Source of the DNA: Asparagopsis taxiformis
Lineage: Eukaryota; Rhodophyta; Florideophyceae; Bonnemaisoniales; Bonnemaisoniaceae
Length of the DNA: 64,000 nucleotides
Reading direction: 5' to 3'
Assembly: GCA_030407315.1 (NCBI GenBank)
Contig: JALQPE010000844.1
Location: 1 to 64,000 of the forward strand
The translations under genes were made by a program, and so were the position numbers. Below, in pieces: positions 1 to 64,000 of this stretch (its first letter is position 1; each line of letters starts with the position of its first letter). A model generated the notes under the pieces. The model worked only from the letters and a program-made list of their open reading frames with translations. It was not told where the DNA came from and made no database searches.

Positions 1-985
1 GGGGATACGGCGGGGGAGCCCCCCGCAGTGCGGGAGCGTGGGCCCGGTGGTGTGGTGTATACGGTATCGAAGATGCGGATGGCGTGCGGGCATGGAGCAG
101 CTGAGGGAGGGAGGGGTGGAGCAGGTCGGGTACGGGATGGGGAGTGAGAGGTTTTGGAAGAGTAAGCTGCAGGGGAAGTTTGTGTAGGAGGCGAAGGAGA
201 GGGGTGAGGGTAGAGGAGAGAGGGTACTGAAGAACAATACGTTTCAAAGGTGATGGGGGAGAGCATGGTCGAGGAGATAGGGGGTGTTTTGCCCTATTCT
301 GAGGTAGTATGAGGACTGGTTATACGAAATCTGTACGGTAGAGCAGAAAAGTAGGTATGGAATGGAGGTGTGCACCGTGGAAGCGGGGATAGGTATCTGA
401 AAATGCGTGCTGAGTGGTATTGGGGGTGTTTGAGGTACAGTAGGGGGAGGTGAGCACCAACAGGAAGGGGGTGTGAGCGAGAGGATGAAAAAATAAAGAC
501 GAAATTGGAGTCGACCGACAAGGAAAATAGAGTGGTCGCCGTGATGGATGCGGACAATCCATAGTCAGCACGGCGGCAGAAATTTCTGGGGTCGAAATTT
601 TGAATTTCTGAACCGGCGCCCGTCCTAGTGGACATAGACATGGCGGAGTCCATCCCGAGGGGGACATCCGTGGTACTAGAAACATTGAATGTCGCCCTAG
701 TAATACTAGACGTACTAGACCGCATGGACGTCCAGTTCTAGCGGACATCCCAAAAATACTGGAGAACATGGACGTCCGCCTAGTAATACTAGGTGTACTA
801 GAGGTTGTGGACGTCCGCGTCCATTTCCGAGAACACAGACGCGACCGAACGTTCACAGTATTCGAAGATATCATTACTCTACTCCTCGGAGTGGCAAACG
901 CTCAGTTTTGCAACATACAATTGGCTTTGCGCTCTTTACCTATTTCTCCGCAACTCTTTCGATATACGAGCGAAATATACTAGCC
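1..985. other. Left flank, no gene recognised
   Basis: I see no convincing gene. The first 300 bases are purine- and G-rich on the + strand. Frames on the minus strand between about 294 and 874 are low-complexity and rich in Ser/Thr/Pro, with no recognisable domain. Around 680-835 a short motif (CCTAGTAATACTAG followed by a GTACTAGA-like block and a GGACGTCC palindrome) occurs twice, roughly 90 bases apart. Confidence 0.5.
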
Positions 986-990
986 GAATA
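986..990. repeat. Target-site duplication of A, left copy (GAATA)
   Basis: GAATA directly precedes the 5' LTR. The same five bases follow the 3' LTR at 16911-16915. Five bases is the usual target duplication for Ty3/gypsy integrases. Confidence 0.92.
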
Positions 991-1267
991 TGAAACAGTG
1001 TTACTCGAGCACGACAAGTACGATACACAATGTCATACCCAAGATGGAAGATCAGTAGCAATTTGGCGCCAAAGGGCAGTACACAACGTCGATGGCACTG
1101 CCCGTATTTTAACCGTAACTCTACGGGCAGGAACTAGAGGCTCGCCGGGATCCCTCACGACGGGCTATTTAGGAGGGGCACCCCAGCGGCCGGCGAACGG
1201 AAAAAGGGCGGGCATGCAAGAGGGGACTCGAGAAGAAGGCGAGAGTAAAGGACGACAGTTTGTTACA
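991..1267 (+). repeat. 5' LTR of element A
   Basis: 277-bp direct repeat starting TGAAACAGTG and ending TTGTTACA. It matches 16635-16910 with about three differences (two substitutions near positions 1020-1032 and one extra G near 1150). Confidence 0.93.
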
Positions 1268-1268
1268 G

Positions 1269-1286
1269 TGGTAGCATCGCCTCTGT
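1269..1286 (+). promoter_or_regulatory. Primer binding site of element A
   Basis: A TGG-initiated stretch (TGGTAGCATCGCCTC) begins one base after the 5' LTR, as expected for a site pairing with the CCA end of a tRNA. I could not assign the tRNA. Confidence 0.6.
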
Positions 1287-1310
1287 TATCGATCTTAGGA
1301 CATATGTCAG

Positions 1311-2149
1311 GCCAGGATATCCTGTGGATATGGCGCGGCGACAGGAGCCTCGGGAGCGATCAACCTAAAACCGAACAAACTGAAACGTTCGATGGGAAGC
1401 GCGAATTTCTAATGTCAATACCTGGTTGTACAAGGTGGAGCAGTACTTAGTATTGCTCCATTGGGAACCCTGCAGCTCACATCAGCGAGGGAAACAAGGT
1501 CGTGTACGCTTCAACCCTCCTAACGGGTACCGCTGCCGTGTGGTGGTACACCCTTGTGCAGAGCAACAGGCTCCCAACGCGTGGGAGCAGTTCAAGGCAA
1601 CAGTGATCAAGGAATTTGTACCGAAGGATCACGTGCGACGTGCACGCGATAAACTGAGGAAGGTCTCGCAGTCCAGTTCTGTCTCAGCATATCTCTCCGA
1701 GTTCCGTAACATTGTGCTCACTATCCCGGACATTAACGATGGAGAGAAACTGGACAAGTTCTGTGCCGGTCTCAAATATGAGATCCGAGTAGAAGTTTTA
1801 AAAGCGGCAGTAACCACCTTTGATGATTGCTGCGCAGATTGCACTGCGTGTAGACAGTGCCCTCATCGGGGTAAGTAGCTCTACTGTTGCTCCGATGCCG
1901 TCCGGTGCTGTACCGATGGAGATCGGGAACGTCGGGGGAACTCAAACCGGCGCCAGGAGCAGAAAAATGACACCCCAACGCCTTAAAGACTTGCGCAACA
2001 ATGCCTGCTTCAAGTGCCATGTCGCAGGATGCCGTCCCTGGAAGCACGGGGCGAGAGGCCGCACAGACTTGCGCGAAGATTTTTTAGTGAGCAACGTATC
2101 TGGTGCTAGTAGTTCCCAGAATTTCGCAGAGCCCCAGTCGGAAAACTGA
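1311..2149 (+). pseudogene. Element A gag, frame-broken
   Basis: Retrotransposon gag homology is visible in three pieces. A first piece reads a PNKL..FDGKRE-like motif near 1370-1410. A second (1426-1878) includes WEQFKATVIKEF and the helical DKLRKVSQSSSVSAYLSEF stretch typical of Ty3 capsid. The third (to 2149) holds a zinc knuckle of the form C-x2-C-x4-C-x4-H (CFKCHVAGCRPWKH), in which the usual third and fourth ligands are swapped. The pieces are in different frames, so gag cannot be made as one protein. Its role would have been to form the virus-like particle and package element RNA. Confidence 0.75.
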
Positions 2150-2187
2150 TCAGTCCTTCACATAAAATCTCTCAAGGAGGACTTGAA

Positions 2188-4620
2188 TTGGCGAGAGTGA
2201 CGATTTCTGCCGCGTCCAACGCGGATACAGATCACCACGGGGATGAAATAGTACCCACAAAACCCCTCATTGAGCTCGACGGTAAGCTGAATGGCGTACC
2301 AGTGCGGGTGCTGAAGGACGATGGGTGCAACACGAACGTACTATCTACCAAGTTTGTGGAGAGGTACAGGGACTTTCTGAATGTGAAATATACGGAGACG
2401 ACGGTGAAACATTCCAGGGAAGGATCGACAGAGATATCGAAGGGCGTCGTCATTGACGCTGAGCTTGAAATTGGTTCTCACAAGTACAAATCCAACTGGA
2501 TAATCGCAGACTGTCGCTACGACGTACTCCTGGGAATGCCGTGGCATGAATGGGCTAACCCTGCCGTGGATTACCGCAGTAGGTCCATGGAGGTGAACGA
2601 TGCAGTAATAACAGACGCGTCTGTGCCGCCGGCAGGGGATGAGAGTATCGGCAACATTGGTGTTAACGAACTGCGCTCCATTTTGCGTAATTTGAACACG
2701 AATACAGAGGTTTACCGCACTGTTGTGCGTGAGAAGGTAGTAGAGGGAGATGTCTCTATATCTTCAGTCGCAAGGGCTCTAGACGGGGTGATCAAGGGCA
2801 TCAAAGATGTGGTGAAGAAGCACCAAGTTGTTTTCCAGGATGAGCTTCCTAACGGATTGCCCCCACCACGTTCAGTAGATCACGAGATCTCCCTGGAACC
2901 TGGTCATAAGCCCCCAATGAGTCGCCTGTACCAACTCTCTCCTGCGGAGCTACTCGCCGTGAAGGAGTACATATCCGAGCTCATCAAGAAAGAGAAAATT
3001 CGACCGAGTCGATCTCCGTTTGGCGCGTCGCTGTTTTTCGTGAAAAAAAAGGAAAGCTGCGCGCCGTGGTCGACTATCGAGCCATTAATAGAATTACGAA
3101 ACGGAACAACACTCCACTACCAAGGAAAGACGAAATGTTCGACCGCTTAAGTGGCGCTCGATACTTCACCAAGCTTGATCTGAAAACAGGGTTTCACCAG
3201 ATAAGAATGCGCACGGAGGATGTGGAGAAAACTGCGTTTAACACGAAGTATGGACAATTCGAGTACCTCGTCATGCCGATGGGGCTCTGTAATGCCCCAG
3301 CGACGTTCCAGACGCTCATGAACTCCATATTCGCGGACATTATCGACCGGTACGTGGTCGTGTACATGGACGATCTGTTGATATTTAGCAAAACAGCCGA
3401 GGAACACGCGAATCACGTCGACGTGGTGCTGTCACGTCTAAAGGAACACCAGTTGTACGTCTCTAGCTCTAAATGCAGCTTCGCACAGTCGGAAACAGAG
3501 TTTCTCGGAATGATCGTAGGAAGACATGGCGTGCGCGTCGATCCTGCAAAGGCCGATGTGATCCGCACTTGGCCAAAACCATCATCAGTGAGCGAACTGC
3601 GGAGTTTCGTGGGCCTGCTCCAATTCTTCCGTCGTTTCATCAAAGACTTCGCGCGTACGGCAGACCATGGACGGATCTGACTCGGAAGGGGAGCGGTATT
3701 CACAAATGGGATAATCGATGCTCAAGGGCCTTTGAGGAACTGAAGATGAACCTGCTGAGTGCGCCCATATTGGTTGCCCCGGACTGGGAACGGCCTTTCC
3801 GGTGCCATGTTGATGCCAGCCGATGCGCTGTCGGAGGCACACTGACGCAGCTTGACGATTCTGGTCACGAAAGGGCAGTTTCGTTCTTTTCTAACGACTG
3901 AGCACTGCAGAGGAATCGTACACCGCTAACGAGAGGGAGTTACTCGCTTTGGTTTACTTCTGAAGAGATTCAGATTGCTATCTGGAAGGCTCTACATTCG
4001 AAGTGTTCACAGATAACCAGGTACTGAAGCATTTCTTCACGAAGCCTACGCTTAAAGACGGGAAGCGCGATGGTTAGATCTTTCTCATGTTTTGGAATCA
4101 CATCGATCACCCTGGAACCCGGAAGGTTGCACGTTCTCGGGGATGTACTATCGCGAGCGCCGCACGTTTCGCTGAACCTCTTCCACTATCTTTGAATGCA
4201 CTTTCAACTGTCTCTTTCACTCTCCTGCCTTCGAACAAATGTACGACTCAGATCAGTCTTGGTCCCCTGTTTCGCGGATTGCGTGGTGTGTTCCCACGCG
4301 AAAAGGTACTTCTCGAGAAAACTAAAAGACTCTTGCCGTGTTTCGTATGGCTAACGGACTCCTAACGTATGATGGGAAGGTTTGTGTCCCTCGTAGGGCA
4401 GTACGGGATGTACTTCGTGAACGCATGATGCTCAGCTAGGCGGCCATTTCGGGTTCACAAAAACCATGTCCAAGTTAGATGGATACCATTGGAAGCATAA
4501 ATCCCGCGACGTCCGCCGATACTGTGAGGGTTGCACCGTATGTCAGCAACAGAAGGACCGCAGATCTCGGAAGTTGGGAGTCCCCACACCGCTGGACGTT
4601 CCTAAGAGACGGTGGGGGTC
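2188..4620 (+). pseudogene. Element A pol, 5' part (protease, RT, RNase H, start of integrase), broken
   Basis: Protease is recognisable at about 2260-2560 (active-site-like LKDDGCNTNV and the downstream LLGMPWHEW). RT follows, with the TKLDLKTGFHQI, NAPATFQ and YMDD motifs between 3160 and 3380. The frame changes after an eight-A run (3043-3050); one more A would restore it. Further frame steps lie near 3660-3690 and 3900, and RNase H (3790-4200) has in-frame stops. The integrase zinc-binding end (DGYHWKHKSRDVRRYCEGCTVC) is readable at 4466-4560. The frame is then cut by B, just before the catalytic core. No functional protein is expected. Confidence 0.85.
4616..4620. repeat. Target-site duplication of B, left copy (GGGTC)
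   Basis: GGGTC precedes the 5' LTR of B and is repeated at 15486-15490, where the integrase reading frame of A resumes. Confidence 0.93.
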
Positions 4621-5284
4621 TGTAGTATACGTGGCAATTCCGAAATTGCAAATATTTACGTTTTTCCGCGGAATTCGAATCTCGGCGGACACGACCGGCG
4701 ACAGCAATGCACGAACATTGCTGGCGCATGCGCGCGCGCAACCGGCACACGTGTGCAACGAACGTACTGGCAACGGCCAACGGACCAACGGGTCCCTACG
4801 TGTGACCCACAAGGTCCTTTCCCATTCGGGGACGTTACGAACAGTGTTTACACTGTAAAGCGATGCCATCGTGGCCATATAGGTATTGGCATCGTGCCGG
4901 GAGGGAAAGGGGACAAGACAACGATCGAGCAACGGCTCTAGTCTACGACTGACTTCTACGTTTACGTTTACGTTTGGCCTAACGAGGCTTCGTCTCCGTC
5001 GAGCTGCGTACTCCCTACCCATCGCCGCACGTAAGGCTGATTGCGTGTAGTGCCTCCGGGCTTGGTCGAGAGCGCCTCCGGTGACGTACCACCTCGTGTG
5101 CTAACGTAATCCTCGCGTGGATTGTTGCGTCGTGACGCTCGTGTCTACTCGCTAACCACTCTACCTTCTACCGTTCTAACAATACAGTCAAACACCAGCG
5201 GGTGGACTGCTCGTTTCGTTTCGTAAGGACAGCGTGTCCACTGGCTCGTACCAGCTACTACGTCTAACGAACTATCGTTCCACA
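4621..5284 (+). repeat. 5' LTR of element B
   Basis: 664 bp, from TGTAGTATAC to TCGTTCCACA; the same sequence occurs at 14822-15485. It contains three TTTACG hexamers in tandem near 4956-4975. Confidence 0.95.
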
Positions 5285-5285
5285 C

Positions 5286-5303
5286 TGGTCTTCGACCTAG
5301 AAG
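5286..5303 (+). promoter_or_regulatory. Primer binding site of element B
   Basis: TGGTCTTCGACCTAGAAG starts one base after the LTR. It closely resembles the site of element D (TGGTCTCTCGACCTAGAA), which suggests that both elements are primed by the same or a closely related tRNA. Confidence 0.7.
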
Positions 5304-5387
5304 TTGCTACGAGCATAACGACAACCAACGAGGTTGAGCTCTTTTACGTTAACGAAAAGCTACGTGCTACGCTACAGACGACGGTCT

Positions 5388-6050
5388 ATGAATTACGCTG
5401 TGTCGAATTCCAGCGCGTCGCCCAGGCAACCGTTGCCAACGTCAGCGGACGCCGAAGCCGACGTGGCCTTGTCAGCAGAAGCGATCTTCGCGACTGATCG
5501 ATCTATCCCGCCGGATATCGAGGCGATCGGCCAGCTACCACGTACGGTAAGCCCGTTTGAGTCCGTGAGTATGGACCCCGCAACGCGCGGTCAGCTCAAC
5601 GAAGGGAACGTGACTCCCACGGCACTACGCGTAGTGTACGAAGACCTTCGAGGTCACATCGAAAGGGCGAGCGACGCGGCCGTCGACGAAGCCGTAAGGC
5701 AGAGACTCGGAGTCTCGGAGCGCGAAGCTCGTGCGTTACGTGAACGCTCAGCGACCCTCGAACGGGAAAACGAAGATTTACGAAACCGCCTCTCCGCCGT
5801 GGAGGGAAGACTCGACTCGTTTGTCGTAGTATTCAACGAAATCGTCGCCGGACGTTCCGCTCCGCCGAGCGGAAGCGATCCGAATTACGAACAAGGCTCG
5901 CGCGCCTATAACTCGCAATCCTCCCCGGCCGTTCCGGGAGGATACCCACCAACACCGGTCCGACGACCCCGACAACGTACGGAAGGGGGGCGACAGTGCA
6001 ACGAGCCATCGCCAACCCAACGAGACGCCACGAAGGCAATTACGTTTTAA
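5388..6050 (+). CDS. Element B gag, N-terminal part with coiled coil
   Basis: The first ATG in this frame is at 5388, about 100 bases after the LTR. The protein is acidic then charged, with a heptad-rich segment around residues 100-150 (SEREARALRERSATLERE and onward) that should form a coiled coil, as in the D gag. It ends in a Pro/Arg-rich tail that reads off-frame into a stop at 6050. The neighbouring frame is open from 5830 onward and carries the rest of gag, so one base gained or lost between 5830 and 6050 probably split a single gag. Confidence 0.7.
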   Translation: MNYAVSNSSASPRQPLPTSADAEADVALSAEAIFATDRSIPPDIEAIGQLPRTVSPFESVSMDPATRGQLNEGNVTPTALRVVYEDLRGHIERASDAAVDEAVRQRLGVSEREARALRERSATLERENEDLRNRLSAVEGRLDSFVVVFNEIVAGRSAPPSGSDPNYEQGSRAYNSQSSPAVPGGYPPTPVRRPRQRTEGGRQCNEPSPTQRDATKAITF

Positions 6051-7791
6051 CGATACGCCAGACCACGCGCGGTCGGCGGACGCAGCACGAGCTGCGCAAT
6101 TCGATACGAGAGCTCCCCCGCCACGTGAGACGTACATTCCGTGGCTGGGTACGTTCGGCACGACGGACACGCGAGTCCACGAAAACGAACGTGCCGACGC
6201 GGTACGCTTACCAGGGAACGCCCTCGGACCCGTTTGCCACGCGTTGGCAGAGCACACGACAATGCTCGACGCATTTGCGAACGTGGTGTCGTACCGCATG
6301 TACCGACTTAACGATGTACGTGAACATCTCTACGTGAACGAGAGTCAAAGCGTACATAAGCTCAAACGTGAGCTGGAGGGACTTTTCCCTACGTTAAAGC
6401 CGTTCTCCGGCCGGAATCCGATTACGTTGCTCGGATTCCTCGCCCAAATACGTGATGGGTTCAGCACACTCGGAGTGTGCGAGGGAGTGGCAGTACGTGC
6501 GCTGCACTTCTTCCTCGAAGGGGACGCCCGACGGTTCTACGATTCCCAGTGTACGACTGGCGTGATCACGACTGATCCGACGAAGAGGTTCTCGTGGCCT
6601 CACGTAATCAACGCGTTGATCAAACGATACCTGCAAGACGACGTGCTGCAGGAGGCCTACGAAAAGGTCACGATGATCACGCAGAGTCCTAACGAGGACG
6701 AGAATCAGTACGCTGATAGACTCGACACCGCCACGCGGGCGTGTAACTACGTGTTTACGGATCGACTCCTCGTTCACCACTACGTGCGTGGTTTGCTGCC
6801 CTCGACGCGGGCAGCCGTGACGGAACGACTCCGGTCACTCCCCGAACGAGAGAGGAACGACCTCACCGTTGTGAGACGATTGGCGACGGCCGAAGGAACG
6901 ACCTTCCGTGCACGTACGGCAGCTGTCGCGTCAGCCGCGAAACCGAAAGTGCGGTTTCCGGTGAAGCCTACGTTGGCTATTTCCGACCACGAGTCGAGGA
7001 AGTTCGCGGACTACGATGAGTCCGCGTACTTACGTAATGAACGGGCTAGCGAGCCCAGTTACCACGATGGTAACCCGAACATCCCCGCGAGGGACGACGA
7101 CGACGTGTCGCTCGCTGCGGTTCACGTTGCCGAGAATTTGGAGGCGATCCTCTTCACGAACGGGCCGCCGCCCAACGATACGAAAACGGCAAACGAAAAG
7201 CCGGACGAGCTCGAAGCTCGATTGAACCGTCCATGCGAGGACGTGCCGAAGCTCACGAGCGAGCAGACGCAATTGGCGCACTCCGTAATCCCGAATGATT
7301 ACTGGACGCTGTCGTGTTGGTCATGCCGCGAAGATGGCCACTCGACGTTTACGTGTCCGCGTCTGACGCCAGATCAACGGATCTTTTTCGCGTACAAGTA
7401 CTACCTCTTCCACGTGAAGAGCAACCCACGTCAGGCTGAGTACTTCCGCCAACGAATGGCCAAGCGTCACCAGGAACGACCTGATGAGCGAGGGAACGTG
7501 ACCCCGCGGAGGTACGGCACGCCGCCTACGATACTCCGAAACCCCAATCGTGACGGGGGAAGGCCCTTCGACAGGCGCCGCGGCGACTTTCGTAATGACC
7601 GACGTGACCCCCGCCCGTGGGCGAACGAACGAAATGGCCAGCGTAATGGCCGCAGCGGAGTCTACGTGACGACCTCCGCTGACGAAACACCACTCGAGGT
7701 GGAAACGAGTCACGATGACGAACGAGCTTCGTGGGCTCACGACGACGACGTGTCGAACGGCCCCGCGCCGGGAAACGACCAGGCGATGTAG
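5830..7791 (+). CDS. Element B gag, main part with CCHC zinc knuckle
   Basis: This frame is open from 5830, with its first ATG at 6262. It is colinear with the D gag: a Y-R-x-Y-R-L-N/K segment, a LFPTLKPFSGRNPI-like capsid start, a helical capsid domain (about 6360-6900), and a C-x2-C-x4-H-x4-C knuckle (CWSCREDGHSTFTC) near 7315-7360. The C-terminus is rich in Arg, Asp and Asn and should bind RNA. It forms the particle and packages the genome. The following protease frame overlaps by about 60 bases in the -1 frame, with no ATG at the junction. Confidence 0.85.
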   Translation, partial: YSTKSSPDVPLRRAEAIRITNKARAPITRNPPRPFREDTHQHRSDDPDNVRKGGDSATSHRQPNETPRRQLRFNDTPDHARSADAARAAQFDTRAPPPRETYIPWLGTFGTTDTRVHENERADAVRLPGNALGPVCHALAEHTTMLDAFANVVSYRMYRLNDVREHLYVNESQSVHKLKRELEGLFPTLKPFSGRNPITLLGFLAQIRDGFSTLGVCEGVAVRALHFFLEGDARRFYDSQCTTGVITTDPTKRFSWPHVINALIKRYLQDDVLQEAYEKVTMITQSPNEDENQYADRLDTATRACNYVFTDRLLVHHYVRGLLPSTRAAVTERLRSLPERERNDLTVVRRLATAEGTTFRARTAAVASAAKPKVRFPVKPTLAISDHESRKFADYDESAYLRNERASEPSYHDGNPNIPARDDDDVSLAAVHVAENLEAILFTNGPPPNDTKTANEKPDELEARLNRPCEDVPKLTSEQTQLAHSVIPNDYWTLSCWSCREDGHSTFTCPRLTPDQRIFFAYKYYLFHVKSNPRQAEYFRQRMAKRHQERPDERGNVTPRRYGTPPTILRNPNRDGGRPFDRRRGDFRNDRRDPRPWANERNGQRNGRSGVYVTTSADETPLEVETSHDDERASWAHDDDVSNGPAPGNDQAM

Positions 7792-8660
7792 GTCACGAGC
7801 CACCCACATCGCCTGAACCCTTACGTAAAAGGGGGACGACCGACGTCGATGATTGGTCCTCCGCAGGCTCACCGACGAACGAGAGTTACGTAAAGCTCAC
7901 GGCCGCGAAGGCCAACTCGAGTCACACGACACCCGACGTGGGGGAAGAAACGAAGTCCGACGGGACGAACGAACCTCACACGAAGAGGAAGCCTCGCAGA
8001 CGAGCGAGACGCGCTACCCGGAAGCACGACGCTTCCGAGCGCGAGAAAGCCAAACACGCGGCTTATACGAAGCGTGTCGACGCAAAAGAAGCCATACGGG
8101 CTCACACGACGAAGCGACGAACCGCTAGCGAAGACGTAGACCGCGCGCCGGTCAGGACCGAACCGTTGGTCCTCGACGGGCATACGTGCCTACTTGCGTC
8201 GAAGCATTATATCGTGTCCGGAACGATCGGACTAGACCTCAACGTGATGAGGGCGATTACCATCGCGATGGATACGTGCAGCGGCTACAACTTGATACGA
8301 ACAAGTTTACTACCCTACGACTGGGTCGACCGCTGTCTACGTGACGAAGAGCTGCCGAAGCTCGGAGACGCCAACGGGCGACGTTTGCCTATCGAAGGCG
8401 CCATCCTGCTTCGTGTCAGGTTGGGGAACTCGCTGTTCCGCGTAAAATTCTTCGTAGCCAACACGCTGGCTGTTCCCGTTATAATGGGCACGTCGTTCAT
8501 GTCGAAGCATGTCGATGCTATACGCTGTCGAGCGCAGACAATCGACCTCCATCGGGGGGATACGATACCCATTATCGCGGAGGGCGATACGACGACTCCG
8601 TACGAGGAGGGGGAAGGAGACGAATCCAAACGTGGAACACCCGAAACGCCGCGAGCGTAA
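7731..8660 (+). CDS. Element B aspartic protease (start of pol)
   Basis: A basic linker (Lys/Arg/Ala-rich, about 7850-8150) is followed by a retropepsin-like fold. It has the catalytic-type motif MDTCSGYN near 8268-8292 (Cys where most relatives have Thr or Ser followed by Gly) and a hydrophobic PVIMGTSFM segment near 8475-8505. D has the same layout with a canonical DTGSG. The frame is -1 relative to gag and ends at 8660 while the RT frame already runs in parallel, so another frame step separates protease from RT here. In D both are in one frame. Confidence 0.75.
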   Translation: MGSRRRRVERPRAGKRPGDVGHEPPTSPEPLRKRGTTDVDDWSSAGSPTNESYVKLTAAKANSSHTTPDVGEETKSDGTNEPHTKRKPRRRARRATRKHDASEREKAKHAAYTKRVDAKEAIRAHTTKRRTASEDVDRAPVRTEPLVLDGHTCLLASKHYIVSGTIGLDLNVMRAITIAMDTCSGYNLIRTSLLPYDWVDRCLRDEELPKLGDANGRRLPIEGAILLRVRLGNSLFRVKFFVANTLAVPVIMGTSFMSKHVDAIRCRAQTIDLHRGDTIPIIAEGDTTTPYEEGEGDESKRGTPETPRA

Positions 8661-10509
8661 CGCGGCCTCGAATAGGCCGAGCCGAACGTTCTCGGTTCGC
8701 CTGACGAAGTACACGCGTGTACCGGCGATGTCGCAACGGACCGTCAACGTGACGACGGATGCGACCGGACTCGTGTTCCTCGAACCGAAAGCGTCGGTGC
8801 AATTCCGGCATGGGCTGCGCATAGCCAACGGAGTGGTCGACGTAGGACCGAGAGAGACGTTCTCTATTATCGTGTCGAACTTCACGAAGAAGGACCGCGA
8901 ATTGCCGAAAGGCGCGACGATTGCGTACGCGGTACGCTCCCCGTTGGGAATCGTCCCACTCAAGCGTGAGGGCGGCGAAGCCCTCGCGAAGGTTTTGAAC
9001 CTACCGCTAGTCGACGCGACGACGCGGACAACTACGAACGGGTTGGGCGACGCAACGCCAGACCCGTTGGTCAACGAAAAGGGGAACGACCCCGCCACGG
9101 ATTGGCAGTCGACAATCGATTTGTCGCACCTCGACGACGAGGATTTACGAAAGCGCATCAACGAGATGCTAGCTACACATTCGTCAATGTGGACGAGCGG
9201 ACGCCTCGGCGAAATCAATGCTACGGAGCATCGAATCGAACTCGAACCGGGCACGCGGCCCATACGTTCAATGCCCTATCGTCAGGGTCCGGCTCTACGT
9301 ACGATAGCCGAGGAGCAGATCACGAAGATGCTCAACGAAGGGGTTATCGAACCCGCGTCCAGCGAATGGGCGTCACCAATCGTGTTGGTGCCGAAGAAGG
9401 ACGGATCCTTACGTTTCTGTGTCGACTACAGACGTTTGAACGCGAAAACGATCGCTGATTCGTACCCGCTTCCTCGTATGGAAGACTGCCTCGATTCGTT
9501 GGGCGACGCCGCCATCTTCACGACACTCGATTGTAACGCCGGTTACTGGCAAGTGCCCGTCTCCGCCGAGGACCGTGATAAGACAACGTTTACGTCTTTC
9601 ATGGGAACGTATCGCTACGTGCGAATGCCATTCGGGCTACGAAATGCCCCCGCTACGTTTCAGCGGACGTTGGACATCATCCTCTCCGGAGTACGTTGGC
9701 AATCGTGCCTGGTCTACTTAGACGACGTAATCGTCTTTTCGAAAGACCTCGAGTCTCACCTGGGTCACGTTGACCAGGTGCTTTCCCTGCTACGCGCAGC
9801 GGGAGTAACGTTAAAGCTCACGAAGTGCTCGTTCTTTCAACCACGAGTTGACTACCTGGGGCACGTGATTACCCCAGGGAAGCTGCACGTCGCAGCACGG
9901 AACAAGGAAGCCTTTCGTACGGCTACGTTCCCACGCGACAAGACGCAATGTCGATCGTTTTTGGGCGCGGCCAACGTTTACCGCCGTTTCGTAAAGGCGT
10001 ATGCCGAGATCGCTCGGCCACTCAACACGATGTTGAAGAAGGACGCCTCCCCCGATTGGACGAATCCAACTAACGCGCAAACGAATGCGTTCGAAACGTT
10101 GAAGACAATACTGGTGTCGCCACCAGTATTGCACCTTCCGAAGGCGGGACGTCCGTTCATGATCGATACCGACGCGTCGGCGTATCAGCTGGGAGCTACG
10201 TTGCTCCAGCAGCAGAACGAGACAAGCCCAACGAATGGGTGCCGATTGGGTACTGGTCGAAGACCCTCAACGAAACCGAACGCGGTTACTCGGCAACGGA
10301 GCGCGAGTGTACTCCGTCGTCTGGGCGATAACGTCGCTCCGACCCTACGTAGAGGGTCAGCGATTTACCGTACGTACGGATCACGAAGCCTTACGTTGGC
10401 TGATGACGTTAACGGACGCGTCCGGACGACTACTACGATGGAGGCTACGCGTTGCCGAATTCGATTTCGAAGTTACGTACAGGCCTGGGCGCGTGCACCA
10501 GGTACCTGA
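8640..10509 (+). CDS. Element B reverse transcriptase
   Basis: True similarity to the D protein starts near 8640; upstream this frame only shadows the protease. RT motifs in order: EWASPIVLVPKKDGSLRFCVDYR (about 9365-9430), FTTLDCNAGYWQ, PFGLRNAPATFQR, and the catalytic YLDD at about 9715-9726. The thumb and start of RNase H follow, with the first RNase H aspartate in DTDASAYQLG. Similarity stops near 10210, where the frame shifts; the tail to 10509 is off-frame. The enzyme copies element RNA into DNA in the cytoplasmic particle. Confidence 0.88.
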
Positions 10510-11011
10510 CGCTTTATCACGTGTGATATCTACGTATGACGACGGTCGACCCGTCGACGATGACGTACCATCGTACGGGGACGCGGTCCTCGTGACGACT
10601 CGCAGTCGGCGACAACCCACACGAAATGGGCAAGGACGAACGACGTCCGTACGTAAAAAGGCAACGAATGCCAGGGGTCACGACGACCCGTCGAACGAGA
10701 CTCGTGATGAACGAACATCGGCCACGACGGCTGGCCACGATGGCTGCCTCGAGTTCAACCGCGACGCGACGCTCGATGACGTTCTCGACGAGGAACCGGA
10801 TTTCCTCGACGAACAGCGCGCTGCCGAAGACGATTCGGCACGCGTGCCACCAGCTGACGTTCAGCTTCCCATTACGAGGGACGAGCTTATCGAAGCTCAA
10901 CGCGAGGACGCGTTCTGTCAAACGATACTGACACGACAGTCCGAGACGCAGGACGCTGCATTCTTTCGAAGGCCACGATGGCCTACTCCGACGCCGGAAC
11001 CCTCACGATGA
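10211..11011 (+). pseudogene. Element B RNase H and linker, in two shifted frames
   Basis: RNase H continues in one frame for about 100 bases (EWVPIGYWSKTLNETERGYS, 10225-10310). It then resumes in another frame (VVWAITSLRPYVEG..VRTDHEALRWLM) and runs to the TYRPGRVHQVPDALSR motif that marks the end of the domain, near 10530. So two one-base steps sit within about 110 bases. A linker rich in Asp and Arg leads to a stop at 11011, just before the integrase frame. Confidence 0.78.
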
Positions 11012-11030
11012 GGAACGTACACAAATCGTT

Positions 11031-12323
11031 GTGCCGGCTTCGTTACGGCCGCGGCTGCTGGAGTTAACGCACCACCACGTCCTCGCTGGACATCCCGGGC
11101 AAACGCGTATGTACTATACCCTACGGAGGACGTACTACTGGCCCGCGATGGCCGCCGACATCCACGCAACGGTACGAAACTGCGTTGGATGTGCGAAGAA
11201 CCGCGTGAAGCTTCGCAAACGGACGAACCCGTTACGTTTATTTCCGGCTACGGAGCCGCTGCGAGACCTATGTATCGACATACTAGGTCCGCTTACGAAG
11301 ACCACGCGTGGTAACCGATTTATCCTCGTGATAACGGACCGCTTCACGAAGCTGACTAGAGTCGTACCTCTACGAAATATCGATTCCGCCAACGTGGCGA
11401 GCGCGTTCGTCAACGCGTGGGTCTTCTCGTATGGACCCCCACGGACGCTCATAAGCGACAACGGAAAGCAGTTCGCTGCTAAGTTTTTCCAGCGCGTCTG
11501 CAACGAAATCGGCGTGACGAACGTCTTTACGTCGACGTACCACCCCCAAACGAACGGGCAGGTGGAGCGCTACAACAGGACGATCCTGGCGATGCTACGC
11601 AATTACGTGAACGAAAACCAGAACGACTGGGATCGATACGCATCGGCGTTAACGTTTGCGTACAACACGCATGTGCATTCGAGCACGGGCACGACGCCCT
11701 TCGATTTGATTCTCACGAATCCACCGCCACCGTTGGCGCTACACACGTCGGTAACGAACCGCGAACTACCCGACGGGGGAGGGCGAGCCACTTACGTTCG
11801 TGAGCTCGCCACAACGATGGATAACGCGTATCGAACGCTGAAGGCCGCGCAGGCACGTTATAAACGAAATTTCGACAAGCGAGTCCGTGTCTCGAATCGA
11901 AACATCCGCGCGGGAGAATACGTATTCATCGACCCGACGGACGGGACCACGAAGGGCACGAAGCTCGGCAACCACGCGTTGGGACCGTTCCGCGTACTAC
12001 GTAACGACGTACGAACGTTCGTCATCCAACGAGGAGACGTAGTTGAACGTGTCAACTCGGACCGCGTTGCGTACGCGCCAACGCCGGCGAACGCGCCCCC
12101 GCCGGAGCCATACGATGCCACCGAGGCAGACCTCGACAAGAACCGCGACGGTCCGGCGTATGTAGTAGACGACCTACTAAACCATCGCGTAAACGATGAC
12201 GGCACCCTAGACTTCCTCGTGAAGTGGGTCGGGTATCGTAACCCTACGTGGGAGCCCCGCCGGAACGTATCTGAAGAGAGCGTCTCTCGATACTTCGCAC
12301 GCGTGCGACGAGCAACAACGTGA
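11031..12323 (+). CDS. Element B integrase with C-terminal chromodomain
   Basis: The zinc-binding end shows H-H-C-C ligands (THHHVLAGHPGQ .. CVGCAKNR, about 11068-11205). The catalytic core has the D,D-35-E triad: DILGPL near 11280, SDNGKQFAAKFF near 11455, and NGQVERYN near 11555-11575. An SH3-like tether follows. The last 50 residues are a chromodomain (AYVVDDLLNHRVN .. FLVKWVGYRNPTWEPRRNV), which in chromoviruses directs insertion to histone-marked chromatin. The first codons lack an obvious upstream link to the RNase H frame, implying another frame step near 11000. Confidence 0.9.
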   Translation: MPASLRPRLLELTHHHVLAGHPGQTRMYYTLRRTYYWPAMAADIHATVRNCVGCAKNRVKLRKRTNPLRLFPATEPLRDLCIDILGPLTKTTRGNRFILVITDRFTKLTRVVPLRNIDSANVASAFVNAWVFSYGPPRTLISDNGKQFAAKFFQRVCNEIGVTNVFTSTYHPQTNGQVERYNRTILAMLRNYVNENQNDWDRYASALTFAYNTHVHSSTGTTPFDLILTNPPPPLALHTSVTNRELPDGGGRATYVRELATTMDNAYRTLKAAQARYKRNFDKRVRVSNRNIRAGEYVFIDPTDGTTKGTKLGNHALGPFRVLRNDVRTFVIQRGDVVERVNSDRVAYAPTPANAPPPEPYDATEADLDKNRDGPAYVVDDLLNHRVNDDGTLDFLVKWVGYRNPTWEPRRNVSEESVSRYFARVRRATT

Positions 12324-14821
12324 AAGCCACGACGGCCCCCGAAAACGCACACGAGCGTCGGGTTAAGCGCACGCGTGCGCGAAGTTGCACGATGCAACAA
12401 ACGAAGGCGACGAGCCGCACGAACGAGAAGCGAAGGCACAACGAGTGGCCGGGACGTCCACCCTTGCGTTGGGGGGGCGCGATGCGTGCTAGAGCCGTCG
12501 CTCTTTTCGTTTTCGACACCATACGTGGTGGAGGCACGAGCGCCAACGAAAGATTGGACGACGAGTCCACGCGCGGACGATTCACACGATGTGAAGAGCC
12601 ACGACTGGCTCGACAGTGTTGACCGTCCCACGGGCAAAGGTGACGACACCACGGGCCACGGACGGACAACACGTCAGATTTTTCGCGCGAAAAATTATAC
12701 GTGGGCCAGCGGGCCATGGACGCACGGTACGAAAAATCGGGCCGATTACAGTGCGCTAATCCGGCCAAATCTCGGGACACGCGTGCCCCGAAAATTTCGT
12801 AATTTCGGCATGTCACGTGAGCCATCGTACGTCCCCGTGGACAACCGCTGACAACGAGTCGCATCGACCAACGAGGTCAACGCCAAACAGCTCGCGAGCT
12901 AACGGCAACGTGACGCCGGAAGGCGGAGAAACGACGTAGGACGGACGCGTCCCCAACGAAGATGGCAACGGCCTCATTACGAAACTCCCCGCACGAAGCG
13001 GAACGAAGCTATACGTTAGCCGACGAATTAGACCAACGGGTCTCAGCGCACGAAACGCGCGAGTAAAGCGTGCGAACGACGAGCCAACGAGGCCGCGACG
13101 ACGGGCGGCGAACCGTATCGCCACCGTGAGGCACGACGCCGAACGCGGTAGCCACGTACGGCAACCACGGAACGACACAACGGTGTCCTGCCACGCGGGC
13201 ATAACGAACGACGCGCGGAAGCGAAAAGCCGCCGGCCAGTCGAACGCACGTAACGAAACACGAATACGCACGGCGTCCAAGCGGTAGCCAACGTAACGGC
13301 ACAGCTGAAGGCAACGTCTGCCGGGTTGGCTCACGAGGCAGCCTCAAACGCCCGCGGGCATGCGAAATGACCCGTCAATCGCGTCCCCGTCGGGTTCGCA
13401 AGGCGAATAACGAAATTACGCAACGGCGTAGAGGGCGAGCATTACGTATGCCCAGGTGCACGTCACACCACATAACGAATGAGCTAACGAAACGCTCCTC
13501 GGACGCCGCAGCGAACGTCGCTACCACGCGAAGTGGACTATCGCAACGATTGCGCCACCGGCTAACGTGAAGCCGCGGCAAACGCGAAGCGCGACGGCGC
13601 TAATAACGTTAACGGCTATACGAAAAGCCAAGCCCGCCGGCAAAAACGTTGTCTAGGGAACCACGACGCACTGCCGCGTACACGCAACGGCGTGAAACGT
13701 CAAGCCAACTCACGCGCGAGTCGGCCTGACGCTTAGCGAATTTTTCGTCCAGCTCACCGGAGCGAATTAAAATTGGCACCGACGTGCTACGTGCCAGAGA
13801 GCTCGAATGCTCAACGGAATTCGACACCCGACGGGGTTATCCGCACGAGGGACGACGGCGGAAACGAATTCCGAGATAGTTACAAAATGATATCGCCACT
13901 GGCCAACGTGAAGCCGCGGCAACGCGAAGCGCGACGGCGCTAATGACGTCAACGGCTATACGAAAAGCCAAGCCCGCCGGCCACCACGTCGTCAACGAAA
14001 CCGCAACGTACTGCGACGAATTACTGCGTACACGCCACGGCGTAGAACGTCAAACCGACTCACGTGCGAGTCGGTCTGACGTTCGATGAAATTTTCACCT
14101 AGCTCATCGGAGCAAATTAAAATTAGCACCGACGTGCTACGCGCTAAAGAGCTCGAATGCTCAACGGAATTCGACACCCGACGGGGTTATTCGAACGAGA
14201 AACGACGGCGGAAACGATTTCGAGTTAGTTACTAAATGATACGCACGCCAACGGGCTAAACGATCGAGGTTAACGTACCACTCGCAGTGAAAAGCCGCCG
14301 CTACGCGCCGCCGCTTTGCCGAATAGTTACGTTTGTACGAACCTGCCAACGGGCACGCGCCGCCGCGAACGCGAAGACGGGCTACGTAAGCCTTACGACA
14401 CCCGACGGGGTAGACGCCACAACAAAAAAAATTGTGGGGAGGGGCTTAACGCTAACCCCTCCCCGCTGCAGACGACCTGCCAACACGTATTACGAAGCTC
14501 AACGGAGCCATGCGATTACGCAAAGAAACAAACGAAGGTTTACGAAGCAGCTCGATGCTAAAAGCCTACGAGGCCTACGACTAACCACGGAACGATGCCA
14601 ACGGGCGGGCCGCGATGATTACGAAAGAGCCGGAGCGCACGCGCGCGCTCCGGCGCCGTGGCGATTCGATCAGCCAACCGGGCCGCGTACGTTTAAACGA
14701 GATTTTTCGGGACAACTGCCACGTCCGCAGTTGTACCCGAAAAGGCGCCACGGCCCCGTGTCTCAGGCGCGTCCTGAAGGGCCTCGCGTGGCCGGGACGT
14801 CCACGTGTGGGGGTGGGGCTG
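12324..14821. other. Long 3' noncoding part of element B
   Basis: About 2.5 kb between the integrase stop and the 3' LTR. No coding region is supported; minus-strand frames here are Arg/Ser-rich composition artefacts. It holds a 341-bp tandem duplication (13554-14240) and, just before the LTR, a G-rich polypurine tract (GTGGGGGTGGGG, 14807-14818). Confidence 0.7.
13554..14240 (+). repeat. Tandem duplication (about 341 bp, two copies) in the B 3' region
   Basis: Copy 1 runs about 13554-13894 and copy 2 about 13895-14240. Both contain AACGTGAAGCCGCGGCAA, CGAAAAGCCAAGCCCGCCGG, AATGCTCAACGGAATTCGAC and CACCCGACGGGGTTAT, and end in a TTAC-AAATGAT-type segment. The copies have diverged by scattered substitutions and small indels. 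A third fragment (ACACCCGACGGGGT) occurs near 14399. Confidence 0.88.
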
Positions 14822-15485
14822 TGTAGTATACGTGGCAATTCCGAAATTGCAAATATTTACGTTTTTCCGCGGAATTCGAATCTCGGCGGACACGACCGGC
14901 GACAGCAATGCACGAACATTGCTGGCGCATGCGCGCGCGCAACCGGCACACGTGTGCAACGAACGTACTGGCAACGGCCAACGGACCAACGGGTCCCTAC
15001 GTGTGACCCACAAGGTCCTTTCCCATTCGGGGACGTTACGAACAGTGTTTACACTGTAAAGCGATGCCATCGTGGCCATATAGGTATTGGCATCGTGCCG
15101 GGAGGGAAAGGGGACAAGACAACGATCGAGCAACGGCTCTAGTCTACGACTGACTTCTACGTTTACGTTTACGTTTGGCCTAACGAGGCTTCGTCTCCGT
15201 CGAGCTGCGTACTCCCTACCCATCGCCGCACGTAAGGCTGATTGCGTGTAGTGCCTCCGGGCTTGGTCGAGAGCGCCTCCGGTGACGTACCACCTCGTGT
15301 GCTAACGTAATCCTCGCGTGGATTGTTGCGTCGTGACGCTCGTGTCTACTCGCTAACCACTCTACCTTCTACCGTTCTAACAATACAGTCAAACACCAGC
15401 GGGTGGACTGCTCGTTTCGTTTCGTAAGGACAGCGTGTCCACTGGCTCGTACCAGCTACTACGTCTAACGAACTATCGTTCCACA
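14822..15485 (+). repeat. 3' LTR of element B
   Basis: Same 664-bp sequence as 4621-5284, preceded by a G-rich polypurine tract and followed by GGGTC. Confidence 0.95.
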
Positions 15486-15490
15486 GGGTC
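15486..15490. repeat. Target-site duplication of B, right copy (GGGTC)
   Basis: Second copy of the 5-bp duplication. Without B and one copy of these bases, the A integrase frame reads straight across the junction (..RRWGS to VATDF..). Confidence 0.93.
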
Positions 15491-16592
15491 TGTGGCAACC
15501 GATTTTATAGTCGCCCTACCGAAAACTGCCAAGGGGTATGACGCTATCACTACTTGGGTTGACCGACTGTCTCGTAGAGTGCATTTTATTCCCTGTAGAA
15601 CTACGGACACCGCGATGGATACCGCGGAGGGGTTCTTCCAGCATGTCTTTAAGCTCCACGGGATCCCGGACTCCATCGTTTCCGACCGTGATGCAAAGTT
15701 TACGTCAAAATTCTGGAAACATCTCATGGCGCTCTGCGGTGTTACTCTCCAGATGTCCTCCACGCACCACCCGCAGACGGACGGGACCTCCGAGATCATG
15801 AACCGGCTCATCGAGAACTACATTTGATGTTACTGCGGATACCGCCAGAATGATTGGGACGATATGCTCCCTGCAGCCGAGTTCGCATACAACTCTGCTG
15901 TTAGTGACGAGCTCCAGGCGTCACCATTTGAAGTAGATCTAGGGTGGGTACCTAAATCTCCACTAGCGCAGCTAGGATCAGTGCGCGAGACCCCGATTGC
16001 CAGCGTCAACGAATTGAAGGGCAGGTTGGCTGCAGCACTGAATGACGCTCGATTCGCTCATCAGGTCTCTAAAGCAAAGAATGCCGCATACGCGTCACAA
16101 CGTATGAAGGAACCCTCTTACCGCGTTGGGGACCAGGTATGGCTTAACCGATCAATATTCAAGGATGCTATATCCAAGGTGCAAACCTCGGATAAGCTGG
16201 GATCGCGGCGCTTCGGACCGTTCACAATTACCGAGAAGCTGGGAAAGAATGCCGTTCGGCTCGATTTACCTCGAAATATTCGTCTACACCCTGTCGTACA
16301 CGTATCACATACGGTTCCCTATCTTTCCCAGCCTCCGGAAATTTCCCGCCCCGTACCAGTACGTCCGAACCCGGTCTCTGATGTGGATGGAGACGATCTT
16401 TACGCGGTGGATCGCATTATTTCGCACCGCAAGCGTGGGAGAGGATACCAGTGGTTGACCCTCATGAAAGGGTCCCCGCAACATGAAGCAGAGTGGCAAC
16501 CGACACGTGACTTCGTTGACGCCGACGGAACCCTGACTTCCGCCTTCCATGCATACATCGTTCAGCATGGATTGCTCCCAGATCTCCACTAG
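15486..16592 (+). pseudogene. Element A pol, 3' part (integrase core, C-terminal domain, chromo-like end)
   Basis: This continues the integrase cut by B. The core motifs are DFIVALPKT, SDRDAKFTSKFW and a TDGTSEIMNR segment that holds the catalytic Glu. A stop (TGA near 15827) breaks the frame soon after. The second piece (15864-16592) carries the C-terminal tether (SYRVGDQVWLN, LGSRRFGPF) and a degenerate chromodomain-like end (DLYAVDRIISHRK .. EAEWQPTRDFV). A polypurine stretch (GGGAGGGG, 16621-16628) follows before the 3' LTR. Confidence 0.85.
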
Positions 16593-16634
16593 CGGCTATT
16601 GACGCGGCCGTCAATAACCTGGGAGGGGCAATGG

Positions 16635-16910
16635 TGAAACAGTGTTACTCGAGCACGACAAGTATGATACGCAATGTCATACCCAAGATGGAAGATCAGT
16701 AGCAATTTGGCGCCAAAGGGCAGTACACAACGTCGATGGCACTGCCCGTATTTTAACCGTAACTCTACGGGCAGGAACTAGAGGCTCGCCGGATCCCTCA
16801 CGACGGGCTATTTAGGAGGGGCACCCCAGCGGCCGGCGAACGGAAAAAGGGCGGGCATGCAAGAGGGGACTCGAGAAGAAGGCGAGAGTAAAGGACGACA
16901 GTTTGTTACA
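16635..16910 (+). repeat. 3' LTR of element A
   Basis: 276-bp partner of 991-1267; starts TGAAACAGTG, ends TTGTTACA, followed by GAATA. Confidence 0.93.
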
Positions 16911-16915
16911 GAATA
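16911..16915. repeat. Target-site duplication of A, right copy (GAATA)
   Basis: Matches GAATA at 986-990 and fixes the right border of element A at 16910. Confidence 0.92.
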
Positions 16916-17484
16916 CCCCTTAAACCACCAGAGGAAACGCTTATTTCAACCTAGTCGATTCTGCTTCGAACTCTGTTACAGACTGGGGGTCTCCGTGAAC
17001 GAAATTTGCTAATTTGTCTCAATTTTAGTTCCCTTTGCCCTATCGCGCCGCTCCTGTTCCTCACTTCAAGGTGTCTTGTATACCACTGATGAATCTACAA
17101 TACGTGGAGCTACAACAGTTGCTGTGGACATGGGGGTCACGCACAATCTAAATATTGTAGTTTGTTTGGGTCCGAAGCGGCACCACATGTAGTTGGTTTC
17201 ACGATGTGTGCTAAACCTATTCATACGCAAGTCTGGTTTGACTTTTGTGGTTCTGCGAGATGTAGGGATATATCCTGCGATTCTCCTATATTTTCAAACA
17301 TGACGTGAAATAAAGGAAGAGTGAATGTAATGGCTATGCTTTGAACTTTTAATCTATAGAAGGGATTTAAGTCGGCGAACTCATTTTATCAACGCATATA
17401 AAAGATTGTTCTTTCGGCGATATCACACTAAGGATCCGAACACTATCGCTTAGAGGAGACGAAGATTTGGTCTCTCGATTCAAC
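16916..17484 (+). promoter_or_regulatory. Host upstream region and displaced promoter of the interrupted secreted-protein gene
   Basis: Single-copy DNA between A and C. A good TATA box (CATATAAAAG) sits at 17395-17404, about 81 bases before the original ATG at 17485, the spacing also seen at the VWA genes of this window. No other gene is visible. Because element C now separates this promoter from the gene body by 15.8 kb, it probably no longer drives the full gene. Confidence 0.65.
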
Positions 17485-17501
17485 ATGGCCTTCAACTACT
17501 C
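17485..17501 (+). pseudogene. First codons of the host secreted-protein gene, cut off by element C
   Basis: ATG GCC TTC AAC TAC TC runs straight into the left end of C. The sequence right of C, after one shared ACTC, continues G TTT CGA CTG TTT GCA, giving MAFNYS-FRLFAV in one frame. This is therefore the original 5' end of the gene whose body lies at 33320-33942. Start codon, context and signal-peptide logic all agree. Confidence 0.85.
17498..17501. repeat. Target-site duplication of C, left copy (ACTC)
   Basis: Four bases shared with 33320-33323. Five bases would be more usual for this class, but the fifth does not match. Confidence 0.75.
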
Positions 17502-17829
17502 TGTAGTTAATCGTGGTTTGAGTTTTTGTTGAGGTGGTTTTTTCCTGCCTCCTTTACTTCTACTCTCTGCTACCTGCGTTTAAATACACTCGATATCTCC
17601 CTAGCTATGTTTTCTGTTTCATTGACTATGTCCAATTCCCAGCGATAAACAGCTTGCGCCGCCAAAGTTTCCTAGTTAGCCAGTCAAAAAGAAAAGGTCT
17701 TCCATTAATTGGGTAGCATTTGGCTGCGCCAAACGGAGTCTTGAGAGGAAATACAGGAAAGATGATAATGGGCATAATAGAACCGAATTTGGATCTCCAT
17801 TTGAATCGCATTATTTGGAATGCGTGACA
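17502..17829 (-). repeat. 3' LTR of element C
   Basis: 328 bp on the + strand from TGTAGTTAAT to TGCGTGACA. It matches 32991-33319 with about three substitutions and one indel. A minus-strand polypurine tract (AAAAAGAAGGGGC, 17830-17842) adjoins it. Confidence 0.93.
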
Positions 17830-17851
17830 GCCCCTTCTTTTTGAAGAGCCA

Positions 17852-20567
17852 CTAAGCATTTCGAGCAGCTCTGACCAGATCTTGGTCTGAATAGCTGTCT
17901 AGAAACCTGTCCAGCAACACTGGAATATCCTCGCGCATGATGTCCATTGGCTCCCATGTAGGCTCCTCGTGGTCAAATCCACGCCACTTGCAGCAAACTT
18001 CATAGCGTCCAATTGCTTCGTTGAAGCGTAATCCTAGTATCTTAGTGACGGTTTCGTAGTGCGGGCTATTGTGGCCAATAGAATCCAATAAATCTTGAGT
18101 GACGTCCAGCGATGAATCAGCATAGAACTTGAGTCTATTGCAATGAATTGTGTGTAGTTTCTTAGATATCATATCTTCCACCTCGTAGGTGTAATCTGAT
18201 AATGCCCTTGTGATTCTCTGCGGCCCTGTCCATTTGACTCGCAACTTATCTCCATGTTGAGATACAACCTTAGCTACCAATACGAAATCCCCGACATCAA
18301 AGTTGACATCTTGTACATTAGTTTTTTCGTTGTGAGCTTTGATTGAACGTTCCCTATTTCTTGTTCTGCTTGCTGCAACACTTTTGTGAAACTCCTCTAA
18401 TGATTGTTGGAGTGACTGCACATTGCATATCTTCTGTGCTTTGACGAAAGATATGCTCTTGGTTTTTGTAGCACGTGGCTTGAGCATCGTTCGCAATGGA
18501 TTGTCTGCAGGAAGCTGTGTCATTATTGTTATCGGCGCAAGGTTAGCTAGTCCAGTGCGAGGTGTGTGGTTAATTATGCTTTGAACAAGTGGTAGCACAG
18601 ATGGCCAATCCTTTTCGCGCATGCGAAACTCAGAGAGAAGAGCTCTCGTTGCCCTTAAGACTTGTTTGCATATAGCCTCAACTGTTCCGTTGGCTTGTGG
18701 AGTGTATGGAGTTGTAAAATGATGCTGCGCATGTAATGAACGGTTGAGTGCATTCATCAATGTATTTTTGAAATGCGGACCGCGATCTGAGTTCCATGAC
18801 AGGACGACACCAAATGTTGTAAACCACTTGAGCAATGTTTGACATGTTGTCAGCGCATCAGCATTCTTGCAAGGTTCAAGCCAGCTGTACATGGAAGCGT
18901 CATCCATAACTATAAGCACGTAGCTGTAACCATCTCTGCTGTCCCCCATGTATAAAAAATCAAAATGAATAAGCTCGTTCGGTTTGTCTGCATGTAGTGC
19001 ATGCCCCATTGGCCTTGCTACCTTCTCTCCGCCAATCGTGGATAAGCAATGCAAGCAAGAATTGCAGAACGCCTTGATGTCCGCCTCAATTGTATTCCAT
19101 ACACAGTAAGACTTGATTGCAAATGTAGTTGCAGCGACTCCTCGATGTCCGCCACGTCCGCAATGACCCACAATGCATATGCGCATTTGCAATTGGATGG
19201 AATTAGAAGGTATCCAGATTGTCCCAGATTCCGAACGTATTAATCCATCTTTAAGACATCCCATGGGTTCCTCCCCTTCGTCTAATGCCTCACGCTGCGC
19301 AGTGTAAATTTCCTCGTCACTGGGCCAGGTAAATTCCGGATCTAAGTCGGGGGCGACAGGTGCGCGAAATAATGCAGAAAGTTGCACAGATTGACCTTCA
19401 TGCAGGGGCTTACTGCCCCAGCGCGAGAGGAGGTCTGCCCAAACATTATCATCTCCAGCAACATGAGAAATAGTGTAGCGAAAAGCAGAAAGTTTCAAAG
19501 CCCAACGCTCAACCTTATTGGCTACATGCTTAGTGATGCCTGGTTTCGTCGAGTAGGGATCGAAAATAAATGTGAGGTTCTTGTGATCTGTGAATATGTT
19601 GAATCCTCTTGGTCGCATGAGAAGGTAGTCTAGGCGTGTGACAGAAGACACAATGGCATATGCTTCTTTCTCAATTGTAGACCATCGGCTACTAGCACCT
19701 CTGAATGAGCCAGATAGAAACGCAAGAGGCTCATGATGCTGTTCAGCAAATTGTATATCCACCTCATTGGGTGGCACTTGTGTTAAAATCCCTGCCCAAT
19801 GCTCTTCGGATGCATCTGTAAACAACTGGAAAGCCTTAGAATCATCTGGATGTGCTAGCATCACGGAATTTGCTAGTGCATTGCGCACAGCCCCAAACGT
19901 TTCCTGGTGTTCGTCCGTCCACAACTGTGAATGCAGTTGGAATTGGGATGCTGCTCTCCGGGTACGAGCTCCGACGGCTTCATAGACCTTTTCCAATACG
20001 CGAACAAGAGGAGCAACAAGCTGTGTGAATTGTGGAATGACACTGCGCATCCAATTGGCTGCACAGATGAACTGCTGTAAATCAGCTCCAGTCACAGGCG
20101 TTTGTAATTGAAGGAGACTTTGAAGTCTGCTGGGATCCATTGTTATGCCACCACTGGATATAATTCGTCCACACCATTTAACCTCCGAAAGGAATAGGCG
20201 ACACTTAGTAGCATGAAGCTTGATTCGTTTTTTCCTGCATATTGTAAACAGTAATCGAAGCTTTAGAATGAGTAAGTGTGCAGACTTTGCGTACAATAGT
20301 AAATCATCCAGCCATTGTATGATGTCATTCTTCATCACTCCTAGAAGCTGCTGTAGCGTACTCTGAAAGAAGGCTGCAGCATTTGTTTGGCCCTGCAACA
20401 CCCTGGTTGGAGTGTAAACACCATCACAAGTGATAAAGCTTTGGCATTCCTGTGAATCCTTATCAAGAGCAAGCTGAAAGTAGCCATGACATAGATCAAT
20501 TATAGCATAGCATTTCGTACCAGCTAATTGGGCCGTTGCTGATTCAATGTTCGGCATCGGCCAACAG
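17852..20567 (-). CDS. Element C pol, downstream part: RT, RNase H, integrase, chromodomain
   Basis: The frame enters from the D junction at 20567. RT shows IIDLCHGYFQLAL and a catalytic WLDD (IQWLDDLLLYA), with Trp where Tyr or Phe is usual. RNase H has LFTDASEEHWAG and FTDHKNLTFIF. The integrase zinc finger (HCGRGGHRG .. CNSCLHC) is followed by the D-D-E core: HFDFLYMG, NSDRGPHFKN, ANGTVEAICK. The tether FDVGDFVLVAK and a clear chromodomain (ETVTKILGLRF .. CCKWRGFDHEEPTWEPM) close the protein at 17852. The whole frame is open with no stops. RT makes the DNA copy and integrase inserts it; the chromodomain presumably guides it to marked chromatin. Confidence 0.92.
20563..20567. repeat. Target-site duplication of D, left copy (AACAG)
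   Basis: AACAG before the left LTR of D, repeated at 30791-30795. Confidence 0.93.
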
Positions 20568-21252
20568 TGTAGCAGGTAGAAAATCCGCTAGAGCGGCAAA
20601 CCACCCGACAGGTGTCCCGAGCCTCGGTAGAGGAAGTGGTAGAGCAGATGAACCTTATAGGTACCCAGCGGGTAGTCTCGTAAGAGAGAAGGTGTCGTTA
20701 CCCGGAGGGGGTTGTGCGACGAAGGGGTGCTCACGCGAGAGGCGTATGGATAGAGCGAGTGACGTAATCCGTCGAGCTGTTGGCTAACCCTAAGGTTTTC
20801 CCGGAGAGGGGTTGAACAATAGGTATGCGAACACTGTTCCAATGGGTCGTAATTCCACTTGAGTTTACGTTACTCTAGAAACCGTGCCTACTGGCTATTC
20901 CAGTGGCCGTTTTATACTAAGTCTACTGTAAGCTAGGGTTAGTGGTTAGGAATAAATATCCAGTTAGTGACCAATCAGAACCCAATTATTGGCGCTCGCC
21001 TACCCGCGAGGTCATTGCCAATAGGCTTACATTGTAATGTATGGCTGATCAGCCTAAGTTAAAACTTGCCCCCTTGTGGGGTCTTGGCCGGGGCCGATAG
21101 GCCCGGGTGGGGTTATTTGTCAGCCATAGCTGGTCCTAAGTATAGGAAACACGCCAGTTGGCTGGTGCCTTCTGATTGGCACATCCCGTAAGTGGGTACC
21201 CAATAGGGAAGCGACACGGCTCGATCAGCGAGGACCGCCAGGCGGTACGACA
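20568..21252 (-). repeat. 3' LTR of element D
   Basis: 685 bp on the + strand from TGTAGCAGGT to GGTACGACA, same as 30106-30790. On the minus strand it is preceded by a polypurine tract (CAGGAGGGGGCC; + strand 21254-21265). Confidence 0.95.
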
Positions 21253-21751
21253 CGGCCCCCTCCTGAGAGATTTGTCGTCCCGACAAAATTTGATCAAATA
21301 AAATTACAATTTTTGGCTGTGGCCGTTGCATTGTGCAATTCAAAATTTTCCCGCGCGCGGCGCGTGCACACTAAATGTGTTGTCCATCCGACTCTTCCCG
21401 AGTTCCGCCCGACCGTTTCCTATTGGAATCAATACCTGTTTCAGGTCCATCATCGCCCTAACGCAACACAGCGTATTCACCCCTTCGGTGTCCAACTGCG
21501 TCCACGCATTCGCGTCCTTTCCATTATCCCTCAAAGGGTTTTTGCGTCCATCTGCTAAATAATTAGCCGCGTGATCGCACGAGCGGTGCCAATTCGAGGC
21601 TTGCATTCGCCGTTTCGGCCCATTGCCTCGCGATCCCCTTCCTGGGTTGAATAGCGCAGCTCCCTCCCGGAGACTTAAGCCAATAGGCCACTTGTTCGTC
21701 CCGCTTCAGGGTTTTTATCAACGTCCGTCATCGCCTCTACTGGCTTTTAGG

Positions 21752-22570
21752 ATGACCCCTCGTGCTCCGATTCAATTCGAATCCTCTGAAGAGGAAGGAG
21801 ACAATATGGGTTCGCCCAACCGTCCTACCACACGCTCCAGCGTTCGCCGTCCCACGACTCGCCACCAGGCTTCCTCCTCCCGCACCGGGGTTCCGCCTAC
21901 ACCGGCTAAGTCTTCGTCGACTTCAGCGCCACGCGTGCCGTCAGCCACCGCGGCTCAATCGCAAACGCGAACGCGTTCGACTACCGCCAAAGGCCCCGCT
22001 GATCCAGCGTCGCCTGCTGGCAAGGTTGTGAATACACAAGCACGTTCCGAAGAGACGGTCCCCCCTACCAGGGCAAGCGCACAAGAGCGCGACTCTGTTC
22101 CGGCTGAATCGCCTGCTTCCCCGAAGCCTTCCACCCCAGTGGCTAGTGTCAAACCGTCATCGGTTAATCCGCCGTCACGCGAAGGTGAGTCATCGAAGGC
22201 CGCCGGCCCGTCCCCAAAGGGAGCTATGCCGGCCGACACCGAGGAGGTGATAGAAGTCGTCGCCGAGGAAGGCGCTACGCCCAGGCCAACAAGGCAACCG
22301 AACGTCAGGCCTTCGCCCAGTTCGCGTCCGATTACTTCTCGTCCTTCCGCCCCTACGGCTCGTACCTCTTCTGGTCGTGACGCTTCAGCGAATCCCTATG
22401 AGGACTATGGTCGCCGCAACCAGCAGATACTGGCGGACGCTCGAAAGCGTAGAGAAGAAGAGTTGCGCCGCGAGGCTGCTCGAGCAGAAGCCGAGAAGGC
22501 AGCAGCCGAAAAGCTGATCCTGTTCCCGTCTTGGGAGACGTTCAACAACGTTCGAAAGCCAGAGCCTTGA
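21752..22570 (+). CDS. Antisense accessory reading frame in element D
   Basis: A 272-aa frame on the strand opposite to gag-pol, between the chromodomain and the 3' LTR. It starts at ATG 21752 and is open further upstream without ATG. The protein begins with an acidic patch (ESSEEEGD). It continues with a long basic Ser/Thr/Pro/Ala-rich disordered stretch and ends in a charged heptad segment (RKRREEELRREAARAEAEKA) likely to be a coiled coil. I recognise no family. Codon-like composition and length speak for a real gene, and antisense extra genes are known in some plant LTR elements, but no homology was tested. It may be a DNA- or RNA-binding accessory protein; that is a guess. Confidence 0.55.
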   Translation: MTPRAPIQFESSEEEGDNMGSPNRPTTRSSVRRPTTRHQASSSRTGVPPTPAKSSSTSAPRVPSATAAQSQTRTRSTTAKGPADPASPAGKVVNTQARSEETVPPTRASAQERDSVPAESPASPKPSTPVASVKPSSVNPPSREGESSKAAGPSPKGAMPADTEEVIEVVAEEGATPRPTRQPNVRPSPSSRPITSRPSAPTARTSSGRDASANPYEDYGRRNQQILADARKRREEELRREAARAEAEKAAAEKLILFPSWETFNNVRKPEP

Positions 22571-22599
22571 TACTTGTGCGTACTAGAGATAAATAACAA

Positions 22600-22722
22600 A
22601 TTGGTCCGACTGGTCCAATACATGGCCCGACTGGTCCAAAGTGAGGTCCACATGGTCCAGGAGTGGTCCACTTGGACCCTATAAGTGGTCCAGATGGGTT
22701 CGGAATGGTCCGCCTGGTCCTT
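22600..22722. repeat. Degenerate GGTCC-rich short tandem repeat
   Basis: About ten GGTCC words (mostly TGGTCC, some AGGTCC) at 8-20 base spacing follow the stop of the antisense frame. They may be a regulatory array or simple-sequence expansion. Confidence 0.75.
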
Positions 22723-22842
22723 GGTTCGACGCCGGCGGCGTTGCATACGAGATCTGATGCCAGCGATGCTATTGATCCAAGGAGTGCATTGCACTCGATT
22801 TGACCAACGCAGCACAGAGCTACCGCCGCCGTCGGGGCTCGA

Positions 22843-22976
22843 GAAAATCAAAATTTTAGAATTTCTGGCCTTCGGCCTCTCGGCAATTTTTGGCCGCCGG
22901 CGGCCAAATAAAATTTTTGAATTTCCGGCCGGTATCGGCTGATCAAAAAATTGCAATTTTTGGCCTCCGGCCAGCG
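22843..22976. repeat. Cluster of GGCC-cored palindromes separated by AT-rich tracts
   Basis: GGCCTTCGGCC, GGCCGCCGGCGGCC and GGCCTCCGGCC each form a perfect or near-perfect hairpin and are interspersed with AAAATTTT-type stretches. The segment is noncoding and lies inside D between the antisense frame and the chromodomain. Confidence 0.65.
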
Positions 22977-23057
22977 CTGATATAGCGCGCCCTTTTGGCC
23001 TAGCCTCATGAGAGTGCTCTACTCATCGTAACTCCACCTCGTGGACTTGCTATCTCA

Positions 23058-23795
23058 TTAGCTTTTCGTCCCTGCGGGGTTGTGCGGCTTCTTCCCACTT
23101 CTGGGTGCGCGCGTGCGCGTTCGGCGCGGTGGCCTGTCACCCTTACGGTGTTGCGTTTGACGGAAGTACCGTGATGCCCATTCGGGGGGAACGTTCGTTC
23201 GTTGCGTCCAAGTTGGCTTGCGGTAGCCATACCATTTTACCAAGAACCATTGTTCGCCGTCGTCGTCAGTGACGTAATCGATGAGATCATCGATGGGATA
23301 TTCCTCCTCTGAGGTTGCGCGTTCGGCGTCGCTACGTCCCTCTGGGGTTTCCTTCGTCCCTTCAGGGAGAGCTACTCGTTCCGAGTTCGGCTGCGTGCCC
23401 TGTGGCGCTTTCTCTTGTTCCCCATTGGGGGTGGTTTCCAAAGACCTTACGGGGTTTGCCGTGGCTATCTTCTTCTTCGCGCTTGAGCGAGTGTGTCGAC
23501 CCGGTTTGGGTTTTGCCAAATGGGCGGGTGCTTGACTTGCTTGGTTCGCTATGCGAAGTTCGGCTCCCGATGGAGGGTTCGCGTCCCGTTGAGGGGAAGT
23601 CGGCGTTTGTACGCGTGCTTTGATTGAGCGTCGCCTGGTCGCGTTTGCGTTGGTCAAATGCCTTGGGGCTGAGTCTGTGGCGTCGGTGCCTGCCATACTT
23701 TGGCGAGTTGCTCGCTTGTGCGACGGATGAGCCCTATCAGGGTTGGGACCTTGTTGTTGATCTGCATCGGCAGTGCTGGCGTCTCTTCTTCGCAA
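23058..23795 (-). CDS. Element D integrase tail with chromodomain, in a shifted frame
   Basis: A basic Pro/Ala/Thr-rich linker leads to a chromodomain (YPIDDLIDYVTDDDGEQ, WFLVKWYGYRKPTWTQR) at about 23165-23310. The domain reads FLVKWYGYRKPTW like that of B. The frame differs from the integrase frame ending at 23819 and is open across that stop, so a one-base step upstream (somewhere in about 23.8-24.0 kb) has detached the chromodomain. No ATG is needed if this is the end of pol. Confidence 0.8.
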   Translation of the reverse strand: MRRRDASTADADQQQGPNPDRAHPSHKRATRQSMAGTDATDSAPRHLTNANATRRRSIKARVQTPTSPQRDANPPSGAELRIANQASQAPAHLAKPKPGRHTRSSAKKKIATANPVRSLETTPNGEQEKAPQGTQPNSERVALPEGTKETPEGRSDAERATSEEEYPIDDLIDYVTDDDGEQWFLVKWYGYRKPTWTQRTNVPPEWASRYFRQTQHRKGDRPPRRTRTRAPRSGKKPHNPAGTKS

Positions 23796-23818
23796 TTGTG
23801 TGCGATTATAGCCGGTTG

Positions 23819-26514
23819 TTACCGGGGTGCGGGTTGTTGGTGTAATGGTAAACGACTTTGGTCGTACGTGTCGCTCCCAATCGTGGGTGAGTTACCAGGT
23901 GGTGAATGTTGAGTATGCTCATCCCAAGAGGGTGTTGCGAAATTGTTGCTTACGCGCATAGCGTCTGGGGCCCCCTCCTGAAGGGTGGTTTGTCCCAAAC
24001 CACTACCTTCAGGTGTTATCCTAATTGTAGGTTGTCGTGGAGACGATGGTTGATCCCTGAAGGGGTATTCCTGATTAGGAGTTGGTGAAGGTGATTTGTT
24101 TGGCGCGTGTTGTTGGCCGTTGCCCTGTGGTTGTTGTGTTTGCGTATTTGGCGCGAGGGCCTCTGCACCTGATGGTGATGCTTGTGCGTTGGCGTAATGT
24201 GGCCTCGGTGGCAAGGTGGGTTCCTCGGTTGGACGCGGGGCGAGCGCAACTCTATCGAGACTAACCTTTTCGGTGATACCATCGCGGTCGATGTAAACCG
24301 TTCGCCGTCCGGCACGGACAACCCTATAGGGACCTTGAGCTATTGGTGTTAGCTTGTTCCGTTCACGGACTTCTGGATTGTCCAGGTAGACATAATCATC
24401 GGTAGTGATGAGTCGTTTAGACTTCCGGATCGACCGGTCGAAGTTACGCTTGTAGCGTGCTTGCGCGCTGTGAAGGCGTTTACCTGCCATATCAATGGTA
24501 TCCGTAATACGGCGTAAGAAGTCTTGCTTCGTGAACGCGTCTGGCGTTGCCCTCCTTTTCACCGAATGGTGTGTTGCATATGGCGGTGGGGGTCGGCTTA
24601 GGATGAGGTCGAAGGGTGTAGTTCCCGTTGTGCGATGCACGTGCGTATTGTACGCATAGGTTAACGCTGATGCGTAGACATCCCAGTCGTCCTGGTTATC
24701 ATTGACGTAATTACGTAGCATGCTCAATAGAGTACGGTTATACCGTTCGACTTGCCCATTTGTCTGGGGATGGTATGCCGTCGTGAAGACGTTCTTCGTT
24801 CCTAACTGGAGGCAGACGGCCTGGAAGAACTTTGACGCAAATTGCGGACCGTTATCGGATAATAATGTCCGTGGGGGACCGTACTTAAACACCCAATGTG
24901 TACAAAAGGCTACTGCCACATGGTAAGCCGTGATGCTTCGCAGCGGAACCACTTGGGTTAGCTTGGTAAAGCGACACGATATCACCAGTAGGTGCACGTT
25001 ACCCTTCTTGGTACGAGGTAGAGGACCGAGGAGGTCAATAGCAACATCGTCTAGTGGTGTAGTGGCTGGGAACAGCTGAAGGGTACTCGCATGTTTGCGC
25101 AACCGTAACCGGTTTCTCGCGCACGCTGAACAGCGTTCAACCGTTCCGGTTGTGTCCGCAGCCATTGCAGGCCAGTAATAAGATAGGCGCATCGTGTCGT
25201 ACATGCGGTTCTGACCAGGATGTCCTGCCAAGATGCCGTGGTGGCACATCGTCAATAGACGTTGCCGTAAGGCTTTGGGTACCACAATCTGGGATGACCC
25301 GTCCAATTTGGACTTCCTACAAAGGACACCGTCTTCGTCTTCGAAGAAGAGAGAGTCAGATTTCTGCGAGGCCAGGGCCTGTTGACAGAAGTCGTCTGTT
25401 CGTTGCTCTTCGAGCCACTCTTGGAGAGTTATCGGGCAGTAGTTTTCCGTTTGCGGATGAGTTGTTAAGACGGGTGTACCGTTGCGATTAGGCGCCTCCT
25501 CGGCGTGGTCTCTTGCTAGAGAAAGGTCGTAGAACCAAACATCAGTGTCATCATCCAGGGATGTTTCACCTTGCGGTGCGTGCGTGGCCAACAGAGTTGG
25601 TATTTCATCGTCAATAGTGACGGGCGTCTCGCCGTTAGTTTCAACACGCGAAAGGGCGTCTGGTAGTTGGTGAACCCGGCCGGGTCGGTAGACTATTTGA
25701 TAGTCAAACTCCGCAAGTCGGAGGCGCCAACGGCATAGTCTCCCTGAAGGGTCATTGATATTCATGAGCCAACGCAGCGCGTTATGGTCCGTCCGGACTA
25801 CAAACTTTGTTTGCTCCAAGTATGGACGTAGGGTAGTGACAGCCCATACGACGGCTAGACATTCACGCTCCGTAGGGGAGTAACCTCTTTCAGGTTTAGT
25901 CAAGGTCCGCGACCAATAGCCAATTGGCTTGAGATCGTTCTCTTCCCCTTGCTGCTGAAGCAGAGCGCATCCTATTTGGTATGCGGAAGCGTCCGTATCC
26001 ACGGTATAGGGTTGACCCAACTTGGGTAGAGCCAGTATCGGCGGCTTGGTCATGACCTCCTTGAGAGCGTTGAACGCGCGGCGTTGGTCCTCGGTAGGAG
26101 GTTCTTTCCCGAATTTAGGGAGGCTGTCTTTGGTCAGCATTTCGTTCAAGGGGTGCGCAATTGCGGCATACCCTTTGATGAATCGTCGAAAGACGCCACA
26201 GCTTCCGAGGAAGGATCGCATTTGCGTAGGCGTTTGCGGAAAGATCGCGTCAGCGATAGCCGAAGTGGCGTTCTGTGCAACAGCTAGCTTCCCTGGCATC
26301 ACGACATGTCCCAGGTAATCAACCTTCTTTTCGAAGAAATGACACTTTGTCAACTTCAGGGTGACACCTGCTTTCCGTAGGAGGGAGAGTACTTGGTCCA
26401 CATGGTGGAGATGTTCGGCCTCGTCCCGAGAGAATACGATCACATCGTCTAAGTAAATCAGACAGGTCTGCCAGCGAACGCTGCTAAGAATAATGTCGAT
26501 GGCACGCTGAAACG
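23819..26514 (-). CDS. Element D RT (from YLDD), RNase H and integrase core
   Basis: The frame resumes after the one-base loss near 26514 and reads through the RT catalytic YLDD (about 26450), thumb (HHVDQVLSLLRKAGVTLKLTK) and RNase H (VDTDASAYQIG, ATERECLAVVWA-like, VRTDHNALRWLM). The integrase follows, with H-H-C-C (CHHGILAGHPGQ .. CSACARNR) and triad AIDLLGPL, SDNGPQFASKFF, NGQVERYN. A long Pro/Gln-rich tail precedes the stop. The first ATG of this frame is at 26443, downstream of YLDD, so RT could not be made from it alone. Confidence 0.9.
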
Positions 26515-28104
26515 TGCCGGAGCATTCTTTAAGCCAAAAGGCAAACGCTTGAAGCGATATGTCCCCAAGTGGGAGGTAAATGCCGTTTTGTCACGGTCGT
26601 CCTGTGCAACAGGGATCTGCCAATAGCCAGAATTACAATCCAATGTGGTGAATACTTGAGCATCTCCGAGGGAGTCAATACAATCATCCATTCGTGGAAG
26701 GGGGTACACATCATTGACAGTGATGTCGTTAAGACCCCTATAGTCGACGCAAAAGCGTAATTTACCATCCTTCTTCGGGACAAGAACCACTGGGCTAGCC
26801 CATTCGGAGGTCGACGGTTCGATCACTCCTTTTTCCAGCATGCTGGTTATTTCCTTACGGGCAATCTCTCGACGAGCGGGTCCCATACGGTAGGGTTGTT
26901 GCCGTCTAGGCTTGCTCCCTTCGACTATGTCGATTCGGTGTTCCGTAGCGCGGATGTCCCCTAGGGATCCATCCCACATAGACTCGTGTCGAGATAGCAT
27001 GCTAAGGATGCGTTCCCTCAACGGGATTTGACCAAGGTGGTCTAGAGAGACTTCTTGCTTCCAACTTGATGGTTGGGTGGCCTCGGCCTCTTGCTCCTGA
27101 TGGAGAGTAGTCACCATAGTGGAGGCCTCTTGGGAGGAAGGGGTAGAATGGCTGAGAGCCACGGGGCGCATTGGCCGTTCGGGTGCCCGAAGGGCATAGC
27201 CTATAATTGTCCCTTTAGGGAGGTACTTGTCGGATGTACCGAAGTTAGTTAATATAGTCAGGAATTCCTGTCGCGGGATGACTTCCGCAACCCCATTCGG
27301 GATAGAGACACGATGTCGGTGAAGGATCCGATCTCTCAGTGAGAGTATACTCAAGCCGCCCCCGGCACATACAACAGTAGTTGTTACTTGACTCCGCGGA
27401 GGAACATTCACACTTTGTGACAATCGAATGCCATGAGGCTGGCGGTCTAAGTTAATCCCATTAGAGGGTCTTGAGGCATCCACGTAGCACGAAAGGGTGG
27501 GGGATGTTTTACGCGTAGGCGACATCACTAGGATAGCTATCGACCCGCCGTCGTGAATATCAATTCGTTGGGCCCGGCACCTAATAGCGTCTACGTGGGT
27601 ATTCATTGCCCCAGTTCCCAAGATGAGGGGTACGGCCAACTTAGGCGCGACGAAGAATTCTTCCTCAAAGGACTTGTGGCCTAACTGTAAGGACAGTATT
27701 ATCTTGCCTTTTATCCGAAGAGGATTGCCGTTAGCATCGGCCAGTTGCGGAACTTTCCCCGTAGGGACTTGGAATTGTTCCCAATTTTGGGGTAAGCTCC
27801 TTTCATGGATGACCGATGGTCCGGACCCAGTGTCCATCACCATACGCATGGGCGTGAGAATTGGCGGATCGAGTCCGATGGAACCCATTACTACGTAATG
27901 GGCGGCCTTAAGCAGGCATGAGGCTTTCGGCCTTGAGGTTCGAGTCCCTGTGGGGGAACCCGAAGGGGTTGGTGTCTGGGAAAGACTTTGGTCCCTAGAG
28001 GGAGTTGCAGCCTTTTCCTGCGGAGGTGGTTGTGGTGAGATGTCCACCGAGTAGCGTAATCGCTCCACCTCCTGACGGGAGTGCGACACCTCACTCCCCG
28101 TCAT
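26458..28104 (-). CDS. Element D protease and N-terminal RT
   Basis: The ATG overlaps the gag stop (TAATG at the 28104 junction), which suggests termination-coupled reinitiation rather than frameshifting. The protease has a canonical MDTGSGPSV and VPLILGTGAMN. RT begins with EWASPVVLVPKKDGKLRFCVDYRG, continues FTTLDCNSGYWQIPV and reaches GLKNAPA. There the frame is lost: compared with element B (NAPATFQR), one A is missing near 26514, and the frame ends 18 codons later. Confidence 0.9.
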   Translation of the reverse strand: MTGSEVSHSRQEVERLRYSVDISPQPPPQEKAATPSRDQSLSQTPTPSGSPTGTRTSRPKASCLLKAAHYVVMGSIGLDPPILTPMRMVMDTGSGPSVIHERSLPQNWEQFQVPTGKVPQLADANGNPLRIKGKIILSLQLGHKSFEEEFFVAPKLAVPLILGTGAMNTHVDAIRCRAQRIDIHDGGSIAILVMSPTRKTSPTLSCYVDASRPSNGINLDRQPHGIRLSQSVNVPPRSQVTTTVVCAGGGLSILSLRDRILHRHRVSIPNGVAEVIPRQEFLTILTNFGTSDKYLPKGTIIGYALRAPERPMRPVALSHSTPSSQEASTMVTTLHQEQEAEATQPSSWKQEVSLDHLGQIPLRERILSMLSRHESMWDGSLGDIRATEHRIDIVEGSKPRRQQPYRMGPARREIARKEITSMLEKGVIEPSTSEWASPVVLVPKKDGKLRFCVDYRGLNDITVNDVYPLPRMDDCIDSLGDAQVFTTLDCNSGYWQIPVAQDDRDKTAFTSHLGTYRFKRLPFGLKNAPARFSVPSTLFLAAFAGRPV

Positions 28105-30029
28105 TAATTTTCCGACGACGTGTCGGAGTCGTCGGTAGTGTCTAGGGCGTCGGCAACGTCTTGAGCCGTTACGGAAGATCCGTTACGTTCTAAAACGTCT
28201 CGCCTCAGAGGGCCCAATTTGGGATGATTTTCGTCATCGGCGAACGCAACCATGCGTGTTGGAGGGTTTGACCGTCGGAGCACGGCTTTAGGGTAATCCC
28301 TTTTTCGGTTGAACCGATTGGACTGGCGCTGTTGGCGGCGCATAACCTGCTCCGGTTCCTGCTGGTAAGCGTAGTTCGCAAAGGCGAAGTAAGTTCCCAC
28401 TGAGGGCGGTAAATAAGGACAAGTGTATAACACGTGCCCTGGTTGGCGACAGCCAGAGCATCTCCAAGTAACAGCCCCTTCGGGGATCATACTCTCAGCG
28501 AGTTTAAGATGTTCTCCCATTAGGGTAGGGGCCTGCATTGGCGCGCCCATTGGGTTCCCGGTAGGGGAAGGTAAGGTCGGCGGCGGGGTCCGCGGTATCA
28601 CGGCCGGTTCTCCGGGTATGGTAGCGAGCAACGCTTTGCGCTTGCGTTCCGCGATTTCCCGAGTAGGGTAAGCCTTCGGCTTTGCGGGTAGCGAAGCTCT
28701 TAAAGAGTCCCCGAGTCCTTTAGCAAGGTTACGGACAGCAAGGAAATCTTCTCCGCCACTGCGGCCTATAGTCACCTTGACGGTGTGTTTAACCTCTGGG
28801 CGTAGGCCCTTGAGGTAGTAGTTGACCAAGTCTCTTTCCGAGAAGACGTTCGCACACAGGAGAGCAGCGTCCTGCAGTCTGTCTGCGTATGCAGCTTCAT
28901 CTTCATCCGGCCCTTGCCGTATACGCGTTACTGCGTCATATGCGTCCGCTAGGACATTGTCCGTTGCGTAGCGAGCCAGAAGGGCGTTAACGGCTTGAGG
29001 CCAAGTGATCTGCTGATGCAGATGGTTGAGAAGCTTGCGCTTTCGCGCCTCAGCGGCGATAAACCGTTGAGGTTCTCCTTCCAGGAAATACTTGAGTAAC
29101 TTGGTAGCTTCTCCCTCCGAGACTCCGCATGAATCACATGCATCTTGAAATTCCGCGAGGAACCGGAGGATATCGATGGGTTCCGTACCATCGAACGGCG
29201 TGAATGACGCGTTGAAATTACGGATCTTCTCCGTTAGCTTATACAAGCTTCTTGATTTACCCATTGGGGTATCAGTCGTTAGGGACTTGTTCTTGAGTCG
29301 GTAGTACCGATAGGAGACCACTAGGTCGAACGCGGGTTCGCGGGCCTTCAAAGGCACTAAGCCTTCCTCAAGAGGTCCTTCTTCATCATCCCACGAGGGA
29401 TTTTCCGGTATAGATCCGGTGGCACGAGTGTGCTGTCTCGTGCGAGAGATATTCCCTGTTTGGGATAGTGATTCGGCGAGGGCGTCGACACGGTCCGACA
29501 GGTGTCGGGTTGCTTCTGCGACTTGATCCAATCGGGGATCTTCTTCTTCCTCCCTACCGGATGTAGGGTCAGGGAAGTCAGCCGATCGGATGCGGCGAGC
29601 AGGAAACTCCTGTTGTCCTAATGGACTGGCATTAAAGCCGTGAATCGAAAGCTCCTCCAGACGAGTTTCCAAAAGGGACACGCGTTTAGCGAATTCGGCT
29701 TTGACCTGATTCCAGGTTTCCGCTAGGAACTCGGCGTCCCGATCTTGGGTGGCTTCTCGGCTGGCGGCCATCAGCTTTGGCTCGACCAGTTCCATGACGG
29801 TTTCGACCGTAGCGTCTACAATTTCCGCCCTGCGGTCTTGAACAGTCTTCTCGACGACGGTGCTGAATTCAGCCTTGAACTCTTCCAACCGTTCGTTGAA
29901 GATTCGGTCCGCTCGGTCTTGCAGGGTGTTAATCACCACGCCTTCTTCGGCGATCAGATCCGAATCGGATAAGTCGCTGGCAGGCGCTATGTCCTCACTA
30001 GAGGGTCCCGCTGTAGGGTTACGAGGCAT
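28104..30029 (-). CDS. Element D gag
   Basis: The start is ATG 30029 (MPRNPTAGPS), 58 bases after the primer site. The N-terminal third is acidic with helical segments and a coiled coil near residues 115-135 (RVSLLETRLEELS). The capsid domain spans about residues 230-430 (FTPFDGTEPIDILRFLAEF, LKYFLEGEPQRF, YADRLQDAALLCANVFSE). A CCHC knuckle, C-x2-C-x4-H-x4-C (CSGCRQPGHVLYTC), lies near residue 540, with a basic stretch behind it. The frame is intact. It is colinear with the broken B gag, which is why I read the B pieces as one gene. Confidence 0.92.
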   Translation of the reverse strand: MPRNPTAGPSSEDIAPASDLSDSDLIAEEGVVINTLQDRADRIFNERLEEFKAEFSTVVEKTVQDRRAEIVDATVETVMELVEPKLMAASREATQDRDAEFLAETWNQVKAEFAKRVSLLETRLEELSIHGFNASPLGQQEFPARRIRSADFPDPTSGREEEEDPRLDQVAEATRHLSDRVDALAESLSQTGNISRTRQHTRATGSIPENPSWDDEEGPLEEGLVPLKAREPAFDLVVSYRYYRLKNKSLTTDTPMGKSRSLYKLTEKIRNFNASFTPFDGTEPIDILRFLAEFQDACDSCGVSEGEATKLLKYFLEGEPQRFIAAEARKRKLLNHLHQQITWPQAVNALLARYATDNVLADAYDAVTRIRQGPDEDEAAYADRLQDAALLCANVFSERDLVNYYLKGLRPEVKHTVKVTIGRSGGEDFLAVRNLAKGLGDSLRASLPAKPKAYPTREIAERKRKALLATIPGEPAVIPRTPPPTLPSPTGNPMGAPMQAPTLMGEHLKLAESMIPEGAVTWRCSGCRQPGHVLYTCPYLPPSVGTYFAFANYAYQQEPEQVMRRQQRQSNRFNRKRDYPKAVLRRSNPPTRMVAFADDENHPKLGPLRRDVLERNGSSVTAQDVADALDTTDDSDTSSEN

Positions 30030-30086
30030 CGTGAAGATGATGTGAAGGAAAATTTCTCTCAAAGAGACTTACCCGAGGGTACAAGG

Positions 30087-30104
30087 TTCTAGGTCGAGAG
30101 ACCA
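30087..30104 (-). promoter_or_regulatory. Primer binding site of element D
   Basis: On the minus strand TGGTCTCTCGACCTAGAA begins one base inside the 5' LTR. It is close to the site of element B. Confidence 0.7.
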
Positions 30105-30105
30105 A

Positions 30106-30790
30106 TGTAGCAGGTAGAAAATCCGCTAGAGCGGCAAACCACCCGACAGGTGTCCCGAGCCTCGGTAGAGGAAGTGGTAGAGCAGATGAACCTTATAGGT
30201 ACCCAGCGGGTAGTCTCGTAAGAGAGAAGGTGTCGTTACCCGGAGGGGGTTGTGCGACGAAGGGGTGCTCACGCGAGAGGCGTATGGATAGAGCGAGTGA
30301 CGTAATCCGTCGAGCTGTTGGCTAACCCTAAGGTTTTCCCGGAGAGGGGTTGAACAATAGGTATGCGAACACTGTTCCAATGGGTCGTAATTCCACTTGA
30401 GTTTACGTTACTCTAGAAACCGTGCCTACTGGCTATTCCAGTGGCCGTTTTATACTAAGTCTACTGTAAGCTAGGGTTAGTGGTTAGGAATAAATATCCA
30501 GTTAGTGACCAATCAGAACCCAATTATTGGCGCTCGCCTACCCGCGAGGTCATTGCCAATAGGCTTACATTGTAATGTATGGCTGATCAGCCTAAGTTAA
30601 AACTTGCCCCCTTGTGGGGTCTTGGCCGGGGCCGATAGGCCCGGGTGGGGTTATTTGTCAGCCATAGCTGGTCCTAAGTATAGGAAACACGCCAGTTGGC
30701 TGGTGCCTTCTGATTGGCACATCCCGTAAGTGGGTACCCAATAGGGAAGCGACACGGCTCGATCAGCGAGGACCGCCAGGCGGTACGACA
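30106..30790 (-). repeat. 5' LTR of element D
   Basis: 685-bp partner of 20568-21252, no difference noticed; followed by AACAG. Confidence 0.95.
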
Positions 30791-30795
30791 AACAG
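30791..30795. repeat. Target-site duplication of D, right copy (AACAG)
   Basis: Second copy. Collapsing the two copies rejoins the element C frame within the RT domain (QTVPHC-WPMPNI). Confidence 0.93.
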
Positions 30796-32939
30796 TGTGG
30801 GACAGTCTGCATGTTAACGGGACGAAGGTCGACAGTAAAACGAAATCCTTCTGGACCAGACTTGGGGACAATGAGTGGAGCGCAAGCCCATGCACTCTCA
30901 TTATTAGATTTGACGATACCGAGCCGTATGAATTCATCAATCTTGCTACGCATAAATTCCTGTTGTTGCGGGGTATACCGACGTACTTTGACACGAACTG
31001 GCTTTGCATCATCTTTCAAACGGATCTTCATAGGGGGCGCTCTGATTGGCGGATCCGTTCCCAGCTTTGTTCGGAATATGTCTGCAAATTCGAACAATAG
31101 AGTGCTGAATTCTTGAACATAGTCCTGTGGTAATCCTTCCCTTACAGCATTGTCAATCATGGCTTGCATATTCGCTTGAACTTCTTCAACACTCTCTTCA
31201 CCAATAATATCTTCTAGCGTTTCGAGTGCAATGCCATCGTCATATAAAGCGTCTGCGGTAATTGCAGTGTGCATACTTTCCGTACTTTTATCACCTTGCA
31301 AATCTTTGGGTCCAATAGTGAGTTCGTCTGCATCTAGGTGCAGTGGCATCTCTGTGACATTTGCCTCATTTGGATATGTCTGTCCGAGAATCATTGCCAA
31401 GTTAGTTGTATGGGGCGGAGCATGACTGTCTGTAAGTCTCTGGGAACGACATTCGAAGCCGACATCTGAGAAGTCTGTGTCGTGGTATATATTACGTACG
31501 GACACAATGTGGGCGTGCAGGTTGAATCCTAGTGACTGCAGTACAGGGCGTGATATAAGAACTTCAGGCATGTTATGATCAAAGACTAGGAATTCCAAAT
31601 TGCGTAGTCGAAACGGGCCCTCAGATGTCATGAGTGTTGTTGACAGTCTTGCCTTTTTGTGTGCATATATCCTTGTGGTGTCACCAGATGTGTCAATAGC
31701 CAATGATACCGGTACTGGATTGGACAATGGGAGCACTGATACAAATACTCCCTGCTCCGCGCATTTGTCAAGGTGATTCTGGCTTAATGCAGAGTGATCT
31801 GCTCCATAATCACCGTTGACGATTACACTCACAGTGTCAGCCAGTTTTGCAAAGTACCTGCCAGTTCCCTGTAATGCTTCACGAACTTCGGAATCATGAT
31901 TATGTGACAAAGAGTTGAGTCTTCCGGATTTAGATCGCTCCGCATAATATTCCTTCAGAAACTTTTCCTTCTCCTTGCTGCTAGTTCTAGGACAATCCCT
32001 TATCATATGCCTTCCATTGCACTTTTCCTTATTGAGGCATAAAGGTAACTGCTTCTTGGATGCATCCTGGCTCTTATCTTCACCTGCAGCAGCTGCGATA
32101 TTCTTGATACTAGCCGTGCTTACCGTATTTGAACGTTTTGGTAGCGAACAGGGAGATGCAGATAGTGTTGGGGTGTTACGATTAGTTCTAGCTGGAATGC
32201 AAGCGGCTGAGCTATGAAATGATGTATTTTTCAAGGCCTCAGAAGTATTCGCAATCTCTCCAGCTATTATTTCACCTCTCTGTTGATCCACTGATGCGGA
32301 TCGGACAGGGATGAAGGGGTTACATTGTACAGCTTGCTCAACCACATACTGGTAGAACGAAAGCCAATCAGTTTTCAATGCAGTCTTACACAGGCTCAGA
32401 TCTGCCAGTATCTTACCCTGCAACTCTGCAGGCTTCAGGAGAGCGCATATGTGTGTAGTAGCCACCTGTGGGTTGATTGTTATTAGTGTATCCCAGTGCC
32501 TGCTTCTGAGAAACTTTTTGTATTCCATGAACAGGTTCTTTATACGAAGCTCTGGGTCATCCTCGTATATATTGATTTGCACGTTCGCTATGACAGCCTG
32601 TTCCAAATCATGGGGTGTGATGGAGTCGAGAGAGATGGCAGTCTTCTCTTCCAACCATTTCTTTAGAACGTCCTCATTAAGCTCTTCCACTGTATTGACG
32701 TCTTTGAATTCCTTGAACTCAACGAGAGACAGCAGCAGGTCGGGGTCGAATGAAGATTTGAGTGAGATAGCAGTAGCTACTCCACCTTGCGCATCAATGT
32801 CGCTAATGCGCTGTAGGTACCGTTGACGTGCTTTCACGAATTCGTCAATGGCTTTTCGACCAAGCTGTCGCAACTCCGGGTGTGTGATAGGGGTGAAAAG
32901 TTGTTGCCCTGTGTGGTGACAGCTGTTTGTAGGTGTCAT
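30796..32939 (-). CDS. Element C gag-like region, protease and start of RT
   Basis: The best start is ATG 32939 (MTPTNSCHHTG), only about 50 bases inside the 5' LTR. The first half is a helical gag-like domain. A Cys/His cluster (CLNKEKCNGRHMIRDCP, near 32020) resembles a zinc knuckle. A retropepsin-like domain follows with VNGDYGADHSAL in the place of the usual D-S/T-G and a partner VLISRPVLQSLGF. RT starts with IRAPPMKIRLKD, WACAPLIVPKSG and FRFTVDLRPVN, then hits element D at 30795. The frame continues without loss at 20567. The protein is a single gag-pol polyprotein, unlike the split layout of B and D. Confidence 0.88.
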
Positions 32940-32990
32940 TTTTGGGCAAAGAAAACTCAGTAAGCCACAATTGGCTTCACTAGTGATCAC

Positions 32991-33319
32991 TGTAGTTAAT
33001 CGTGGTTTGAGTTTTTGTTGAGGTGGTTTTTTTCTGCCTCCTTTACTTCTACTCTCTGCTACCTGCGTTTAAATACACTCGATATCTCCCTAGCTATGTT
33101 TTCTGTTTCATTGACTATGTCCAATTCCCAGCGATAAACAGCTTGCACCGCCAAGGTTTCCTAGTTAGCCAGTCAAAAAGAAAAGGTCTTCCATTAATTG
33201 GGTAGCATTTGGCTGCGCCAAACGGAGTCTTGAGAGGAAATACAGGAAAGATGATAATGGGCATAATAGAACCGAATTTGGGATCTCCATTTGAATCGCA
33301 TTATTTGGAATGCGTGACA
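32991..33319 (-). repeat. 5' LTR of element C
   Basis: 329-bp partner of 17502-17829. Read on the + strand its last bases are GGAATGCGTGACA, so an antisense ATG lies 10 bases from the element border. Confidence 0.93.
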
Positions 33320-33942
33320 ACTCGTTTCGACTGTTTGCAGTCATCATTTTTCTGACCACATGTCTTTCCAGTGTTGTGAAGGACAAGGAAAATTCCTCGG
33401 AAAATATCACAAACGAACGTCTCGTGGCCGATTGCCCCAATCATTGCAAGCTTTTCGCTGGTCTAGCAGAATCGGAATGTTCATTATTTCCAAGATGTGC
33501 TATTACGAGATGTTTTACTGAAAGGGTTTTCTGTGATCCAGATCGTTTAAATGTCTGTGCTCCTCTGACCATCTATGGCTTCAGCTGCTCAGAACCTAAA
33601 TCCGGATCCGGGACCCAAGACGATCCCGATATTGTGACACCTATTCCAGAACCTCCTCCAGTGGCTCCAGAAGTTTCTCCAGATAGCCCAACGCCTCCGG
33701 TGAGTCCACAAATGAATATAGAGAATATTATTATTAACGGGGGGACGTTCAACATCTTTACAAGTACACCCCCACCGACGACCATGGGCTCTGTGACTAG
33801 TTCGGGAACAACTACCACAGCAATGACTGGGACTACAATGACCACAACTACAAGTACTACAACGACGACTACAACGACGACTACCACAGCGACAAGTACT
33901 ACAACGACGACTACAACGTCGACTACCACAACGACTACATGA
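33310..33942 (+). CDS. Secreted Cys-rich, Thr-tailed protein; start codon supplied by the C LTR
   Basis: 210 aa. Residues 1-4 (MRDN) come from the LTR and target duplication; from residue 5 (SFRLFAVIIFLTTCLSS) the host signal peptide continues, so export to the cell surface or wall is predicted. Residues 45-105 hold about nine cysteines (CPNHC, ESECSLFPRC, TRCF, VFCD, VCAP, FSC) and look disulfide-rich. A Pro-rich linker (PEPPPVAPEVSP) leads to a Thr-only mucin-like tail encoded by ACN repeats, a likely O-glycosylation region. I recognise no family. An in-frame TGA at 33292 makes 33310 the first possible ATG. Before insertion of C the gene began at 17485. Whether it is still expressed is unknown. 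Confidence 0.75.
   Translation: MRDNSFRLFAVIIFLTTCLSSVVKDKENSSENITNERLVADCPNHCKLFAGLAESECSLFPRCAITRCFTERVFCDPDRLNVCAPLTIYGFSCSEPKSGSGTQDDPDIVTPIPEPPPVAPEVSPDSPTPPVSPQMNIENIIINGGTFNIFTSTPPPTTMGSVTSSGTTTTAMTGTTMTTTTSTTTTTTTTTTTATSTTTTTTTSTTTTTT
33320..33323. repeat. Target-site duplication of C, right copy (ACTC)
   Basis: Matches 17498-17501. With one copy removed, the host reading frame is restored. Confidence 0.75.
33828..33941 (+). repeat. ACN trinucleotide repeat encoding a poly-Thr tail
   Basis: Repeats of ACTACAACGACG-type units with occasional AGT or GCG codons. It is coding in the + frame; the complementary frame reads poly-Val and is an artefact. Confidence 0.85.
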
Positions 33943-36900
33943 GGCGCGCCTGCAATGGTGGTGGAGCGTTAGTATCATTGTACTTCTGCAGTAGTACGAC
34001 GAAGAGGACGATAATCTCGCCTGCATTAGTACGAGCAGGGGCAGCATGTCTGGCGATAGTATCATTGCTGGAGGCATCAGAGTAGATCCCAATAGTGCAA
34101 TAAACTGTTCATATAGAGAACAGTTGCACACGTGGATCAATGGAAGACTGAAATGAAGTCAAAGAAAAGGACACCTGTCCTCTTCGTAGGGAGCGTAGTT
34201 CACATCTATGTGATACAACCCATGACATGTAGGTGCAACTGGGCTCGCGGAAACATTCCGACGGTCATATGGACGTGAGCGACTAATGCCCCCAGCCGCA
34301 GCTTCGCAATATCGTTCTCAACTCTTGCACAACAGGTCTGTTAGTGGCGCTGTGTAGCTTGGTAATGCATCTACTTTCCGATCTCAATTGTTGTGCTTGG
34401 CTATTTACTTTCAGATGTCTATCCCACCGCTATGGGAAATCACGATAGCGGTGAATACGTGCACGATAATCGATATTGTTTCCTGCACGTCTTTAAGTAG
34501 GCTTCAAAAAGTCTCGTAGGCCTAGTTGCAATTGCGCGAGCGCCTTGCACGATGATATTGTTGATCGGCGATCACGACAATAACGCTTTCGATGCACATG
34601 AGTTGTAAATCATGTCTTGTGATCTGTAAGTTCTTCACCGCTATATCAATCCATCAACAGTTCCAATCCGCGTTGCTAGGGTCCTTTTTCACCGTGACCT
34701 TTTGCGTGTCTAACACCACACCTGCAGTCCGAAAAATCATTCCGTGAGTGATATATATCGGTGAAAACCTATCGACATGGACGCTCTCCAATGGGCTATA
34801 CACATCTCCATGTTATGTCCTCGTCTTTTGATGTTTACAGTCTGTATCTTATATACCACAGGGCGGGAACAAATTGCTATCATTAAAACTGCTTTGCCTG
34901 GAAGCAAGTTTTCCGTATCGACCTCCCGCAATCGGTGCGCTCATTTCTTTGATTTCGTCACGGTATCTGCTTGCATATATTCATTCTGCGGGGTCATGAT
35001 GCGAAATTTACTACGCAATCGCATTCAACACATTTACTATATGTCGCATCGTCTTGTTTGACCATATGGTAACTCTCGAGTACCATCGCAATTATCAAAT
35101 CCAAGTCAATGGGTTGAACCTGTTTCACCATGCACTTGTTGAATGACGGAATACAAACAAAAGAATTTCGTAAAGCAAATGATGATCTCGTCCTTTGGTA
35201 GTCAATACTAGTGGGGACGTGTCGGAAGGAACTGGATTTGCTGCTGTTTAATACCTATTTGGCAATTCAGTCGCTGATGGCGAGAGCTGGGGACACGAGT
35301 GAATTCGTGCTATTGAGAGAGGGACGCTTCAGTTTTGGAGAAGATCCACTTCCTCTTGTATGCTACTTTATTGTAGACGGGGGAGAGATCTGTCCAGCCC
35401 CAATCGGATTTAGACAAAATAGAAGAAGGCTAGGTTGAGAATGATTGCAGGCGGTTATAGTCACAAGCTGGCTCATACGAGTCCATTTCGGCTTTTTGGG
35501 GTTTTTGACGCGGTTGTGATGAAAATGTCAAGCTTTGCAGATGCGATATAGACTTGGTCTGCGTTGACGCTGAAAAACTTGCGTGCATTTCACCTGTGTT
35601 GCAATTTAGCGGCTATTCCTCATAGTGCCTTTCGCGGAAGTTATAATTATGAGGTTCGATATCGCTTGACGATGTCGCGCAACAATGTTTCTTGACAACA
35701 GCGCGAACTGCAAGTTGCATGCGGCCGCTTGAAGACGCGGTTGTACACGTATTTGCTGAGGTGGATCATCATCGAACGCACCTTTCGACGAGAGATTCTG
35801 TCCACTTGCCACCCCGTCGGCGCGTCCGCACGCACGTCAGAGTCGGTCATTGCACGCATATTTCTCCACCATTGACTTGAAGCATGCTCTTGCAACTCAT
35901 ACGCGCTGTTTCGCTAGGTGGCGAGCAAAGGCGGATGCAATAACGAATACGGAAAGATGAGCGGCGTTGATGAAAGGCAGTCACTGCTTGATGATTTGTA
36001 ATTGTCTAACGCAGCTTGTGGTGTCATGAAACGGTAACGTTACGTCGGATCGCTCTGGAAGATGTCGCTGGTGGGGAAATATAGCTGTTTCGGGATACCA
36101 TATAAGCGGACAGAGAGGAAGTGTATTAGGCCAGAAGAAAGCAAATCGCTGCTTCCATTTGGGCAAGTCTCAGATTTGGTAGATTGTCTGTCAATGACGA
36201 ATGGAAGTGACTACCCGAAGAGAGGATGGGTGAGAATCGATGGCTTGTAATTCGCTCAAGTAATGACGGTAGTATATGTTTGTCGACGCGCTAACAAACA
36301 TGGAGAGATATCGTAGTAATCGTCACAAACCGTTGGGGTCTGCGACGATACGCCTATATCACAGCTGTACCGAACTATATAGCCGAGATGGGTTGGTCAG
36401 AGTGGAGGTTTCCGGTATTCTAAATGGTCAGTTGGACAGATAGGGTTTGCGAAATTGCAGAGTGTGAGCATGTGCATCTGGGGATCACTTGGAGAATGTG
36501 GCACCAATTGGTGGTTAGCGAGCCGCATGATCGGTGTGATAGTGGCGGAGGCCAAATATGAACGCGAAGGAATTCATCCGATCGATGAGTTTGCTGTACG
36601 ATGTTGGGGTTGATGGTTGGAAACAAAGTTGTATTGAGAAGGCATAGGCGAAATCATGACTCCAGAACTTTCAGCGAGACCAAGACGATATCGAATGCCG
36701 CCTCGATGGAAACTGTTCGCTTCAGGAAACGGAACGCGGGGAGCTCATAGAGAGGCATGAAATCCCGAGGAGATCAATGGCATGAATCTCAATCATTTCC
36801 ACATTTCAATTTCCAAAGCCTTTTTAAATATTTCACAAACAAACAATACGCGAAATTAAAAATTTCAAAGTTTAAAAATATGAGCCTTGAAACCAATTTC

Positions 36901-37199
36901 GGCCGAAAATTTGCAATTGCAACCAGCAATGCAATGCAACGACCGAGAGCAAACGTTTGTGCTCCACCGCCGTGTCACGCAAATATCCGACGAGAGACAC
37001 GTGTAACCAATCATCACCTCGCGTCTGAAAGCTGACAACCGTCGACATTTCGTAGTAAGGCACTTACCATACAAAACGAAGCGCACCAAACCAATCCGGC
37101 ACCGGGGAAAAGCCATCCATTCCATCACTCAACCTCGAGACAAGCCCGAAAAGCACCACCCACGCCACTTCACCGCACACTCCACAGCCCCCAGACTCA
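33943..37199. other. Intergenic, no gene supported
   Basis: 3.2 kb apart from the AATAAA above. Frames are short (under 100 codons), with no recognisable domains and no sensible start contexts. Local GC varies; an A/T-rich stretch lies at 36780-36910. Confidence 0.5.
34099..34104 (+). terminator. Putative polyadenylation signal
   Basis: AATAAA about 157 bases after the stop of the secreted-protein gene. Confidence 0.4.
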
Positions 37200-38160
37200 C
37201 CATGCCTCATTGCGCGGAGCTGGACCCATCGCGCGTCGAAACACGCCATGAGCGTCATCAAGGCCGCGAGAAACGACCCCGTGCCCGCTCTCGGACGAGA
37301 AGCGGATCTGCGCGACGGCGCGCAGCAGCGCTGCACAGAACGGTCCGCGTCTGGGCGTGCGAGGCGGGGTGGGAATGCACGCCGTTGACTCCGAGCTCGC
37401 GCACGACGAGTAGCACCTCGGTTGCAGACGCGCGGGCATCTACGGGGTTTCCAGTGGTTTCGGCGCGACAGTCTCCGTGGCGAGTTTGCAGCCGCGTCGA
37501 AACGCGCGGATGTGGGACATGGGTTTGGTTGATGCGGGATGGGGGGGGGCGGGCGGCGCGTGGTTGGGATTGAGGTTTATCCGGGTTGTTGCGTTTGGGG
37601 GGACGGGTGAGAAGGAGATGAGCGGGGGCGGGTCTTGGTTGTTTGGGGTGGTGTAGAGGTGGTTTGTAGGCTTTGGAGGAGAGTACAGGTGTAGTGTATC
37701 TGGCATGTGATGCTTTTGATGCAGGGTGTTGATCGGTAGTAGAGGGATCGTAAAGGTTGTCTATGTGGAATGGGCCTAGTTTCATAGAGGGAGCGGGTGG
37801 GTGTGTGTATGCATGTAAAAGCGGTCGAGGATTGAGCGAGAAACGGGCGGAGGACGTCGGCGATTGATGGTAGAAGGGTAAGGAAGGTGTAGAAATGGCG
37901 GGTTGCTTTGCATGCGGCATTGCGCGTCGAAACGGGGAGTATAATAATAGACAAGCGAGTTTGCGCAGCGTGCTCGGATGTTTCTCGGAAAGCGAAACTA
38001 TGCAACGGATGTAAACCGACGGAGTCAGGTGAATTGAATGCACGTGTGACGGACGGAATGACGCAAGGTGGCAGTTGTCCAAACGTGATGGCGCGACGAG
38101 ACGACGCCACATGTCGTCCGCCAATTGGCAAAGCACAACATGCGAGAAAGGTATGTTTAC
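37200..38160 (+). pseudogene. Possible decayed gene with a MYND-like zinc-finger half
   Basis: GC-rich segment with protein-like but broken reading in different + frames. One piece reads HAMSVIKAARNDPVPALGRE (about 37245-37305). At 37962-38013 the pattern CAACSDVSRKAKLCNGCK gives C-x2-C-x9-C-x2-C, matching the first half of a MYND finger. A following SANWQSTTCEK (38113-38150, another frame) faintly resembles the second half. The centre of the finger is missing. It may be a remnant or a chance resemblance; an intron is not ruled out. Confidence 0.3.
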
Positions 38161-38321
38161 AAGCTATGCGTATAATCGTCATACCGTACGAGAGGGAAAG
38201 AAGAGGAATATATCCATTGCCGCGCATCATCACGACACAACCGACAACCCCTTCAATCTAATCCCCACGTCTCCATACCGTCCATACATATACCGAACAT
38301 AGACAACTGTGCTACAATCAT

Positions 38322-39044
38322 CTATCCATCGAGGCCGCAAATCTCCGCGACGAGCTGATCAATCACGTCCAAAAGCTCGAAATACCCATTGAGATCGAAC
38401 ACGCGATTCGCGCCACCAGTAATCCTCTCCAGAAAGCGGATGTCCTCCCCAAACCCGATGCCGATCGCACAGATGGCATGTCCGCGGCTCTGACGCAAGA
38501 AGCGTCTCGCGACACCCTGCGGGTTTCCACGGAAGAACGAGCGTCCATCCGCGATGATCACAATCTTATTCACATCCTCCGGATTGCCGCGTAGCTGCCG
38601 AATGCAGAAACGCATGCCCGAGTCGATCAGACTCGCCGGCGTGCCGCGTCGTTCCGACGCGTCCGTCGTCAGTAGAAACTGCTCCGTGTCCGTGGTGAAC
38701 AGCGATATCGGACGAATGGGACGTGTGTATTGCACCGACGCGAATCCCGACCGGATGTCCGCCCCGACAATGGCCGCGATGAGCGTCACGAAATCGCGCT
38801 GGATTTTGTACTGGTCGTCGTCGACGAACCGCCCGCCGTCCAGCATGAAACAGACGTTGGGATTGCACCCGTTTGATACCGCTTGTTCTTGCAATGTGTC
38901 GAACGTTTGTACGTTGCTTGGTTGTTGGATGAACACATTGTCCGGTTGCAGCACTTCCTCGACCGGCTCGACGACCGACGGTGTCGGCGTTTGGGAGAGG
39001 ACGGCTGTGAGAAGGAGCGAGAGCAAGAACAGTTGGAGAGACAT
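38322..39044 (-). CDS. Secreted von Willebrand A domain protein 1
   Basis: 240 aa with signal peptide MSLQLFLLSLLLTAVLS, a short Pro/Glu-rich linker, and one VWA domain from about residue 60 to the end. The domain starts CNPNVCFMLDGGRF; the first metal-site motif, normally D-x-S-x-S, is D-G-G-R-F. The later Thr (RRGTPAS) and Asp (IIADGRS) sites are kept. Cysteines at CNPNVC, FCIRQL, ICAIG and EICG recur in all three paralogues. VWA domains bind proteins or polysaccharides; extracellular adhesion or cell-wall binding is inferred. The start follows a TATA box by 78 bases. There are no introns. It shares a tail (GYFELLDVIDQLVAEICG) with the next gene. Confidence 0.9.
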   Translation of the reverse strand: MSLQLFLLSLLLTAVLSQTPTPSVVEPVEEVLQPDNVFIQQPSNVQTFDTLQEQAVSNGCNPNVCFMLDGGRFVDDDQYKIQRDFVTLIAAIVGADIRSGFASVQYTRPIRPISLFTTDTEQFLLTTDASERRGTPASLIDSGMRFCIRQLRGNPEDVNKIVIIADGRSFFRGNPQGVARRFLRQSRGHAICAIGIGFGEDIRFLERITGGANRVFDLNGYFELLDVIDQLVAEICGLDG

Positions 39045-39111
39045 GGTTGATTGATGCGTGTGCTTGTGGGATGATGGGATGGTGGTGAGGGAGCGAGCGA
39101 GCGTTGGTGGT

Positions 39112-39122
39112 GCGTTATATAG
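39112..39122 (-). promoter_or_regulatory. TATA box of VWA gene 1
   Basis: CTATATAACGC on the minus strand, 78 bases before the ATG. The identical 11-mer lies before VWA gene 2. Confidence 0.7.
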
Positions 39123-39808
39123 CTTTTGGTTTCTATTATGGTTTGCTTACATGATGGTTAGCAATGATGGTGAGTTTTTTTTGCCCTTTTCTTCGCGCTG
39201 TGTGCATCCGTTGCATCGTTCTGTCAACGGCAGATCCGTACGTCAGCGTTATGTCACGTTTGTGTGACGCGGAGCAAAGCATGCATCATGCGTAGCGTTT
39301 GGATTTTTTCGCGCCTCCTCTCCGCTAATTCGTCGCCGCGTGCATGCAATCCACATGACTTGCTCCGCTCGTTTGGCGCAGAAACATGACGTCGTTGTTC
39401 GTACATTCGATGCGTCATGCTGGTGTCGTTTTCTGCAAAATGCAACTCGATGTAATTTGATTCTTCATTCACTCCTTATTACAACATGTCCATCTCGCCG
39501 CTCGCCCTAATTACAAATCCCTCCGTCCAATTCCAATCCCCCGTAATTACCCGTCTTTCACACGTGTTCTAACCCTCTGGCATGCACGCCGACAAATTTT
39601 CTCGAAAAAAAAAACTGTAATTCTATCCGCCTCCTCAATCTATCGTCCGATTCTTTCTCGCGTCCCCCCAATCACACCGCGCCAGCGCGACATACCACCG
39701 CACGCCACGACACGCATCCCATCCAACGTACATCACTCCACCTCCTCGTCATGACGTATCCCACCTCGCAACCGCGACAATAGAATCAACAACTCATCTA
39801 GAGCTCCG
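39123..39808. other. Intergenic between VWA genes 1 and 2
   Basis: No gene seen. It holds the distal upstream region of VWA gene 1 and an A-run near 39604-39613. Confidence 0.5.
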
Positions 39809-39814
39809 TTTATT
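39809..39814 (-). terminator. Putative polyadenylation signal of VWA gene 2
   Basis: AATAAA on the minus strand, 38 bases after the stop codon. Confidence 0.45.
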
Positions 39815-39851
39815 CATCATCCAGCACCAACTATACTACAAGCAAAGCGCA

Positions 39852-40574
39852 TCAACGCGAAAAACCGCAAATCTCCGCAACCAACTGGTCGATAATATCC
39901 AACAATTCAAAGTAATCTCTAATCCCCAAAACCCTCTCCCGACTCCCAACAATCCTCTCCAAGAACCGAATATCACTCCCAAACCCAATCCCGACCGCGC
40001 AGATCGCGTTGCCCCTCCCGGACCTCATAAACCGTCTCGCGATACCGCGCGCGTTGCCGCGGAAGAACGACCGACCGTCCGCGAGCATCACGATCTTGTT
40101 CACGTCCTCGGGGTGTCCGCGTAGCTGCCCGACGCAGAACCGGATGCCGGACGCGAGCAACGAGGCCGGTGTGCCGCCGCGTGTCGACGCATCGATGTCC
40201 AGGAGGAATCTATCTGCGTCCGTTGTGAATCGACTGATCGTGCGCAGAGGCCGCGTGTACTGACTGGCCGCAAAGCCGACCAGCTCGTCGGATCCGAGGA
40301 TCGCCGCGATCAGTTGCACAAATTCCAACTGTGTGCGATACTCGTCGTCCGTCACAAACCGACCCCCGTCCAGAAGGAAACATACGTTTGGATTGCACGT
40401 CCCGTCCCGCGCCACTTCCTCGCGTAGATTCTCGATCATCTTGGCTGTCCGACGGTTCTCCACTAGCGAGTTTTCGGGCAGCGCCTCCTGGATCGGCTCG
40501 GCTAGCTCGATGGCGTGTGTGGATGCCGTGAGAAGCAGCAGGAAGAATAGCGGGAGTGTGGTGGTTGCGAACAT
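39852..40574 (-). CDS. Secreted von Willebrand A domain protein 2
   Basis: 240 aa, same length and layout as protein 1: signal peptide MFATTTLPLFFLLLLTASTHA, linker EPIQEALPENSL (also in protein 3), and VWA domain with CNPNVCFLLDGGRF, TRGGTPAS and MLADGRSFFRGN. The D-G-G-R motif again replaces D-x-S-x-S. The codons are very GC-rich compared with the flanks. It lies in tandem with gene 1 (808 bases apart, same strand), so local duplication is likely. An identical TATA 11-mer lies 90 bases upstream. The function is probably extracellular binding; I know no closer homologue. Confidence 0.9.
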   Translation of the reverse strand: MFATTTLPLFFLLLLTASTHAIELAEPIQEALPENSLVENRRTAKMIENLREEVARDGTCNPNVCFLLDGGRFVTDDEYRTQLEFVQLIAAILGSDELVGFAASQYTRPLRTISRFTTDADRFLLDIDASTRGGTPASLLASGIRFCVGQLRGHPEDVNKIVMLADGRSFFRGNARGIARRFMRSGRGNAICAVGIGFGSDIRFLERIVGSRERVLGIRDYFELLDIIDQLVAEICGFSR

Positions 40575-40589
40575 TGTTTGGTTCTTGTG

Positions 40590-40628
40590 TGTGTCTGTGT
40601 GTGTGCGTGCGATGTGCTGTGTGTGATG
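40590..40628. repeat. GT-rich microsatellite in the VWA gene 2 leader
   Basis: GTGTGTGTCTGTGTGTGTG-type run between the TATA box and the ATG of VWA gene 2. Confidence 0.7.
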
Positions 40629-40653
40629 TGGTTAGGGAGATGGGTTCCGATGT

Positions 40654-40664
40654 GCGTTATATAG
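40654..40664 (-). promoter_or_regulatory. TATA box of VWA gene 2
   Basis: CTATATAACGC on the minus strand, 90 bases before the ATG. Confidence 0.7.
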
Positions 40665-43600
40665 ACGATGCATGTTTTAGAAGGGATGTGTGAATATGCT
40701 GGGTGGTTATAGTCAGGACGTTTGTAACGATTGGAATTGGCATCGCATCGGTCCCTTGGGGAGCCAAGGTTGGTCGATGCGAGTACGCGCGCACAGTTCG
40801 GCTAGTAGGGTCATGTACACACGACGTATATCGATGTAGATCACGTGCAAATGTATGAAACAGACTGCGTGTCGATTGCTTCTATTGTGACAGGTTTCAA
40901 GACGAGTTTTGGCCATTAAGACATGAATCTATGACGACTATCGATCGTTCCGACAGTGGCATCAAACGGGATGTACGAATGGCGTGTCAATTTTTTTCAC
41001 TCTCATGCATTGCATGGTTCGTACATGCGCATCTACGCTGCATTGCTTTCTCGTACATCTACGGTGGATCGATGTACGACATACATCACATAGCACCAGT
41101 TGGACTGTGTACGGACGTATATCCGTGGGACGCGCTAAACAATTTATGTATGACAGATGGCGGGTGTGCATGGTTCACAAACCACGTGTTGACAAATTTC
41201 AGATCCAATCGACTGGTTGGCTGGCGTTGAGAGAATGTCGTAAGAGGCTACGTATCGTTACATTTTAGAGGTCCTCTATGTCTTGGTGCGGGTTGGCTCG
41301 ATTGGAGTCCAAAGTGGAAGAACGTGTAATGAAGCGAGGTTGATGATTTGTAGATAAAGACGAGATGTTGCAGTCCGCAAGGCTGTTAGAACAAATACAC
41401 TTGGGTGATTTCTCTGTCATATCTCCAAATCAGATATCAACTCAAATTTATGAGCTAACCATCACTTTTCTTCCCTGGCATTGCTGTAGTCTGCTCGCTG
41501 TCGTCACGCCACGCCACGCCGGAGCTGTTGAATTTGTGTAGTGTATTTCGATACACTTGACATTGGGTGTAGGGTCGTTGGTGTACGGTTCAAGTGTATA
41601 CGAGTGTGTTTCTATTCGAATATCCTCCCTTCCTCGACAAGGTTGTTCCTGCCCGACCATCTTCGATAAAGCCATCTCCGACAGTTGCATGATATTCTAA
41701 TGCAATGTCAACAACTAGAAAAACAACTGGTTTGCAAAATTGCAACAATGATCATTCGATGTGTATGACATCCCATCATCTGGTGATATCGACACAGGTT
41801 ACGACCCCGCTACATGTTCCACTCGTATCAAACAAGGTTTCCTTCAAGCGCTGCAGGCTAGCCAGTAAGGCACTTTATCAAAGTCTATGACCTAAAACTA
41901 CCGTGCAACATAGAAAAACATCTTGCAGCACTGTCAATAACATTTGATTCTAGTACCTTTGCGCAGCGAAGTTTCTCACATCTAGAAGCGCAGTGGGTGC
42001 AGTCAGGCATGATTTCACATCTCATGTGAGCTTTGCAGTCTGAGTTACAGCTCATCAATAAGGTGTGATCAACATGATTGCATGTTCAGTGTATGTTTCA
42101 TATGCGTGAAACGAGAGGGGTCCACTCCATGAGTCTACATGTTGTACTGTTGAAATTGTATCTTCTATGCCTTTTTTCGGCTACCTTTCCGACCTTCTCG
42201 GTCGCGGAGAATCGAGCTGAATATTTCTCAAGTGACTGGGCTGGGATTAATGCAATGATAGGATGCTTCAGCACTCGAGTTAATCCTTAACGAGGTTAAA
42301 CTCGACACATAGTGGACGGAAACGTATAAATATTTCATATCAACACATGACAGCTGTCCAACACAATCTAATGACAGCTCATAGAGACACTCAACTTGCA
42401 CAAACATGTACAACTCGCCATTACATTCGGCTGCAATAGAAGCGACAACGGAGCGTAGATCTTTCTTACATAAACGTCATTCGTTTATGATGCGTCAACA
42501 TGATGTCATCGACACGAGAGGATCAAAGCGCGTTGGATTTAAGAGCATTAAAGTCGGCTCGAAGCTTCTCATCATGGCCACAAACAATAGTGTAACATAA
42601 ATCAACCGTATCTGCAATACACTTACACTACCACGCACACCTAACAACGCAGTGTTAGCTTCTGCCATGTGCCTCGGGAAGCAGATGAGATGATGACCAG
42701 ACATGTTGGGAAAGGATTTGCATTGCAGGAAAACAAAAAAAGTCAATCTCCAACCGCTCAACATATCCGCATCACCATCGTCGGTCCCAGTCCAATCGAA
42801 TCATCGCGACTGCTTCAAGCAACCTATCACCTCTCACGTCTAGAAATTCATTACCAGCGTAGATATAAAACCAACCAATTCGCTTCGGCCATTTTCGACT
42901 GCATTGTTGCTGTACTTCACATCTGACACGCAGGTCGACATCTTGCTATTTACATGAGCTGCCATATTCCTGTCGGTGTTATATGCCCGCGAGATTGGAC
43001 CATCCGCCGCTGTCTAGGTCCAAGACGATGTGCTGTGCTCGTGCGATGGAACATGGACCCCTTTCCGAAAGTATTTTTTTATCCTCTTCCGACGCTTATG
43101 AACACTGCGATGTGTGGACTTCAACAATGACACGCTCAGAGCAAATGACTATCCGCGTTGAACGACCAATGTCTCCTGTCCAAATACAATGGAGGGAGAG
43201 AGATAGATATTAGACAAGCAAGCAATTGACCAATACAATACCCTGACAACGATACAATTCGTTGTCAGATACATCCATATCCCATCGTTAGATTGAAACT
43301 AGCCAACATGCACTGTCATCACCCATTTCAAATTCGTCAAACCTCTGCTTAATCAATACATGTCCATTTTGGAAGCAAACGAGTGCTTACCTACTATAAA
43401 CCAAGTTACCTCAGAACGAGCCACATACGTCCGACTTGCAAACCACAAATTCGCATCAAAATATGACACCAGTTCCTTGCACAACCACGAGCAAAGATGT
43501 GATGTTCATTAGCATACCTACGTGTCGTTGACAACAGCGCCTCATAACTGTGCGAGTCCACTGAGAACATGCATCAATATCTTGTGCAGCAAAAAATCCA

Positions 43601-43709
43601 TCGCACAGTCAGACAAACATCTGATCGTAAGAGAAAATACCATTCCAAACAAAACGTAATCCTACATCCACACCACTCCCTGCCACCTCCATCACACATA
43701 TCCAAACAA
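40665..43709. other. Intergenic, no gene supported
   Basis: 3.0 kb with only short frames lacking domains. The DNA is AT-richer than the VWA genes. Confidence 0.5.
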
Positions 43710-43719
43710 GATAAAAACC
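43710..43719 (+). promoter_or_regulatory. TATA-like element of VWA gene 3
   Basis: GATAAAAACC, 88-97 bases before the ATG, comparable to the spacing at VWA genes 1 and 2 but a different sequence. Confidence 0.4.
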
Positions 43720-43806
43720 CATCGAGCAAACATCAACACCGCCTCATCAGCAATCGCATCAAGCACAGCAATCACCGGCATCAATTTTCACCTCTACCAC
43801 CGCAAG

Positions 43807-44517
43807 ATGATCCGAACAGCTTTGGTCACGCTCCTCTTCATCGCCTTTGTGGCGGGTGTTTTCGGCATCGAATCCCGCGAGCCGATCCAAGAAGCACTGC
43901 CCGAAAACTCGCTCATTCAGGCGCCGGCAACCGCGCAAATGATCGACAATCTGCGGGAAGAAGTGGCGGAGAAGACATGCAATCCAAACGTGTGTTTCCT
44001 GGTCGATGGAGGTCGCTTTGTCTCGCCGGAGGAGTATAAAATCCAGCTGGAATTCGCGCAATTGATCGCCGCTATCGTTGCCGCGGATGAACGTGCTGGC
44101 TTTGCCGCGGTGCAATACACGCGTCCTATTCGTCCGATTAGTCTGTTCACCACGGACGCAAACCGGTTCCTACTGGATACTGAAGCCTCGGTGCTGCAGA
44201 GCACGCCGGCCTCGTTGCTGTCGTCCGGTATTCGGTTCTGCGCGAGAGAGCTGCGAAACACTCCGGAGGATGTGAACAAGATGGTGATTATTGCTGACGG
44301 TCGCTCGTTCTTCCGAGGAAATGCTCGCGGAGCGGCGAGGAGCTTTATGAGACGCGCTCCAGGTAATGCGGTGTGCGCGGTCGGTGTTGGATTTGGAAGT
44401 GATATTCGGTTTTTGGAGAATATCACTGGAACGAGTTCGAGGGTGTTTGGTATTACTGGGTATTTTGAATTGTTGGACGTTATTGATCAGTTGGTGTTTG
44501 AGATTTGTGGGTTCTGA
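43807..44517 (+). CDS. Secreted von Willebrand A domain protein 3
   Basis: 236 aa with signal peptide MIRTALVTLLFIAFVAGVFG, the EPIQEALPENSL linker, and a VWA domain with CNPNVCFLVDGGRF, QSTPASLLSSG and IIADGRSFFRGN. It is closer to protein 2 than to protein 1 in the linker and in NAxCAVGxGFGSDIRFLE, and has the same D-G-G-R metal-site variant. It is on the opposite strand 3.2 kb from gene 2, so the cluster has one inverted member. Export is predicted; the ligand is unknown. Confidence 0.9.
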   Translation: MIRTALVTLLFIAFVAGVFGIESREPIQEALPENSLIQAPATAQMIDNLREEVAEKTCNPNVCFLVDGGRFVSPEEYKIQLEFAQLIAAIVAADERAGFAAVQYTRPIRPISLFTTDANRFLLDTEASVLQSTPASLLSSGIRFCARELRNTPEDVNKMVIIADGRSFFRGNARGAARSFMRRAPGNAVCAVGVGFGSDIRFLENITGTSSRVFGITGYFELLDVIDQLVFEICGF

Positions 44518-45799
44518 GATGGGCGCGTGACGGATGGATAGTCGGTCGGAGTATTATGAAGAGCACGATATTCCTGGAGTTGAGTAAATTGTTCTTGTTA
44601 TTGAGATACACGAGTGTGGCGATTAGATAAGCGACGATACGTAGTGTGCGGTCGAGCGGTTTCTTGATTCCCCTTCATGCGGTACGCATATAGGGCACGT
44701 CAGGTCGTGCACGGCGAGATAGAAGCGGTAGTAAGGCTGCGGAGGAGCGATTATACGCGGCTGTTGAACCGGATTATACTCTATATAATCACGTCGATGG
44801 ATATACTGGGCGGGAACAGTATGTACAGTATCTATGAAGATGACACTCGAAAGACCAGTCGAGCAAATCTACAAAGCACTTGTTGCACCGTAGCAACGGG
44901 ATACTATTCCAATCGTCTCCAAGACAGCATCGAACGATAACGAAGACGAACGGCGGTCATACAAATTAGACAGTTCACAACCCCGCAATCCAGTTTACAC
45001 ATACATCGTTGCCGTCATCGCGACACAACAGCACAGCAAAGCACTTATTATTCTCCAATTTCCATTCAATTCAAAGCGCACGTTTCTTCCACGTCTGCGC
45101 GTACCAGCCAACCAACCAACCAGCACCAACGAGCCTCGCGCTATCAGACGTGACGGGCGGCGTCAAACTGTCTGCAACGCGGGGTGGGGTGGGGGGGGGC
45201 GAAAAAACGCTCTTGACAGTGGATATACGGCATGACGTACGACGGGGGCAGCGGTGAAAAAAAGCAGTCTCCCCCTTCCTTACTATCGGCGATGGTCGAA
45301 GCAGGACGAATGTCATCCGCGGCGAAATGGGCCAATCATGCGCGAGGTGTATAGTGACCTCGGGCAGGAATCGTTTCAAGCTTGTGATGAGTTTTCACGG
45401 ATGCATACATCGTTTTCGCTGTTACATACGGGTCGTCGCATGACGTGACGTGCATACAGCCGCGCTATGACCGTCGATTGGCGGCTTTGCGCGATGCAAT
45501 CGGTGCATCCAGATGGCGCCGAGGGCGTTGCTTGTCTATCGCGCAGACGGCGTATGTATGCGGTTTCAACGCTCGAACATTCAGAGGTGTATGCACTTAT
45601 TCCTCGGCGAGAAATCGACATCGGCAACGGAATGTTCGGCCGCTCGTAGAGCTGGTGGCTGTCATTGTCCGATCTCTGTCAGGTCTGTCACAGTATATTT
45701 CAACTTTTAAAATTCCCAACAAATGTTTCAAACAGCGACATGTCACATGTTCGACATGTTGCACCGCTCCACGCTCGCCGATCGCGCGCAAGCCGTCCA
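44518..45799. other. Intergenic, no gene supported
   Basis: No coding region recognised. A G-run (ten G at about 45190-45199) and an A-run (45256-45261) are present. Confidence 0.45.
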
Positions 45800-47650
45800 G
45801 ATCTTCCACGCTGCGTCATGACGCGCGGTCACGTGCCATCCGCGCCGACACCGTCCGCGCATAGAGCGAAATACAGCGCATCGTTGACAAACCGCGCGGA
45901 GAGCCCCGTCGCGCCTGTGTTTGGAGCGAGTCTAGTTTGTAGTACATCGCGACCCGCGACTGCATGTCGGGTGCGTAAACGAGGCGAGAAAAGTAATTTC
46001 CATCGCGCCATGCACTTTGCGAATCGACTTCGCGATATTCGAGATGGTAATGCCGCGCGTACGCTGACTCGTACGCCAATTCGTATCCATGACAACAGAA
46101 TGCATCGCTTCATGTCCGCCAAAGTTGAAACGCGCTCGTTTCCTGAAAACGTCGACGTGTTGCGATAACGCTTTGGGATGTGCAACGACCGGCTGGTAGC
46201 TGACGCTTTCCAGCCAAGGTACTAAATATATCACAGCGTGCCGATGGGACTTGGGGCGCTATAATACCCATGATAGTGTCCTGATCAACACGTTCCGCGG
46301 ATGTGAGCGATCTCCAATCGCGGTTCTTTACAGTTGCCGATTTTACGGCACCCCAATGTCTGCCGTATCCGCACTAGCGAGGATGGCAACTATTTGTCGA
46401 TCCAAATCATGGCCGTGGGCAAAGTACATGGCGGACAACGATTATGAAAACTAGCAACGGAAGGCGCCATTACACAACGACTATCATGCGTTTGGAACGT
46501 CTGCAGATGAAAAATTGTCGCTGCCCATTCCTCATGCGGACAGTATCGCGTTGCGAATAATCGCACGCCGACGCCCACGGCGTCATAGGCGCGTTCGATA
46601 GCCGATGCGAGAAGAGCTTCGCAACGAGTTTCACAATGCTGTCCAAGTCTTAGTTTCCAATGATCACGCAATGGTGCGCTGCAATGCTCATGGTAAAGAC
46701 ATAAAATCCGCCAATGCGTGCCTACATGCGCCGATCTCACATTTCGACCGACTACTTCGGCTTTGTCACATCAGCCGTGTTGCTCCGGGGTGAAGGAATC
46801 TCGATCTAGTGCACAATGTCTTTTCCCCGCCGCGCGCCAATTTCCAAATCAAAGACTTGCACAGCTGGCAGAACAGCCAGCTGCCTCGACAAAACTCGGG
46901 CGCCGGATCCAGTGACAGGACGCTCGTCGTGCATTGGCGCCAACAGCAGCACGCCCTCCCGTTACTGGACGAGAAGGAACCCGTTAAACGCCGGTATTGG
47001 CCGCATATCCCTGATCGCAACGCCTGATTACGAGCCGTACGAAGTATTGTTCATCCAGGTAGATATCGCTTGAAGTCGCCGCAGATGATTGGAGCATTGA
47101 ACTACGTCGATAAAGTAACCATTCAAGTAGAGCTGGAAAACCAGCGAAGAGCCAGTTGTGTTGGGTCAAAAGTTGGATCAAAGTCACAAGCAGCAAGAAA
47201 TTATGCACGACGTGTCTATCGGCCACATATTCCCGAGAAAGATGCCAACTGCAAAACTCATCGACAGCAAGTGCATAAAGCTCGGGTTCACTCCATTCTT
47301 CGACAGGGTGGTTAAACCGGGACAAAACGCACCAGAGAAAACGAAGACCGGAGGACGGTAATGATCACAGTAGCAGTTCTTTTTCCTGAACACGCGGCAC
47401 GACAACAGGCTACGAAAGCGTCGATATGTCTCGCGGGTCGTGTTCAGAACGCCGGTTTTCGCCAGACTGGTGTCTACTGAAGTCACAGGGGCGGTAATGG
47501 CGCAGATTTCGTCGAGAACGAAGCGCGGATCGGGCGCGAAGGCGGTTCGGTTCAGGACTTCCTGGATCACTGGAGAAAATGAGGGCTCGCGAGAGTTGAG
47601 GGTCGGGTATGTCGGGTGGATGGGGAGGTTGACCAGCTTTTGCAAGTGAA
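45800..47650 (-). pseudogene. Possible decayed gene of unknown family
   Basis: Protein-like but broken minus-strand frames follow each other. The first (47645 downward) reads NLPIHPTYPTLNSREPSF, VIQEVLNRTAFAPDPRF and VLDEICAIT. Others read VEEWSEPELYALAVDEFC (near 47300) and YLVPWLESVSYQPVVAHP (near 46220). None exceeds about 150 codons and they lie in different frames. I recognise no domain. It could be a decayed or intron-containing gene, or composition noise in GC-rich DNA. Confidence 0.2.
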
Positions 47651-50600
47651 GATTGTAGCATGTCCGCTACACGTGTAGTAGAGCTCTGGCGAAATGTTTT
47701 AGATCAAAGATTCAAATGTTTTGGTTGAGACGTAAATTTATTGTTGGAGAAAGAATGTTGTTCCACAGGCAGTGTACTCACCTAACCAATAAACAAGATA
47801 CACTTGTAATGCAGTTTCTTGAGTACGAGTACAGCGGCGACAACGTCATAACTTCGGATATGTAGACGCAGTCCTTCGTCAGAAAGTTGTAACCTTCTCC
47901 GACGTGCATGCAGCTGGAGAGGAAAGACCATGTCGGGAGAAAATATCGTTTCCAGCAGATGAAAAATGGGCTACGAAATGCCTGCGTATGTTGTCTAATG
48001 CTGTGGGTGGCGTGAGGCGGACTGTCGACACTATCTGTCAAGACTAGAAATCTTTAGATTTGCAGAGCAGAGACAGAAGCAATATCTGTTTCGGGTAGAA
48101 GGAAATGCCTGACATCATCTTTCTCAGAACAGATTACCCTGTTGAGAAAGTTTACTTTCCAGACATTCGTTCTATGTATAACTTGTACTGCTCTCATATG
48201 AGAAAAACATGCAGCTGTATACACCTGTACATCTCACATTTATTCTGTTCGAATAGGATTTGGAAAGAAGCAGTATCAGATATCATCCAATTGTTTGGAC
48301 CCAACATTTATGGATACAGTATTCCATCATCACTAGCGAAACAGCAACAAACCGAAATTTGGAGCAATCGGCAACGCGCTCCGATCCTCACTCAAGCTGT
48401 AGACGCTCGTTGTTAAGCATCTATAAAGATGTACATGAACGTTCGCTATCAAATTCACTCATGGCAAAACCATACATCACTTCCGGTTGACGACTTTCTA
48501 AACACATTTTCATAATCCTGAATCCATCCTCCCTCCCTCCGCAGCCTCCACCAATATCTCTCCTATCTTGAAATTCAACAAGTATAAGGAAAATGGGACC
48601 CCGGAAATGCTCTACAACAAACGGCAAAGTACAACGATTCTAAAATGAACTCGCATAAGTAAGGTCATTTGATCTGCGTTTTTCGACAAGGTTTGAAGTT
48701 CCACTTTGTTTACAACATTATCTACTGCTTATTCTCTTCTTGTGGATGCAGCAAACCAACGTGGTTCCGGGGGCCGTCTTGACAGCCGTAAATGACACGG
48801 ATCTTACAACGGAACTGGGGTCGGTAATGCGCAAGAAAATCCAGAGCGGCAACAACTAACAACTCCACATCCAAGATCCCTGACCTTTTGAGGTACAAAA
48901 TCCCGTCCAGCTTCAGCGGCTGTTCTTCAGCATCGATTCGGACATCCCGAATCGTCTCTTATACTATTTGCAGGTACGCATCGATGTGTGGCAGGAACAA
49001 TGAAACTGCGACAGGTCGGATCTTCAACCACGATGCAACCAACCTCTACGGAATATTCCTGTTCACATAATATTTCTGCCATCCTTCGAGAGACACAGAC
49101 ACTGGGACATGCGGTGCATACCTGGTGAGAAAGAATATTTCCTACCTCTTTTCAGACAGTATGGGATATTGCTAAACCATCCTTGAATTGATTGTCTTCT
49201 TAGAGTTCTGTCGGAAAGGAGAACAAAGCTCCAAGTAGCAAGGGCGACGTGAGGAATTTCAAAAACGCCATTTTGATAAGTGTGTGATCATTTCTTCTCA
49301 TCTTCCGATTCTTTTTTGCTGAGGTGGCACTTATATTTCTTTTTGAAGAGTATATTATGTGAAGAGGGGAGCAGCCATGGAGGCGGCTTTTGTTACATTT
49401 ACTGTAAGACCAATGAACCACATGTCCGGTGTGGCTTAGCGGTTATACGAAGATAAAGGTATTTATCCAACATTTACATAAGCCACTCATTTCATTGATT
49501 TATCCTCCGTACACTCATCAAGAACCGAATTCATAAGATATCCAGCGAAAAAGGTGACTGATATGCAATGTATGACTAAGTAAGGTTTATTCCATAGCTT
49601 CGTATATCTGCATGGAAGAACTAGAGGTAGCTAAGTGGATTTCCTGGAGTTTCACTGGGGTATTGGGATCTCGACTTATTTCTGCTCGGTTGTTTGTAGA
49701 AAATACATGGATAAACCTGATTCTGTGGTTCCTGAGAATACAACTGCAAAGCTATACATCTGTATCTGTTCTATGAAAGCCAAGTGAACTGAAACATGAC
49801 AAGATCTCAGAACGAGGAGATTCGTAAGAATGGCGTAAGGAAACCAAATTTAGAAGAACCATACAGTGCTGTGAACGAATTACAGAGCTATCAAACAATA
49901 TGGATGCATGTGTAGTTCCCGGGTTTTGATTCTTCTATTTCGTGAGAAACCCCTTACTGTCAGAGGATTCCAAACAAGCGATCTCGTTTAAGTAAAAAAT
50001 TATTTTGTTGAGATCTATGGTTCCTTCTGTGGTTCTGCGACTTGACATGAGAGAAAAGCGTTTGTGTTACCATGATATGTTTTCGTCCATATTATAGCTG
50101 TGCAGGGCTAGATCCGTTCCAGCAAATTTTTTTATCTTTTGCAGCGGGTAACCACCTGATGCTCCAAGCTTGAGGAAACGTGGTTACAAATGCAAAGAGT
50201 GTCAAGGCTAAAGCGCTTGGATTTTGTTGAGTTCGTAGATGTCTTTATCAAGACTAGTGTAGCAATGGCTAAAACCTCTGCTGTTGATGTCACTAGACCT
50301 AGAGGTTGGTGTGTTCCCTAGTCTTCACTGGGGATTGTCGTTGATGATCATCCTAATGCCTCATCGAGGTTGTTCTATTCTAAATCCTGGTCTACCTCCT
50401 ATGTCGTCATGAATTTCAATGATCGTAGACCACTGGCTTCTCTGTATGTGACTGTAATGCACATGCAGTCATCCTCACCCTCACATTATATTGTGGGGGT
50501 CTTTTCACAGCTTGTAGTGTGAGTGTGAAATTATCTCAACACTAGTTATTTCCAAACTTGTATTGTAAGTTGCAAACGTCTACAAGGGAAATGGGTTCCT

Positions 50601-50871
50601 ATTTACGTACAGCTGGTGTTTACGCGACTTGCCAAAGTTCCGATCAGGTCAGCAACATACCCGCCAAATCTGAGAGCTCACGACTAAAGTCCCATCCAGC
50701 CGAGAACCATGGCTATTTCCGCCGTGTAATTGTAACAAGAGGGAACTATAATTGAGTTCCTATGTTTCCATTTGAATTTTGAAATCTTTCCGAACTTACA
50801 GTTCTCATTGGGACGGGACGGATGTAGTCGACTGAAGGCTATACCTTGGGCTAAGGGCGACCTTATATTTC
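47651..50871. other. Intergenic, no gene supported
   Basis: 3.2 kb, AT-rich, only short frames. No tRNA or repeat was recognised. Confidence 0.5.
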
Positions 50872-53800
50872 TCATCTCCCACCTCCAAGCCTCTCCCGGA
50901 CTTCAACCGCGGCTGCAACAACCCTTGCCACAAATGCCATCCGCTTCTCTTCTTCCCCCTCTCCATCCCTGTTCGAAGCCCCATTCGTGTTCTCAATTCC
51001 CGTGATCCCTCTCATTTCCCCAAGTGCATTCATAACATCCCTGATCGAACCACCCTCACGCGCGAGCCGCTCGAGGAACCCTTCTCTATCAATGATCCTC
51101 TCACCGTTATCATCTCTATGATTGAACAACTGTTCCGAGTTACAGCAGTCTGTCAACGTTAGTCTATAGAAGACCGGAATGATTACGACCTCATCTTCCC
51201 CGCGTTCCAGGAAGCACATCAATTCTTTCATGGTCCATTTCCGCACTGCAAATTCAGGAGACAGGATCACAATTGCGATCTTTGCGGTTCTCATGGCATG
51301 AACCATTCTTCTTGGTGCGTTTTGACCAGGTCTCAGTTCTTCTCTGTCGAAGAACACAGTGAATCCAAGTGCTTTCAGCTCGTTGTATATGTGTTGTGCG
51401 ATTGGTTCCTTATCAGGGCCTGCGTGGCTGATGAAAACATCATATGAATCTTCTTGATCTTCATGGTCTTCATTAGGCAGAAGAGGCAATTTCGGCTTGT
51501 CCCGTTGCGGCAGTTCAGTGTCCTTTGTTATCAGCTCGATGTAATCAATGCCTCCAGTGTGTTGTGATGACCAGAATCGACGGGTACCAGGTGTATACGA
51601 AACTTCGTACGGATAGTAATCGAGTGTCGCGATCGCAGATACATCATCTCGGGTATCTAGGAAAATCTGACTCGTGTAAACAGTGGATTGCGCTCTCATA
51701 CCCACAAGGCGAGGGCTTTTGCTTCCATTACCGCCCGTGTATTGTGGCCTTTCTGTCACTGAGTCCTCAGGGTTGAACTCTGATGGTGTAGCATATCCTC
51801 CTATAATACTCCATGTTCTTGATTTGCAAATTGGCTCAAATCCGAAAAGAACCGCTGGAGCTGCTTCGGCATAGACGCTCCTGCCATCATCGCTAAATCG
51901 AATTTTCTTTACGCGTGGTGCGACGCTGATGTCATTGCGACCCCGCACGGTTGTTGCCCAATCTTCCAGATCAGTGAAAGTGTGCAATATATCACCGGAT
52001 GACAAGTCAACAACCCAAATATTGCAGTCGAGAAATTTAGCGTAAGCAACCGTTCTGTGATCGTTAGAGACGGCGACTCGAACAGCAATGTCTGGATTAG
52101 AATTATTGTCCTCGCTATCATTGCTCGGAATGCTGAACGTACTCAACACGCGATCGGTGATGAAATTATCCGTGTCTGAAATTCTGCGCAACTCGATTCT
52201 TTTGCCTGCAGGAACTGTCACAATCACTTCTCCATCATCGGATGTCGCAAATGCAATATCGCCTTTGAAATATGAACCAGTCGTCGACAGCCTTCCTATA
52301 TGCGATTCTCCAGGAGCATCAGTTCTCCAGACGGCAATGCTTCCGGATACAGGAGAACTAGCGAATACTTCCGACCCATCACTGCTGAACACAAGTTGCG
52401 TTACTGAAGACATTCGTATGTCAGAATAACAACGGGCAGTAACCGCGCGGTTTTGAACATCCTCTAGACCCCACAGTACGATTTGATGGGTTCCAGCAGA
52501 ACACATCAGAGTCCCATCGGTGTTGAATGTAACACAGTTTGGTGTATTCTCGCTACCGGGAAGTGTGCCGCCAAACTGCCTACGCTCTTGCACATCCCAG
52601 AATCGTATTGATTTATCATTGGATGCAGATGCAAGCAATTTATCATCGGGACTAAACGCAAGGGTGTTGATCTTATCTGTATGACCAGTGAGCGCCTCTC
52701 CGATTGTCTCCCGTGAGCTTGTATTCCACATCCGAATGCTGTGGTCGGCCGAACCTGAAACAACCATTTTTTCATCTGCCGTAACTGCCAGCGAGAGGAT
52801 TGCATCCGAGTGGCCATCCGCATATTCACTAATAGTGCCAGTAGCCACATCTAAAAAGCGCAGCTTCCCAGACTGGCAGCCGATGAGGAGGATTCTTTGG
52901 GTTTGTAGGAATAATGTGCTACAAACATGGTCATTCTCTTCTAGTCTGTTGATCTGGAACGATCGGACTTGCTCGCCGTCTTTCCAAACAATCAGAACCC
53001 CGTCCGCGGAACAGGAATATATCTCTGCAGATTCCTTGTCGACACATATCCCTGAGATTTCTCTTGTGTGGCCTTGCATCACATATCGCTCTTCTCCATC
53101 ATGACAGCTGATCACTCGAAGTGCACCCTCCTCTCCCCCAATGATGAGTTCTTCCCGCTCAGGCAATAACGCCATTCTCACTACCAGAACATCGGTCTTC
53201 AAAAGGCGTTCCAAAGTACTATTGACACTACCAAGGACACCAGCCTTCGGCCGTACCCATGGGCGAGAACTGTACCGTTCAATGCCCCATAACACGCGCT
53301 GGATCACGCCGGACTGTGATACCAGAGAAGCTAGGCGGCCATACAACTGGAAAGAACATTCCTTTCGATTTTCTAGGCAGAATGGGATTAGGCACTTTCT
53401 CATCGTCTTCACCAGGATCTTGATATCAGGTATTAACCCTGCAGCATTTTCGCCCCTGGTCTTCAAATACCCTATCAGTTGCTCTAAATCAGACATTATC
53501 TTCTCAAAGGCATGGCGTCGTTCGTTGCTATTGACCATTTGTATCCACTCATAGTCTGTCAGCAATTTCAACACCTCTCCTCCCCTTCCAGCTCCGAGCA
53601 TGTGCCAGACAATCGTTTCCACAGCATATTCATTATTCGCGAATGTCTTCCACAATTTTTCTGATCTGTTAGTATTGGCGCCGCTGCTATTCGACCAGTT
53701 CCATCCACAGAATCCATCCACCAATCTCCCATGCCATACACTCACGCTTTCTTCCTTCTTCGCTAGCTCTACACTGTAATCATGTACAAGATCATGTAGC

Positions 53801-54865
53801 TTCAACCCTTCCATGCGGTTTTCTACGTCTATATGCAATGTTCCGATATTATTCTCACAAAGTTTTCCCAGTCCCAGAGCTGCATGCGTGCTATCTAGCC
53901 CCCACAGCCTCTGTAGCCCGCTAAGTGGTATTACCATCTTTTTCTGTAGCACACTCAGTGACCGGAACATGGCGTGCAACGATATATTCTCATTGATCCA
54001 CTCGCATTCCAAAAGCTCTAGACTGGATTTGAGAGACGCATACAGCCCTATGTGCCCATCGACATTACTGTGACCCAGCGTGCCGGCACTGTTCTGCAGT
54101 CGACTTTTGTAGTGGCTCCATGCCATGTGCCTGTTTGGGTATTGTAGCGCTACGCCGATCTGAGCAATAGACGTGCCAGCCACTGTGAGTGCCAATGGTA
54201 GACCACAACATATGGTGATGATTTCTCGTAGCGCCTGACGACTTTCAGCTGGTAGGGAACTTCTATCAGCATTCGCATGATAACAAACAATGCGTTCAGC
54301 AGTCTCGATATCTTCCTCGTTCGGATTCACATCCACTGTCACATCATGAATCGGCACGCGAGCGACACTGCGATCACGCGTCGATGTAAGAATTTTCATT
54401 GAGGTGGTAGGTAACTTTTGGACAGCAGTGCAAATAGCCCGCACCATTGCGTACACTGCATGATTAACTTGACCAACATCGTCCAATATCAGGAGCAAAT
54501 TCTTGGAGCGCAGGTGTGAAACAAGCTTTGTAGCCAGCACACGATGGATGGTTTCGTGGGCGGACATTGATTCAAACTGATTAGCAAAGTCTGGAGCGAC
54601 GCAGGTGACGAGCAGGTTGAGTTGGGCCATGAAGGAAGAGAGGGAAACATGGGCTCCGAGTTCGATGAAGAAGATGGCATGGTTGAATCGGGACCATATT
54701 TCGGGGTGGTAACCAAGAGCTCTGAGTCTTGTAGTCTTTCCGGCACCGCCCATGCCGACGAGAGCGATGGTGTTTTTTCCGGGTGTGGTACAGAGGAGGT
54801 GGCCTTTCGCGATGGATTCCGGTGTGGAATCATTGGTGAAATCGAGAACTTCGGCAGCGTTTTTG
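50872..54865 (-). CDS. NB-ARC - WD40 - TIR protein (STAND/NLR-like)
   Basis: Numbering is from the Met of MGGAGKTT (54753), but the frame is open upstream and the true start is probably at 55045. NB-ARC motifs: P-loop GGAGKTT (2-8, preceded by NTIALVGM), Walker B LLLILDDV (86-93), TSTRD sensor (about 123-127), GLPLAL (184-189) and an MHD-like LHD (319-321). Seven to eight WD40 repeats fill roughly 560-1060 (for example SGSADHSIRMWN, SASNDKSIRFWD). The C-terminus is a TIR domain (1101-1265: YDVFISHAGPD, FFDREELRPGQ, WTMKELMCFLE) that keeps the Glu (about 1177) used for NAD cleavage in catalytic TIRs. WD40 would sense a ligand, NB-ARC would switch, TIR would signal. An innate-immunity role is inferred. 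The domain order is the reverse of plant TIR-NLRs. Confidence 0.9.
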
Positions 54866-55045
54866 TGGGACGAAGAATTCGAGCGGTTCTGTGGGTGACA
54901 ACGTGGAGGAATCGGGCGTAGACGAGGAATCTTGGGGTGGTGTAGAAGTTTGCGGGCTCGGGTACATTCTAGGAGAGGATGAGTTGGTCGACGCGGAAAT
55001 GGATCCTGCGCTGTTTTGTTGGTCTCTGGATGGTTGATTACCCAT
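54830..55045 (-). CDS. N-terminal segment of the NB-ARC protein, one frame off
   Basis: ATG 55045 begins a 71-aa frame (MGNQPSRDQQ .. LEFFVPQK) that is Ser/Pro/Thr-rich and ends in a TGA at 54830. The NB-ARC frame overlaps it and reads NAAEVLDFTNDSTPESIAKG just past a run of five A (minus strand; T run at 54860-54864 on +). With one base fewer in this run the two frames join. The start MGNQPS fits the N-myristoylation pattern (Gly2, Ser6), suggesting membrane anchoring. A short intron or a real frameshift are alternatives to a sequence error. Confidence 0.6.
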   Translation of the reverse strand: MGNQPSRDQQNSAGSISASTNSSSPRMYPSPQTSTPPQDSSSTPDSSTLSPTEPLEFFVPQKRCRSSRFHQ

Positions 55046-55373
55046 GGCTGAGGACAGTTTTTAGGTAGGAAAAGATTGAACCGAGCTGTCTGGCAAGATG
55101 TTTTTGTTTTCGTGTAGAGTTAAAGGAGATACTTATGTAGGGTGTCTGAAAGATAGGGGCTTCGGTAAGAAAGGCAGTAGTCTGAAGTTCAAGCTTTGTA
55201 GCATAAAGTGATTTTGAGATTCCGAGGAAAATAGAACGGGCGCCAGCCGACTTATTCTAGTCGCACTTTCACAGTACGGGCCTTTCCAACCCGGAGCGTA
55301 GAAATCCTCTAAGTGACGTAGGCTTTGTGGATGCTATGCAAGAGCAACACATTTTTTGATAGTTTATAACATG
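55046..55373. other. Upstream region of the NB-ARC gene
   Basis: No gene and no clear TATA box. It ends at the left target duplication of the MULE, which thus sits about 330 bases upstream of the NB-ARC start. Confidence 0.45.
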
Positions 55374-55382
55374 GGGATTCCA
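55374..55382. repeat. MULE target-site duplication, left copy (GGGATTCCA)
   Basis: Nine bases repeated at 59819-59827; 9-bp duplications are typical of Mutator-like elements. Confidence 0.93.
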
Positions 55383-55750
55383 ACTGCACCTTATCCTCCC
55401 GACTGAGAGACTGTATTGATACAATTTTTATCATAAGCCTCCGGTCGGGGTATCGTCACGTTTCGACGTTCGACGTTCAGAAGTGTAACGCGATTCAATC
55501 CGGATTCCGGACTGTAATGCAACGCTCGGCGGGCGCCATTAATCTCCTCCGCCACAATCCACACGAATTTCTTTCGTACCTGATCGTGCGCTTGATACCG
55601 CCACAACCCACACGAATTTCTTTCGTACCTGATCGTCCACTTATTGCCGCCTGATCGTGCGCCCGCTACTGCTGATCGTGCGCTTTATGCTAACCGTTCG
55701 ATTTGACTGTGACCGTGCACCTGCTACTGCTCATTTCTCGCAGACAACCG
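55383..55750 (+). repeat. Left terminal inverted repeat of the MULE
   Basis: Starts ACTGCACCTTATCC and ends CAGACAACCG. It contains a 49-bp tandem pair (55549 and 55598) with CACACGAATTTCTTTCGTACC and several CTGATCGTGCGC words, likely transposase-binding sites. Confidence 0.95.
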
Positions 55751-55756
55751 ATCTAC

Positions 55757-58273
55757 ATGGAAGTTCAGGGTACTCCAGACTCGTCGAGAGCAGTACTTCC
55801 GAATGCCAAAGTCACATATCATGATATGTTCTCTGGGAACTTCCCGTCCTTCGAAGAAGTAAAGTTTTTCTTCTGTGAATCATATTCGATTTCAGATGAG
55901 TCATTTGAAAAGGATTACAAAGAAATAGTAATGGATGAGGAATATATCATTGATGATAACGTCTTCGTTGCAATAATGGAGTTCGTGGTGGACAAATCTG
56001 TGACAGTGAGCAGTGCGCGGGATTTGTTCTTATGCAAATGCTCTAAATGTGGCAGAAGGAGACAATCAATACGTTTTTTAACGGACGAGCACACGTTGAG
56101 CGTTAATTGTAATGATTGTCGCTCTGATAGTGTTCTCGAGGAGATTCCACAAAAAGTATATTTCTGTGGAGACCTGGATGCACAAGGAGAACCTCACTTG
56201 TCAATTTATAATTGGCATCGAGCGAACTACGAAGCAGCAGCCGAGCTATATTGGCCGATTGAATGCACGTATTGCAGTTGGCAGTCCAAATCTGTATTTG
56301 ATGCATGCGTAGAGTCCCATTCAATTGAACAGCGAAAATTAGCCGAGAAGCGCCTTTTTCTGCTGTTTAATACCATTGAAGGATACAAATACATATCCAA
56401 TAAGCTCAGGGATAGATCTTCAACATGGATATGCAGCCAAAGATCTAAAATTGCAAAGCAAGTCATGGATACCATTGAGAACGCACGGAAGAGACAAAGG
56501 GTCTCTAGAAAGGAGCACATATGCGGTGGAACAGTCAATATTTCTTACGGTAAGAAGCGAAAACTTAAAATTTCAATTGTTCATCAGCAGTTGCATGAAA
56601 AACTGCAACTATCACTACCAATGAATGCAGAAGTCATGCAAACTGTTCGAAGACTAGCAGATAGCGGGTTGTCACCGTTTCAGATTTCATTGCAATTGAG
56701 ATCTAGCTACGAGCAACCATTCAAATATATGAACATATACAATATATGGTCAGAGCAAATAACTTCCAAATTCCGTTTGAGTGAGAACCCTGTGAACTCT
56801 GCCGTAGCTTTTGCGTCTAGAGCAAGCAACATGCGTGTGGTGATGCATATGTCCTCTCACTTCGCCCTTGGGATCGTGACAAGTCTCGGATGCCATATAA
56901 CTTCCGCAATGAACATTCAAGAGGTTTTTATTGACTCTACGTACAGAACAAATTCTACAAAGCTTGAATTGTTTGCTATCATTGGTTCTGTACTGGGTTC
57001 GGGCTTCCCTTTGGCGTACTTACTTCTTGGCGCTGGGCGTGACGAGTACGACAGAACACGTCAGGAGTCACTCTCTGCCTTTCTGATGGCAGTTCAGAAA
57101 GAATTACCTGACCTCCATCCTACCTTCTTTTTCACTGATAAAGATTGGGGTCAGATTAACTCCATCAAAAGCGTCTATCATCTGAATCCTTCTATCTGTG
57201 TCTGGCACATGAAGCGTGCAATCAAAAGAAAGCTCCATGCACTCATTAAAAGTGGTCATAAAGCTCTTAGAGGAAAGGAACGGCCACTACTTCGGTTGGT
57301 TTCCGAGCACTACAACGCTCATCCCTTCCTGTGTCCAGAACATGATCTGACTACTTCCCTACAGTTTGCACGAAGCGAAATCAAAGAATTATTCCAGGGA
57401 CTGGGAGACACGGGTATGGAAACATACTTACTGCAAAATTGGTACCAGGATCACATGTTTGCACTCTGGGGAAGAAAAGTCCAAGACTTTTTACCTATTG
57501 CAAAGACAACAATGATGGTAGAGGCACATTGGTCGCAGCTAAAACGTGTTTATCTACTACCTCATAACAGGCCAAGATGCGACTTTCTTGTGTACATATT
57601 ATCAGTCAAAATGCTTCCGAAGTGTGCTGCAGATTTTGAGATGTTGTGCTCTGGAAACAAGGTTCCTGCTTGGTGGAGGCATTTTGCTAACGAATGGAGC
57701 CGCCTTAGTGCTACTGCTCCTATCAATGAGTATAAAACAAACCGACTATTGTGGACATGTTCATGCAAGGGTTTCATGAACAGCAAATTTTTACTCTGTA
57801 AGCATCTCACATATGAACTATCCTGTCCTCAATATCGCGATGTAATTCGTAGTAGATCACCGCCATTCCTGCAGATCAAGAGGAGAGAAAACTGTTTTAG
57901 AGCAATTTTTGCCGGTGAAGACAAGGTATCGACCTTGTCTCCAGTTCTGACTGGACATTTACGACCGACAATTGGAGAAATACTCATTAGTCCAGATCCT
58001 AGACACATAACTGGTTTCTTTCCGTCGCATCAGGGCGCGGATGGAGTGGAATCTATGCGAGAAAAAGCAACAGAAATGAAACGAATTCTGCAATGGGGTA
58101 TCGATCACGTTGAAGATCTGTCTGTAGATGCATCTGGGATGCAGCAAATTAATCATCTATACTCGAATGTATTGTTGCGGTATCAAAATTACCATCGCCA
58201 TGTTACACAGAATGTTAGATCTAGGAGTGCGCCAATCACATGGAAGAATTCAGATGTACTTTACCTTCCATAG
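55757..58273 (+). CDS. MULE transposase
   Basis: 838 aa from ATG 55757, seven bases inside the left terminal repeat. The N-terminal third has a Cys-rich segment (CKCSKCGRRR, NCNDC). The MULE catalytic core follows: Asp393 in VFIDSTYRTN, Asp461 in FFFTDKDWGQ, and Glu589 in TTMMVEAHWSQLKR. A SWIM zinc finger (CSCKGFMNSKFLLCKH, residues 668-683, C-x-C-x10-C-x-H) follows. The frame is uninterrupted. The enzyme binds the terminal repeats, excises the element and reinserts it with 9-bp duplications. The promoter must lie within the left terminal repeat. Confidence 0.93.
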   Translation: MEVQGTPDSSRAVLPNAKVTYHDMFSGNFPSFEEVKFFFCESYSISDESFEKDYKEIVMDEEYIIDDNVFVAIMEFVVDKSVTVSSARDLFLCKCSKCGRRRQSIRFLTDEHTLSVNCNDCRSDSVLEEIPQKVYFCGDLDAQGEPHLSIYNWHRANYEAAAELYWPIECTYCSWQSKSVFDACVESHSIEQRKLAEKRLFLLFNTIEGYKYISNKLRDRSSTWICSQRSKIAKQVMDTIENARKRQRVSRKEHICGGTVNISYGKKRKLKISIVHQQLHEKLQLSLPMNAEVMQTVRRLADSGLSPFQISLQLRSSYEQPFKYMNIYNIWSEQITSKFRLSENPVNSAVAFASRASNMRVVMHMSSHFALGIVTSLGCHITSAMNIQEVFIDSTYRTNSTKLELFAIIGSVLGSGFPLAYLLLGAGRDEYDRTRQESLSAFLMAVQKELPDLHPTFFFTDKDWGQINSIKSVYHLNPSICVWHMKRAIKRKLHALIKSGHKALRGKERPLLRLVSEHYNAHPFLCPEHDLTTSLQFARSEIKELFQGLGDTGMETYLLQNWYQDHMFALWGRKVQDFLPIAKTTMMVEAHWSQLKRVYLLPHNRPRCDFLVYILSVKMLPKCAADFEMLCSGNKVPAWWRHFANEWSRLSATAPINEYKTNRLLWTCSCKGFMNSKFLLCKHLTYELSCPQYRDVIRSRSPPFLQIKRRENCFRAIFAGEDKVSTLSPVLTGHLRPTIGEILISPDPRHITGFFPSHQGADGVESMREKATEMKRILQWGIDHVEDLSVDASGMQQINHLYSNVLLRYQNYHRHVTQNVRSRSAPITWKNSDVLYLP

Positions 58274-59450
58274 TTCCAATTCTGCATAACAGCATTGGAT
58301 GTGCATACTTCTCATCAGAAAGTAAACTGATTCGTACTTGAATAAGATGTATCTGACGCGACCACACAGAAAATGAGATGGCAGATCCCTCTTTGAGTCC
58401 AGTATGAAACATGCGAACAATTATCACCAAAAAAATCAAGCAAGCCCTTCCGACGTATATTCTACCTTACGGGATAACCGTTTCCATCTGTAGAGTTATT
58501 TGTCTCTCCGTTCCACTCATTCCATTAATCATCCATGCTTACTACTAACTTCATTTCCATTTCATGGATTGTTATTTCCGTCTACTTGGGTTCTACACAA
58601 GCACTGCCAAGCGCGCGCAGTAGTTGCAGAACGAAAAGTCGCTTCAGTTGAGAGAAGGTGCAATTGTAGATAAGTGGATGGAATTCTGGAGTGAAACGAC
58701 TTGCTGTGATGATATATTGCGTTGAAATGAGAGTGCTTTGGTTTCGTCATCACGCGGTAATGGTAATAGCGGAGAGCACAAACCGTAAGTACACTCCCGT
58801 TTACAGTTTCCTATGACGAATTTCATGAGCATTAAGCTTTGTTTGTGAGTAAGAATGATATCCAAGTCCACAGTGATGCACACCGATGCTTTGTGAGTGG
58901 TACATGGAAAATCGAATGGATGGCGATGACATGCACGCTTCATGTACATATGGAAAATACATGACAAGTATCATTCAGCCCATTAGTGTCGGTAGATACT
59001 TCCAATATCCATCTTCCAATAGCATGAGAGCAACGCAGCTTGCAAACTCAGATAGAGACAGAACAATTAATGGATAGTTTAGTTTCAATAACATCTCTTC
59101 TGTTTGCTGCGTTAGAGGACGCGTGAGCTGAGTTGGCAACGATCGGTAGTTTTGCACGTAGTTGCAAGTGGAAACATCCCTTGACTAACCGTCGCTTACC
59201 ACTGCCAATTGTGGGTGACGCACAGCCGCAAACATTTGCGCTCGGGCGATGGGCTTTGATGTCTGCGGCTGCAGTTGCCTCCGCCAAGAGTACAAATACT
59301 TTGAGCGCGACAGATTAGAGAGGAAATGATGCGAGTTGATGGTAACTGGAGAGACCTCAACGTTCGGTAAGTTGCGTTTGTCTGCACCAGCATATCCCCG
59401 CTGCAATGCAAAGCATCGGATCGAACCTAAATTGATAGTTTTACAGCTGA
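58274..59450. other. Noncoding interior of the MULE
   Basis: 1.2 kb between the transposase stop and the right terminal repeat. No second gene of the element is supported. Confidence 0.6.
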
Positions 59451-59818
59451 CGGTTGTCTGCGAGAAATGAGCAGTAGCAGGTGCACGGTCACAGTCAAAT
59501 CGAACGGTTAGCATAAAGCGCACGATCAGCAGTAGCGGGCGCACGATCAGGCGGCAATAAGTGGACGATCAGGTACGAAAGAAATTCGTGTGGGTTGTGG
59601 CGGTATCAAGCGCACGATCAGGTACGAAAGAAATTCGTGTGGATTGTGGCGGAGGAGATTAATGGCGCCCGCCGAGCGTTGCATTACAGTCCGGAATCCG
59701 GATTGAATCGCGTTACACTTCTGAACGTCGAACGTCGAAACGTGACGATACCCCGACCGGAGGCTTATGATAAAAATTGTATCAATACAGTCTCTCAGTC
59801 GGGAGGATAAGGTGCAGT
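59451..59818 (-). repeat. Right terminal inverted repeat of the MULE
   Basis: Inverted copy of 55383-55750, 368 bp, with the same internal repeats. Confidence 0.95.
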
Positions 59819-59827
59819 GGGATTCCA
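59819..59827. repeat. MULE target-site duplication, right copy (GGGATTCCA)
   Basis: Second copy of the 9-bp duplication. Confidence 0.93.
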
Positions 59828-60872
59828 ATGTAACATGGCCTACGGACAATCTACCCGGTGGTACAGCGGGTATGCGCAAAGTGCTCCATCGGCTCTGGTC
59901 CTCTACATCTGACCAACCAGAGGTCTCCGTACCTTGCCACTCCCTTGGCTAATCAGCTTGCCTCGTTCTTTCATTCTTGCGCTGTGATTGGTTAATGACA
60001 ATATACTGCGAAAAAAGTACCTCTGGGGCACCATCGAAAAACACCCTTCTGGGAGAGATGTGAACGTCGTGACACATGGAGTGACCAGATATTTTGAAAA
60101 GTCGAAAACTTTCACCGCCGCCGGCCAATTTCCCGCCAACAAGTGAACAGTTGGAACGGTCTACACCGTTGTGGACCAGTACGTCATGGACCGATACAGA
60201 GGAGTGCGTACACCTCAGCATCGACGCGCCGTATCGAGTGAATCACCGCGACGCACCGAGCTCCGCACCAAAGAAACCTCTCTCGCTCACCGCTGTATCA
60301 CACAACATCATCCCAGCAGATTACCGCTGGATCTCGAGATTGCAGAAAGCATTTTCGATCGCAGGTGATGCGCACATCGGCCTCATTCTCTCAGAATCGA
60401 GCAAAAGAAAAAAAGTTAAAGTGATACAGCTGACACAAAGTATCCAAAGGAAGTCTTATCTCATAATCACGTTGAGTGATCCCAGAAAGAAATTGACCTC
60501 GAACTGTTAATTCCACTCATTGTCGCTTGAATTATCCACAACTGCATTCAAAAGTGGAGTTTTTTTTCTGTTCCTTGAGATATTCAGTACCAGGAGGCTG
60601 TACTGTGAACAAAGATAGCAGATCTCCTTTGTGCTATACCCACTACCCTGGAATAACATATAGTTCTACTTTGAACTCAAAAGCAGTGCTGTGTGCTAAT
60701 GGTTTAGCATAAATATCCCAGACAGAAGAAAAATTACAGGGATATCTGCTTCGCTTTACAAAGATCGGGGGTAAGTCATCGCTAATCTCTACGAAGAGAA
60801 TCTTTTCGGACTGGAACATTATCATTTATCATTTTGTAAACCACAAGGTGCGTTGGAATCTGGTAGGGATAA
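59828..60872 (+). other. Flank with a weak hypothetical frame
   Basis: A + frame (60094-60510, no ATG at its start) reads RWISRLQKAFSIAGDAHIGL and GLILSESSKRKKVKVIQL, which look protein-like but match nothing I know. It could be the 5' exon of the transposon gene set to its right or a remnant. An ATTGGTT (CCAAT-type) motif is at 59987. Nothing is supported from 60511 to 60872. Confidence 0.25.
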
Positions 60873-62276
60873 ATGGAAATTGAATGTTTGAATGAGAGGA
60901 TAGTACATGTATCCAAATTCATTCAAAAGCTGAAAACGGATGGTTTCAAACTGTGCACAGGGGACTAGGCTATCCTTCAAGATTATTCAGAGCACCTGAC
61001 GAAGTGTTTTGTCGCTTCGGATCCTGCACCGCCGTGGTTCATGCATTCTTTCGAAAAGAAACAAATGGATGATCATCTTCTTTTAGCTGGAATGGCATGC
61101 TTTGAAATGAAGAGCAATGTAGTCACATTGGAATGCAACTCGTCCCAATACTTTTCTGCCGGAGCTAGAACCTATTGCAAAGAGATGGTTTCGTTTTCCA
61201 ATGATTTGCAATTCAAAAAAATTCGTGAACAATGTATGAGAGTATGGAAGAACCGCAATGAAGCTATAAAATTAATTGCGCCAATCAACATCAATCAAGT
61301 TCACTGGAGTGCATTTTTCGGTGTTCCAAATCCGAACACTCCAAAAACAGGGCTGGTGTACTGGGGGGATAGCTTGATTTGTAGCGCTCCTAGTAATCTA
61401 TTGGAGTTTGTGAAAGACTTCCTGCAGAGTTTCTCTCCAGAAATTACCTGGGAAACTAGAGATGTGAATTATATCCTTGACATTTTGGACTACGAACAAC
61501 AAAGGGATGGATACAGCTGTGGATTTTATGTTCTCGCGGCTGCCTCTGAGTTTGCTGAAAAACGTGGAAGTATGCCAGAAACGACATATGCGAGCTATTC
61601 GGCTGTTTTAACAGAGCTCATCAGGCAGTGTTGCACATGGAAGTACGTGAAATCTATCATCAGCCTACAGAAGTTGAAGGATAGACGAAAAAACTGTTCC
61701 CAGATGGTTGTGAGTGATATCGATGTGTACCGTTACATTGCGTCGACGTTACCTGGATGTCAGTCAGACGCCGGTCTTCTGACAGAGTGCGAAGTGATCG
61801 AATTGGAGAAGATATGTCATGAGCAGACAGGAAAAGCATCCACATTCTTCCCCGAGATTTCCCAACCTGATGTGCGGTCAGAATCAGAAGATCACTCTGA
61901 GGAACCAGATGGAAGTGCGGGATCTGCAGGACCCAACCAGAGAAATTTTTCGGTGAAGAAAAATGGTTTCTCTTCGGACCGCGGTTCTGGCAGAGTCTCT
62001 CACAGTTTGTATAACAGAAAAAAAATCAATCCATCTTCCTTACAGCCATCAATCATGTCAAAAACAATGCATGGCGACAAATTCAAAGGAACAACCCGGT
62101 CTTTCAGAAATTCTGCAATACCCGAGGAGGATGGATATGAAGGGAAAAAGGAAGGATCCCGACAGGAAAAAATGATTCGGAGGGTAGGGTTGAATGCCCA
62201 CTTTCTATGGATGAACGTCGATTCGAGTGTCGCAGTAAAGGTGTTCCTTACATATTGCCTAGTGGGGCAACGGTAG
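60873..62276 (+). CDS. ULP1-type (C48) cysteine protease, probably of a transposon; in-frame TAG near the start
   Basis: The frame from ATG 60873 is interrupted only by TAG at 60966 and then runs to 62276. Residues on both sides of the TAG look coding (KLKTDGFKLCTGD, then AILQDYSEHLTKCFVASDP). The next ATG is 61041. The ULP1 triad is clear: His codon 61302 (NQVHWSAF), Asp 61368 (VYWGDSL) and Cys 61518 within QQRDGYSCGFYVL. Such proteases cleave SUMO-like tags; a copy beside a zinc-finger transposon gene is common in MULE-type and related elements. The C-terminal 120 residues are Ser/Lys-rich. The TAG means readthrough, a downstream start or decay. Confidence 0.8.
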
Positions 62277-63274
62277 TGGAACATAGATGTGACACAAGCT
62301 CCGTGGCCCGTAGAAATGACTCTGGAAGAAACAGTACATCAAAAAATGTGAATGATTTCGTTGGGCCAAGGGAATATGTAGATGGGAAACAAATCAGTGT
62401 TCGAGATACATTGGGAAAGAAGAGAAGCAATTCTGCTTCGGTGGATAATGAACTCTGTGGATACTTCTCCAATTCAGTATCTGCAATCCCAATACATGAA
62501 AAGCTTGCAGAAGATGTAACCAGATCGATTCCAAAAGGGTGTGGCCTTGACATATCTGCAAACTTGTTTACATCCAAGCCAAATAATGAAGCAGCCATTA
62601 TCAGGCCTTCTAGTACTTCGCAAACAATCTACTACACTCCCATGATTCAGTTACTTTCTGGAGAGGGTACCGAACCAAGTGGGGTGAAGGGTTACACATT
62701 TGTGGTGAACGGCAGGATTGAAGACTACTTATCTACTATTGCGACCAGGGGAATACATTTTGGTGCAGCAAGTGTGACGTGGTTGAACAACAGTAAGGGT
62801 GATTTGTTGGTACGAGTACGCTTGCGTTGTGCGGAACATCATCGAAGGAGTTCATGCCCTGTTGTAATTTACTGCAGTAAGCGAAAAACATCTCATGTAT
62901 GGTATGTCAAACTACCTGTGGAATCTCACAATCATCCAATTGATGGAAGCTGTAAACCATCTGGGAGGTATAAATCAGTTATTCAAACATTGCGAGACGT
63001 GGAAAAAGATGCAGTCAAAGACTCAAGTTTAACGAGACCACTTCAAAATTCTATTCAACCTTCTTTGGCTCATCAACCTCAATCTTTCTCAGATAACACT
63101 CCCCAGAATTTCACACCGACTGCTTGTGTTCCACCTATCGTTATTGGGAAGGGTGGGATGATCTTTCCTAACTTATCCTCCCACCTAACCCATCCGCAAA
63201 GCATTATACATTTTGATCCCGCCCATCGTTTTGGGCAAGAAACGAGAGCGGTTAATTACTTCGGAAAATTATGA
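62207..63274 (+). CDS. GCM1/WRKY-like zinc-finger protein
   Basis: 355 aa; overlaps the protease frame by 70 bases in the -1 frame. The C-terminal half has a zinc finger with Cys codons 62828, 62855 and 62873 and an H-N-H (62927-62935) in LRCAEHH, CPVVIYC and SHNHPI. This is the C..C..HxH arrangement of WRKY-GCM1 folds found in MULE-type transposases and FAR1-like proteins. It presumably binds element DNA. The N-terminal half is Ser/Asn-rich with no domain. The stop overlaps the next ATG (ATGA). Confidence 0.7.
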   Translation: MDERRFECRSKGVPYILPSGATVVEHRCDTSSVARRNDSGRNSTSKNVNDFVGPREYVDGKQISVRDTLGKKRSNSASVDNELCGYFSNSVSAIPIHEKLAEDVTRSIPKGCGLDISANLFTSKPNNEAAIIRPSSTSQTIYYTPMIQLLSGEGTEPSGVKGYTFVVNGRIEDYLSTIATRGIHFGAASVTWLNNSKGDLLVRVRLRCAEHHRRSSCPVVIYCSKRKTSHVWYVKLPVESHNHPIDGSCKPSGRYKSVIQTLRDVEKDAVKDSSLTRPLQNSIQPSLAHQPQSFSDNTPQNFTPTACVPPIVIGKGGMIFPNLSSHLTHPQSIIHFDPAHRFGQETRAVNYFGKL

Positions 63275-64000
63275 AAGCTGGGTTCAGCAGAGACTTAGTT
63301 AGGATTGCTCCCGAATGCACACAAGAAAGACTTTCCACCCGAGTTGAGGTTATGAAAGCTCAGGTTTATGCGAATAAATGCGAAAACAAAAGTCCAGAAT
63401 GGTCGGACAAAGCTTTTCCAGGTACTGGTGGCTGCAAAGAAAATTCCTCACTTCCCGCTGGGATGGAGTCTTGTGACCAGATTGAAAGCTTAGAGGGTCC
63501 TTTTATTCAAGGAGATATGGTCCTGGAGGATAAACCGAAAACAGATGGAGATGTTCATGGCCAAGGCAATAAGTCCCGCTCTGGGGAAAGTTCCGGATCC
63601 AGCAAAGATTCACCGTTTATTTCAAGTAGTGCAGATCCTGCTCCTATCCCAAATCTGCTAAAGACATTCCCTTGGGACAGTTTGCGAAGGAGCAACCGCC
63701 TACCTCCTCATGCACTTCAAGATCTCAATGTACAATCTGCTGTGCACACGGGACCCATTGAACCACATAACAGAGTCACTGAGCAGGTGAATCAATGCAG
63801 AGATAAATCTGATGAGGTCATTGTTGATGCTTCAAAACTTGACCTCGATGTCATGCGAAGCACAGTAGCAGATGCTATGATTGTGTTGACAAGGAAGCAT
63901 GAGAATTGGGACAGTACGAGGCTTATCCCCTCGTTAAAGAATGTGTCAGAAAGCTTCGGATATCGTATGTTAATCCGTCGTTCCAAGTATTATGATCGTG
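63271..64000 (+). CDS. Third overlapping frame, open to the window end
   Basis: ATG 63271 shares ATGA with the previous stop, and the frame (-1 again) stays open for 243 codons to the edge. It reads MKAGFSRDLVRIAPE, a Ser/Pro-rich middle with SLRRSNRLPPHALQDL, and at the edge AMIVLTRKHENW and RMLIRRSKYY. The basic tail suggests the start of another DNA-binding region. Partial, no family recognised. It may be the next part of the same transposon polyprotein. Confidence 0.65.
   Translation, partial: MKAGFSRDLVRIAPECTQERLSTRVEVMKAQVYANKCENKSPEWSDKAFPGTGGCKENSSLPAGMESCDQIESLEGPFIQGDMVLEDKPKTDGDVHGQGNKSRSGESSGSSKDSPFISSSADPAPIPNLLKTFPWDSLRRSNRLPPHALQDLNVQSAVHTGPIEPHNRVTEQVNQCRDKSDEVIVDASKLDLDVMRSTVADAMIVLTRKHENWDSTRLIPSLKNVSESFGYRMLIRRSKYYDR

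Follow-up and report, generated by a model that had tools for sequence, protein, structure and literature searches.

A probably recent Ty3/gypsy insertion breaks a predicted secreted-protein gene of a red alga and leaves an LTR-derived ATG in frame

At viable yellow agouti, the IAP lies antisense to the gene and leaves the agouti coding sequence uninterrupted. The LTR of this IAP is a documented promoter (PMC7061989). Another precedent is IRGM of apes, where PMC11853044 describes an ORF that was broken by an Alu and is reread from an ATG just downstream, with an ERV9/LTR12 promoter upstream. For IL-33, PMC5513427 gives an intronic LTR whose TATA box precedes the major mapped start site by 35 bp. 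In the literature searched, no red-algal case of an LTR-derived start codon was found.

The window analysed here, a 64,000-nucleotide stretch of contig C844 from a florideophyte red alga, holds a host gene whose codon 6 is split, after its second base, by an LTR retrotransposon (element C, 17502-33319, minus strand). We read this locus, with a probability of about 0.85, as a recent gene-breaking insertion at codon 6 of a secreted-protein gene, accompanied by a one-in-three lucky frame. In outline, a chromodomain Ty3/gypsy element would have entered codon 6 recently, on one of two haplotypes or near-identical copies, and would have cut the body of the gene off from its TATA box, native ATG and first five codons. 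The in-frame ATG now found at the junction would be a by-product of the family terminus, which reads ATGCGTGACA in antisense; a third of all sense insertions would be expected to set this ATG in frame.

The 3′ LTR (17502..17829, 328 nt) and the 5′ LTR (32991..33319, 329 nt) of element C, both on the minus strand, start with TG, finish with CA and are 3 substitutions and 1 indel apart in 328 positions. They are bordered on the plus strand by the target-site duplication ACTC (17498..17501 and 33320..33323), and a purine run, AAAAAGAAGGGGC, adjoins the 3′ LTR. The pol part (17852..20587, minus strand, 911 codons from stop to stop) encodes reverse transcriptase, RNase H, integrase and a chromodomain, with the Pfam order RVT_1 15-141, RNase H 248-369, rve 534-630 and Chromo 847-897. 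By the criterion used for class, in which reverse transcriptase, RNase H and integrase follow in this order with the chromodomain last (Copia has integrase first), element C is, on its predicted domains, a Ty3/gypsy LTR retrotransposon with a chromodomain, a class that we take to be the chromoviruses. It shares their domain order, TG...CA LTRs and 4-5 bp duplications, and shows no notable difference from them; the first ORF, in its 5′ coding part (30651..33068, minus strand, 805 codons from stop to stop), gave no match in a Pfam search. Across the family, both flanks are available for 11 distinct sites; 10 of them show an exact duplication of 4 or 5 bp, and the eleventh (C603) one of 5 bp with one mismatch. 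The class expectation is 4-6 bp. Nested within element C is a second LTR element (20565..30402, approximate ends), whose terminal repeats, 300 nt or longer, are 100% identical. Further upstream, LTR element A (991..16910) is bordered by the duplication GAATA (986-990 and 16911-16915), contains a further repeat pair (4594-4893 and 14795-15094) and ends 574 bases before the native ATG.

An uninterrupted copy of the host gene was sought in the genome and found on contig C840 of the same assembly. On this contig, the segments 33317-72013, 16911-17501 and 842-990 (window numbering) adjoin, with both element C and element A missing. The empty site of element C therefore exists, and the gene on C840 runs from ATG to stop as a single open frame of 221 codons. 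Since this copy joins 17485 and 33320, the possibility that these positions were never contiguous is ruled out. The original prediction of a retrotransposon insertion at codon 6 is borne out by the LTR pair, the ACTC duplication and the empty site, and the insertion is certainly not a chance pattern. The fragmentation of the assembly (3156 contigs) and the repetitive nature of the element might suggest an artefact at the junction, but the clean TG...CA ends, the 4-bp duplication and the matching empty site are marks of integration and not of misjoining; given the duplication and the empty site, we judged an artefact unlikely in the extreme.

The relationship between the two copies bears on this history. 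Substitutions between C844 and C840 amount to 0-0.2% over 39-72 kb and 1.5-9% over 33-38 kb, an uneven profile that would suit recent duplicates, of which a redundant one was broken, rather than alleles. A second locus, of the C399 type, points the same way, being present on four contigs, two with and two without an insertion of the family. Against this, some other loci of the assembly also lie on two near-identical contigs (L059/L060, 99.7%; L072/L073, 99.97%), as for unmerged haplotypes; a third such pair that was tried, L046/L047, gave no alignment. Duplication is possible, albeit unlikely in our estimate, and is compatible with the preferred explanation.

The native ATG of the host gene, read directly, lies at 17485 on the plus strand, and a TATA box (TATAAAAG, 17397..17404, plus strand) lies 88 nt upstream; both had been predicted, the latter at 17395, which is not its position. 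Among the seven host-gene family members with a located start (the C840 copy, L064-L068 and L070), five carry a TATA-like match between -105 and -88 (C840 copy -88, L064 -95, L065 -98, L066 -105, L067 -100), and none was found in the stop-broken paralogue copies L068 and L070. The product is predicted to be secreted and Cys-rich. No Pfam family matched it, and no homologue outside its own genome was found at E ≤ 0.001 among 4033 candidates from a database that does contain red-alga proteins. At this sensitivity, the gene looks lineage-specific.

In the window, the 5′ fragment (17485..17501, plus strand: ATG, codons 1-5 and two bases of codon 6) translates as MAFNYSVVNRGLSFC and then meets a stop inside the LTR, and the TATA box at 17397 is now 15.9 kb upstream of the new ATG at 33310. 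With its TATA box, ATG and codons 1-5 cut off, the C844 copy is most likely null. A near-native protein could still be made if a transcript from the native promoter (17397) had the 15.8-kb insert removed as an intron: nothing in the native TATA box, the ATG or the first five codons is damaged, and a CAG at 33338-33340, read by eye, is a candidate cryptic acceptor. However, 33295-33323 contains no AG, so that any acceptor past the stop at 33292-33294 must be intragenic and lose residues; on this ground, intron-like removal of the insert was set aside. In addition, the insert is 15.8 kb long and contains two elements, and the intact copy is a single open frame, so the host gene shows no sign of splicing. 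We consider rescue by splicing very improbable.

On the right-hand side, the LTR terminus ATGCGTGACA (33310..33319, plus strand) encodes M-R-D-(N) in frame and, with the duplication, opens a hybrid ORF (33310..33942, plus strand) of 210 aa that is open throughout. Its protein starts MRDNSFRLFAVIIFLTTCLSSVV and has a signal-peptide core, a Cys-rich head and a Thr-rich tail. A TGA at 33292..33294 (plus strand) lies in frame just upstream. Both the donated in-frame start and the preceding stop are as the original prediction had them, and its claim of a credible signal-peptide start also holds by Kyte-Doolittle 11-residue means, which are not a trained predictor: the maximum is 2.66 in the hybrid vs 2.60 in the intact copy, with a net charge of +1 before the core in both. 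The ATG has G at -3, a tolerable start context.

The hybrid ORF differs from the C840 copy by 13 substitutions, 9 replacement and 4 silent, and by length differences of 18 and 12 nt, both multiples of three. Such differences are also expected of a selected frame; the tail is itself a three-base-word repeat. The pN/pS of 0.76 (Fisher P 0.75) comes from few, unpolarised changes, and selection on the hybrid was set aside as a question for which 9 replacement and 4 silent changes give no power. Since insertion, 0.055 nonsense hits would be expected in the hybrid, and the chance of neither nonsense nor indel is 0.40-0.71 under two assumed indel rates. The open frame is thus unsurprising, because the insertion is so young.

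Could this ATG nonetheless be in use? The 5′ LTR (32991-33319) would have to contain a promoter, antisense or bidirectional, for a plus-strand transcript translated from 33310, yielding a secreted protein in which MAFNY has become MRDN. The in-frame ATG, the stop before it and the retained signal-peptide core and charge would all fit, as would the fully open frame, the length differences in multiples of three and the frame of related insertions (below); mammals offer a precedent in LTR promoters, antisense and bidirectional ones included, with effects on nearby genes (PMC11853044, PMC7061989). However, two out-of-frame ATGs (33251, 33257), both with A at -3, open a uORF (33251..33355, plus strand) that overlaps the hybrid ATG. 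A transcript starting upstream of 33251 would meet them first, and the uORF runs across 33310. The 31 LTR termini located in L008-L037 all carry an overlapping out-of-frame uORF in their last 75 bases. Both upstream ATGs would be bypassed by a transcript that begins within 33258-33309.

The plus strand of the LTR also has no TATA-like match closer than -242, where the single match lies; a promoter of a different kind could do without such a match. Transcription of the element itself must run opposite to the hybrid ORF. Moreover, no constraint is seen in the few changes available, and rescue of the C844 copy is unnecessary because an intact copy is present. On these sequence features, use of the LTR ATG or of an LTR promoter is not supported: of the proposed capture of a start codon, and perhaps a promoter, the in-frame ATG stands, while the uORF, for start sites upstream of 33251, the distant TATA-like match and, with little power, the absence of visible constraint speak against its use. 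We regard start-codon donation as improbable and infer that the hybrid ORF yields no functional protein.

Under the preferred explanation of a gene-breaking insertion, the ATG belongs to the family and not to this locus. Counting exact and one-mismatch termini only, the genome holds 68 and 8, respectively, and 73 of these 76 keep the ATG; a control pattern, the terminus read backwards, has 1 match. LTR termini are kept constant because the integrase needs them, and because the terminus is common to the family, each sense coding insertion has a one-in-three chance of an in-frame ATG. The same LTR end gives an in-frame ATG at three other sense insertions (C399/C356, C2744 and C2434), whose predicted peptides have no signal-peptide-like core, a further point against start-codon donation.

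With the window case, 4 of 4 sense insertions that hit a supported ORF have the ATG in frame (chance 1.2%), a curious result from a small, post hoc sample. Support came from the C840 copy and paralogues for C844; from 177-codon open frames in C468/C832, with a 100% match over 59 residues, for C399/C356; from Cupin_1 on both sides for C2744 (left 23.6 bits, above the cut-off of 22; right 19.9, below it); and from a spanning frame of 477 codons for C2434. The insertion at C752/C105 lies within a sense frame of 248 codons but out of frame with it; this site was left out as an opposite-strand frame (282 codons at C752, at least 241 at C105) has a signal-peptide-like start, and counting this doubtful case gives 4/5 (P 0.045). 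Also left out were C2608, C2481, C603, C2349, C1997 and C2352/C1725, with spanning frames of 60-124 aa and no independent support. There, the longest sense frame is in frame at C2608, not at C2481, C1997 or C2352, and tied at C1725, with no sense frame listed for C603 and C2349; at C1624, no frame of 60 aa crosses the insertion. Frame lengths were compared for 14 distinct right flanks, a fifteenth (L019) being 2 bases long: in 7 of the 14, the frame that continues from the LTR ATG stays open longest (binomial P 0.149), and a permutation on log frame length gives P 0.040, or 0.072 with the window case removed. Frame length is a poor guide, because the gene at C399 is read in a frame other than the longest. 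That the family acts as a portable start codon, with a phase preference at integration or loss of out-of-frame insertions often leaving genes readable and even keeping the window protein secreted, seems to us decidedly improbable.

The locus offers a clean, recent case of an LTR element that has disrupted one copy of a secreted-protein gene in a red alga, while the second copy preserves the empty site. Were the LTR start used, the two copies would form a natural experiment, native against LTR start in the same gene and cell, on how a mobile element can replace promoter, leader and first codons in one step. As at viable yellow agouti (PMC7061989), the LTR sits at the start of a gene, where it could act as a promoter. 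The LTR-driven IL-33 isoform likewise combines several in-frame ATGs with an LTR close to the gene's 5′ part, but that LTR, intronic and TATA-bearing (PMC5513427), differs from the one in C844. In IRGM as in C844, an ORF interrupted by a mobile element is reopened by a new ATG at the junction; in IRGM, however, an LTR is a functional promoter, according to the review PMC11853044, whereas in C844 a promoter in the LTR is hypothetical and an intact copy remains.

The LTR pair of element C (17502–17829 and 32991–33319, differing by 3 substitutions and 1 indel), the target-site duplication ACTC (17498–17501 and 33320–33323) and an empty site on another contig of the assembly, C840, bear out the original prediction that an LTR retrotransposon split the host gene at codon 6. 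Element C (17502–33319) has its coding direction on the minus strand, where a 911-codon frame encodes reverse transcriptase followed by RNase H, integrase and, last, a chromodomain, and a purine run adjoins the LTR at 17829. Nested inside element C is a second LTR element, whose terminal repeats match at 100% across 300 nt. The separate LTR element A (991–16910; duplication GAATA) ends 574 bases 5′ of the native ATG at 17485.

The assembly comprises 141.5 Mb in 3156 contigs, with the window forming part of C844 (72,013 bp). It contains thirteen phycobilisome-linker matches; among 14 control genomes, Synechococcus elongatus alone also gave a signal. For one of these linker proteins the best named matches come from Agarophyton (68%), Gracilariopsis (66%) and Chondrus (67%), and matches without a name reach 75%, which marks the source as a florideophyte red alga. 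C840 aligns with C844 positions 33317–72013 over 38.8 kb at 98.7%, and directly beside this match it carries 16911–17501 and then 842–990. Elements A and C are thus both missing from C840, where the host gene is whole (221 codons, starting MAFNYSFRLFAVILFLTTCLSSVVKDKEN); therefore 17485 and 33320 originally lay in one continuous stretch, as had been proposed. The insertion is real, recent and gene-breaking, with an empty site.

The gene body as a DNA query returned five matches in the genome, of which two (C844 and C840) cover the gene body and three only the Thr-rich tail. C840 and C844 are probably haplotypes, because two further locus pairs in the assembly are near-identical (99.7% for L059/L060 and 99.97% for L072/L073). 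For a third pair, L046/L047, alignment was attempted and none was obtained. The haplotype reading is not certain, since the substitution profile between C840 and the window is uneven, at 1.5–9% per kb window over 33–38 kb and 0–0.2% from 39 to 72 kb. Comparison over 33300–38200 places a sharp step in divergence in or near the 38-kb window, for which gene conversion, a recombined haplotype or assembly-graph sequence sharing are candidate causes. Some loci are represented by four contigs rather than two (C399/C356 with C468/C832; C2434/C2435/C2581/C2582), and the assembly is therefore not simply diploid.

Paralogues of the host gene on C1863, C519, C426 and C2314 share a similar signal-peptide-like core at the start and a common Cys-rich head, with very different low-complexity tails of Thr, Ala-Pro, Gly-Thr-Asp-Gly-Thr-Asn or Ser-Pro-Ala. 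The loci L062–L071, on these four contigs and C840, C831 and C902, form a secreted Cys-rich family with a conserved head, whose tail repeat units differ completely (Thr, Ala-Pro, Gly-Thr-Asp, Gly-Asp-Ser-Ser-Thr, Ser-Pro-Ala). No Pfam family was matched by the host gene family. Among the seven members with a located start, a TATA-like match lies 88 to 105 nt 5′ of the ATG in five (the C840 copy and L064, L065, L066 and L067); L068 and L070, both stop-broken, have none.

The window also encodes three related secreted proteins with the pattern CNPNVCF.xDGGRFV... (38322–39146, 39852–40631 and 43660–44517; two on the minus strand, one on the plus), which we take to resemble von Willebrand A domains; a Pfam scan of one of the three gave no match. 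A 1415-codon minus-strand frame (50872–55119) joins NB-ARC and WD40 repeats to a TIR domain at its C terminus, a layout resembling that of NLRs, here in a red alga. At 55375–59826, 376-bp inverted repeats (99% complementary) lie either side of a MULE transposase-domain frame; this is a Mutator-like DNA transposon. It is followed by a frame (60969–62276) whose match to an Ulp1-like C48 peptidase is weak but above its cut-off.

The in-frame ATG at the LTR end is real. As the original prediction held, the LTR sequence ATGCGTGACA followed by ACTCG reads M-R-D-N-S in frame with the host codons, opening a hybrid ORF of 210 aa (33310–33942), and the hydrophobic core is as strong in the hybrid as in the intact copy (2.66 versus 2.60), so the observation holds. 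The genome has 68 exact copies of the LTR terminus and 8 with one mismatch, and the ATG is kept in 73 of these 76. LTR ends are held constant by the requirements of integrase, and a start codon at the LTR end therefore needs no further reason.

Flanks were taken from 30 LTR loci among 40 scored matches, giving 14 distinct outer right flanks and 11 distinct both-flank sites (13 entries). Sense insertions into supported ORFs numbered four, and in every one the ORF is in frame with the LTR ATG. Besides the window gene, these are a related Cys-rich gene (L023; C399:12948–13276, also C356:69946), uninterrupted on C468 and C832 as a 177-codon frame; a cupin-like gene on C2744 (L009/L010), where Cupin_1 is matched on either side of the insertion (above the cut-off on one, below it on the other) and, on reading the sequence, a frameshift also appears to lie 5′ of the insertion; and a 477-codon Cys- and Pro-rich frame on C2434 (L026/L018), whose right flank is common to three further contigs. 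None of these three other hybrids has a signal-peptide-like core (maximum 11-residue hydropathy 0.35, 1.39 and 0.34). At C752/C105 a 282-codon frame runs antisense to the element; the 248-codon frame in the sense direction, which is out of frame with the LTR ATG, was judged a shadow of the 282-codon one. For this small set, assembled after the fact, the chance of four in four is 1.2%, of three in three without the window case 3.7%, and of four in five counting C752 4.5%. A length-based frame test on the 14 flanks (7/14, P = 0.149; permutation P = 0.040, or 0.072 without the window case) is not convincing as support for a frame bias. At the least, lucky in-frame ATGs are not rare in this LTR family.

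It had also been proposed that the LTR donates this start codon, and perhaps a promoter; the in-frame ATG stands, but its use is doubtful. Two LTR ATGs, 33251 and 33257, lie in another frame than 33310, and each has A at −3. Under the scanning rule, a ribosome starting at either cannot start again at 33310, because their frame extends beyond it to 33355. This layout is present in all 31 LTR termini found in L008–L037, and only a transcript with its start within 33258–33309 would avoid both ATGs. The one TATA-like match in the LTR on the gene's strand, TTTAAA at 33068, lies 242 nt 5′ of the hybrid ATG and belongs to TATTTAAA on the opposite strand, likely element C's own core promoter, directed away from the host gene.

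Hybrid and intact copy differ by 9 replacement and 4 silent changes, a comparison in which no constraint on the ORF was seen (pN/pS 0.76, Fisher P = 0.75). The open hybrid frame is unsurprising without selection, since the LTR pair implies about 3 ORF substitutions after insertion; 0.055 nonsense changes are expected over that time, and the chance of neither nonsense nor indel is 0.40–0.71 under two assumed indel rates. Nor is rescue needed, because an intact copy exists. Start-codon capture is possible, with the evidence against it outweighing the evidence for it. The closest documented real capture found for comparison is IRGM in apes, for which an LTR is reported to act as the functional promoter (PMC11853044).
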